Positions 1 through 47,320 are shown, counted from the stretch's first letter. The stretch: DNA of 47,320 nucleotides from a virus (IMGVR_UViG_3300032288_000087:1-47320); one strand, 5' to 3'. Notes: generated by a model from the sequence alone, not told the origin. Program-made: numbers and translations.

Positions 1-1438
1 AAGTATCTCCAGCAAAAAATGCAACGTCATATACAGTTACAGTTCTTGAGCCAGAAGTGGTTAGGTTTTTAGACAGAGTTGCAGTAGTTCCGACTAAAGT
101 AGTAATATAAGTTCCACTTGGAATTCCTGTACCGCTAATACTTTGACCAGCGACAAAGTTTGTAGCAGATGTAAGAGTAAGAGTTGCAGTACCACTTGTA
201 CCTGTGGCAGTGGTGGAGTATGAGGTAGTCGTTGGAGCGTTAATCCCTACGTTTCCATTTGACAGCAGGTTAGACCCAATAACCCATCCGCTTGACGACC
301 CACCAATGTATCCACCAGAGGCATTGATTGTTCCAGTGATAGTTGCACTTGATGCTGTAAGACTCCCGTTGTAGAGAACCTTGAATTCAGCACTGGTGCG
401 GTTTGCGTAGGTGTCTCCGGCCCAGATTGCTACGTCTGTAGATAACGGACTGGTGGGGGCGTTGAATCCAACTTCGCCTTTTGACAGGTAGGTCGAAGAG
501 ATAAGCCATCCACCGATAGAGCCGCTAGCGGCGGTTAGAGTCCCAGTAAATGACGCAGATCCGTCAGTGATGTCTAGACTTACAATTTCTGTAGTGCCGT
601 CTGATGCATAGAACGTAATACCAGACGTTCCATTGATATCAATGTATGGATTTGTTCCAGAAGGTCCACCTACTTTGACACTTGTTGTAGCCTGAAGCGT
701 ACCAGTCAGCAACTTGCCAACAGTCAGACTAGCGAGGGCGGCATCACCAAAGGGGGCTTCAAACCACGCCCCATCTTGGCTTGTTCCTGTTCCGGTCTGT
801 GCAGAGTACGTTCCTGCTGTCGCTGTGGGGATATCTGTAATAGTGAACGTCGTGTCGGTGTGGGATGAAATTTGCCAGATCTCATCGTTAAGGCCAGTAC
901 CAGAGTCTAGCCCTATGATGTAGATGTACTTTGAATCAACAAGTGTGTGGTCGGCAGACGTGGTCAAAACTGCTGTGTACGGAGCCGATGCCCCAGAGAC
1001 CACAACATTGGTAATCGACACTTCCTCGTATCCCCAGCGGTACGGCTTGTAGTCATCATTCGTGTCGTACCAAAGATCATCTACAACTCGGCCATCACTT
1101 GGTGGCTCGGTGCTCTGGTAGTAGACCTGAGTCTTTCCATCAGCACCCAAAAATGACGCTGTAGCAGTAGTGCTGGTGTCGCTTAGGGAGATCGAAAGTT
1201 GCTCTGATGCGAGAGAAATAGTGTCAAACGTGTTTGAATTATTGGAGATGATTGCAGAAAGTGTTGAGTCTAGGTTCCCTAGGGTTACTGAACCTTCGCC
1301 AAGAGACGCCGAGTCGATGACAGATTTCTCAATAAAACTACGAGAAGGACGACGTTCTACTGATCGAGCACGACGTTCAAGTTCATTGAGATTCTGCCCA
1401 ATATCTTTCTTGCTTGTCCTACGTCTACTGGTCGCCAA
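1..1438 (-). CDS. Tail fibre / minor structural protein (3' end outside window)
   Basis: The frame is open from 1438 to the window edge (479 codons seen), so the C-terminus is missing. I choose a TTG start at 1436-1438 because GGAGG lies nine bases upstream; it overlaps the end of the hub gene by 14 nt. Residues 1-45 are charged and helical (SKKDIGQNLNELERRARSVE). The rest is beta-rich, Ser/Thr/Gly-rich, with two degenerate repeats of the type GxIGGWxI-x4-L-S-x-G-x-VGxNAPT (near residues 305 and 375) and a repeated AGDT element. That GGW repeat is common in minor structural and fibre proteins of Gram-positive phages. Near the window edge is a copy of the SGTGIPSGTYIT module also found in the hub and distal tail proteins. 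Position after distal tail and hub fits a fibre or receptor-binding protein. No catalytic motif is seen; the binding end may lie outside. Confidence 0.75.
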   Translation of the reverse strand, partial: MATSRRRTSKKDIGQNLNELERRARSVERRPSRSFIEKSVIDSASLGEGSVTLGNLDSTLSAIISNNSNTFDTISLASEQLSISLSDTSTTATASFLGADGKTQVYYQSTEPPSDGRVVDDLWYDTNDDYKPYRWGYEEVSITNVVVSGASAPYTAVLTTSADHTLVDSKYIYIIGLDSGTGLNDEIWQISSHTDTTFTITDIPTATAGTYSAQTGTGTSQDGAWFEAPFGDAALASLTVGKLLTGTLQATTSVKVGGPSGTNPYIDINGTSGITFYASDGTTEIVSLDITDGSASFTGTLTAASGSIGGWLISSTYLSKGEVGFNAPTSPLSTDVAIWAGDTYANRTSAEFKVLYNGSLTASSATITGTINASGGYIGGSSSGWVIGSNLLSNGNVGINAPTTTSYSTTATGTSGTATLTLTSATNFVAGQSISGTGIPSGTYITTLVGTTATLSKNLTTSGSRTVTVYDVAFFAGDT

Positions 1439-4400
1439 CTCGGTCCACCTCCGTGTCTCTCACAAGTTCAATCTCTACGTCCTCTGGTACGCCATGAGAA
1501 TCTGGAACCGTAACCGTGTATCCCAAAATCTTTCTAACGTAGATGTTGTCTCGAACTTCCTGTTCGCTGCTCAGCCGCATCTTCATAAACTTGTCATCGA
1601 AGGTAAGAGAGCACCAGTCTCCGGGTTTGTATGTTCCGATCACCGGGGGGAGAGACCCGTTAACGGTGACAGTCATACTATCTACAGGCGGCAAGGACTC
1701 CTCTAGATAACTATTTGCTTGGTTGTATAGGAAAGCAAGGGAGGTGCCGCCATCAATCTGCTCTGTTGCATCAAGAAGCGGCCATCCATTCTTAAGCATT
1801 TCTGTCTTAACAGCCGCAGACATAGGCTGCGATGCTTCACTGCCCATCCCCTCACTTGAGCCAGTAACCCACATACGAGTTGCTGCTTCCTCCGCCGACT
1901 CGTCTAGAGAGAACGTCTTAATATTTCCGGGGTAATCAAAAACGTACTTATCGGCACCTAGGCTTTCAAGAGTTCGGATCTCTCCCGGCTCTGGGTCTTC
2001 TGGGATGTTGTAGCCGGATAGGACCAATGTTCTTGTAAATTCATTAGCCGTTTTATCGTATGAGCAATCAATTCGATACTCAAAGCCGTCAGTGCCAGCC
2101 GAGATCTCTTCGAGAAGTTCACCTACTGTCTGGAGATTGCTCCCGATGTACCTAGTCTTTTCCGTGTAGGTGCCTGCATCTCCAACCTCATTGATGTCAA
2201 TAAGAATGTCAGAGTTTTCAGCGTATCCTCCTCCGGTTATTGCATATACACGCGGACCTAGATACGCCTTCCCACCGGGGACTTCAACAGTATCAGTTCT
2301 AGTAATAATTTCATCTCTTGAAATCTTTATAGCACCATATGACTTTGCAGTTCCTACTGGTGACACGGCGGCAGAAGCAACATTCCCCGACGCCGTGGTG
2401 TTGTATGTAAAAGTTGTCGGGGTTGGTACATCTTCAATTTTAAACCACCCATCAAGTGGACTTCCGGTTCCTCCAGTGCCACTCACCTCAACATAAGACC
2501 CCTTGGGAAATCCGTGTGGAGCCGACGTAGTTAGCGTGACAAGAGTTCCAGACCTATGCTTGTTGTTAATTGAGGCGGTGGCATAGTCTCTGCTTGATGT
2601 TACTTTCAAAGTTGCAGTTGCCGGTGGAGATTCGTCTGTTCCATTTTCTTCGACATATTTGTAGACAAAAGTAACCACAGAGTTGAAATAAATATCTGTA
2701 TTGTCACCAAGAGTACCAGCAAGTGGTTTTGTCAAGAATACTTTAGAACCATCAATAGAGTCAACAAATGTGTCAGTTGATATCTGATCGGTTCCATTGT
2801 TGTTCAAGACTCGGTCGCCTTTTTGGATTTGAGCAACGGTGTCCACTTTGATAAAAGTTCTGCCAGCAGCATAAGTACCGTCTACTTTGGTCTCAACTCT
2901 TCGTGCTCTTCCATCTACGGTTTTAATACTGAGTGTGACAGTGTTATTGGGTGCGCCAGCAACGTTTGTTACAACTGTTCCTTGCTTTATTCCGTTGCCA
3001 AAAACAGACATTCCTACTTCAATATTTGGAATGCTTGAAGTTAAGAATTTAATGGTGCTTGAATTTTTCGCAAAGCCAGAAGATGCAACCGTTGCTATGT
3101 GGGTAGGTTTTTCCTTCTTAAAGACTAATGTAAACGGATCAAGAACGTCATAAACAATCCAGTTTCCGTTATACCCACCAGCAGTTTGATAGTCGCCAAG
3201 AGCACCATAGTTTCCAATAGTAATTGTGTCACCAATGACCGCTCCGTGAGCAGTCTTGGTATTGATAAAAACAAGACCGCTTTTGCTTCGTCTTTTCTGG
3301 ATGCTGTGGGTCATGTTTGCAGAGGGAATGTCATACCTAAAGACATTTGTTGCTGGAATGGTGTCATTTATTTCAAAAGTTCCATCGTAGGGAATAGCAA
3401 GCCCCCGAACCTGAGCCTTCCCTGTTGCCAAGTAGTTATGTGCAGTCTCAGTAACAATAGTTACAGTCCACTTTTCGGGACTTGCTTGGTAAACCAATCC
3501 ACGATGAGTAATGTTCTTTTGGAAGTACCAGAAGGAGTCAGCGCTGCCATTTCTTTGATATTGAATAACTTTGCCAGTAGCACCTACAATCTCTGTAATC
3601 TCTTCAACTTCATCAAAGATATCAATGTCTGGATTCTGAACAGTGACAGGTGCGTTCTTTCTATTTGCATCAACTATGATTTCGTCACCGACTGCTGCTT
3701 CGTGGTCTTCGTTAAACGTCATGGTTACCAGACCACCAACAACAGAGAACTTGCTAATTGTTAGTGTTTTTTGACCACTCTCTTCTATAGCCGCGAAGTC
3801 ATCGCCGGGGTTTGAGTACTCAAACGAGTAGGGGGTGGGTGTCGTCAGGATGGTGAATCTTCTGCTGGAGTCTTTGGTTCCATTGAACCCATCGCCCACA
3901 TCTCGCACTACAACTTCTTGGCCGGGGATCAATCCATGTGGAGAGTCAACTGTCAATCGGGCTATGTTTGAGAGTCTTTCCTTCTGCACAACCCATAGCG
4001 TGCTTTCCAGACCGGGCTGGAATGGCCCTCTCGTGATTCTTACTCCAGCGAAGTCTGAAGCAACTCTAGACATAATGTCTTTTACGAAAGTATAGTTGTC
4101 TGAAGTTTTATTGAACTTCCCGATGTATGAATCCGTGGTCGTAATCGTACTTGTGTTATCTCCAACGAGAAACGTAAAACTATTATCACTTAAGACTTGA
4201 TATACGGTCTGCCCACCGTTTAACCTTGAGTCAGTTCCACTGACAATGATTTCATCCCCCGGCTCTAGTCCATGAAGTCTTTGTTCTGTGGCGAGGCCAA
4301 TATTGATGTCCCTCGTAGTGACTGTTGCCAGCCCACTTGAGAGTTCGTATTGACCAATAGGAACATCCTCCCCCTGAGCGTAAATATTGACAGACACACC

Positions 4401-4754
4401 ATCTACGTCTTTGGTGAGAGTCTTCCAGATGAACCGATGGTAGAAGTAACTAATAAACTCAGCGGCACTGACGGAGAGAATGCGATCCTCTGGCGAGTAG
4501 GAACGTGACCAGATAATTCCTCCCCACACACAGACATCATTCTTTAAGACGTATAGACCAGTCTTACCGGGCATGGTTGAGTTATAAAGATCAAGAGTGT
4601 CGGTGTCGGGAATGACAGCGATGTCTCCACTGAATGAGCCAGCACGGCGGACTGCCCGTCCCCACGTCACGGAACGAAATGGAATTTCGCTGATGATCTC
4701 GTTCGTCAGCAGATCCGTGACGATATACCGATAGTCAGACCTGAGGGTCACCAT
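1425..4754 (-). CDS. Tail hub / minor tail protein with inserted repeat array
   Basis: This 1109-residue protein should form the baseplate hub below the distal tail protein. Residues 1-130 match the usual start of actinophage minor tail (hub) proteins: a short beta domain, then VCVWGGIIWSRSYSPEDRILSV and an aromatic FISYFYHRF segment. Residues from about 810 to the end resume that fold (GELLEEISAGTDGFEYRI, then GNIKTFSLDESAEEAATR and a PGDWCSL element). Between them, residues about 138-805 are an insertion made of six FCCH-like beta modules and one SGxGI-type module. It lies after the distal tail gene (4806-8045) with a 51-nt gap and overlaps the fibre gene. The ATG at 4754 has only a weak upstream GACGAAAG, so translation may depend on coupling. 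Hub role is well supported by order and both ends; the insert's role is unknown. Confidence 0.82.
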   Translation of the reverse strand: MVTLRSDYRYIVTDLLTNEIISEIPFRSVTWGRAVRRAGSFSGDIAVIPDTDTLDLYNSTMPGKTGLYVLKNDVCVWGGIIWSRSYSPEDRILSVSAAEFISYFYHRFIWKTLTKDVDGVSVNIYAQGEDVPIGQYELSSGLATVTTRDINIGLATEQRLHGLEPGDEIIVSGTDSRLNGGQTVYQVLSDNSFTFLVGDNTSTITTTDSYIGKFNKTSDNYTFVKDIMSRVASDFAGVRITRGPFQPGLESTLWVVQKERLSNIARLTVDSPHGLIPGQEVVVRDVGDGFNGTKDSSRRFTILTTPTPYSFEYSNPGDDFAAIEESGQKTLTISKFSVVGGLVTMTFNEDHEAAVGDEIIVDANRKNAPVTVQNPDIDIFDEVEEITEIVGATGKVIQYQRNGSADSFWYFQKNITHRGLVYQASPEKWTVTIVTETAHNYLATGKAQVRGLAIPYDGTFEINDTIPATNVFRYDIPSANMTHSIQKRRSKSGLVFINTKTAHGAVIGDTITIGNYGALGDYQTAGGYNGNWIVYDVLDPFTLVFKKEKPTHIATVASSGFAKNSSTIKFLTSSIPNIEVGMSVFGNGIKQGTVVTNVAGAPNNTVTLSIKTVDGRARRVETKVDGTYAAGRTFIKVDTVAQIQKGDRVLNNNGTDQISTDTFVDSIDGSKVFLTKPLAGTLGDNTDIYFNSVVTFVYKYVEENGTDESPPATATLKVTSSRDYATASINNKHRSGTLVTLTTSAPHGFPKGSYVEVSGTGGTGSPLDGWFKIEDVPTPTTFTYNTTASGNVASAAVSPVGTAKSYGAIKISRDEIITRTDTVEVPGGKAYLGPRVYAITGGGYAENSDILIDINEVGDAGTYTEKTRYIGSNLQTVGELLEEISAGTDGFEYRIDCSYDKTANEFTRTLVLSGYNIPEDPEPGEIRTLESLGADKYVFDYPGNIKTFSLDESAEEAATRMWVTGSSEGMGSEASQPMSAAVKTEMLKNGWPLLDATEQIDGGTSLAFLYNQANSYLEESLPPVDSMTVTVNGSLPPVIGTYKPGDWCSLTFDDKFMKMRLSSEQEVRDNIYVRKILGYTVTVPDSHGVPEDVEIELVRDTEVDRVGDQ
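2340..4340 (-). repeat. Array of about six FCCH-like modules within the hub gene
   Basis: Degenerate protein-level repeats at about 4180-4330, 3830-3990, 3655-3790, 3300-3480, 3090-3300 and 2345-2560. Shared marks are an (A/P/L)HG turn, a G-D/Q-x-V-x-V strand, a small Y/F-(D/N)-G loop and a closing TTFTY-like strand, e.g. SAPHGFPKGSYVEVSG and VPTPTTFTYN. The copies are far more diverged from each other than those in the major tail protein. A different module (SVFGNGIKQGTVVTNV) sits at about 2880-3070. Confidence 0.7.
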
Positions 4755-4805
4755 GTCATCACGCTTTCGTCTTAGTCATAGTCGTGGTCTTCGTCTTAGA
4801 ATATC

Positions 4806-7800
4806 TTAAGAAAGCCAGCCGGATCGGTACTTAATTACAATAGACGCTTCAGAAGTAGCATCGCCTTTGTCAATAATTTTAATGCTATTGGCTCCGGCTG
4901 CGAGAGTCACCCAGTCCCCTGACGGGTCGATCTTTGCCATCCCATACTCGGCGTCAGAGTCAAGAGTCACGGAACGCTTCCCGGTATCAATAGTGAGAAC
5001 TTCGGGATCAACCGCGACTGTTGCGCTACCTCCGGTGACTGCTGTTCTAGGAAGGCTTAGTACCTCAGCAATACCTTTTTTGTTTTCACTTGCAATAGTA
5101 GAAGTATTACTGACGCTGCCGCCAGAAGATTTATTAATTTTCTTCTCTACAATATCTGCGTAGTTGACTTTTGGTCCACTTGTTTTGATTGGAATAGTTG
5201 TGTACGCAAGCGGATCATCTACTGCTGCGATGACAGCACCAAAGTAGTCTTTCTCCCTGACGGAGGAGAGTGGCTGTCTGATGACGTTGTAGTAAAAATT
5301 TGTACCGTCTACTCTGATAATAGTCCTGTCGCCATTTAGCCCTGTCGGGAAAGTATCTGTCTCTTTCACCTGCACATACATGTTTACAGTGTCTCCGCTA
5401 AGGAAAGCATGTGCAGCAGATGTCTCAACTAGAACCCTGTAGCCATTGGAAGTTGCAGCAACTTGAACAGTGCTGATATTTCTTGAAAACGTGTCTCTCA
5501 AGAAAGTAAAGGACTTATCTTTTTGATTTACTTTAGTTATTGTTGCAGTAGTGATTGAAGAAGAAGTTGTATTAAACGGTCTTCCGCAGCCAAAAAGTCG
5601 AATAGAGTCGGTTTCACGATATCCATGATAATCCTTGGTGTAGATCGTGTACGAGTCTTTTGATGCGTTGCTTGTGGTGTTGTCGAACGTCACCTTCTCA
5701 ACAACACGAGTTCTTGTTGCATAGTATGAGATCGTGTTTGTATCGACAGCAATGATCTCGGCGTTGTCTACATTGACGGCTCTGTCAACGTCCTGCACGG
5801 TGATAAGAGTTCCTGTGCTTAGCCCATGACCCGTGCTTGTGACCGTAGCAAACCCGGCGGCGGTTGCTGATCCACCAGTGCTACCGGAGAGACCAGAGGA
5901 GCCAATAACGCATGTAAAAGTATTCGAGTCTATGACTTCGTAGATATCAAATACGCCGTTATAGTTTGAGTTGGAAACACCGGAAATAGTTACTTCCATA
6001 CCAACTGTATAGCCGTGGTCAGCGCTTGTATTGTAAGTAGCGATGTATCCACTGCTAGATGTGGTAGAGATGTTTACGGTTTTACCAAGAACGAAAGCCG
6101 TGATGTTTTTACTGATGTCCAGAGGCTTATCGTAGGAGATCCTCGTGTCAGTCGGAACTTTGGAGATGGTGTAGTTCCCATCGTAGTAGTCCTCAGCAAC
6201 ATCGTCCACGTCAGTAACATTGATTGACGTTCCCTTGCGTCTGCCATGCGGCCCTTCGGTCCTTAGTGTCGCCACACCATCGACAAGTTCTTTCTCCACG
6301 ACAACAAAGTTCACAGAGGTTCCATCGAGTCCGCCAGAGATAATCAGAGTTTTATCGGTGCTCTGATTGATTACTCTCATAGGACCAGTAACTGGGCCGG
6401 TAATCTCCAGCGTCATTCCAACTGGATAGTTTCCGCTGTTGGTAATGCTCTGAATACCAGTGGCGCTGGTGTCTACGTTCTTTGGGATAAATCGTACTTG
6501 CTGAGTGCCATCATATGTATCAGCCCATTGGTACTTGATTGGATCAGCAGCCTGAAGACCTACGCTGAAATCAAGTCGTCCCCTCGCTGTGGCACTTGCG
6601 ATCTCAGGTTGCCCGCTAAGACGAACAAATGACGCTTTGATAATCTCTCCGGTGGTGACGGTTCCTGTCAATGGATTAACACTGTAGCGACTAAAAGTTT
6701 CCGAGGGTGATGTGTCTGTGTCAAGAACATCATCTTCGTCTAGGTACACAGAGAATGTCTCGTTATTGTGTGTGCTGGTGTTGACAGAGCAGATCTCAAA
6801 TGTTCTGGTGAATCTCGGAATGGTTACTGTTGCAGTACTCGCTGAAATAGTTGCCGTCAGCGCCTTGGAAAGAGTAATTGTAGTTCTGGCATTGTCAGCA
6901 GATGCAGGATTGAACGAGATTGCAGTAACAAGAGTTCCAGATGCAATTCCAGTGCCGGAAATTGACGCACCAACAAATAGTCCCGTAGTGTTATTGCAGG
7001 TTACGGTAGTTCCGCCAGATGTTCCTGTGACAGACTTAGACACTGACGCGCTGGCGATGTATACGGTCTCTCCCACGGAGTATGAATGTCCGGGGCATTT
7101 GAATGTAAGAACTCCATTGCTAATCTGACTGGAAGTAATGGATAAGTAAGAGGTTCCAATCTGACGCTCAGTCGTCTTCAGCCAAGCACCCTTGTAGACA
7201 AGGTTTACGGACTCGGAGAAGTAGTCTCTGGCTGCGGGAGTGTAGTCAGGGCTTGGACACAGAATTGAACCTTCTAGTGTCAGGATTCGTGCAAGAAACC
7301 TACCGCTGGCATCATAGGTACCGTCACCAAATGCCTTTGTTACCTCGGGGAACTCTGGTTCAGCAGGAGTCCACCACCCGGTGATATCGGTGCATACCCA
7401 GACAACCCCACCCTCATCAATTGTGTTGAGAGTCATCCTCGTGATAACAGATCCCTTTAGCCCGGTGTATGTACCACTAGCGGAGATATCTGGAACTGTG
7501 TAAGTAATGGTGTCAATCGTGTTGCTGGCGATCACCCATGTTCCATTGGCAATCGCTGCGTTTCCTGTGAGATAGTTGACGATGATCTTTTGGTCAGCCC
7601 GTAGGCCGTGGTCAGTCTCTGTAGTGAGTGTGACTGATGACGAGATCACTGAACCATTAGGACTCACAAGCGTTGTGGTTACCGGAACTGTTGCAATGCT
7701 GGAGATCTTATAAGTAAAAGTTGTAGAAGACGGCACTGTCTCAATCTCAAAAGTTCCGTCGTACGGAGTTCCAACACCGGAAACTAGAATCTTTCTTCCG

Positions 7801-8045
7801 ATTGAAAATCCATGACTAGATGAGGTTGTGAGAGTGACAGTGTAGCCAGACCATGCTTTGTGGGTAACTGAGTTACTAACGCAGGTGACTGCTACATCAG
7901 TGACAACTACCGGAGCGCTATCAAGTGTCACGTCGGCCAGCAACTTCATGCCGGTGATGTGCGGCTCCGGTAGAGGCGTTAGCCCCTTACGGACGTAGTA
8001 GTTCTCCCGCGACTGGTAGGAAGCCGTCACATTCTCTAGAGTCAT
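4806..8045 (-). CDS. Distal tail protein (Dit-like) split by repeat modules
   Basis: 1079 residues, against a few hundred for ordinary distal tail proteins. Its ATG overlaps the tape-measure stop by 1 nt (TAATG). The Dit-like core is recognisable in three pieces: about residues 212-293 (VVWVCTDITGWW, then DGTYDASGRFLARILTLEG), about 480-522 (ATARGRLDFSVGLQAADPIKY) and the C-terminus at about 1010-1079 (VLTIDTGKRSVTLD, GDWVTLAAGANSI, YRSGWLS). These pieces match the arrangement in actinophage minor tail proteins that follow the tape measure. The spaces between them are filled by about eight FCCH-like modules plus one SGTGIASGTLVT module (residues about 330-380). It should link the tail tube to the hub encoded next. 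Confidence in the Dit role rests on the three core signatures and on gene order. Confidence 0.78.
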   Translation of the reverse strand: MTLENVTASYQSRENYYVRKGLTPLPEPHITGMKLLADVTLDSAPVVVTDVAVTCVSNSVTHKAWSGYTVTLTTSSSHGFSIGRKILVSGVGTPYDGTFEIETVPSSTTFTYKISSIATVPVTTTLVSPNGSVISSSVTLTTETDHGLRADQKIIVNYLTGNAAIANGTWVIASNTIDTITYTVPDISASGTYTGLKGSVITRMTLNTIDEGGVVWVCTDITGWWTPAEPEFPEVTKAFGDGTYDASGRFLARILTLEGSILCPSPDYTPAARDYFSESVNLVYKGAWLKTTERQIGTSYLSITSSQISNGVLTFKCPGHSYSVGETVYIASASVSKSVTGTSGGTTVTCNNTTGLFVGASISGTGIASGTLVTAISFNPASADNARTTITLSKALTATISASTATVTIPRFTRTFEICSVNTSTHNNETFSVYLDEDDVLDTDTSPSETFSRYSVNPLTGTVTTGEIIKASFVRLSGQPEIASATARGRLDFSVGLQAADPIKYQWADTYDGTQQVRFIPKNVDTSATGIQSITNSGNYPVGMTLEITGPVTGPMRVINQSTDKTLIISGGLDGTSVNFVVVEKELVDGVATLRTEGPHGRRKGTSINVTDVDDVAEDYYDGNYTISKVPTDTRISYDKPLDISKNITAFVLGKTVNISTTSSSGYIATYNTSADHGYTVGMEVTISGVSNSNYNGVFDIYEVIDSNTFTCVIGSSGLSGSTGGSATAAGFATVTSTGHGLSTGTLITVQDVDRAVNVDNAEIIAVDTNTISYYATRTRVVEKVTFDNTTSNASKDSYTIYTKDYHGYRETDSIRLFGCGRPFNTTSSSITTATITKVNQKDKSFTFLRDTFSRNISTVQVAATSNGYRVLVETSAAHAFLSGDTVNMYVQVKETDTFPTGLNGDRTIIRVDGTNFYYNVIRQPLSSVREKDYFGAVIAAVDDPLAYTTIPIKTSGPKVNYADIVEKKINKSSGGSVSNTSTIASENKKGIAEVLSLPRTAVTGGSATVAVDPEVLTIDTGKRSVTLDSDAEYGMAKIDPSGDWVTLAAGANSIKIIDKGDATSEASIVIKYRSGWLS
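5270..7890 (-). repeat. FCCH-like modules within the distal tail gene
   Basis: Modules lie at about 7660-7885, 7440-7655, 6680-7150 (this one also contains the second SGTGI module), 6080-6290, 5890-6060, 5680-5870, 5460-5660 and 5270-5460. The clearest copy has SSSHGFSIGRKILVSGV followed by YDGTFEIETVPSSTTFTYK. The 6530-6600 and 7165-7410 stretches between them are the conserved distal tail core. Confidence 0.7.
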
Positions 8046-11000
8046 TACGCTAGTCCTTTACGCATACTTTGTCTGATCTGTCGAGATACGGCAGCAGCCA
8101 GTTCACGCTCGTCCATGCCGGGAGACGGGTAGACATTGATAGTCATCCCTCCGCCACCGTTTGACATGTAGTCGATCATTGCCTTGTCGCGCTTGGATAG
8201 ACCGTTGGGGTCGAGCGGCTCGACACGTTCTGGACGACCGGCCTCAGCAATCATCGCCAGAGTTCCTCCCCCGTTCGGGCTGACAATTCCGCCCTTCTCA
8301 AGAAGAGGAATATCGGGAGTATCTAGCGTAATTTTAGGAATGTCAATCGTCTTGCCAAACGGAAGATCAATTGTGTATGGACCCAACTCAAGTTTGAAGT
8401 TATTCCACAGCCTAATGATCGTATTGATTGCTTCCTTAAAAGCGGTAGTGATTCCATCCCACATACCCTTGGCTTTTTCAGCAATCTTGCCGGGAAGTTC
8501 TGTGAACCATGTCCAGACGCCCTCAAAGAATGACTTGGTGTTGTTCCATGCTGTGACAAGGGTATCTTTAAGGAAGTTCCAGACCTTACCGGCAATCCTG
8601 AGAACCTTACCCGGAAGTGCTGTGTACCAGTTCCAGATAGTGACAAAGAAGTTCTTCACTTTCTCCCACGCATCTTTGACGCCGTTTGATAGGAACTCCC
8701 AGAACTTTCCGCCAATGTCCTTGAGTTTTCCACCAATACCTCCCAGCAACTTCTGGTAGATCCCAAGGATTGCCGTAATAAGTTGCGGGATTGCTTCAAT
8801 CAAAGCGCTAATAATCTCAGGAATGGCTATAATCAAGGCTTGAATGATCTGCGGTACTGCCTCAATCAGAGCACCAATAACCCTCGGGATAGCATCAACA
8901 AGAGCCATGATGATTTGAGGAATCGCCTTTACTAGCGCGGTGATAACTTTTGGAATGGCTCTTGCTAGAGCGAAGATTACCTTTGGAATGGCTCGCGCTA
9001 GTGCTTCAATAACGTCTGGAATGGCTAGAGCCAAGGCGTCGATGACAACTGGGAGCGCAACAATAATCGCGTCGATCAGAGCGGGAACAAGTGAGATAAG
9101 AGCGTCAATTAGCACAGGGAGAAGACCAACCAACGTGCTAATCAAAAGCGGAATCTGCGCGAGAAGCCCAGCCAAAATCTGAGGAATGGTCTCAGCGAGG
9201 AAAGTAAAGATCTTAGGTAGCGCCTCGGCTAGAGCACCAATTACCTTGGGGATAAGAGACACAACGGACATGAGCAGTTGTGGCAGAACTGCTGTCAACG
9301 TGTCAATGATCCCAACAAGTGAGTCAGCAAGTTTTTCAATAATTACCGGAATTTGAGCAGCAAGACTTTCTACAATACCGGGAATTTTGTCAATAAATTT
9401 TGTAACCTTGTCGGCAAGTTTGTCTATTTCGTCTCCGCTAAGCATGAAGAGTCCAGTAATGAGTGCGGCAACTCCGCCACCAATTGCCAGACCCTTACCA
9501 ACCTTCTTTAGTGCTCCCCCCGCGCGGCCAGAAGATCGACGAACCTTGTCGAGATCCCTGTCCAATTTTTTGACCTTGGTACTTGCCTGACCCATGTTCG
9601 TGCGGATGTCTTTTGAAGAATCTTTGAGTTTTCTGAACCCTGTGACAGTGCCCTTTACTGCTTTCTGTAGTTTTGTCAGACCATCTTTTTTCTGCTCTTC
9701 TACACGTTGCTGATCTTTTAGTTCATCTTTTGTTTCTTCAGAAGATTTTCTAAGACCCTTAAACGGATCTTTCAAAGTCTTTGCCATGCTGGCAATAGTT
9801 CTTTTAATCCCAAAGATTCCACCAGCAACAATCTTGAAAGCAACCTTTGCCACAGTAAACAAAAACTTGAAGGCACGGTACGCAGCAAAAATTGGTGCCA
9901 CTAATCCGATAAACCACATCGCTAGGGGACTGTTAATAATTTTTGCAGCAATTTCTGCTGCTTTTGCAATAATGTCAATAAATACTTGAAAAGACCCAGA
10001 ATCGGTAAGAGCATTAAAAATAGAAGCAAGACTGTTTGCTAGTTCTCCAAATGTCTCACCAAGCCCCGAGCCGGAAACTTTTTCAAGCGCATCAAAGATA
10101 GATTCGACAGCGCCGCCCGGTTCGCTTACCTTGTCAAAGAAGGACTTAACTCCCTTGTTGTTGCCTAGTTTTAGGAAGCCTTCGGCAAGTTTGGTGACAA
10201 ATCCACCAAGAGCAATAAAATTTTCTGCTGCATCTCTGAAGAATTGACCAAGTTCACCGTTTGATCTTAGTTCTTTTACAAACTCAAGGAATTTGACACT
10301 TGCTCCCTCAAGCGAGTCGAGAATCATCTGCCCGCCGCTACCCGGCCCCGCTGCGGCTTTACCAATCTTGTAAAAGGCTTTAAAAACATTTGAGAAAATT
10401 CTTCCAAGTTGCTGAGCAGTTCTTCCTGCTCTTTTTAGAGTTCTCTCTAAGTCGCCATTTCTCTTGTTAGTTTCTAGTGTGTCTTTCCACCCACCAGTGA
10501 GGGTCTCGATCCACTTGGAAAACTGCTTAGTCAGCGGTCGTGCTGCATCTAGCAGTTGAATCATAATTGTGTAGAGGTTAGAACCAGCCCCGCCAAAGTT
10601 CTTTAAGGCTTTATCGTTTGTTTTCCACACTCGTTCAAGAGCACTTAGATTCTTTGACTCTGTGATAGTTTTTGAGAACTGTACTGCAATGCCCCCAAGA
10701 ACTCCTCCGGTCTCTTTAAACAGAGGAATAAGTCTTGGAAGAAGTTTGTCTATAAGATTCTGAATTGCTATTTGTAGTTTGGGGAACAGATCCTCCCCTG
10801 CTGCTGCTCTAAGATCCTTAAATGTTCCACGAAGACTGATTAGATATTTAACAAATTCTTGGGCCGCAGGAGACAACTTCTCCATAGCCTTAGCGTAAGC
10901 ATTAACCCCTGAGGTGGCTTCATTCTGCGCCGCATTAAGCGCATTAACAGCGTCAATGACCGCTTCTTCTGCTTCGAGAATCTGTCGAGCACTGTCCCGG

Positions 11001-12013
11001 CGGGTTCTTTCGGCCTGAATAATTGCGTCTTCGTAGTCTCGAAAAGCCTGAAGTTCCGCATCCTTGGCGTCACTTACAGCGTTTGATGCGCTAATCAGAT
11101 CATCAGCACCGGCAGACCCGGCAGCAGTAGCCTCTTCTTGCTGCTGCTTCAGATCATTGTTGCGATCAGCAGCACGGCGGTAATTGAGGTCGGCTTCTTT
11201 GAATGCAAGTTCTGCATCTTGGCGAGCGGCTGAATCAACTGGCAGATCAGCAACAGCCTGCAACTGAGTACGAGCCTCTTCAAGTTTTCCAGCCGCACGT
11301 TCTTGAGCAAGTGCTGCATCTTCTACGTCAAACCCAAGTTGCTGTGTTTGTTCAGCAGCATCTTTTTGTGCATCTGCAAGGTCGTCTACGGCTCTGGCAG
11401 TGGAAATAATAGAGTCTTGATAACGCTCCCACGCATTAGTGACATTGTCAGTGGCGTTTTCTTCCGCTTCGCCAGCCTGCTCAATGACCCGAGCAAGATT
11501 CCTTCGAGCCTGTTCAATTCGATTATATAAAGATGAAAGATCACGGGCTGATGAAGCAGCGGCATCTTGCGCGTTTAGACCCGCTTTTAGTGCGGCACCT
11601 ACACCGGAAAACGCAACCTTTGCAACAATTGCTCCCTGTATAAGTGCCGACAGAGAACCACCCAAGGCAAGAGCAGCCGGAGCCGCTGATGCCAGTTGTG
11701 CGCCTAATGCAAATAGACCACTGACCAGAGAGGAAATTGCGGCTACGGCCCCAGCAATTGCCGGGGTCAGGAAGTAACTGGCAGTCATAATCCTGCCAAA
11801 GGCTTTGGATGCCGCTATAGCCTCGTTCTCAAACTTCTTGCTGAACAGGCCATTTTTAGAGTTACGGTCAAAGCCCTTGCGAAAACTGTCGCTTACTTTT
11901 CCGCCTGCGTCTTGAGCAATTTGGTCCGTGCCGTCAAACCCATTACGAATGTCGTCTTTGACTCGGGTCGTAATAGCGCGGACAACAATATGCGCTTCGC
12001 CAACAAGTGCCAC
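8045..12013 (-). CDS. Tape measure protein
   Basis: 1322 residues; sets tail length and is expected inside the tail tube. GTG start at 12013 behind GGAGGTGG. Residues about 60-125 are hydrophobic and Ala/Gly-rich. Residues about 150-380 are long charged helices (heptad-like, Glu/Ala/Asp/Gln-rich). Residues about 877-1085 hold 19 tandem 11-residue hydrophobic units (IPKVITALVKA type). Residues about 1100-1200 have Trp/Phe-rich repeats (VWNFLKDTLVTAWNNTKSFF) spaced about 44 residues apart. The C-terminal GGIVSPNGGG, then IAEAGRPERVEPLDP, is a signature seen at the end of many tape measures. It is followed by the distal tail gene with a 1-nt overlap and preceded by the chaperone pair, the standard order. 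No lytic peptidase or transglycosylase motif is visible. Confidence 0.96.
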   Translation of the reverse strand: MALVGEAHIVVRAITTRVKDDIRNGFDGTDQIAQDAGGKVSDSFRKGFDRNSKNGLFSKKFENEAIAASKAFGRIMTASYFLTPAIAGAVAAISSLVSGLFALGAQLASAAPAALALGGSLSALIQGAIVAKVAFSGVGAALKAGLNAQDAAASSARDLSSLYNRIEQARRNLARVIEQAGEAEENATDNVTNAWERYQDSIISTARAVDDLADAQKDAAEQTQQLGFDVEDAALAQERAAGKLEEARTQLQAVADLPVDSAARQDAELAFKEADLNYRRAADRNNDLKQQQEEATAAGSAGADDLISASNAVSDAKDAELQAFRDYEDAIIQAERTRRDSARQILEAEEAVIDAVNALNAAQNEATSGVNAYAKAMEKLSPAAQEFVKYLISLRGTFKDLRAAAGEDLFPKLQIAIQNLIDKLLPRLIPLFKETGGVLGGIAVQFSKTITESKNLSALERVWKTNDKALKNFGGAGSNLYTIMIQLLDAARPLTKQFSKWIETLTGGWKDTLETNKRNGDLERTLKRAGRTAQQLGRIFSNVFKAFYKIGKAAAGPGSGGQMILDSLEGASVKFLEFVKELRSNGELGQFFRDAAENFIALGGFVTKLAEGFLKLGNNKGVKSFFDKVSEPGGAVESIFDALEKVSGSGLGETFGELANSLASIFNALTDSGSFQVFIDIIAKAAEIAAKIINSPLAMWFIGLVAPIFAAYRAFKFLFTVAKVAFKIVAGGIFGIKRTIASMAKTLKDPFKGLRKSSEETKDELKDQQRVEEQKKDGLTKLQKAVKGTVTGFRKLKDSSKDIRTNMGQASTKVKKLDRDLDKVRRSSGRAGGALKKVGKGLAIGGGVAALITGLFMLSGDEIDKLADKVTKFIDKIPGIVESLAAQIPVIIEKLADSLVGIIDTLTAVLPQLLMSVVSLIPKVIGALAEALPKIFTFLAETIPQILAGLLAQIPLLISTLVGLLPVLIDALISLVPALIDAIIVALPVVIDALALAIPDVIEALARAIPKVIFALARAIPKVITALVKAIPQIIMALVDAIPRVIGALIEAVPQIIQALIIAIPEIISALIEAIPQLITAILGIYQKLLGGIGGKLKDIGGKFWEFLSNGVKDAWEKVKNFFVTIWNWYTALPGKVLRIAGKVWNFLKDTLVTAWNNTKSFFEGVWTWFTELPGKIAEKAKGMWDGITTAFKEAINTIIRLWNNFKLELGPYTIDLPFGKTIDIPKITLDTPDIPLLEKGGIVSPNGGGTLAMIAEAGRPERVEPLDPNGLSKRDKAMIDYMSNGGGGMTINVYPSPGMDERELAAAVSRQIRQSMRKGLA
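8758..9385 (-). repeat. 19 tandem 11-residue (33-nt) units in the tape measure
   Basis: An uninterrupted run of hydrophobic hendecads, each starting with (I/L/V)P and ending about A-L-(A/I/V). Central copies are nearly identical, e.g. IPKVIFALARA and IPKVITALVKA. The period is exactly 33 nt, so copy number can change without loss of frame. Some other phage tape measures carry 11-residue repeats. Confidence 0.92.
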
Positions 12014-12038
12014 GCGCCACCACCTCCAACACTATATT

Positions 12039-12545
12039 CTAGTTCATTGGCGAGTCGAGGATTTTTCCAAATGGGTTAATTGCATCTGGATTGAAGTCAG
12101 TCGGAGGGACGTAGCCCTTAACCTTTTTCCTTGTCGGCTCGGTTTTTGTGCTGCTTTCGCTACTTCTTCCTTGGCTTGGATCGAACGGAATTGGTCCGCC
12201 ATCCGGGTTATTGACAAACCCTTCGTCCGTGTAGATGTCGAACGCCGACGTAGAGTTATTCGACTGACGAGAGATCTTTCCGTATTTGTGAGATCTATCG
12301 TATAGAGTTTCATAAACCAGCACTCTGGTCTTGGTCCGAGACTCGGCCTGTTCGGCAGAGACCAGATTCAAATCGTCTTCCAGCATGTAGTGGATGACAT
12401 CCAGCATTTCCTGAGCCTCCATGCTTTGAAGCCTCAGACCACTCATCAGCGCCCGACCATTGGCATACGGCCAGACATCAAGAACCCATTCTAGGAGCGC
12501 ACGGGCTCCTTCGTAGGGCGCTCTGTGTACTGCTCCACCATCCAA
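12039..12545 (-). CDS. Tail assembly chaperone, second (T-like) part
   Basis: 168 codons in the -1 frame relative to the gene just upstream, overlapping its last 55 nt and ending 25 nt before the tape measure. This is the usual place for the longer tail assembly chaperone, made by programmed frameshifting from the shorter one. Residues 1-60 hold a helical segment (GARALLEWVLDVWPYANGRALMSGL, in shorter parts recognisable as helices). The remainder is polar and low in complexity, with Ser/Lys/Pro stretches. The upstream frame is closed by TGA four codons before the TTG at 12545, so any frameshift must occur between there and 12491. Alternatively TTG is a true start, since GGTGAG lies eight bases before it. 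No obvious sequence family is recognised; the assignment rests on position and frame. Confidence 0.72.
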   Translation of the reverse strand: MDGGAVHRAPYEGARALLEWVLDVWPYANGRALMSGLRLQSMEAQEMLDVIHYMLEDDLNLVSAEQAESRTKTRVLVYETLYDRSHKYGKISRQSNNSTSAFDIYTDEGFVNNPDGGPIPFDPSQGRSSESSTKTEPTRKKVKGYVPPTDFNPDAINPFGKILDSPMN

Positions 12546-12557
12546 GCCGTGATCTCA
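12491..12557 (-). other. Chaperone overlap: candidate -1 frameshift or TTG re-start
   Basis: The overlap has no canonical X-XXY-YYZ slippery heptamer. The best slip is at CGC-CCT-ACG, where a proline tRNA on CCT could re-pair with CCC; GGTGGAG lies about 15 nt before it and could act as an internal Shine-Dalgarno stimulator. The competing reading is independent initiation at TTG 12543-12545, with GGTGAG eight bases upstream. Confidence 0.45.
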
Positions 12558-12826
12558 CCGAGAGTTTCAACGGTGACAATCCGATCTGGGTCTTCGATCA
12601 AAGCCTCAAAACGCTCGTAACTTTCTGGCAGAAGCGTCTTATGGAAGAACTCTGTAATAATGTTGAGGATTTTGGAAGTGTCGTCGGACTCAGCATCCGC
12701 GACCATTGTCAGAAGAGTCTTTCCTTGGATTGTCGGTCGGCATTCGAAAGTCTCTCCATGAAGACTGAACGACAGCGGATCGTCCGCTACTTCACCACCG
12801 GCACCGAAGTCCTTAAAACGAGTCAT
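12491..12826 (-). CDS. Tail assembly chaperone, first (G-like) part
   Basis: 111 residues, ATG at 12826 behind AGGAAAAACA. Two gene slots upstream of the tape measure, its length and its -1-frame partner all fit the short tail assembly chaperone. The N-terminus DPLSFSLHGETFECRP followed by LLTMVADAESDDTSKILNII and FFHKTLLPESYERFEALI is the pattern of actinophage chaperones: a short beta segment, then helices ending in a D(P/R)-rich loop and 'V..ETLGEITAWMVEQYTERPT'. It binds the tape measure during tail assembly and is not expected in the mature virion. Confidence 0.85.
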   Translation of the reverse strand: MTRFKDFGAGGEVADDPLSFSLHGETFECRPTIQGKTLLTMVADAESDDTSKILNIITEFFHKTLLPESYERFEALIEDPDRIVTVETLGEITAWMVEQYTERPTKEPVRS

Positions 12827-12876
12827 TGTTTTTCCTGTCTTTGTGAGGCGTCATGGGACTTATCTAGTGTATCAAA

Positions 12877-13269
12877 TTACAAACCACCAACTACGGTTCT
12901 CATAGGAGTAGTTAGATACCTATTAGGCTTGTGGCCCGGATGATTAACCTTGTTGGCAAAAATGACCTGACCACGAGAAACAAAGCGAAGAATTTTTGCT
13001 GTCTTTGGCACAATAATGTGGGGTCTCGCTCCTTCATGGTGGACAAGAGCGTGGTTCAACTCTGATCCAATCCAGAGATACTGCCCGCGAGGATCGCGGA
13101 AATGCCTCATGTGAATTGATTTACGAAGTTCTCCAGTTTTGATCCCAACCTGAGCCTTAGCAAGCCGGACAATTAAACTTCCTTTTCTTGACAAGAAGCG
13201 TCCGGTTGTTCCAGATGGATTCTTTAGGAGCCACTCCATCTCCGGTTCATAAAACTTTACATATGCCAT
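12877..13269 (-). CDS. HK97 gp10-like neck / tail-completion protein
   Basis: 130 residues; ATG overlaps the stop of the preceding gene by 1 nt (TAATG). The segment VHHEGARPHIIVPKTAKILRF, continuing as SRGQVIFANKVNHPGHKPNRYL, is the hallmark of the HK97 gp10-like proteins of actinophages, which act at the head-tail junction. An early FLSRKGSLIVRLAKAQVGIKTGELRKSI helix-strand also matches: these proteins start with a helix, then 'TG.Lr.SI'. Its neighbour upstream would be the tail terminator and the one downstream the chaperone pair. Size and motifs are normal for the family. Confidence 0.85.
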   Translation of the reverse strand: MAYVKFYEPEMEWLLKNPSGTTGRFLSRKGSLIVRLAKAQVGIKTGELRKSIHMRHFRDPRGQYLWIGSELNHALVHHEGARPHIIVPKTAKILRFVSRGQVIFANKVNHPGHKPNRYLTTPMRTVVGGL

Positions 13270-13769
13270 TACGGCACCGCCGAAGTCATGGTGAGAACAA
13301 CGGTCTGGAAGCCGCCCTCCGGTGGGGGAGTCTCAAGGGTGGCAATAACTCCAAGGCCAAACCCTGTCTGCTCCCAAGTATCAAACTGCCGAACTGCTTC
13401 CATTAGAATCCACGCATCGTATGCGGCAGGAGTCATGCCCTCTTCGATTTTGGCTGGAAGAGGAGCCTTTCCACTCGGACCAACTACTGGGATGCAGCGA
13501 GACACTGAGATGGTGATAGTCGCGCTTCGTGGGTCTGAGCATCTCCTAGGTTCACTGGCTTCATCACCGGGAGATCCGATGTACATCTGAAGAAAGCAGA
13601 CGACAAGTTGCTCACAGTCAACAACGGTCTGTCCAAGCGTCCAGTACTGGCGATCTGGAAGCGGCATGCTGTATGAGGCATACGTTGCTACCACCTTGTC
13701 CAGAACTTCCTGAAGGTGGTCGGCAAGATGTGTTGCCTCTGGATCTACGCCTGTCAAATCTAAAGCCAT
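13269..13769 (-). CDS. Probable tail terminator
   Basis: 166 residues between the head-tail adaptor and the gp10-like protein. Residues 15-30 form a helix (LADHLQEVLDKVVATY), followed by DRQYWTLGQTVVDCEQLVV, a central strand set with ATITISVSRCIPVV, a helix (YDAWILMEAVRQFDTW), and a closing strand (GGFQTVVLTMTSAVP). This helix-beta-helix-beta plan, with one strand reading as 'a.i.v.v.RC.P', is what I associate with actinophage tail terminator / minor capsid-tail proteins. Start ATG at 13769, seven nt after the upstream stop. Role is inferred mainly from order; it could be a stopper instead. Confidence 0.6.
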   Translation of the reverse strand: MALDLTGVDPEATHLADHLQEVLDKVVATYASYSMPLPDRQYWTLGQTVVDCEQLVVCFLQMYIGSPGDEASEPRRCSDPRSATITISVSRCIPVVGPSGKAPLPAKIEEGMTPAAYDAWILMEAVRQFDTWEQTGFGLGVIATLETPPPEGGFQTVVLTMTSAVP

Positions 13770-13776
13770 CGCTACC

Positions 13777-15150
13777 TCACGGAGAATAAATAGGTGTCAC
13801 TTGCTCGGCCAACTTGATTGAAGCATTGCCTTGATAAAGTTCAACAATCTCGTCAACCGTGGGGTTACCCGGCTCTGGCCGAGTTGCGTATAGCGTGAAG
13901 GTTCCGGGGTCTCGAAGGCCAAGAACATTCAGCGTCTCCTGATATGCGGCCTCAATAATGACCGAGTCATCTCGAACTGCTGTGCCAACGGGACTTACGG
14001 CAGCACTGGTGACATTCGTTGCCGTCTTGGCGTATCGGAATGTAGTAGTTGTTGGTGTGGCCGTAATGGTGTAGGTACCGTTGAATGTGGAGTCAACTCC
14101 AGTAATCGTCACTCGATCACCGATCTCAAGCCCGTGAGCCGTTGTGGTGGTGAGAGTGGCGACGTTATCGGTGAGAGCCTTGTTTGACACACTCTTGACA
14201 AGACTCTCGAAATCGCTAACATCTGGAGTTGCAGCCAGTGTGGCACTCTTGCTGTCGTCCCAGTTGGAGATGACTACATAGTATGTCCAGTCGTTGCTCT
14301 CGAAGATATTGTCAGCATCGACTACCGAGAATGGTACGTTTGTTGTGCCACCAGTAGAACGAACTTCAAGATCGTAGATCGTAACTGGAAGCAACTTTTC
14401 CCTTGAGTTGTTCCTGCGCCCACGGGCCATATCGGGAGAGAACACCTTGGCTCGGGCCTTGGCACGGTCTGGGTTGGCTGACTTCAGGAACAGGTCAATG
14501 GCGTAGATGCCAGTTCGGCCCTCTTCGATGAAGTCCTGTGAGTCGAGGATCGTGTATGAAACACCCTGCCGGTTGACGCTGGTGACGCGCTGGGGGAGGG
14601 CGCACTCTGGGTCACCTTCGTACATCTTTACTAACTCAATAGCAAGAAGTCTTGCTGCGGCCTTTCCTGCATAGGGAACAGGAGTTCCGTAAGTGTAGGT
14701 CACTTCAACATTGCATGTAGACCAAGTGGCTGTCGTGGTGGTCTGGATGCTGGAGTGATCGACAAGGTAGTACTGGGTCGGCGGAACAACCGTACCGTTC
14801 TGGGTCCGTAGAGTGTGGACTTTGATTACCCGACGACCACGAAGGCGGATACGGGTGCGGGTTGAGTTCTCGTTGTAAAAGAATCCATCAACTGCGTCAA
14901 GATCAGTGCCGTTAGCGAAGTTGATTACTTCGCCGTTGACAAGTGATGGCAGGTAGTTGAATCGTCGGTCAGCAGCATTGCGGTAGCCACGGATCGGGCA
15001 GACATACTTCTCGGTGACTGTGGTGGTGCCAGAGAACTTTCGGCCAGACATCGCCCAGAGCATGTACGACGCTGTCTTGACAGCATCGTACGCATACTCG
15101 GACGACGAATAGGTGCCGAGTTCTTCGACCTCAACCCACAGGTTGCTCAT
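13777..15150 (-). CDS. Head-tail adaptor with C-terminal extension
   Basis: 457 residues; a normal adaptor ends near 240-250. ATG at 15150 with GAGG upstream. Residues 1-245 are adaptor-like: an N-terminal helical segment (YAYDAVKTASYMLWAMSGRKFSG), a basic strand set (RIRLRGRRVIKVHTL), a helix (AARLLAIELVKMYEGDPECALP) and the closing GRTGIYAIDLFL followed by NPDRAKARAKVFSPD, a conserved end in actinophage adaptors. Residues about 250-457 are extra: a beta domain (YDLEVRSTGGTTNVPFS), one FCCH-like module at about 318-393 (TTAHGLEIGDRVTITGVDS), and a final strand region. The adaptor docks on the portal from below; the extension may project outward at the neck. Good confidence in the adaptor, none in the extension's job. 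Confidence 0.82.
   Translation of the reverse strand: MSNLWVEVEELGTYSSSEYAYDAVKTASYMLWAMSGRKFSGTTTVTEKYVCPIRGYRNAADRRFNYLPSLVNGEVINFANGTDLDAVDGFFYNENSTRTRIRLRGRRVIKVHTLRTQNGTVVPPTQYYLVDHSSIQTTTTATWSTCNVEVTYTYGTPVPYAGKAAARLLAIELVKMYEGDPECALPQRVTSVNRQGVSYTILDSQDFIEEGRTGIYAIDLFLKSANPDRAKARAKVFSPDMARGRRNNSREKLLPVTIYDLEVRSTGGTTNVPFSVVDADNIFESNDWTYYVVISNWDDSKSATLAATPDVSDFESLVKSVSNKALTDNVATLTTTTAHGLEIGDRVTITGVDSTFNGTYTITATPTTTTFRYAKTATNVTSAAVSPVGTAVRDDSVIIEAAYQETLNVLGLRDPGTFTLYATRPEPGNPTVDEIVELYQGNASIKLAEQVTPIYSP
13970..14195 (-). repeat. Single FCCH-like module in the adaptor extension
   Basis: One copy, close in sequence to the two in the major tail protein (shared ITGVDSTFNGTYTI and TTTTFRYAKTATNVTSAAVS), unlike the diverged copies in the hub. 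This suggests recent spread among the neck and tube genes. Confidence 0.8.
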
Positions 15151-15174
15151 GTCCTACCTCACTCGTGAACTGGA

Positions 15175-15219
15175 ACGGGCGACGTGCGACGTGTTGATGC
15201 ACACGCGCACGTCGCCCGT
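15175..15219 (-). terminator. Strong hairpin between major tail and adaptor genes
   Basis: A perfect 14-bp stem (15175-15188 with 15206-15219), extended after a one-base bulge by five more pairs (15190-15194 with 15201-15205) around a six-base loop. It is GC-rich and lies 14 nt past the major tail stop. On the transcribed strand it is not followed by a T-run, so it is either a weak intrinsic terminator that thins downstream transcription or an mRNA-stabilising 3' structure for the abundant major tail message. Confidence 0.7.
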
Positions 15220-15233
15220 AACAGGGTTGTGTC

Positions 15234-16481
15234 TTAGCCTGCGGTTGAGCCGACGATGTTGTCGAACGGCAGATCCCCGTTGTAGGAGATGTTGCCGGGG
15301 ACGTTGAAGGCATCCTGCACAATTGCCGTAGCGGTGGAGACGGCAGTCGAAGAGACTGCATCGGCCACGCGAGTATATGTAAAGGTAGTTGTTGAAGGAA
15401 CAGACGCCACGAGGTACGTTCCGTCGAATGGAGATCCGACACCAGTGACGAAGATCTGCTGACCAACAACGAACCCGTGCGCTGCCTGCGTGGTGAGAGT
15501 TGCAACATTCGAGGCAAGCACCTTGTTGGTCACAGTTGCAAGGTTTGTTCCGCTATCAAGAGACGAGACGACGGAGTAGCCGGGACCGCGAGTTGCTGTT
15601 CCACCAGTAACCGCTGTGGAACTTACAGAAGTTGCAACTTTGGTATACGAGAACGTAGTTGCCGAGGTAACAGCGCTGATTACATATGTACCATTGAAAG
15701 TACTGTCAACACCCGAGATGGTAACAGTCTGCCCAGCCGAGAATCCGTGATTTGTTGATGCAGTCAGAGTTGCAACATCAGAGGAAAGCACCTTGTTGGT
15801 GACAGACGCAACGCTAACCGGATACCACTGGTAGAAGCCCTTGAGGCCGGTCGGTGCCCATGTGGTACGAGCGTAGGAGTACGGACGCTCGGTTGCCATC
15901 GGCCACTCCCAACGACCATCTGGACCCATAGCGAATGTCTGGTTGCCAAGACCGTAGCCCTCGAAGGTGCTCGCGAGCATGCCATTCTCAATGACACGGT
16001 CGCCGGACTGGCGCAGACGAACGTACGGGAAGACCCAGTAGAAGTACGGGAGGGTAGCGGCACGCTTGCCGTCCTTGACGGCGAACGACCAAACCTCGAT
16101 GGCAACGCCATTTCCTGCGGGGTCATCGCCAACGCCGGGTGCGGCCCAACCGACGCTGGTTTCTGTGCCACTGACTGTCTTGCGGAGAAGAAGACCGCCA
16201 GACATCAGGCTTGTAAGTTCGGGGTCAGGCTCACAGATGGCAACTTCCATCGTGATGCGCTTAAGAGTGTCGGGAGCCTTGTACGAAACGCAGATGACGC
16301 CGTTGGCCGACTTCTCTACGATCTCATCGCCTTCTTCGTACTCTGGCGTGAATGAAACGCGCATGAACGCCGAGGTTGTGTAACTGTCACCGACTCCGGT
16401 GAGCAGGTTACCAGCGGCGTCGAGTCGCGTGACCCGGATCGCCACACCTTGGACGCTGGCCGCGTAGTCCTGTGTAGCCAT
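15234..16481 (-). CDS. Major tail (tube) protein
   Basis: 415 residues; ATG at 16481 behind AAGGAGA. Residues about 35-75 (YEEGDEIVEKSANGVICVSYK, then PDTLKRITMEVAICEPDPEL) and the later FEGYGLGNQTFAMGPDGRWEW are typical of actinophage major tail proteins, which polymerise into the tail tube. Family members are usually shorter. Here residues about 225-385 carry two FCCH-like modules in tandem before a short C-terminal tail (FNVPGNISYNGDLPFDN). In other phages the C-terminal end of the tube protein often carries Ig-like surface domains, so these modules probably decorate the outside of the tube. A strong hairpin follows the stop. The neighbours are the capsid-associated protein upstream and the adaptor downstream, an order somewhat different from the usual adaptor-before-tube arrangement. 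Confidence 0.88.
   Translation of the reverse strand: MATQDYAASVQGVAIRVTRLDAAGNLLTGVGDSYTTSAFMRVSFTPEYEEGDEIVEKSANGVICVSYKAPDTLKRITMEVAICEPDPELTSLMSGGLLLRKTVSGTETSVGWAAPGVGDDPAGNGVAIEVWSFAVKDGKRAATLPYFYWVFPYVRLRQSGDRVIENGMLASTFEGYGLGNQTFAMGPDGRWEWPMATERPYSYARTTWAPTGLKGFYQWYPVSVASVTNKVLSSDVATLTASTNHGFSAGQTVTISGVDSTFNGTYVISAVTSATTFSYTKVATSVSSTAVTGGTATRGPGYSVVSSLDSGTNLATVTNKVLASNVATLTTQAAHGFVVGQQIFVTGVGSPFDGTYLVASVPSTTTFTYTRVADAVSSTAVSTATAIVQDAFNVPGNISYNGDLPFDNIVGSTAG
15325..15809 (-). repeat. Two FCCH-like modules in the major tail protein
   Basis: Copies at about 15590-15809 and 15325-15545. They share the lead-in VTNKVL, the HGF-x2-GQ turn, the (F/D)GTY loop and the end S-x-TTF-x-YT, and are followed by the same VSSTAV element. 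The nucleotide sequence is also visibly similar, so the duplication is recent. Confidence 0.85.
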
Positions 16482-16528
16482 TCCTTCTCCTTAAGAAGAT
16501 TCTTGCAGTGGTTCCTATTCTACAAGGA

Positions 16529-17611
16529 TTATGTTAGATCGACTTTTACGGCGTATGTCGTTGCCGGATCAAAGTAGACGGCGGCTGCCCGCTGAGCCTT
16601 GATCCGAAGATCATTCTGATTTCCAGAAACATCATATCCCTGAGCAAGGGACTCATTGACAACCTCTGACTTGCTGAGAAGTACGCCGACTTGTCCACTA
16701 GCGTAGATCCACTTTACATCTGCGGTGCCGACCATCTGCATAGTCCCGGCATCTAAGGTAGAAGACAGGTTGCTACCCGATGATGTGTACTCAAACGTAG
16801 TAGAACTTGGAGTAGCGGTGACAGTAAATGATCCGTCGTATGTGGCACCGAGATCCGTGATCTTTACCGTTTCCCCCGTGGTCAGATAGTGCGGAGATGA
16901 AGTAGTGAGTTGGACAGTTGAACCGCCAGTGCGCTGCTTAGTGGTGACAGCAATGATTGGCCCATCTCCGGTGTAGCCAGCGCCGGTAACAGCGGTGGTC
17001 CCGTTAATGGTCTCAATATGAAACTTGCCTTTGCTGTCTTCGACTCGCATCAGAAGCCAGTTAGCGCCTAGTTCAGTTGCCACATCCCGCGTCATGTGAA
17101 GCAGTCCCTGCTCGCCGACCGGGGAGTTCGAGAGGGCATACTCAAGAAGCGCAACGCCACGATCAGGGGCTACTGCTGTTCCCGGCGTAAGAGCCGCATA
17201 GCCAGCAAGACCTACCTTGGAAAGATACTCATTGGAGTTAGGCTCGGAGCGTGCGACATAGCCATTCCACAGTTCGCGCTCAACGGCCTTTTGTGTTGCT
17301 GCATCCAACTGCTTCAGCACGCGAGCGAAACGATCCTCGCCAGCGGCATTGAAGGTAGATCGGTAATCCTCAACCTCGATATAGAACGACTCAACCTCAC
17401 GGAAACGAGAAAGGCCAGAGCCGTCATACATCGTGTGAGGAGACGTGCCATTAATGTCTACAAGTCGGAGAGTAGGTCGAGTATCGAACTCGAACGAGAA
17501 TCCGCGAATCCACGGCTCATTCGCCTCCCCTTCAGTCACCAAAGCGGCGCTGAAGAGCCCGAATTCGAGTGGAGTGAGGTCCAGTGCTGGGTAGATACCC
17601 CTGAACGCCAT
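16529..17611 (-). CDS. Capsid-associated virion protein, possibly minor or second capsid protein
   Basis: 360 residues; ATG at 17611 behind GGAGAAAG, 62 nt after the major capsid stop. The first 60 residues are DLTPLEFGLFSAA and a long extended region. Residues about 75-185 hold the segment RVLKQLDAATQKAVERELW, then VALLEYALSNSPVGEQGLLHM and TRDVATELGAN. The LEYAL...G..GLLHMTRDVATELGA followed by a V-x-GAGYTGDGP element resembles a capsid-linked family that I remember from actinophage head modules. An FCCH-like module interrupts it at about residues 219-290, after which a short segment with AAAVYFDPATTYAVKVDL closes the protein. The location next to the major capsid gene and the shape suggest a head protein; a distinct capsomer or decoration role is inference. 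Confidence 0.6.
   Translation of the reverse strand: MAFRGIYPALDLTPLEFGLFSAALVTEGEANEPWIRGFSFEFDTRPTLRLVDINGTSPHTMYDGSGLSRFREVESFYIEVEDYRSTFNAAGEDRFARVLKQLDAATQKAVERELWNGYVARSEPNSNEYLSKVGLAGYAALTPGTAVAPDRGVALLEYALSNSPVGEQGLLHMTRDVATELGANWLLMRVEDSKGKFHIETINGTTAVTGAGYTGDGPIIAVTTKQRTGGSTVQLTTSSPHYLTTGETVKITDLGATYDGSFTVTATPSSTTFEYTSSGSNLSSTLDAGTMQMVGTADVKWIYASGQVGVLLSKSEVVNESLAQGYDVSGNQNDLRIKAQRAAAVYFDPATTYAVKVDLT
16740..16955 (-). repeat. Single FCCH-like module in the capsid-associated protein
   Basis: One copy with SSPHYLTTGETVKITDLG, YDGSFTVTATPSSTTFEY. HG is replaced by HY, but the rest of the pattern is intact. Confidence 0.75.
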
Positions 17612-17673
17612 TTCTTTCTCCTTCAGACTTCTTCAGCGCCGCTTATGGTTACTTACTTGGTCTTACTCGCTGC

Positions 17674-19524
17674 TTAGAGTTCAATCGCAGCAGCGGTAGC
17701 GCCACCCGTGGTGTCGCGGAGGGCAGCAGCCGCACCGTTGACCGAGATGGTAGAGGTGACCTTCAGACCCTCGATGCCAACCTTCGCGATGCCCTCGAAT
17801 GTCTCGATGAACATCTTGTAGTCGTTGGTGCCGACGAGCGTCGAGTCACGGATGATGCCGATGTCCAGCGTGCCGCCATCGAGGAACAGGAATGTTCCCT
17901 CGGCGTACATGTACCAGACGAAGGTGTCCGAGAACTCGTTGAGAGCGCCAGTTGACTGTGTGCCGTAGACATCGCCGTCAATTGTCCAGCAGATGAGTAC
18001 GTTACGAGCCGCTAGGTAGCCCTCGATCTCCGACTCGGAGGCTGCGATGGTGCCGTCACCGGGCATCGCGAGCGCGAGGTCGGCCTGCATTGCGTCCTTC
18101 ACCCATGCGGGGGCGATGACGCGAAGCGGGGTGTTGGAGTCAAGGCGATGACGTGAGCGGTAAGCCGCCGCAGCGCGACCGACCTGAACGAGGAAGTCGC
18201 GAGCCACACCGATGAGGTTGGTGGTCGTGACTGCCGTCGAAGCGGAGCCGATCTTGCTAAGGAGGTACTGCTCTGCCTCACGAGCGTGGCGGATGAGGCC
18301 CAACTCGTTGTGACGCGCGATGAGTTCGGGGTAGGCCCGAGTCACCATGTTGCCGAACTGCATCTGAAGGGTGACGGCGTCGGTGGCGACGGTCGTCTCA
18401 GAAGCAGCAGACACAGTCAGGCTGGTCTTGGTGCTCTCACCGGGGCTCGCGTCTGTTGCAGCGGTCCACACGCCAACGGCGTCATCGTAGTCTGACAGAA
18501 CAGGCGGAACGATGTAGCGGATACCGCCACGATCAGCCTGAAAACGCGGCAGGCAATCGCGAACCGGACGGACAGTCGCGCCGAAGCCGAAGATGTCGTA
18601 CCGGACCTCGAACGGAGCCTGATGTCCACCGGACGCGACCATTGCCTCGACGGCCTTGATCTTGCCAGCGTTGGACGCAGAGTCCGAAGAGAGCATGCGA
18701 TCCTGCGGGTAGGAGGTCACGAGCGAAGCCACGATGTGCTGGTCGCCGTCACCGCCCTTGATGTTGCGGAGGCCGTGGAGACGACGGGACATCGCCTCTG
18801 CAACCTCGTTCATGTCGGATAGTGGGCTGCCAGCCGTATAGCCGGGGATGTCAGCGCCCGCAGTGATCGCCACGGGAGCCTCGATAACCTCGACGGTGGG
18901 ACGACGGTCAGCCGGAACCTCAATATTGAGGTCTGCATTTTCAGCAGCGGCGGTCACGGGTGCCTCCATTGATTCTGTATTGGATGTTTCTGATGTTGAT
19001 TCAGTCGAGAGTTCTGCGTTCTTGTCTGCATTGGCTGACGCTTCGGCTTTCTCGGCGGACTTGGCGGACATTGCCACCTTCTTTTCCTCGTCCTCCTCAG
19101 CAACTGGCTCGGCTGCTTCCTCGACGACATCCTCAGTGACCTCTTCGGTCATTGTCTCGTCGGGCATTGCAGCCTCTTCCATCGGTGCTTCTGGAGCCTC
19201 GGGGGCTTCCATTGCCTCATCAGCAACGGGAACCTCCTCGGTGCCTTCTGCCATGCCGTCCTCGGTCTCGCTCTGACCGTAGACTCGTGTTGCGGCTTCC
19301 GTTGCTGCGGTAGCAAGTTCAACGTAGGCTGCCTCACGACGCTTGACCTCGGTACGCACCGTGTCAAGCATGTCGGCAAGAGAAGTCATCGCGTCAACTG
19401 TCTGCGGAGTCGGCTCTTCCTTCTCGACCGTTTCGAATTCGTTGATGATTGCAGACTGAAGATCAGTGACCTGCTCGTCACTGAGTTCAGACAGCGTGTC
19501 CATCATTTCCTTGATTCGGTCCAC
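17674..19524 (-). CDS. Major capsid protein with fused acidic scaffold
   Basis: 616 residues; GTG at 19524 behind GGAGGAGG. Residues 1-about 225 are a long acidic, Ala/Glu/Pro-rich helical region (repeated EAPEAP, EEVTEDVVEE), typical of a scaffold (delta) domain fused to the capsid protein and removed at maturation. The HK97-fold shell follows: VRDCLPRFQADRGGIRYI, a helix with ARHNELGLIRHAREAEQYLL, then LRVIAPAWVKDAMQADLALA, and the conserved ending FLFLDGGTLDIGIIRDS then VGTNDYKMFIETFEGIAKVG. These are characteristic of actinophage capsid proteins. The protease that would process it is encoded immediately upstream (19687-25230). Own expression signals probably lie in the 162-nt gap upstream, since capsid protein is needed in large amounts. 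Confidence 0.93.
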   Translation of the reverse strand: MDRIKEMMDTLSELSDEQVTDLQSAIINEFETVEKEEPTPQTVDAMTSLADMLDTVRTEVKRREAAYVELATAATEAATRVYGQSETEDGMAEGTEEVPVADEAMEAPEAPEAPMEEAAMPDETMTEEVTEDVVEEAAEPVAEEDEEKKVAMSAKSAEKAEASANADKNAELSTESTSETSNTESMEAPVTAAAENADLNIEVPADRRPTVEVIEAPVAITAGADIPGYTAGSPLSDMNEVAEAMSRRLHGLRNIKGGDGDQHIVASLVTSYPQDRMLSSDSASNAGKIKAVEAMVASGGHQAPFEVRYDIFGFGATVRPVRDCLPRFQADRGGIRYIVPPVLSDYDDAVGVWTAATDASPGESTKTSLTVSAASETTVATDAVTLQMQFGNMVTRAYPELIARHNELGLIRHAREAEQYLLSKIGSASTAVTTTNLIGVARDFLVQVGRAAAAYRSRHRLDSNTPLRVIAPAWVKDAMQADLALAMPGDGTIAASESEIEGYLAARNVLICWTIDGDVYGTQSTGALNEFSDTFVWYMYAEGTFLFLDGGTLDIGIIRDSTLVGTNDYKMFIETFEGIAKVGIEGLKVTSTISVNGAAAALRDTTGGATAAAIEL

Positions 19525-19686
19525 TGTCCCTCCTCCGGGGCAGTCAGGATAGACATTTATATTTGTCTATCTTTCGATGATGATCGAGGCTGAGGGACTC
19601 CAGAACGCAAAAGTGCGTGGAGGCACTCCACCTGATACGAATGATACATTACTTCGGACTATTTAATTGTATTTACTATAAATCTC
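19525..19686 (-). promoter_or_regulatory. Gap before capsid gene: palindrome and candidate expression signals
   Basis: The longest gap between structural genes. It holds a perfect 7-bp inverted repeat around an AT-rich loop (ATAGACA, 19549-19555, with TGTCTAT, 19564-19570) lying 24 nt before the capsid GTG; its loop contains TATAAA, a possible -10 box, but no convincing -35. A second, bulged hairpin pairs CTCCACGCA with TGCG and TGGAG at about 19588-19612. No T-run follows either. A capsid-gene promoter or RNA-processing site is plausible but not proven. Confidence 0.4.
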
Positions 19687-22600
19687 TCAGGTAAGAAGCC
19701 TGAGAAGTTTTGCCATTTCACTGGAGATTTCTGACTGATTCATCATATCGCCACCGGACTGGTACTTACGAAGTGTCTCGGTGGCAACGTCAGCATCTTC
19801 CTTGCCGATCTTGGCTTCAACTCGACTAATCATGCTGTCGATTAGATCGCGCAGGGCTGGTGGAATATCGCTATAACGGATCTTCTGCGCTTCCTGTCCG
19901 AAAGCGAATGGAAGGTTAGCGATAACCTTTCCGAGTTCTCCGGCGCTGCTACGGACATTCTCCAGAGACGTGGGATTAAGTGCCCCCGTATCTAGACGAT
20001 CAATAATTCCGATTAGGTCGCTTGCAGCCTTGACAGCACCCTCGTAGTTTCCAGCAAAGTCAAGATTCTCAGCAAGTTCAATCTTCCTAAGAGCATCAGC
20101 GTTTCCTGATGTTCCTAGATCCTGTTTGATTCGAGCCAGAACTTGACGGAAGCGCCCGCGAGCATCTCGCGGCTGAGTCCTAGCGGTGTACTTGATTGTA
20201 CGCTCAATTGGCTCAGGAAGTTTTGCTTCCTCTACGTCATGGATAAGATCATCGACTGTTGGTGCGTTTGGTGCAATATTTTCTGGTGTATCTGCGGCAA
20301 ATTCAGTAACCCGCTGGCGAAGAGACGCAATAACAGCCTCAAGTTCGGCTGCTTCCTTCCATTCGTCTGGAATCAATTCCGTCTTCTTCAGAGCGCGAGC
20401 ACGCTTAATAATATGCCGACGGACACTGGCTCGCTCTGACTCCTTGGACCGTCCATATGCCTGAATAGCATTCTTCAAGTCGGCAGTGTTGCGGATCGGG
20501 TACGAACCGTCAGGAAGAGCCTTACCTTCCTTGGCTAGACGCTCACGCTGCTTTGGGCTGAAGTCAGCGAGTTCTGATGCAGCCGAGGCAACGCGGGCTC
20601 CAGCATCGGAGGCAACCTTCCACGTCTCGGGGAGGAGATCCATCCGGTCTAGTGCGCGAGCCATCTTGATGATGTGGCGACGTACCCTAGCCCGGTCTGA
20701 TGCCTCGGCTCGTCCATAAGCCTGAATAGCATTCTTCAGGTCTGCCACATTACGAATCGGGTATGAGCCGTCCGGTAGAGCCTTGCCCTCCTTGGCTAAA
20801 CGCTCCCGTGTAATTGGGCTAATTGTGCCCATCTCCGCCATAGACGAGGTAGAGGCAATTAAGCCCTCTGATTGGAGGGTCGAGAAAACTGCTTCAAAAC
20901 TCTCCTGAGCACTGGGATATGAGTACACAGACATATCTGGAAGAGATGATGCAAGTTGCCATGACCACTTCTTGTGCATGTCAACTCTCTCGGCAATAAA
21001 GTTAGCAATGCCCTGCTCGTTGAGTTCGTTCGCAGCAGAGAAGGCTTCGTTGAGAGAGTTAATGTACATTTCATTACACTCAAGAAGATCAGCAACCATT
21101 GCGCGAGGCTCGGCCACCGACAGCCCACTATCACTGAGCGTATTCATGTTATTGATATCGCTTACGCTGTACGGGGTTGGGTAGCCCAACTTACGAATGT
21201 CCTCGGCTAGAGGATCAATCGCGTCACTGATATCCGAATAGATTGTCTGGAACAGTTCGTGATATTGAGCAAAGTCTTCGCCAACCACATTCCAGTGATA
21301 TCCCTGCACCTTGTGTGAAAGTGTGATCGTGTCAGCCAGCAAGACTGACAGGATGGGCGCAAGGGCGCTGCTATCGCCGGATGCTACGACGGATTCTGGG
21401 CTAATGTCAGATAGAATAGAAGAGAATCTGGCCTTAGCCATTTCAGCAGCGCTCAATACATCAGAGTGCTCGTACATGGAGTCTGCCTTCATATGAGCCA
21501 GAACACTGGCCCCAGCAGCAACCAGAGCAAGAACCTCTCCGCTGGCTACGCGAGCGCGGGCGATAGGGAAGCCGGGGACATTTACCTGACAAACGGCTAC
21601 CAGTTCCAGTTTGCCCTTAATTGGACGCCAGTCACCAGATGGCGCTGAAGCGCGAAGCGAGCGAATCTGCTCAGGAGTTGTTCCGGGGCGTAGAGCACCA
21701 GCAACCCAAATCCCATGAGCGTCTTCACCAGCATGGACATCGGCAATCGCGGAGGCGGTGTCGTCATAGTGGCGAACAGCCTCAGAGGCAGTAGCGTTTA
21801 GTGAAGCATGACCACCAGCAAGGGTCAACTGTCCTACAGGATAGTCTTTGCCGTTGTCGGCACGAACTACTCCTGTATGGAAGTAAGCATATTTGCTGGC
21901 GCTACGAGGAGGACGAGTTCCAAAAGACATTCCAATATGGTCAACATGCCAAGCAGCAATATGACCATAGACTCGACCGTCGTCATCAACAGTTAGTGGT
22001 GTGGCACCTTTTAGTTTTGGATCTGCAAACCACTCAGCGGGAGGGTTGACAGGAATGGAGCCAGCAACCATGCCACAAGCAATTAGGGCATCAGCATCCG
22101 CTGAGTCCACTCTCTCGAAGTAGACGCCATCAGCGACCACGGCTTCCTCCTGCTCAACGATGTCCGGCACGATTTCAATACTGCACTCTTGGAAAGCGGG
22201 CTTTGGCACAAGAGTGACAGCCATGACCCGTGCCTTTGTAATGTTAATTTTACCTGTACCAATGTTCTTGGTATTTTCGTCTGCGGCTTCAATTTCTTCT
22301 TCGTTAGCCTCGAAGCGGTCAAGGTCAGCGGACACACCGCGAATAAACCCACCTCGAACTAGGCGTTCGGCTTCTTGCCCGTACGGGCCTGAATCGAAGA
22401 CGCCGTAGGCGTGACCAATACCGTTCTTGGTCCGCTCCATGTGGGTAATCTTGCCGACGACCACTGACCCGTCATGGCCGGGACCGGACTTGATCTGCCA
22501 CATCAAAGGTAGTGGTAGGTCTCGCATTTGGATGGCGTCCTTGGCAAACTTCCTGCCATCACCGGATTCGACACCCTCGGGAATTACCAGCGGGATAAAG

Positions 22601-25230
22601 AACGTAGCGCCAGAGCCTCCGCCATTAATTTCATAGGCTCCAGAAGCCTTCAGAGCGGTGACCCTATTCTTGGCATCAGCGATGCGAGCCCTACTAATTG
22701 CGGAAGCAATAATAGATTCGTTATCAATAATTAGCGGATCAATACTAAAGTTCTTCCTGCCATAAAGTTTGCGATGCGCGGTGTCGCCTGTCCACATTCC
22801 CGTCATTTCCTTATGACGCAGGGCGCAGTAGCCCCTCGCTCGCGGGCCTAGATACTTGGAGAGGTACCGGACACAACGCTTCCAGTCTCCGCCTGTGTTC
22901 CAGCGGATCTTGGCCCCGCCCTTACCGACCGTCCAGTAGCGACGTAGTTTCTCGGCCTGACCACGGTTGCGGTCGAGACCACCAGCAGCGATGATTGCGG
23001 CGAGTTCTTCACGGCTCACCCACAGACCAGTGATGCGTCGGTCAAGAAGATAGAACGCTGAGGCCATCAAGGAACTGTCGATTTGCTCAACTACAGAGGC
23101 AAGGCTGTCACTGTCGAGGACGACAACAGGAGGTGGAGTGGGGGAGTTTAGGTCTGCAAGGATTCCCTCATCCTTGACCCACTCTCCGGGGGCACGTTTG
23201 AATACGGTAGGGGTCGTGGACTGAGAGTTGATTGGAACAAGAGCAATCAGATCCATGACCGCCTGAGGGTCGTCTTCGGCAACAAGTGCCATGTAGATAG
23301 GCGGAACATCAGAAGTCTCTGGGGTAAAGGCAGCCTTGGCATCTTCAGCAGCGGCAGTAAATCCAATAGCACTGGTGGAACTTGAAGATCCTGAACCACT
23401 TCCAGACCCTCCGGGGCCGGAGTAGGAGTAGCGATAACTACTCTTAGAACTCTTCTTCACACCAAGATTGTCTGGGTCGGCGTACCAAGTAGATGGACCC
23501 TTGTTTACCTTCTTGGCAGACATCTTTGGATCAATAATGTCTGAAGTCACTAGAGGGTTGTACCAACCTCTATTTGGGTATGTCCCATCAGACTTACGCT
23601 GGTCGAGCCAGCCACGAAGCATTGGATGGTTGTAGGCATTAGGGGCTGTCTTTGGCTCCCAAACGACTGGCCTGCCGGGACCACCAGATGGATCTCTAAT
23701 AACTGAGGACGGAGGGGGAGTCGTGTCAAACCCCAAGTCCTCGGTCGGCATGGATGGTTTCGGTGCAGTCTGCGCGTACAACTCACGCTCGGCGGCTACC
23801 CACGCAGGCCAGTCATTTAGGAGAAGGGATATACTGTTCCCTGTCATTGGCGGAAGGAGGCCCGGAATTCGGGCATCCGGCTGATCTGACGCTACGCGAG
23901 GCTCAGCCAAAATCCCTTGCGTAGCGGCGGGTGGAACTGAGGGAATGTCTGACACTGGTTCTGGCTCTTGGAAAGAGTCTTCGCCCTGAGTAGACTTGGC
24001 GGGAACATTTACGCTGGTGCCATTGTCCAACTTTACATTGACTGTCTGGTCCGCTGGATTGATTGACGTAATGACACCACGAGATGATGGATCACCTCCT
24101 ACGACAACGCGACTGCCATTCTTGGAAAACTTTCCAGTAGCGTCGCGTACCTGACGGGAAGCGTTCTCAGAACGCTCTTCGGGGGTGTAGTCTCCGTCAG
24201 CACTATCAGTCCCACCTCCCTCCTTTGGATCGCCTGCCGCTACCATTACGTCATCTAACAAAGTCCAGTCAAGTTCTGGAAGTGCGTCGTAGACGAGCAT
24301 TGACTCTTCGTCGTCAATTTCTTCAACAGACGGAGAGTGGAACGGTTCGTTGTCCAACATGGCGGCAATCTTCACCGCAGTGTCAACATCAACCGGAATC
24401 CACATGGTAGGAACTTCTAGGTCATCGTTGTCGTCATCGAGGACCGAGTCCATATCAGGAAGACCTAGGTCGTAGTCGCCTAGGTTGTCCCATCCCCCGT
24501 CGTCCCAGACATAGAGGGTGTCGTCCAGATCAACCATGTATAGGCGGTCAATGCCTGATCCGTCGAGACGGCAACGACACATAAACTCTGGAACCGCATC
24601 GTATGGAAGTTCTTTTGCTGCCTTGAATGAGTCAAGTTCAAACTTCTGCGGTGGGAAGTACTCGACAGGAAGACCACCAGCGGTGGTTGGCTTACGCTTA
24701 TTATCACGCTCGACAATTGAAGAAGCCCACCGCTGAGCGGAGTTTCCGCCCCAAAGAGCCCATGCAATTCTTCCGTTGCTCGGAAAACCGGGCTCGCCGG
24801 GTCGGTAGCCGGTGCCCTTCTTGTCTACTTCATGCCGTGGAAAGTATCTGGCGATATGACGTAGTTTCTTAATCCCGATCTGCCCGCCGCGAGCAAGAAT
24901 TCTGGCAGTGTTCAGTCCTACTGGAGTTCCACCCCTCTTGTGCTTTTTGCGCCACTCCAGTGCTCGTTTTGCTTCTGCTTGGACGGACTTGGGGATTGTG
25001 TACAGTCGGTCATTAGCAGAGAAAACGTGAATGTCAAGATCAGTAATGGATGCTTCAGCGAGTTCTAGTGATAGAGGATCGGCAGGCTCTTCTGGCTCCG
25101 ACCAAACCGCTGAGGCAACGAGCACTTGAGCGTGCCCCTTTTCGATGACAAGATTTAAACTTTCATCGACGATGACGCCTAGGTTGTCGAAGACGAAGAG
25201 CGCATTCGACCCCGAACGTCCTACAAGCAT
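19687..25230 (-). CDS. Capsid maturation protease polyprotein with Dps-like domain
   Basis: 1847 residues, ATG at 25230 behind GGAGAGG. Domains in order: (1) residues 72-175, a basic helical domain (YTIPKSVQAEAKRALEWRKK ... GRIAWALWGGNSAQRWA); (2) about 355-410, an SH3-like segment; (3) about 768-825, a small domain with GDWKRCVRYLSKYLGPRARGY and RHKEMTGMWTGD; (4) about 900-1020, the prohead protease (LPLPLMWQI, GHDGSVVVGKITH, GGFIRGVSADLD, ending LVPKPAFQECSI); (5) about 1060-1225, its usual partner domain (GHIAAWHVDHIGMSFG, GIWVAGALRPGTT, VNVPGFPIAR); (6) about 1285-1440, a Dps-like ferritin domain; (7) two copies of a DUF6582-like domain at about 1463-1540 and 1552-1625; (8) helical C-terminus. 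Domains 1, 3, 4, 5 are known from actinophage head genes. It probably cuts the capsid scaffold and perhaps itself. Proteases of this kind are normally a few hundred residues. Confidence 0.85.
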   Translation of the reverse strand: MLVGRSGSNALFVFDNLGVIVDESLNLVIEKGHAQVLVASAVWSEPEEPADPLSLELAEASITDLDIHVFSANDRLYTIPKSVQAEAKRALEWRKKHKRGGTPVGLNTARILARGGQIGIKKLRHIARYFPRHEVDKKGTGYRPGEPGFPSNGRIAWALWGGNSAQRWASSIVERDNKRKPTTAGGLPVEYFPPQKFELDSFKAAKELPYDAVPEFMCRCRLDGSGIDRLYMVDLDDTLYVWDDGGWDNLGDYDLGLPDMDSVLDDDNDDLEVPTMWIPVDVDTAVKIAAMLDNEPFHSPSVEEIDDEESMLVYDALPELDWTLLDDVMVAAGDPKEGGGTDSADGDYTPEERSENASRQVRDATGKFSKNGSRVVVGGDPSSRGVITSINPADQTVNVKLDNGTSVNVPAKSTQGEDSFQEPEPVSDIPSVPPAATQGILAEPRVASDQPDARIPGLLPPMTGNSISLLLNDWPAWVAAERELYAQTAPKPSMPTEDLGFDTTPPPSSVIRDPSGGPGRPVVWEPKTAPNAYNHPMLRGWLDQRKSDGTYPNRGWYNPLVTSDIIDPKMSAKKVNKGPSTWYADPDNLGVKKSSKSSYRYSYSGPGGSGSGSGSSSSTSAIGFTAAAEDAKAAFTPETSDVPPIYMALVAEDDPQAVMDLIALVPINSQSTTPTVFKRAPGEWVKDEGILADLNSPTPPPVVVLDSDSLASVVEQIDSSLMASAFYLLDRRITGLWVSREELAAIIAAGGLDRNRGQAEKLRRYWTVGKGGAKIRWNTGGDWKRCVRYLSKYLGPRARGYCALRHKEMTGMWTGDTAHRKLYGRKNFSIDPLIIDNESIIASAISRARIADAKNRVTALKASGAYEINGGGSGATFFIPLVIPEGVESGDGRKFAKDAIQMRDLPLPLMWQIKSGPGHDGSVVVGKITHMERTKNGIGHAYGVFDSGPYGQEAERLVRGGFIRGVSADLDRFEANEEEIEAADENTKNIGTGKINITKARVMAVTLVPKPAFQECSIEIVPDIVEQEEAVVADGVYFERVDSADADALIACGMVAGSIPVNPPAEWFADPKLKGATPLTVDDDGRVYGHIAAWHVDHIGMSFGTRPPRSASKYAYFHTGVVRADNGKDYPVGQLTLAGGHASLNATASEAVRHYDDTASAIADVHAGEDAHGIWVAGALRPGTTPEQIRSLRASAPSGDWRPIKGKLELVAVCQVNVPGFPIARARVASGEVLALVAAGASVLAHMKADSMYEHSDVLSAAEMAKARFSSILSDISPESVVASGDSSALAPILSVLLADTITLSHKVQGYHWNVVGEDFAQYHELFQTIYSDISDAIDPLAEDIRKLGYPTPYSVSDINNMNTLSDSGLSVAEPRAMVADLLECNEMYINSLNEAFSAANELNEQGIANFIAERVDMHKKWSWQLASSLPDMSVYSYPSAQESFEAVFSTLQSEGLIASTSSMAEMGTISPITRERLAKEGKALPDGSYPIRNVADLKNAIQAYGRAEASDRARVRRHIIKMARALDRMDLLPETWKVASDAGARVASAASELADFSPKQRERLAKEGKALPDGSYPIRNTADLKNAIQAYGRSKESERASVRRHIIKRARALKKTELIPDEWKEAAELEAVIASLRQRVTEFAADTPENIAPNAPTVDDLIHDVEEAKLPEPIERTIKYTARTQPRDARGRFRQVLARIKQDLGTSGNADALRKIELAENLDFAGNYEGAVKAASDLIGIIDRLDTGALNPTSLENVRSSAGELGKVIANLPFAFGQEAQKIRYSDIPPALRDLIDSMISRVEAKIGKEDADVATETLRKYQSGGDMMNQSEISSEMAKLLRLLT
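20390..20840 (-). repeat. Tandem duplication of a DUF6582-like domain
   Basis: Two copies, at about 20640-20840 and 20390-20580, share RERLAKEGKALPDGSYPIRN, DLKNAIQAYGR and VRRHIIK-x-ARAL. The DNA is also strikingly similar (for example CCTGAATAGCATTCTTCA in both), with differences mostly at third positions, so the duplication is fairly recent and under selection. Confidence 0.9.
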
Positions 25231-25273
25231 AATCGACCTCTCCTCGTCGCATCCTACGTTATTATACTACTTA

Positions 25274-25594
25274 TTATTTCTCTAGATTCTCAGTCTCGGG
25301 ATCGGTTTCCATAAACTTTGGATCTAGAATATAAGTGTACTTATAATCAGCAGCATCCTGATATGTTACTTCTCCACCCTTGGAGTCGTAGAAATCAATA
25401 AACCTAGGGTCAACTGACGTAAAAATCATGTCCTCAAACTGCCTCTTGGGATCTGACTCGTCAATGTTGAAGTCAACCCACTCGTTATCCTCACGGACCC
25501 AGATCTCTCCGGTCTTTGCCATATAGATGAGGTTGCGAACTTCGTCATTCTCATCAGTGAGAAGGAAGATTTGAGTTGGGAATCCTGATGACAT
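25274..25594 (-). CDS. Small acidic phage protein, unknown
   Basis: 106 residues. I take the ATG at 25594, which overlaps the stop of the gene upstream (TAATG) and follows GAGGAGA; a longer frame exists but would run back into that gene. Acidic, with many Asp/Glu and aromatic residues: IFLLTDENDEVRNLIYMAKTGEIWVREDNEWVDF looks like two beta hairpins. No cysteine, no signal peptide, no membrane segment. Not recognised. Its place between a Cys-rich protein and the protease, and its coupling to the former, suggest a head-assembly or accessory virion role. Confidence 0.75.
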   Translation of the reverse strand: MSSGFPTQIFLLTDENDEVRNLIYMAKTGEIWVREDNEWVDFNIDESDPKRQFEDMIFTSVDPRFIDFYDSKGGEVTYQDAADYKYTYILDPKFMETDPETENLEK

Positions 25595-26454
25595 TACTTC
25601 TCCTCTGTAATAGGTCCGCCGACGATCCATGCGTCGCAGGTTCGGCTGGATGCACATTTAAAGTCAAACGCTTCGCAGTACCCAAGTTCACCAGCATTAA
25701 TCGTATCCCAGCCGTCAGAAGAATCGGTTCCATTCTCCTGTAGTCCGCTAGAAATACACTCAAGCATTGATGGTGTTCTAATGAATGCAGAGCAGTTACC
25801 GCAGACAGCCTTACGGGCTTCAGCGTATGTCGTATTCCATCGTTCTGCCTTCTTGCGCCAGAAGTCAACATTCGGGTCTTTAGGATTCAAAGGACCATAG
25901 CCAGCGGCTTCAATTGCCTGCTGACGATTCGAGATGTTTACTCCAATATTCTTAGTTGCTACTGGACATGAGTCAGCGGCGGCTGTTACGGGCTCATCCT
26001 CTTTGCCTAGAGGTGGGTAGACATAATTATCAACTAAGAGCCCAGCGTTGAGCATCAATTCCATATGCTCTGGGGGGATATATGGCAACGTACTCATAGC
26101 GGCTAGATAATGTACATAAACAAGGTCAGTAGTAGGCGTATTAAAAATTAATTGACCGTCAGACTTTACTAATGGTCTAATAGTAGTACTAAATCCACTA
26201 CGGTCCTTGAGGACGATATGTCCGTCATCAGTATTTTTAAGTGCTTTCTGGTTGGATTTAGATTCAATACTACGAACATGCTGCCTATCGCCGGAAAACC
26301 ATGAAATTTCATCGTCATCTACTTGCAGCAGTCTTCCAACATATGTCATGCCGAGTCCCTCTTCTTCTACGGCAAATGGTCCCCAGACCTGATTTGGACC
26401 CGGCTTAAAATCACGAGGAACATACTCAGTACTAAACTTCTTTAGAGACACCAT
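25594..26454 (-). CDS. Cys-rich head-module protein (HiPIP-like motif)
   Basis: 286 residues, ATG at 26454, two nt after the giant gene. Residues 1-140 are a beta-rich domain with no recognisable family. Residues about 165-286 hold a cysteine-rich domain: AVCGNCSAF, MLECISSG, then LGYCEAFDFKCASSRTCDAW and a closing VGGPI. This arrangement of six Cys (C-x2-C, C, C, C, C) with a W-x-x-GGPI end matches a small domain common in marine and aquatic phage head modules and annotated in some as high-potential iron-sulfur-like. The residues would fit a metal or [4Fe-4S] site, but none has been shown here. The middle Y-GPLNPKDPNVDFWRKKAERW helix is also typical of these proteins. Confidence 0.75.
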   Translation of the reverse strand: MVSLKKFSTEYVPRDFKPGPNQVWGPFAVEEEGLGMTYVGRLLQVDDDEISWFSGDRQHVRSIESKSNQKALKNTDDGHIVLKDRSGFSTTIRPLVKSDGQLIFNTPTTDLVYVHYLAAMSTLPYIPPEHMELMLNAGLLVDNYVYPPLGKEDEPVTAAADSCPVATKNIGVNISNRQQAIEAAGYGPLNPKDPNVDFWRKKAERWNTTYAEARKAVCGNCSAFIRTPSMLECISSGLQENGTDSSDGWDTINAGELGYCEAFDFKCASSRTCDAWIVGGPITEEK

Positions 26455-26456
26455 GA

Positions 26457-29400
26457 CTATGAACTCCTCCGTGATCGCTTCTTACGATCCTTAACTTCTT
26501 GACGCAGTTGAAGCAGTCTTTCGTACCACCCTCGTCCTAGTCCAATAGGAGGCCGTGGTTTTGAGGGATCTGACGAGACACTATCAAATGAAGTGACCTG
26601 CTCCACAAAGAAGTCTTCAATCGGAATACCGTTGATGGATGTAATACCAGCGGCTCTCAGTAGATTAAGGTATTTATCTCGTAGATCTTGATTATTTACT
26701 CTGATAGCAAGCATTGTTGATAGTGGAATTGTATGACGAAGCATGACCTCGGCAGTAGCAGACTTAGACTGTTCAAGTTGTTCGACATAGCCTCTATCTT
26801 TATCTCTAAAGATATTCAACCAATCAATAAAAGAGTGGTACTTAGGATTCTTGGCACCATATGTATCCTCAGTATAGGAGAACTGGTCTAGTCTCCTGAC
26901 AATATCTCTGGGATCATACATAATAATGGCAGAAGTGCCATTTTCAAGTACTTTATGCTGCGAGTTTGAACCATTCGGTCTAATGAATACATAATCTGCT
27001 CCGCCAGTACTTGAGTCTTCTCTTGGGGAAGCGCCGACACCATAACTTAGTTTCCCAATAAACGCGCGTTGTGAAGAGGAGGTCATGCCGGGGGCTACGG
27101 CGTCAATGATGCTTAAGACAGGGAAGGAGTGAGGGTCAAATGTTGAGTAAAAGGAATCTTTTTTAGCCTTTTTCAGGATTGCATCTACAATCTCATCTGG
27201 TAGAGCAATAACAAGACGCCCGTCTACCCCAACCTCGTACGTCAGATTTTCAGGAGTAACTTCGGTTGAACCTCCTTCCCAATCTTTTTTGATACTCTCC
27301 AAACCTTCAGCAACTCTTTCAGGCGTATCAAAGTACCCGTCCTCGAATTTTGCTGTTCTAAAGTAGTGAAGAAGCCTATTTTCGGCCAGACGACGCAAGG
27401 AATCTTCCGTTGCATATTGTCTGCTGTTTTCACTTACTCCAAGCGATTCAAGAATTTGATCTAGTTTTTCTTTAGTAAATTCAGATTGTGGAGAAAAGAC
27501 TTCTACAGTATCGCCATATACCCACCCAGAATCATTGCCTCTATGGTAGTGGTATTCAATAACTGTTCCGTCATCCATTTGACGAATAAAAGTTGCTGCG
27601 CTATTTATGGAAGAAATCTCTGGAGTGCTTGCGTCTAGTAAATGAATTCCATCAGCCTTCTTTATCCTATCGTGGAACCTGAATTTAGAAAGTTCTTTCC
27701 AGTTTGGGTCACTTATGACACTATTAAACAATGCATCAGAAACAGACCCGGCTAACCTAAAGCGAACGCTAATCATTGGATTATTGTTTTCATCAAACAC
27801 AGTGCCTAACACAACTTCCAAGTTGGACACACTGCTACTATCATATAGCACTGTATGTTGATAGCCTTTGTCTCGCATTGATACAACAGAAGCAACCGCG
27901 TCCTCGACGGATAGAGTTCCGGTGAGCGGAACAGTTCCTCCACCACTCATGTCCAGAGTAGTGACAGATCCTTGATCGTCGAGTCCGACTCTCTTTAGAT
28001 GCTCTTTAAATTTATCACTCTCTACAACTGGACCTTCAGGATTTATACCTTGATTATGTTTACGTTCAGCATTTCTCTTTTGTTCTTCTTCACTTGAAAT
28101 CCATTCAGTAGATGAATACCAGAACGTAGAAAAATAACTAATATTATAATTATTAGTCGTCCCAACGTAACTAGGGTACGTTGACTGTAGGTAGATAACC
28201 TTTACTACGCCGTCAGTAACACTGACTACCTTAACTTTTGATTTTGCATTTTTTTCTCTATAAGCGTCTATAAAAATGTCACCAGTCACAGGACTATCCC
28301 TAAATGGCACATATTTAACTGTTCTTGGGTTGGGTTTCTGGTTCTCTCTGTTCATATACTCTTCTAGCGAGAGAGTCTGTTGAACAGGCTGAGCGAGAGG
28401 TACTTGGTGCTCTGAATAGAACTCATCAAACGGTACTGTATATATTTTTGCCTCAGCAGGGTCTGATTCCGTAGCACCAAGAGATTCATAAGTAACAGTG
28501 TTGATTGTACCGTCATCATTTCTCTCAACTGACACTATCTTTTCTACAGTCTGCCACTCCGTGAAGTAAGTATCACCCGGAACAGGACTTTCCAGCATTG
28601 GCACATACTCAACAGTTTCGGGCTCCGGATTTGGTGTAGGCGTAGGCGTAGGCGTACTGCTTGACTTTGGATTAGCCTTAGCCTTTTTTTGCTCAGACTG
28701 CTTGGCAATCCTCTCGTCTGCTTCTTGAGAAGAAAGCATCTCTGGGACAGGAGAATGCAGTTCTGCTAGAATCTTTAGAGGTACTTGTATTTCTTCTTTA
28801 CTAGAAAATGGTTTTTCTTCCCCATTCTCTAGATATTTAACTTTTTTAAGCGTGACGGCATCAACTCCAAGACCAGAGTGTGTCCCGACCGCAACTACTT
28901 CTTGCTCTAGGTACTTTCCATTTTTATCATTGGCTGGGAGTGAAGTCCAGAATTTGTCTCCAACAACAGGGTTGCTTATATCTGGAACGTACCGCTTCTC
29001 TCCAGAAATCCTCTTGTCAATCTCTTCTTGAGTTAGCATCTCGGTATAAGGCTTGAAGTCAGATCCCTTTAGGTCTGCGACTGAAACCTTTTTCCTGAAA
29101 TCTCTTGACGGAGTGACACCATTCTCCAATTTAATCCACTTGAGTTCGACCTCAGTCGCTCCTACGGGGGAGTCTTTGACTGAGACTACCTCGAAGACAG
29201 ACTTATCACCGGGCTCAGCATTACCTTTGTATGTATCCCCAACCTTAGGCTTTGTTGGATCAGGAGTGTATGGAAGTTTCTTGCCCTTTGATTTAGGTGC
29301 TGAAGTAGAAGATGAGCCACCTGAAGACTTCTTAGATCCATTCTTCTTCTCTGCGATTGCAGCCTGCTTTGCTGCTGCCTTTGCTACATCTTCCTCGAAG

Positions 29401-32400
29401 GAGACGACTTCTCCCTTCATATTTCCAGTTGGGATGAAGTTGGGATCATCTTCTCCAATTAGATTATTTTCTTCTTCGTCTGCTCTTTGATCCTTGAGAG
29501 ACTTGTCGTCGAGTACAAGCATCTTGGACGAGAAGAGTTTCCTCTTACCGTTCTGAAGCCTTACTACTACATAGTAGCCACGGTTAACACCTTGGCTGTC
29601 GATGAAGAGAAGTTTTGTTTCAACTTCCATGCCGTCATATCTGCCGTCAGGATTAACTTTACTGCTGACATGAGAGACAACATCTCCTCGACGGAGAGTA
29701 GTTCCTTCAGAATCCTTGAGACGGGCCTCATAATCCTGACGCTCGAATACTCCAATTGTGTCGCCAATATCTGCTGGAAGACTGTCGACATTGCTCTTTG
29801 GAGACGCAAGCGCTCCACTTGGAGATATCTGGCTAGTCCCTGCTTTTCCAGTTTTCTTTTCCTCAAAGGCGTATCCAGCAGGGTAGAAGATGATGTCTCC
29901 AACAGGAGCACCCTTCTTCGCCTTTGGATCAGTAAGGAATCGCCATTCGACATCAGTATCTTGGAGAGTTAGCATTCGAGAAGATCGAATTCGTGGTTCG
30001 GTCTCTCCATCCAAGAGAACCCAAACGTAGTCTCGATAACGACGACCCTGCCGAACTACAACATCGTTTCTTTCAAGTACGATGCCTTGATTGCCCTTAC
30101 TGTCAACAACTCGGTCTCCCTCTGCTAGTGGGATACCGTTTCTGTCAGCAAACTGACCGGCAATAGTTCGACGATACTTCGAGTCTTTGGTGTTTTCAGT
30201 GGCAGTTCCGTGCGCCCAGTTGTATCTGTTCTCTTCTACATACGAAAGAAGAACCTTTCCGTTAGGGCCAATAACCTTTGTGTAGGAGCCTTCACTTGTG
30301 TCAAGAGCCTCGGTCTTGATGCTGCTCGGTAGAGGAATACTGTTTGATGGCTTCCTACCGGGCTCCGGAGAGGTATCGGGTTCCTTATTAAGATCATTCT
30401 TCATCGCAGTAAGGGTCTCAGCAAACGCTCTGGCATTATCAGCAGCATTTCTAATAACTGCGATTAGTTTTCTCTGTTCGGGGAGCGTTTGATCTGAGTT
30501 TTGTGCTGCTGCAATAAAATTCTCTGCATTGAGGATGAAATTCTCAGAACCTTGAATTGCATAGTCAAACTCATATGGAGTCATTTGAGGCTTTGAAGCC
30601 ATGTAAGCAAACGCTTCCCAACTATTCTTTGCTTCGCTGCTGGTGGATCTCGTAGCGTCATCGCCTGAATAACTCTTGAAGTAGTCGAGGATCTCCAACA
30701 CAGCATGATGCAGACTCTTATCCGTCAAGTCTGGAGGCTGTGGACCATTAATCTTGGAGAATTCTTCTTGAATTTTTCTAGCAGCAATTGTGTCAAGATC
30801 CCATGCCAGCGAAGTGAGTTGACCGCTATAGTAAGCCCGATTTGGAATATCATTCGGGACCATATTTAGGTCTGCTCCGAGATCGCTCATAGCGTTTGAT
30901 GCCTTAGTAGTTACAAACTTGAGCGCATCTACGTCGAGGACTTCAGCGTTAATTACATCCATAAAGTCTTGCAGAGCCTTGGCTGCATTTCCTGCATCTG
31001 CCTTTAGAATGCTGCTTTCTCCGCTGTTGTCTCTGATCCAGTTAATGAGAGCAGCAAAGTATTCAAGGTCAGATTGGTAGTTAGCAGGATCTGCTGGCTG
31101 CGGAGGCTCTGAGATAACTTGATTGGTACCCTGATCTCCGCCTTCTTGAGTCTCAGTGTCTGATGTCTCATCAGCGCTTGTCGACGTGTCATCGCCGCTC
31201 GATGAAGAGGACGACCCTCCATCAAGTAGATCAGCCCACTGACGAATCTGATTGGCGGCAGCATTAATTTGAGTTGATTCAAATGAATCAGGACTGGTGT
31301 CTGGCAGCGAGTTGTAGTAGTCGGCCATCTCATCGACAGCGTCAGCAAGATTTCTAATTGCTTCTACAGTTTCTGCTACATTTCCATTATTGATAGCAAC
31401 TAGAGCATTGTTGAAGGCTTCGTAACTCTTCTGCTTTACTGCAAGCGCCTCCATGCTCGTAGTTGGTAGATACTTCTGAGCATCGTCATAGGATTTTGCA
31501 ATATTAAGAATGAGATTATTCGAATCAATAGGCTCGTTTGGAACTGTTGTCGTCGTCGTTGTTGGTTCTTCAGTTACCGTGTCGGGCTCAGACTTGAGGA
31601 ACCTGTCGATCAGATACTCTCGTCGGGCCTTGAGCCTCTCCTTGAGGTACTCGGCGTCGTCGGGGAAATCACCAAAGAAGGAATCAACAAGACTGTCGAT
31701 CTGCTCTGGAGTCAGCGCTTCTACTTTTCTCGCAGACTCTGCCAGATCCTCATCTGTCATGTCGCCAAAGATGTCAGCGGCTTGCGGATTGACGGATGGA
31801 TCGCGAAGCGAGTCAATCTGAGTGACTTCAGGGGTGAGGGTCTGTGACTTATCCTTACCTTGAGCCCTGAAGAGAAGCGACCCTCCGGGGTCGATTCGGT
31901 AGAGATCTCCTTCTGGGGTGGTCACCATGTTGTCGTACCCCAGACCAACGGAGTCCCAGTTATTTAGCCATGCATCTACTGCAAAGTCTTCCTGAGCCTG
32001 CCTCTTAAACTTTGGATCATCCTTTTTATCGCGGAAGTCTGCCTTTGCACCTTCCACAAGGGGAGAAACTAAAACGGTTTTGCCGTTAGCATCTCTTCCA
32101 AGGAAGATTTGTCCATTCTTAGTTCCAGCAGCCGCATAGAACGCTGAAGCGAGAGCCTCGTTTCGAGCATGACGCTCTGTCTGTGGGATCTTTACATAAT
32201 ATTCTTTGCCAGTCTCCGGATCTCGGTAGAAGGCTCCTTCATTGCTTCCCTTCTGCCCGCCAATCTTGACCCAACCAGAAGTGTCAAACATGACCCCATC
32301 GGGAGTGGAAACTTCCTCCACAGGTGCTTCTTCTGGGATGATGGCTTCGTAGGTCTTGGCAAAGTCTGGATGAAGTCGTCCAACAGATGCCATCTGCTTG

Positions 32401-35400
32401 ATCTTCTCAGCGGTGAACCATCCAGTCTTGCTGGTCTCCCAATCGGAGACCTTCATGTCACTGAATGATCCCTCTGGAACATCAAAGATGTAAGTATCGT
32501 ACGACCAGTCAGGAGCAATCTCCGCTGAGTACGTTGACGATGGAGTGAGGTCGTCAATGTTTCCACCGACTTCTTCAGAGAACTCTTCCTTAGCGGTAGC
32601 GTCACCCTTGGCGGCATCTACTGCGTCCTTATGTGCTCCACCCGGATACGCCCATGTTCCTCCGCCCTGAGACAGAGAAGATGAACGCTTGGTGAGGAAG
32701 TACTCGTAAACCCCATCCTTGTTCTTGCGGCGAAGCAGTGCTCCTGCGGCACCGTACTTGCCCCAGAAACGCTTTCCATTCGTCGAGAAGAAGTAGCCCT
32801 CGCCAGTGTTGAGATCAGTTCCACCAGACCTTGGGGCAAAGAACGGAAGAGTAGGCGGAGTAATGTCGCCGTTTCGAAGTCTTTGAACAGTACTGGACTT
32901 GATACCTACCGCGTGAGTTACCCCGTTGTCATCCTTGACAAGTTCATAGGACATCCCGTCAACTTCCCAAGTTTCCGGCTTCTCTTGCTCGGTTGGGGTC
33001 GTTGTAGGAACGACATCTTCTTCAGCAGAAGGTGTTGTAGGAACGACATCTTCCTGAGGCGGATTTGGAGACTCGTCGCTGTCCTCTGTGAAGTTGTAGA
33101 CCCAAGCCAAAGAGCCCGGATCAAGAGCCCTCTTTGCACGAGTGACTGCAACATAGGCCAAGCGCATTTCTTCTGGACTTGGCATGTCCAGCAACCCAGT
33201 CTTTGGATTCTTCTTGGGACCACGGAAGTCATCGTAAATCTTTACGCGATCCCACTCAAGACCCTTTGCCTTGTGAGCAGTGGTAATGACGACGTCTACT
33301 GGATCTTCTCCCGGCCCGCCGTTGAGAGCGTTCTTCAACTTATTGACTTTGTCGAGCGTATCTTCTGGGTCGTCGTTTGGAAGATACCAAGTCTTCTTAT
33401 CTTTATCCCACTTAAATCCGTGGGCCTTGATCGTGTCCTTACCTTGGAATGTCTTCTTACCAGAAAGTTCGACTCGGCCATTAGTAACAGTGTAGGAAAT
33501 ACCGTCGGCAAGATCTCCGGAAGCGCCATCGGCTAGTTCTTCGGGAGTTAGAAGTTTTACTTCTACGCCGCTCTCGGCATTCTTGTTGGAGGTTCTTACC
33601 TGAGAGAGAATGCTCCTAATTCCCTCAATACCAGTGCTCTCAACCATGTTGTGAAGCATGGCAACCTTGGCATCGTCTCCAGCAGTGGCTGCCTTAGCAA
33701 CTTCTTCCCAGTTTGAGAATGGGGCCAAGTCCTCATGAATCTTGTAAGGCTTGCTACCAGCACCCCCGCCAGCCTTGAGCCATGCTGCTGTGTCAACAAG
33801 AGACGTGAGTTCATCGCGATAGGCAGCGGAAATACCAACAGTTCGCCCTCGTGCAATCTCTTCCATGATTGCCTTAAGAGCGCCACCGTTAGACCGAACA
33901 AGGACAGCATCTGCATCTGTCATTGTCTTCGGCTCAAGGATCTCTCCGTCAGGACCGCCGCCCTCAACTCGATGCTTTGCACCAAGAAGTTTGAGGAACC
34001 TGTTGCCCATACCAGCAACCTGAGGTCCAAAGCGCCAAGACTTTGTTAGTGGTAGATCGTGCTTGGCAACTACCTTGTCTAGTTGATCCTCTGCTCCACG
34101 GAAACCGTAGATAGCCTGATTGCCGTCTCCAACGTAGACCTTCTGAATCTTCTGGTCTGCAACGACCTTTGCCAGAACCGGGTTGATGTCCTGAGCCTCA
34201 TCGAAGAAGATGATGTCTGCTGGATTCTTAAGACCAGAACCAAACGTGGAGAGGTCTGGTCGAGAAAGCGCCCACATCTTGGTCACATGGTTGTTCTTGA
34301 TGCCTAGTCGACCATCTGGGCTCTTGTAATCTTCCCACATTCTCCGAGCAAGATCTAGCAGCGCGGGATCTAGTACTTGATCCTCTCCCAGTTCAAAATG
34401 CTTTGAAGAAATTTCATCATCGGCACTAATAGTGAATGCATTGACAGCCCTATTTGCCGCTACTACTGCTTCGGTGGGGGTAAGAATGTTGCTGTTATCA
34501 CGAGGATCTTTGACCTGTCCAGCCTTCATGTAGACAGCAATCTCTTTGATCTTTGTGATATTTGTGGACTTACCCTTCTTGCCTGTGATCTTTGAACTGA
34601 CTGCCTGCCAAGCAATGGAGTCCGCAGTTCGGGACTCGACATTGTCCGGCATTGTCTCTTGTGCCTCTGTCTGCACAGACTTGTTGAAGGCAATGTAAAT
34701 AATCCGCTTGCCGGGATTTTCCTTCTTGAGCCTACGAGCAATAAGTTTTAGAGTAGATGTCTTTCCTGTACCGGCGAGGGCACGAACAACGACATCTTCT
34801 CCTGTCATTACAGCGTCGATGATCTCGCGCTGCTGCTCCGTTGGCGGGAAGGGCTCGTCTGCGTATGGATCTCCATCGCCGGTAGTCGGAGGAATGCTGT
34901 CGCCACTTCCTCCGCTCTTGTCAGTGGAAACCTCGGGATCAGGATCATTATTGTCGTCTTGTCCCTGAACTTCAGAGACTCCTGTTGGTGAAGTTGATGC
35001 ATTGTTTACTACAGCATCTACGTCGACAGTTTCTCCGCGAACAAGAGCGTCAAATACGGCCTTGTCTGCTAGATACTTGATCCGATCCTCTTCGTACTTC
35101 GCGAGGTTCTTCTTCTCCTGCTCAAGGGAATTCTCAAACCGGCGCTGCGCCTCGTCAACTTCTGAAGCAAGACCACCGTTTCCGTCCACACCCCGCTGAA
35201 TAAGAGCCTCGAAAATCTTGTGGGTAGCCTGAACATCGGAATCGGCATCGTGCCAGTTGTCTAGGGTTACCCCAAACGCCTTGGCAAGAGTGAACAAGTT
35301 GTAGTACTTCTTGTTGTTGGGGGCGTCAGGAGTCTTCTCAATAACAGTGTTATTGGGGTCATCCGGATCTGGAACTGCTTGACTGAACATTGCTGTTGCC

Positions 35401-38400
35401 ATTGTCATGGTGTCAGCAATTCCGGCTGGGTTGAACGTGAGGCCAAACTCCTTGGCCTTACGGTCGATGATCTCGTGATCGAACCTAGCGTTCTGAGCGA
35501 TCAAAAGCGGAGAGTCGCCCATGAAGTCAAGGAGTTCGGCAAACGCTTGCTGCTGTGATGGCTGAGTGGAGAGGAATCCATCCGTCAAAGGATTACCGTC
35601 AGGATCAGAGTTCCTTGGCTTACCCTTGTCGTCTACTCCGCCAGCATAGGTGTCAACAATGCTTCTGCCGGGATTAATATATGTGGAGTAGCGATCAATA
35701 ATCTCTCCGTTGCGAACCTTGATCGCAGAGACCTGCCACGGCTCATTGCCGTCCTTCTCGTCGATACCAGTGGTCTCGAAGTCGAAGAAGATTAGGTCTT
35801 TGTCCTTCAGCGCTTCCTGTACAGCATTCCAGTCACCATTTGCATCACGAACAATCGACGCAAAATCTCCTTGGAATGGAGGGAACGGTGTGGTGAATGG
35901 CTTAGTTGGTTTGAGCGGCTCAGGAATGACAGATCCCTTAGAGTCCCCTGAACTTGTGGGATCTGCAAACCGCTTGCCAGCATCTTCAATCTGCTTTAGT
36001 ACAGCGGAAAGATCTTCTTCAAACTTCTTCTGAGCCTCAGGATCTTCCAAGAACCACTTCTTGACGCTTGAACCGTCTGCCTTCTTGTACGTCGCGTAGC
36101 GCTTCTTTCCGTAGTCCTCCATCTTTGGCTTGGAGAGTTCTGGAAGATCACCCTTTGCTGGGACAAGAGCCTCAGGCACTCCGCGAATTACGGTGATAGA
36201 GGTGTTTGGATCCCAACGCTTTGTGTTCTGAGTAACGTGTCCGGGGAAGTATCCGCCTACGGCAATGTACTTATCGTCTTCTGTCGGTGTGACAGTTTCG
36301 ATGACAAAGTACTCAAGGACACCGTTCTGTGTGGTAACGGTGATATCACCGGGCTGAACGTCTCTTGCTGAGACCGTAACTCGCTTCGGTGCAATTGGTG
36401 CTGCCTGCTGCGTTGATTCGAACCTAACGTCAATGCCTTTTTCACTGAGCAATCTCATCAGGTCGGCGTGAGTAGGATCGTCTTTATAGGAGTCAGGAAC
36501 TGTAACGTGGTCAATATCGTCTAGGGAGACTCCCCCAAAAACTAATGCCTCCCAATAACCTGTACTTTCTCGTAGAATCTCCGATACCAGATCTTTTTTA
36601 TCAACATTGTTGATTCTAGACAGTAGTTCGGTATCTACCCATGCGCGGAAGATATCGTCAGACTTAGCAGTATCATCATATAGAGACATAATTGAAACAG
36701 GATTACGCTTTGAAAGGTACGAATCTCCTGCAACTATTGAAGCCCTGTTTTTTACTTCATCTTTGAGAGTTACTTTAATTGGCCCATATACAGATGCGTT
36801 TTGATGATTGTGGATTACGCCCGAGATCGGTCGAATGCTGTCCGGTGTGTCTTCGGGAATTCCAAAAACTTCTGTCTCTAGAGCCCTTCTACCGGCGGTG
36901 TATGCTTCGCTTTCTTCGCTCTTTTTGGTCTCAAAAACACTCTTGAATCGACCGTCTTCTAGAACCTCTAGAAGTTCTCGGGCAGGAATGTTGATTGTAA
37001 TATCTTCGGCTGTTACTTGATTGAAAGCCATAGATAGAGACGTCTCAAGCGACTTTGGATCTTTAATGTCCCAGTCTTCAACATACTGGCTTAGAGTCGG
37101 GGCTAGGAGACTCGGCTTGAGAGGGTAGGGAACATTTTGAGCAGCAAGTTTTGAATTGACAGATTTGGAACTGGTCGAGATAAAATCTTTGAAAGTCTTT
37201 TCTGCATTTTCATAAGCCGCTTTAGCGGCTGCTTTTTCTTCTGGAGACGAGTCGGGGCTTGATTGAATAGCGTTGTACTTGGTTTCCGCTTCCCAGATGT
37301 CTCCATTAAGTTTACGAGCAAGTTCGCGGTCTGTCAGTTTGTAAGACCTGATCTCGGCCTCTCGATCATATAGACCAGACTCTGCTGACAGCCTCAATCG
37401 CTCTACTTGGTCAGTGATTGGATTAGACTGATCGTTAAGTTTTTCATCAATTTTATCAATAGCATTGTAGAGTCCCTCATCTGAAAGGACACCCAGAACG
37501 AACTCAAGGCTCTTGCGTTCCTGCGTTATGGAATCTTGATCCACGCCGGGGGTTGTTGGGGTCGTGGTAGTTTCAGATGGGTTGGCAATGAATTCATCGA
37601 GACGGGTCTGTACGACATCTCGTGCATCGAGTTTATCTAATGCCTCTTCACCAGAAACATTGTCGTCATCGACAGACTTGTAGAAATCAGTGGCAGACTC
37701 CCACACATCTGCGTTCAGACTGCGGGCAACATCAGCATCGACCTTATCAAGACCGGATTGACGGATGGACTGCTCATTGATGAGCGCCGCAATCCATGCG
37801 TCGAGTTCACCAGAGCGCTTTTGGTCAGCGGTGGTACGCATTTCTTCTTGAGCGCGAGCAATCTCGGCAGAAATGGCTTCATCTGATGCCTCACCAAGGT
37901 TGAGAACCTTCTGTCGACCCGTACCGGGGAAATCTTCGGATGTTGGAGTAGGAGTCGGCTCTTGGGGCGTAGTGGGAGTGGGAGTGGGAGTGGGAGTGGG
38001 AGTGGGAGTGGGAGTGGGAGTGGGAGTGGGAGTGGGAGTGGGAGTGGGAGTGGGGGTTACGCCTTGACCCTGTCCCTGACCTGTGCCCTTGCCAGTTGAA
38101 TCCGGAGAGTCGATTGAAGCGTCGATGTTCTTAAGAAAGTCGTCGAAGGACTCTGATGGAGTTACTCCTCCACCGACCGCGACCCACTTTCCAAAGGCTT
38201 TCTTGAAAGTGACGCCTCGATACGTCCAAGTGCCGTCGCGGTTATCAACCGGGGCATTGGCATCAGTTGGAGTACCGGGAATTACAATTCGTGCTTCTGA
38301 CGTATCGCGCGAATCTCCGCCGAAGGACTCAGTGGAGCCGTCTTCATAGGTAACGTCGTAGCCAATGGTCTTGCCAGTCTTCTTCAGCGTCCTCTTGTCA

Positions 38401-41400
38401 ATAGAGGCAATCCGACGCCACTTGCCTCCGGAGAACACCCAGTCCCCAACTCGCCACCTGTACGGCATCTCCATTGAGGAGTCACCTTCTGGGCGGAAGG
38501 CTTCTTCAGCCTGAGACAGATAGTCTGGCTGCTCTGGGATCTGTACGTCTGGGTTGTTGGTGTAGTAGTCATCAATGTTGGCAGCCATCTCATCAAGATT
38601 TTTGCCGGACTTGATGCCCTTCCCAGCCATATCTCCGACTGCTGTGTACTTTCCGTAACTAAGACGGAAGCGAACTCCCTTGTAGAGGAACGTGCCATCG
38701 CGAAGATCAACTGGGGCTAGATTAGAGTCCTGAGGAGGAATAATAGTCTGGCGCTTGTTCTTGTCGTAGGCATCGAAACGGATAGTCTGTCCGTCATCAA
38801 ATGTCAGTTCAATAAATCCAGTCTTTCGACTCCCGCCACTTCCGACAGCCTCGGCAGTCTTGATTCGACGCCACTTACCGTCGTAGAAGATCCAGTCGCC
38901 CGGACGCATTTGCGATGGGTCGAGTGCTTCAGACCTTCCGATTGGTGAATCTACCCCTTGTCCTTGGCCTTCATTGCCTCGACCGCCTTCGCCCACACCT
39001 GTCGAGCGTGAGCGTCCAGTTCCTCGTCCGTCATCTGTGACAGATCGGGAATCTGTATCACCTGAATCCGATCTGGATGTTGACTCTTCATTTCCAACTC
39101 CTTCGCCACGCTTATTAAGTTCACGCCTGAGACTAGCGAGATAATTACGAGTGTTGCTGATATCGCCTCGACGCTTGCCGTCAGTAGGCTTCCGCCTTGG
39201 AGCATTCTTAAGAACTTCTTCTAGCCGTGCAATTGTGTCAGCAAGTTCCTCAACTGTCCAATCCTGAATGTTTTTTGGCCTTGGATCTCTTAGTTTGGTA
39301 GATCCCTGCTCAATTGCGTCAGGATTGTCAAGTACTGTGGTATCGCTTGGCTTGAGGTCACCGGGCTTCAGGGTGGCAACTTGACGCATTTTTACGCGGG
39401 TGATGTTGCCGTCCTGCTCAATGCCAAGAACCTCAAACTTTCCAGAGGTAACGTGCTCCCCGATTGACGCACCGGGCTCAAAGGCAACCATTGGAATAGC
39501 CCGAGCACCCGGCTCCAACTCAATAAGAACTCTGCGCCCGTCTTCCACGTTCAGCAGTGGTGTTGCAAAATTTTCGGCTTCGCCTTTAGCGGTACTGAAA
39601 GCGCCAAGCGGAATATAATAATCTCCGCCCTCAACAAGAGCGTTTGCATCCTTGCCATTAAGGAACATGCCTCGGTAGAGCGGATTGTCAGTCTTTGGAC
39701 TGTTTTCAACCATGCTCAGACCAGCAAGAGCCGTTCGTTCGTAGTACTCGCTCTCTGGCTTGTTGCCTTCAAGAATTTGTCTGGCAGCGTTACGCGCTTC
39801 CTCAACAAAATCAAGGGAGAATACCCATTCCCCGACAAAGTCTCGTTCGCTGTTAGATAGTTCGTTCTTTAGGTCTTCATGCTGAGTGAACTTAGAGTCA
39901 TAGTAACCTCGGAGTTCTTCTTCCGGAGTGGGCGGGTCTGAGACTGGCTCACCACGTCCTTCGTCCTGAAGTGCTTTAGCGCGGTCCAAGGTATCCGCTA
40001 GTTTGCGATCTGGTCGTGAATCTAGTTCGGCTAGAGAACCGTCACCACCAGTACTAATCTCTTCTTCATTGATGACATCCCAGATACTAATCTGGTTGCG
40101 ATCACGGCCCGCTTGTTTTGCTTCTTCGAGGTCTTTGATGTTTTCGGAAACATCTAGGAATACTTTATGGTCTTCTTCCGGAATCGGATCATAGATCTCT
40201 TCGCCGTTTTCATCAAGGATTGGCTCGTTATTCTCATCAACACGTTTTACGGAGGTTTGATGCCAAAGACCAAGATAGTCGCCATTTGCTAGAAGATCTC
40301 GGTTCTTACGGAAGAAGTCGCTAAGGATTTGCGGACCCTTTTCAGGATCAAAGAAGTCGGCAGCGGGAACAATATCTCCGGCAACTCCACCCTTGGCAAC
40401 CATGTAGCCGTCTGGTGGAAGGCTACCGTCGACCATGTTGATGGAAAGGCCGCCAGTATCCTTAACACTCTGAAGAATCTTGCTGGCGACGTCGTCGCTA
40501 ATATCCTTGCCTTCCTCGGGGAGAGAGGCAATAGGCTTAGCGGCCTTCTTCTTGCCCTTGTTTTCGCTAACAACTTTGCCATTGACAACTTCTCGTGGCT
40601 CAGGAAGTACATCTAGCCACTTGCCTTGGTCAAGAACTTCAATTCGAGTAACACGAAGCGGTGTCCCCGCGTCAATTGTATGCTCATCTTCGTCACCAAA
40701 AGCCGATTTGCCGATCTTTCGTTCACCCTCGTATTCAGCGTGAACAATGACGGGAAGGTGCCCTCCCCCCTTAGCAATTCCAGCGGCCTTTTCTGCAATT
40801 CCGCGAGCGCCACCAGTCCAGTGAGCGCCAATTCCTCCGCCGCCCTTCCCCTTCCCGGCTGCACCTCCCTTGAGAAGTTCATCAAGAATGATGTCTCCCA
40901 ATTTCAGGTGCTGATCCACCTCATTGTCTTCGGTGGGCATGGCAAGCAGTTTTCCGACCTGCTCACGGAGTTCGGGGGACATTTCGAGGGCAATACCGCG
41001 CATTACCGAGTTTTTGGCACTGCCGCCCTGTGACTTATCTGACGGCGTGATGCCACTGCGTGTCTCGTCCAGACGCTTCTTGTTGGTGTCGCCGCCCTTT
41101 GCATCGTCGTAAATCTTGGCAACCTCGGCGTCGGCATCCATGCCACGCTCGGACATGGCGCGATGAAGTGCGGCAGCGGGGACAAACTCGTACTGCTCAA
41201 ACAGCATGACGCCTTGGCCCTTGCCAGCGCCGTTCTCCTCGTCGCCAAGAAGCGCACCCTTTAGGCCATCGCGAAGTTCATCTGCCTCGAACATCTGAGC
41301 AAGTGCAGCAGGGTCGTCCGTGTAGTCGGAGGATTCTTGACCCCTATTCCCCTTAGGAACAAAATCGTCAATCTCGATCTTTGACAGGACGTATGCGGTG

Positions 41401-42836
41401 TCTGGAGCGTCCCATGCAACATCTGCTGCATTTGCAGTCTCTTCCCGCTGCGAGGGAAGGGTTGCCTTTGCCTTTAGCCGCTCTCGAATTTCGTTTGCGG
41501 CGTCACGAAGATCCTCCACAAGTTCCGGATCTTTGTTGTCTTCTTCGAGAGCATCTGCGTTGAGGTCTAGGCGCTTCGCAATATCTTCAGGAGTATCTTT
41601 CCCAGAAGTCTCACCTGTGTTGAAATAGTCGAGAGCAGTCCTAGAAATGGCCTTAGCGTCACCGTCATGGTCTACCTCGGACTCAAGTCCGCCCTTGAAA
41701 TCGTTGTACTGCGCTTCCTTGCCGGTCTTACCGTCGAGTCGGGCCTTGGCAGCGTCTGACTTATTGGCCTTCTTGCCGTCCCTGACAACAGCGCGATGAA
41801 CGCCATTCCACGAGTTAAAAGTTCCTACTTCGGCATTATCTCCGCCGTTTCGGAATACCTTGAACTCCCGCTCGCCATCCTGATTAGTACGTTTCTCAAT
41901 ACGGTAGTCATCACCACCGTCATCCATGCCAAAAGTTTTTACACCGTTTTCATCGGAAAGCGTTGCATATCCGGATGGTGCATCCAACTCAACCAGATCG
42001 GCTTCGTCGACAATTGAATCCGCATCTTCGAGAGAAACATTGGCTGGAACACCTGCGTATCCGTCTCCCCCTTCAACAAGGGGTCGGAACGCTTTGATAG
42101 CCTCGGACTTAGATGCAGGAACTTGCCAGATCTTCCCGTCGGGTGTTTCCATTTCAAAGAAGTCACCATTGTTTGACTCTTTGATGAAACGACCCGAAAA
42201 CGACTCAACCTGACCGTTGGCTCGGCGGATGAGGTTCCTCAGACCGCCGCCCATCCACGCGAATCGACCCTTACGGTCGCGGCGCTGAAGTTTGGCGCGA
42301 GCCGAACGAGCAGCGCGAGAGTTTCCGTCGCCAAACGAGGCAATAAGAGCCTGAAGGGCCGTACTGTCGTGCGCGGCTTCTAGCCTAGAAATAGCATAAA
42401 AGTGCTCCACAGAGCCGGGTTCTGAGACCAGTGCGGCAGCAACAAGACCCCGATGATCGTCAGAAATGCTGGGATCAGACGAGATCCACATAGCCTGAGC
42501 CTCACGCAGAGCGGAGGCAGTCATGGCGTGCGGAGCGGTGGATCGAGGGTGAGCAATTGGAAGTAGGTCAGTGTCAATCGCAAACTCGGTCTTGCTACGG
42601 TTGTGCTGTGCAAGTTCGATATAGCGGCTTAGGGCTACAAGGGCCAAATGATGTCGAAGAGACGACGCTAGGCCGCTAGAGGCCACGAGAGAGCGTTGTA
42701 CGACAACGTCAGCGGTGCCAACGTTTACACGTCGGCACGTTGGAACTCCCTGATTAGCCGCGACAACAGTCTTGGTGACCTCTGCGCGAAGTCGAAATGC
42801 TTCTGCTGCGGGCAGGTGAGAGCGAAAGTTCTTCAC
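26457..42836 (-). CDS. Giant polyvalent virion-associated protein (5459 residues)
   Basis: A single open frame of 16,380 nt; GTG at 42836 overlaps the upstream stop by 4 nt (GTGA), with AAGGG nine nt ahead. Domains (approximate residues): N-terminus with [10 protein letters not shown] (95-105); first ADP-ribosyltransferase-like domain with [19 protein letters not shown] (660-750); a GG-x-S...TGG domain (800-930); second ART-like domain with LYRGM and [12 protein letters not shown] (1010-1150); two GDW-type repeats (1300-1600); TP linker (1594-1622); DUF3626-like (1950-2140); DEDDh exonuclease (2335-2545); UvrD/Rep-type helicase (2660-3245); NUDIX (3340-3500); HipA/PI3K-like kinase fold (3515-3750); helical region (3760-4140); SH3/KOW-like pair (4180-4440); four 'Y-x-P-x4-PV-x-GD' repeats (4525-4920); and a C-terminal domain with TGGADYVF (5275). 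It sits between portal and protease, the usual site of phage polyvalent proteins, which are thought to be packaged and injected. Confidence 0.9.
28050..29290 (-). repeat. Four diverged beta repeats in the giant protein
   Basis: Units start near 29275, 28995, 28605 and 28315 with (Y)(V/T)P-x4-(S/N/K)PxxGD and end in a segment such as [11 protein letters not shown] or [11 protein letters not shown]. Each is about 90-130 residues; the internal strands differ. A short TP-rich linker ([13 protein letters not shown]) separates units two and three. Confidence 0.75.
37971..38054 (-). repeat. Hexanucleotide microsatellite, 14 copies, coding a Thr-Pro linker
   Basis: AGTGGG on the plus strand, repeated 14 times without a mismatch, encodes an alternating Thr-Pro run in the giant protein. 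A related, imperfect TP-rich linker lies at about 28640-28665. Because the unit is 6 nt, gain or loss of copies changes linker length but never breaks the frame. Confidence 0.97.
38080..38935 (-). repeat. Tandem pair of GDW-type beta domains in the giant protein
   Basis: Copy 1 (about 38640-38935) and copy 2 (about 38160-38470) share RPGDW(I/V)F-x2-GKWRRI, a T-x-(D/E)DG strand, R-x-(I)IP, VD-x-RDGT-x-Y-x-GV-x-F and YGK/FGK-x-(T/V)AVG. The core, K-W-R-R-I plus DG and RDGT, is well kept. Confidence 0.85.
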
Positions 42837-43777
42837 TGGTTGTTACCCTTCTCAACGCGCGGCAATAGGTCAGCGTCCTGACTGTTATATCCTAATTCTG
42901 CCATAGATAATGCTCTTGTGAATGGATTATCACCATCATTTGTTGCACGCATCCATGTTGCCTTAAAAGCAGGTTCTGTCTCGTAACCAAGACCTGAGTA
43001 CTCAATCATGTCCAGAATTGCATCTTCAGAGGACTCGTACTCGTCCTGCGGCTTAACAGTAATCAGTAGTTCAGGGAGAACATCTAGTTCGTCAAGAGTG
43101 TCAACTTCGGGTTTCACAATCCCGTCTGGGATAACGGCGAATCGACACTTTCCGGCTGGTTCAACCGGGAGATCAATAATAGAGCACCTGTCATCTCCCC
43201 GATAAAGCACGCAATTGGCGCACATAACTCCAATATTGGCAACAGGATTCTCGGCTGCCGGAGTGTATCCGGCGTAGATTCCGGTGCCATCTTCGTTGAA
43301 CTTTCCGTAAGTGTCGGCAATTTCAAGAAGAGCCTCTGCCAGTTCATGCTCCTCGGGAACCAGAATTCCTGCACCAGCAGTCAGCGACTTCTTGCTTCGC
43401 TTGGTGCTTAGAGGATGGCTGGCAGGAAGAAGATCATTGTCGGAAACGTACGCAGAGTTCTCTGGGCGACCAGACTTAAGAAGTTTCAGGAAGGCATTGA
43501 CCCGAGCCATCGCCCACTGATTCCGGGTCTTGCCGGGGCGATGGCTGGTGGAGTATGCGCCCGCTCCACGACGATAAACAGCCTTGAGTGTGGCTAGAGA
43601 GGTCTTCCGCCACTTAGGGGCTTTCTCATTGTGCTGCTCAACCTTGTTACGCAGAGAGGTTTCCGTAGCATCAGAAAACTTAATCATGCGGGAAGACTCT
43701 GAGCCTTTGGCACTCCCCGGTTTATTTGTCTTTGACCCGGTGATCTGGTCTTTCTTAGGTGCCTTGCGGTCAGGCAT
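42833..43777 (-). CDS. Portal-linked head protein with DLLP and Cys motifs
   Basis: 314 residues. I start at the ATG at 43777, preceded by GGAGGAG, overlapping the portal stop by 8 nt; the frame extends further upstream but that part is the portal's Gln/Pro tail in another frame (Gln/Arg/His-rich). Residues about 30-125 match a domain seen in actinophage head modules: HNEKAPKWRKTSLATLKAVYRRGAGAYSTSHRPG, then QWAMARVNAFLKLLKSG (quoted in parts), then DNDLLPASHP. Residues about 195-245 hold VMCANCVLYRGDDRC and GKCRFAVIP, a four-Cys element (C-x2-C ... C ... C) like one in other phage head proteins. The DLLP-x2-HP motif recurs near the N-terminus of the giant protein encoded next, so the two may share a binding site. 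MuF-like position, but I see no clear MuF fold. Confidence 0.75.
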   Translation of the reverse strand: MPDRKAPKKDQITGSKTNKPGSAKGSESSRMIKFSDATETSLRNKVEQHNEKAPKWRKTSLATLKAVYRRGAGAYSTSHRPGKTRNQWAMARVNAFLKLLKSGRPENSAYVSDNDLLPASHPLSTKRSKKSLTAGAGILVPEEHELAEALLEIADTYGKFNEDGTGIYAGYTPAAENPVANIGVMCANCVLYRGDDRCSIIDLPVEPAGKCRFAVIPDGIVKPEVDTLDELDVLPELLITVKPQDEYESSEDAILDMIEYSGLGYETEPAFKATWMRATNDGDNPFTRALSMAELGYNSQDADLLPRVEKGNNQ

Positions 43778-45518
43778 TTGGCTGCTCCTCCTGCGGCGGG
43801 GCTGGTGCTGGGGTCTGTTCCGTAGGTGTCGCTGCTGGTGCTTCTGTCTGCTGTTGTGGAGGAGCCGGTGCTTCTTCGGTTGCTGGCGCTGCTGGTGCCG
43901 GTGCTGGTGCTCCCGCTGGCGCTGCACCGCCCGCCTGCTTGAGAATCTGCTGAACCTCAGGCGGGATTGCTCCTACCGAGGACGCCTGCTGCGCGGCTCG
44001 AACGGCGTCCATGACTCCGGGGGCCAGAGCGCCGAGCATTGCCTCGGTAAGTTCCGGCGTAATAGCACCGCGCTCGATCATCATCCGAATTGCCAGTTCG
44101 TTGGCATTAGGAGCATCTGCATCAGAGAAGCCGTGCGCCCGACGCCAAGTGTCGAGGCTGACGGCGTAGCGGTCGTAGCCTGAATCGGCATCGGCGGCGC
44201 GGTCGTTGCGGGTGGAGACGGCTGAGGGGTCGTACCAGACAACGATGCGGTCAACGTCGTCCTTGGTGAAGCCGGATGCGAGTAGGTACGGACGCAGATA
44301 GACAACGGTGAGCGCGTCAACAATGAGCAGCATCAGCGGCTCAATGTGCGTCTTGTAGAGCGTCTCGTCGATCTGGAGAGCGTTTGAGTACTTGACGTTC
44401 GCAAGGCCGGTGACAATATCCTTCGGCACATCCAGACCCTGAAGAATGCGCTCCAGCACGCGGTCAGCACGCTGAGCAAGTGCCGGGTCGAAAGAACGCT
44501 CAAATTTAAACTGCTTGATTTTGTCGCCAAGTTCCGCTGGGCCACGAATAATAAGCGGCACAACGGCGGAGGCTGATTCCTCATCGCGGATTGGCGTCGT
44601 CATCGCGTCGATCAACTGCTCTTCAAAATCGTCTTCCATCTCCGCGCTGGTGATGGTCGGATTGAGATCAGTGTCGTCGTCATAAATGTCAACGTCACCC
44701 TGCGCTGCAACGCTCAGTCCGTCCGGCAGGTAGAGCGCACCAGCATTGAGGCGGCTGCGAGCGGTAGCGCGGAAGGTGCGGTTGAGCAGCAGCAGTTCGG
44801 AGCAGAGATCGAGAAGGCCGCGCAATGACGAGTCGGCCTCGTCGGAGTATCGGGGGTGTGAGCGCCAGATGCGACCGATGAACGCATTGGAGGGGAGCCT
44901 GTTGGCGGGGCCATTCTGGTTTCCGCTGTTCGACATCTCGCGGCGACCGACGACGGAGTAGCCGCCACGCGGGTCGGTCTTGATCTCGTCAACGGAACGG
45001 ATGTCCCACGACTCAGGGATCTGGGAGCCGATGCGCTCTGGGATCTGTACGAGGTAGCACTCACCAGCAACAGAGAGGTTGAGCGCGGCATCGCGCAGCA
45101 TTCCGGGCTGTCCGCCGAAAGCGGAGTTGAGCCGGTCAAGGGCGCGGTCGGCGGCTGAGGCGAGGCGGTCGTCAACTTTGACGGACTGGGTGACCGAAAC
45201 GGGAGCCTGTGAGGGATCTTCAACAATTGCGGGGAAGATCCGAATGCGCGAAATGACAGAGGCTACGAGATTGAAGGCGTACTTGATTTCACCGATAGCG
45301 TCGTAATACTCCCACGCCTCGCCTTGCCAAGTGCTGGAGCCGGAAGAGCGCCTACTCTTGAACTGTTCAAACTCTGCTTTGTCGTTGATCTTGATCTGCG
45401 TTGCAGCGGCGGTGATGGCACGCGGGGTGTCGTAGGCGACAGCACGGGCAGGGGTTGCCCCTAAGCCGGTAACGATGACCGGCAGATTGTCCGAACTATC
45501 AGATCGGAAGATGCCCAC
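43770..45518 (-). CDS. Portal protein
   Basis: 582 residues; GTG at 45518 behind AAGGGG. Residues about 65-95 (TWQGEAWEYYDAIGEIKYAFNLVASVISRI) start the conserved portal body; then PGMLRDAALNLSVAGECYLV, RIWRSHPRYSDEADSSLRGLLD and ELLLLNRTFRATARSRLNAGALYLPDG follow, all typical of actinophage portals. Further on come FERSFDPALAQRADRVLERILQGLDVPKDIVTG and a helical C-terminal wing. The last 60 residues are a Pro/Ala/Gln/Glu-rich tail without structure. It forms the dodecameric DNA gate at one capsid vertex, where the terminase docks (not in this window) and where the adaptor joins the tail. The motif strings are given in overlapping parts and are recognised by eye. Confidence 0.93.
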   Translation of the reverse strand: MGIFRSDSSDNLPVIVTGLGATPARAVAYDTPRAITAAATQIKINDKAEFEQFKSRRSSGSSTWQGEAWEYYDAIGEIKYAFNLVASVISRIRIFPAIVEDPSQAPVSVTQSVKVDDRLASAADRALDRLNSAFGGQPGMLRDAALNLSVAGECYLVQIPERIGSQIPESWDIRSVDEIKTDPRGGYSVVGRREMSNSGNQNGPANRLPSNAFIGRIWRSHPRYSDEADSSLRGLLDLCSELLLLNRTFRATARSRLNAGALYLPDGLSVAAQGDVDIYDDDTDLNPTITSAEMEDDFEEQLIDAMTTPIRDEESASAVVPLIIRGPAELGDKIKQFKFERSFDPALAQRADRVLERILQGLDVPKDIVTGLANVKYSNALQIDETLYKTHIEPLMLLIVDALTVVYLRPYLLASGFTKDDVDRIVVWYDPSAVSTRNDRAADADSGYDRYAVSLDTWRRAHGFSDADAPNANELAIRMMIERGAITPELTEAMLGALAPGVMDAVRAAQQASSVGAIPPEVQQILKQAGGAAPAGAPAPAPAAPATEEAPAPPQQQTEAPAATPTEQTPAPAPPQEEQPNA

Positions 45519-45569
45519 AAAAACCCCTTAGCGTGTCATTAGAAAACGGAGTAGGAGGTGTTGAACCTT

Positions 45570-45866
45570 TCAGTCCTTGTCCTCGTACGCAGTGAGCAAC
45601 CCTGCGACAGCCGAGAGGGCTAGTACAGTCTCGACACGCGCAGTTAGCCTAGGCGCAATGATACGGGAAATTTCTAGAACTGATGCTGCGTAGATGGATG
45701 AGCACCAATCGCAGGTCAGGACGTAGCCGATCTTGCTTTGATGCGGAGGATGGTTTTTCCAGACTTTCTCCCGAATGGGAGCCGTGATCGTGTCCCGTGT
45801 AATAAGGCGAGTTAGTCGATATGTAGCAAGTCCGGTGCGAACCAGATCTGTAGTACTACGCGACAT
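45570..45866 (-). CDS. Small DUF1360-like protein
   Basis: 98 residues, ATG at 45866 (TAATG overlap with the gene upstream; AGAGGA six bases ahead). A longer frame exists but would enter the neighbour's coding sequence. Residues 10-30, TGLATYRLTRLITRDTITAP, and CDWCSSIYAASVLE, then LALSAVAGLLTAY, match the pattern of the DUF1360 family (YRLTRL...D...P.R ... C..C...W/Y ... LALSA..GLL). The two cysteines and two hydrophobic helices suggest a small membrane or metal-associated protein. DUF1360 proteins occur in phages and Gram-positive bacteria; no function is established that I can name. Confidence 0.75.
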   Translation of the reverse strand: MSRSTTDLVRTGLATYRLTRLITRDTITAPIREKVWKNHPPHQSKIGYVLTCDWCSSIYAASVLEISRIIAPRLTARVETVLALSAVAGLLTAYEDKD

Positions 45867-46246
45867 TAAAAATCCTCTGGGTTCGTTGCCATCATAATGT
45901 TTCCAAACGGCGTCCAAGACCGAAGTCGAGATCCGCAGCCGCAGTTCTGGTCCTTTCCAACGGACAGGATCTTTCCGCTGGCTGTTTTGATGTAATGCTC
46001 TTTGAGTTCTCGGTTCTTGATGTGCTCCGTGTAATCCTCGCGGAAGACGAGAGTGGGGCCGGTGGGCGAGTCAACAGCAATCAGAATCTTGGTGTCGGTA
46101 AGCACAATCCGAGCGCGGTCAAGTAGGCGAGTGCCTTCTGGATGGGCCTTTCGGTAGGTTGGCCGGAAATCTGTCAAGTCTTGGACAGAATTTGCAGGCG
46201 CAATGGCGATGATGGCTGGATAGACATCGGCAACAACTGTGTACAT
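45866..46246 (-). CDS. Phage protein of unknown function with CGCGSRL motif
   Basis: 126 residues; ATG at 46246, with GGAGGAA seven nt ahead lying across the stop of the gene upstream. Two beta-strand sets (ILIAVDSPTGPTLVFRED) lead to a C-terminal motif KDQNCGCGSRLRSWTPFG. The C-G-C-G-S-R-L-x-S-x-x-PF ending is one I recognise from small early-structural genes of actinophages, with no agreed function. It ends at the ATG of the DUF1360-like gene, so the two are translationally coupled. Confidence 0.75.
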   Translation of the reverse strand: MYTVVADVYPAIIAIAPANSVQDLTDFRPTYRKAHPEGTRLLDRARIVLTDTKILIAVDSPTGPTLVFREDYTEHIKNRELKEHYIKTASGKILSVGKDQNCGCGSRLRSWTPFGNIMMATNPEDF

Positions 46247-46249
46247 TAT

Positions 46250-46510
46250 TTATTCCTCCGAGGTAGCGATGTCGTCCCATCCAAGAATTCTGGCGGCGTC
46301 TTCGAGAAGAACGAGAACCTGCTGATGCGGGTTTGACTCTATGATCTCATCAAGTTCTTCCTTGGTAGTGACCGTCGGACAGTCAGCGAACCACAAGTTT
46401 GTGTCGGGAAACGCGAGGGGGCGCCCGTCTCTGGCTGTGTATGTGGCATAGCGCCGAGAGCGAGGGGTGGCTTCATCTCGCCCCCAGACGACTACATAAT
46501 GATTGTTCAT
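46250..46510 (-). CDS. Small hypothetical protein
   Basis: 86 residues; ATG at 46510 overlaps the preceding stop by 4 nt (ATGA). The first half is basic and beta-like (NHYVVVWGRDEATPRSRRYATYTARDG), the second half acidic and helical (TTKEELDEIIESN then QQVLVLLEDAARILGWDDI, quoted in parts). The two cysteine-free halves and lack of any known motif leave the function open. It is part of the four-gene leader operon that starts at 46977 and leads into the portal gene. Confidence 0.7.
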   Translation of the reverse strand: MNNHYVVVWGRDEATPRSRRYATYTARDGRPLAFPDTNLWFADCPTVTTKEELDEIIESNPHQQVLVLLEDAARILGWDDIATSEE

Positions 46511-46977
46511 GTTGCGGTTAGCCTCCGATGCATCGCTCGATACGAAATGCCTGCCGCCTCAGCGATGGCGGCGGTGGGGATTCCTTTTTGATTGAGAAGT
46601 CGCGCTAGTTCTGTGAGTTCTACGGATGCGCGAGCCTGTGGCGCATCGGGGCGGATCTTGGCGCGGTTGCGCTGGGCTAGTTGAGCAAGTTCTTTGAGAC
46701 GTGGGCGCAGGTGCGGAGGAACTGACGGAGAGACCGGACGCATTGCCCGCTGGGAGGGGGGAGGCGGATATGTGGATGGAAAGTAGGTAGGTGTGGGGGC
46801 TGTGGCGTTTGAGATCCAGTAATGCACTGTTGTCTTTGGTCGTGGAGGCTCAAGGGAGTTTGCTAGTGCGTGTAGGGACCAACCGGCTTTGTTCAGGTCA
46901 CGGAGGCGAATGGCGAGAAGTGGGCGAGACAGGGACGCCAGAAACTCACGCTCGGGGGGAGGCAGGAGGATCACCAT
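46507..46977 (-). CDS. Helix-turn-helix-like DNA-binding protein, possible terminase small subunit
   Basis: 156 residues; ATG at 46977 has no Shine-Dalgarno but an ideal leaderless promoter (see 46984-47014). Residues 10-55 (FLASLSRPLLAIRLRDLNKAGWSLHALANSL, then TTVHYWIS) and residues 115-156 (LTELARLLNQKGIPTAAIAEAAGISYRAMHRRL) each have a helix-turn-helix shape; the C-terminal one fits IAEAAGIS-x3-MHRR well. The two are separated by a Pro/Ser-rich linker. Both ends suggest DNA binding. It is the first gene of the structural operon and lies next to the DnaA-box array, so it could be an operon or replication regulator or a small terminase subunit. I cannot separate these. Confidence 0.65.
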   Translation of the reverse strand: MVILLPPPEREFLASLSRPLLAIRLRDLNKAGWSLHALANSLEPPRPKTTVHYWISNATAPTPTYFPSTYPPPPSQRAMRPVSPSVPPHLRPRLKELAQLAQRNRAKIRPDAPQARASVELTELARLLNQKGIPTAAIAEAAGISYRAMHRRLTAT

Positions 46978-46983
46978 AGGTTG

Positions 46984-47014
46984 AGTTTATCGAACGATAT
47001 GACGGAAATTGTGA
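46984..47014 (-). promoter_or_regulatory. Predicted leaderless promoter of the structural operon
   Basis: On the minus strand TAAACT (46984-46989) fits the actinobacterial -10 consensus TANNNT and ends six nt before the ATG at 46977, so transcription would start at or next to the A of the ATG. TTCACA (47009-47014) is a weak -35 with a 19-nt spacer. The lack of any ribosome site before this start supports leaderless translation. Confidence 0.6.
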
Positions 47015-47167
47015 ATCTGGACGTTTTTTCTTTTGAAATTGTGGAGGCCGATTTTTTGGATTCTGAAAAGAGGGGGTGGGGGTGTTTTCGGTGCTTTGGG
47101 ACGAAACGGCAGAAGAAGTGAATGTTTAGTGAAAGTGCTTTTGACGGGTGAGTGGGCTGTGCATCCC

Positions 47168-47257
47168 TGTGGACAACCTGTGGATTGTCGCGGTTATCCA
47201 CAGGTTATCCACAGGTTATCCACAAGTTATCCACAGGTTATCCACAGGTTATCCACA
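47168..47257 (+). repeat. DnaA-box array
   Basis: Six perfect TTATCCACA boxes at 47194-47202, 47205-47213, 47216-47224, 47227-47235, 47238-47246 and 47249-47257, each 11 nt from the next (one helical turn). Upstream, in reverse orientation, TTGTCCACA reads at 47168-47176 (the form favoured in actinobacterial origins) and a two-mismatch box at 47179-47187, again 11 nt apart. Confidence 0.95.
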
Positions 47258-47320
47258 GACCAGCCTGTGCCAACTGAGACCAGCCTGTGCCAACTGAGAC
47301 CAGCCTGTGCCAACTGAGAC
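47258..47320 (+). repeat. 20-nt direct repeats running off the window
   Basis: GACCAGCCTGTGCCAACTGA occurs three times in perfect tandem (47258-47277, 47278-47297, 47298-47317) and a fourth copy begins at the edge. It starts directly after the last DnaA box. The shape is that of iterons bound by a replication protein, but it could also be the point where an assembly collapsed in a longer tandem repeat. Confidence 0.95.

Follow-up and report, generated by a model that had tools for sequence, protein, structure and literature searches.

What does a virus do with a single reading frame of 16.4 kb placed among the genes for its virion? The question is raised by a 47,320-bp IMG/VR virus record, the whole of which is called the window here, and by the giant protein encoded in it between the portal gene and the genes for the scaffold-protease and the capsid. 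According to profile and fold searches, several domains of disparate biochemical activity are joined in this one polypeptide. Judged by its sequence, the giant probably is a polyvalent effector that becomes packaged into the virion, is trimmed once by the prohead protease and is ejected as one chain.

Reading frame and gene neighbourhood

The unbroken frame reported by a first-pass annotation was confirmed: it occupies exactly positions 26457 to 42836 of the minus strand, on which all features mentioned below are located, and comprises 5,459 codons (599 kDa) with zero internal stops. Its GTG start shares bases with the stop codon of the gene before it (GTGA). On the coding strand, the gene order is portal (43770..45518), a DUF5824 protein of 364 aa (42833..43927), the giant, two small genes, a scaffold/S78-protease (19687..25230; an 1,847-aa fusion with a ferritin-like (Dps) domain), the major capsid protein (17674..19524) and tail genes. 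With its disparate domains in one chain and its gene among virion structural genes, the giant corresponds to the polyvalent-type protein of the head module that had been annotated. The window phage is siphovirus-like.

The frame is not a product of chance, since complete sets of catalytic motifs are found within it and since a comparison with the relative L006 over 590 codons yielded a dN of 0.18 and a dS of 1.9, indicative of strong purifying selection in the segment common to both. Furthermore, L005, another IMG/VR record, matches the window's DNA with 100% identity over 9,348 bp, which covers aa 1–1621 of the giant. L005 ends within the Thr-Pro (PT) repeat (aa ~1590–1635) of a linker at aa 1585–1635 (37932..38084). 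Therefore, the length of the repeat and, in principle, also the join at this place are less certain. A second IMG/VR copy of the C-terminal part, sought as a frame check, was not found in a single-sequence scan.

This bears on the suggestion that the single frame arose in part through an error of assembly, in which two genes lying side by side between portal and protease, as in the relatives G007 and G008, were joined in frame at the Thr-Pro repeat. The end of L005 inside the repeat would fit, as would the two tandem giants of some relatives and the drop of the GC content along the gene from 0.53–0.56 at its N-terminal end to 0.42 at its C-terminal end. However, in L006 the module following the repeat is fused to the same N-terminus, and in the relatives L061 and L062 the N-terminal PRO-TAG region, the kinase-like domain and the DarT-like C-terminal module are held within one frame. 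Moreover, the second giants of relatives start with a tag of their own, and none was seen after the repeat in the window. We therefore regard a joining artefact as very improbable and treat the giant as one continuous chain. The GC3 of its modules ranges from 0.35 to 0.58, a spread as expected of a mosaic, and low-complexity linkers are found at most module boundaries.

Cargo domains and the C-terminal module

A nuclease, a helicase and a NUDIX domain had been named in the first-pass annotation, and profile searches confirmed all three, so that these assignments from sequence can be regarded as solid. The DEDDh exonuclease (aa 2310–2580, 35097..35909) matches Pfam RNase_T at 5e-15 and PHROG 192 at 2e-27. 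It is followed by a UvrD/FBH1-like helicase (aa 2655–3270, 33027..34874), which matches PHROG 1967 at 3e-83 and for which FBH1 is the nearest solved relative (8e-31), and by the NUDIX domain (aa 3290–3495, 32352..32969) with RenU as nearest relative (2.6e-14). The signature catalytic motifs of exonuclease and helicase are intact. Two further assignments are weaker. The DUF3626-like region (aa 1900–2145, 36402..37139) matches the unnamed PHROG 8314 at 1e-9, but in Pfam it stays sub-threshold at 6e-4. The kinase-like domain (aa 3503–3752, 31581..32330) possesses conserved motifs, but its profile matches are weak (HipA_2 at 0.016 in two relatives, LepB at 0.13), and its identity as a kinase is weakly suggested. 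It is widespread, being found in Gordonia phages and in several phages of Gram-negative hosts.

Other stretches are occupied by module M1 (aa 430–600, 41037..41549), which has up to three copies in relatives, by module Q (aa 770–930, 40047..40529), which is related to PHROG 17808, both without assigned function, and by module H in two copies (aa 1636–1896, 37149..37931). The doubled module H and the PT repeat show that the several repeat arrays noticed before are real. PADLOC, applied to the giant, returned only models matching the exonuclease region (DEDDh, PDC-S48). There is no DNA methylase domain among its Pfam or PHROG matches and no RNA polymerase domain among its Pfam, PHROG or NCBIfam matches.

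At least two ADP-ribosyltransferase (ART)-like domains had been proposed. Those at aa 620–765 (40542..40979) and aa 950–1165 (39342..39989) are known from motif reading alone and gave zero profile matches, the latter also zero PDB matches. A third ART-like region, this one supported by its fold, belongs to the C-terminal module (26583..27920), whose second half (about 26589–27197) has a predicted DarT-like ART fold. This module recurs in 51 IMG/VR loci, and its AlphaFold model, based on 22 sequences, reached a pTM of 0.80. In a fold search, the top seven PDB matches were all DarT, with Z scores of 6.5–8.0 upon VIA re-alignment. The best of them covers 154 residues at 4.2 Å, and the next family after DarT follows at a Z of 5.7 on a different part of the model. 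The Pfam DarT profile matched at an E-value of 0.0014, short of the curated cut-off. Z scores in this range are middling by themselves, but seven consecutive DarT entries together with the sub-threshold Pfam match make a DarT-type ART fold of the C-terminal domain credible. Among the 22 sequences R285 is invariant and E391 nearly so, and these two residues are candidates for the catalytic Arg and Glu of DarT. A PDB sequence search with the C-terminal profile gave no significant match. The giant's C-terminal domain has the same predicted fold as the DarT DNA ADP-ribosyltransferases but differs from them by an identity of 10–16% across DarT entries, by being part of a phage giant and by the partner: no Macro domain, as expected of DarG, was among the Pfam matches of the giant and the ten neighbours scanned.

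A constant N-terminus with a putative processing signal

Relatives were found via tblastn with the giant and the portal. They include DSL-LC01, the Arthrobacter phages Mimi and Atuin, Microbacterium phages such as Cece and more distant Gordonia phages. The interval between portal and protease/capsid genes, called the slot here, is occupied by one or two large proteins (611–4,479 aa) in each close relative examined. Eleven isolates or complete genomes share this arrangement, as do many uncultured relatives. There is one gene in GMA2 (883 aa), Phendrix (1479 aa), Cece (1654 aa), Pumpernickel (2235 aa), Mimi (2709 aa), Atuin (3113 aa) and DSL-LC01 (3289 aa), and there are two in Forza (734+1017 aa), Sixama (774+1285 aa), Zooman (611+1764 aa) and A3Wally (611+1913 aa). 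The longest protein among the uncultured relatives has 4479 aa. Thus, the view that the window's giant is among the longest polyvalent proteins is true for this phage family, where it is the longest found, but not overall, given a plasmid-encoded example of 12,242 aa (PMC5512222). The cargo domains are swapped, lost and reordered among the relatives, and the N-terminus stays constant. For instance, L006 is without the stretch from aa ~593 to 1636, with the junction at a Pro-rich linker; in G008 the order is kinase-like domain, NUDIX, exonuclease, the reverse of that in the window; and the helicase is present in the slot proteins of G003, G004, Mimi and Atuin and absent in others.

Close giants begin with a domain of ~165 aa, called PRO here, continue with a basic segment ending in a run of ten residues and then form a small barrel. 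In the window these elements correspond to a helical pro-domain (aa 1–164, 42345..42836), which is akin to a portion of the DUF5824 protein encoded upstream and to that protein's homologues, to a predicted prohead-protease site LIA/S (aa 164–167, 42336..42347; the slash marks the cut), to a basic RDxxGRF tag of 21 residues (RD tag; aa 172–192, 42261..42323) and to the small beta-barrel of the tag domain (aa 198–284, 41985..42245). The prediction gives a helical PRO up to residue 169, disorder from 170 to 183 and the barrel from 198, so that the boundary between order and disorder coincides with the putative cleavage site. In G008 and G009 PRO is a separate gene and the giant begins at the tag. 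In IMG/VR, relatives of PRO-TAG were detected by a profile scan at 259 loci. A scan of the genomes collected in GTDB yielded none, and an origin from a prophage or host was rejected. A PDB sequence search with the PRO-TAG profile gave no significant match; a fold search gave weak matches to SH3/Tudor-like barrels (Z about 5–6) and to sigma-factor-like helices (Z about 5).

The RD tag, defined as R[DG]xxG[RKQ][FW], occurs in 18 proteins of ten phages, and 17 of these belong to the head module, which accounts for roughly one quarter of all residues examined. The protease-scaffold carries it at two places (aa 362–368 and 1688–1694 in the window) and resembles the giants around the tag only. As a general feature of actinophages the tag was rejected, since it is missing from the head genes checked of two more distant phages, Leaf and Saguaro, where the short motif described next is nevertheless frequent.

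This motif is found at the boundary between the scaffold and mature parts of the capsid protein. In 16 of 16 aligned sequences, V/M-[TA]-A-[AS] closes the acidic scaffold part a short way ahead of the conserved part; in the window the sequence is PVTA/A at aa 190–193. Counted as [LIVM][TV]A/[SAG] and compared with shuffles, the motif is found 170 times in head genes versus 37 expected (4.6x) and 96 times elsewhere versus 81 expected (1.2x), where the shuffles overstate independence because the sets include homologues. The best guards against this bias are the similarity of scaffold-protease and giants around the tag only and the repetition phage by phage: the head genes of DSL-LC01, GMA2, Forza, Mimi, Cece and Phendrix each exceeded the maximum of 200 shuffles, and among the non-head sets only that of DSL-LC01 did so, marginally (38 versus 36).

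Within 29 giants, the first 200 aa contain 43 matches versus 4.3 expected, and the remaining 55,927 aa contain 21 versus 25 expected, which is chance. The idea that the head protease cuts the entire chain up into many pieces was thus rejected. The processed peptides considered in the first-pass annotation are likewise not predicted to be several, as the candidate protease sites cluster within the first ~170 residues. In most giants the motif, in some of them in relaxed form, lies 16–26 residues ahead of the tag, in most scaffold-proteases 28–31 (aa 329–332 in the window), and the spacing amounts to 21 or 22 residues in 48 of the 52 unique family members. The putative propeptide of the window's giant has at its end the motif found in the capsid protein as well, but its site, ALIAS, fits only the relaxed form. 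Giants in which the tag already is near the N-terminus (Mimi, Atuin, G008) are without the motif. Together with the separate PRO of G008 and G009, this is the pattern that a cleavage signal predicts. The exact cut is uncertain, because the specificity of the protease is inferred and the capsid protein contains several similar motifs.

The sharing of motif and tag by giant and scaffold-protease, together with the relatedness of PRO to a neighbouring head protein, could also mean that the giant is a head-assembly or scaffold protein, with tag and barrel needed for assembly, its enzyme-like domains being passengers and the chain being removed before or during DNA packaging and not ejected into the host. 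We consider this unlikely: the catalytic motifs of helicase and exonuclease have remained intact, the cargo has been exchanged freely while the N-terminus was kept, and in the cargo, in contrast to the scaffold-protease, the motif is no denser than by chance. The giant might, alternatively, be an ordinary late enzyme encoded in the head operon and acting inside the producing cell. Indeed, the Streptomyces phage JustBecause has a related helicase and a DnaQ-like exonuclease as ordinary separate genes outside the head module. Yet a head-restricted tag and a capsid-type motif at the N-terminus argue against an intracellular role, as does a slot position that is conserved whatever the cargo, and we judge it rather improbable. 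Packaging into the head, first proposed from the position of the gene, is by the same tag, motif and conserved slot suggested beyond that position. The GMA2 protein in this slot, orf10, which is without RD tag, gives one experimental hint: like the portal and capsid genes, it is labelled 'putative structural protein' in a study that included virion mass spectrometry (PMC4524720).

The proposed packaged effector and known systems

For a virion-packaged effector we infer packaging, cutting and ejection as well as the activities and targets as follows. PRO and/or the RD tag would bring the chain into the prohead alongside the scaffold-protease bearing the same tag, and the prohead protease would cut it once, at about A166, as is thought for the capsid protein. 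The mature chain of ~5,290 residues and ~581 kDa would remain in the head and later be threaded out one domain after another, together with the DNA. Helicase and exonuclease may then act on incoming or host DNA, NUDIX may target ADP-ribose products or nucleotide signals, and host macromolecules may be modified by the kinase-like and DarT-like domains. Take-over and counter-defence would in this way start ahead of phage gene expression. More generally, the actinophages of this lineage might possess a signal for head import and processing, consisting of a cleavable site and the basic RDxxGRF tag, that is common to the scaffold-protease and to reshuffled enzyme cargo and gives injected chains of up to about 580 kDa, including a DarT-fold ADP-ribosyltransferase; for this wider proposal the chances appear evenly balanced to us.

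If true, culturable phages of Arthrobacter and Microbacterium and, with a variant of it, those of Gordonia would have a signal for loading injected proteins into the head that differs in sequence from that of T4. The N-termini of mature effectors would become predictable, and a class known mostly from bioinformatics could be tested by one virion proteomics run. It would also suggest a route for loading foreign proteins into actinophage heads and make the helicase, the exonuclease and the DarT-fold ART candidate weapons acting before phage gene expression.

Polyvalent proteins of phages and conjugative elements were described by Iyer et al. 2017 (PMC5512222). That paper or its sequel (PMC9503650) covers the themes of ART, UvrD-type helicase and NUDIX, and for ART and NUDIX domains packaging in phage heads has already been described (PMC5512222, PMC9503650). 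Like those proteins, the giant combines many disparate enzymatic domains in one chain and is encoded among virion genes. Unlike them, it belongs to a defined actinophage family with a constant pro-domain, a processing motif and a head-restricted tag, and it has a DEDDh exonuclease adjoining an FBH1-like helicase and a predicted DarT-fold C-terminus. A literature search for polyvalent proteins together with actinobacteriophages found no paper; the family, its shuffling and the putative shared site-plus-tag signal for head processing and sorting are new as far as this search showed.

The DarA and DarB proteins of P1 are large antirestriction proteins that are packaged in the head and injected with the DNA, and the N-terminus of DarA is removed by the prohead protease (PMC12810830). 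In contrast to the Dar proteins, no methylase domain was found in the giant, and the tag is on the giant itself. The virion RNA polymerase of N4, a packaged protein of ~3,500 aa with loosely connected domains that is ejected via a ~35 Å channel (PMC12633501), is a precedent for the threading of a giant beads-on-a-string chain. The window's giant is 1.6 times longer, no RNA polymerase domain was found in it and it belongs to another type of phage, a siphovirus-like one, in which a channel would have to pass a chain of 581 kDa.

The closest parallels for the N-terminus are the propeptides removed by prohead proteases, which measure 10–20 residues in T4 internal proteins and 111–130 in the ejection proteins of SPN3US, where the cleavage motif is that of the capsid protein (PMC7411985). 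As in T4 internal proteins and Alt, with their capsid targeting sequence, and as in SPN3US, the giant has a putative N-terminal propeptide that may guide import, and PRO is similar in length to the propeptides of SPN3US. It differs from both in its predicted cleavage, at a motif of the type [LIVM][TV]A/[SAG] instead of an AXE or T4-like one, and in an additional basic tag that would be retained on the mature chain.

Domains and repeats of the scaffold/prohead-protease

The scaffold/prohead-protease (window 19687-25230, minus strand) contains an intact-looking ferritin/Dps-like domain at residues 1295-1430, a region that matches Pfam Ferritin (5e-15) as well as PHROG 3636, 'DNA binding protein' (4e-22). 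Such a domain joined to a scaffold/prohead-protease is an unusual fusion. At about residues 1447-1624 of the same protein a module of the form ALPDGSYPI...DLKNAIQAYGR occurs twice.

Thr-Pro repeat of the giant protein

A second IMG/VR record of the window phage, L005, ends at window position about 37973, exactly within the Thr-Pro repeat of the 5,459-residue polyvalent protein (26457-42836, minus strand). This repeat is likely to be a hot spot of assembly or recombination.

Cys4-type motifs and related phages

Both head proteins flanking the giant gene (42833-43927 and 25594-26454, minus strand) carry Cys4-type motifs (CxxC...C...C), and so does a protease-region protein of the related phage DSL-LC01. 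The DSL-LC01 relative of the 25594-26454 protein is annotated in its record as 'high potential iron-sulfur protein'.

In the scan of ten phages for the RDxxGRF-type tag, the sole tag-like match beyond the head modules was a 310-residue reading frame of Arthrobacter phage Mimi (L055, record positions 110115-111047), with RDSKGRFI present twice at its C-terminus. Mimi, a relative of the window phage, also has a further giant gene, gp94 (L003, 63072-75872), which encodes a 'minor tail protein' of 4,266 residues.
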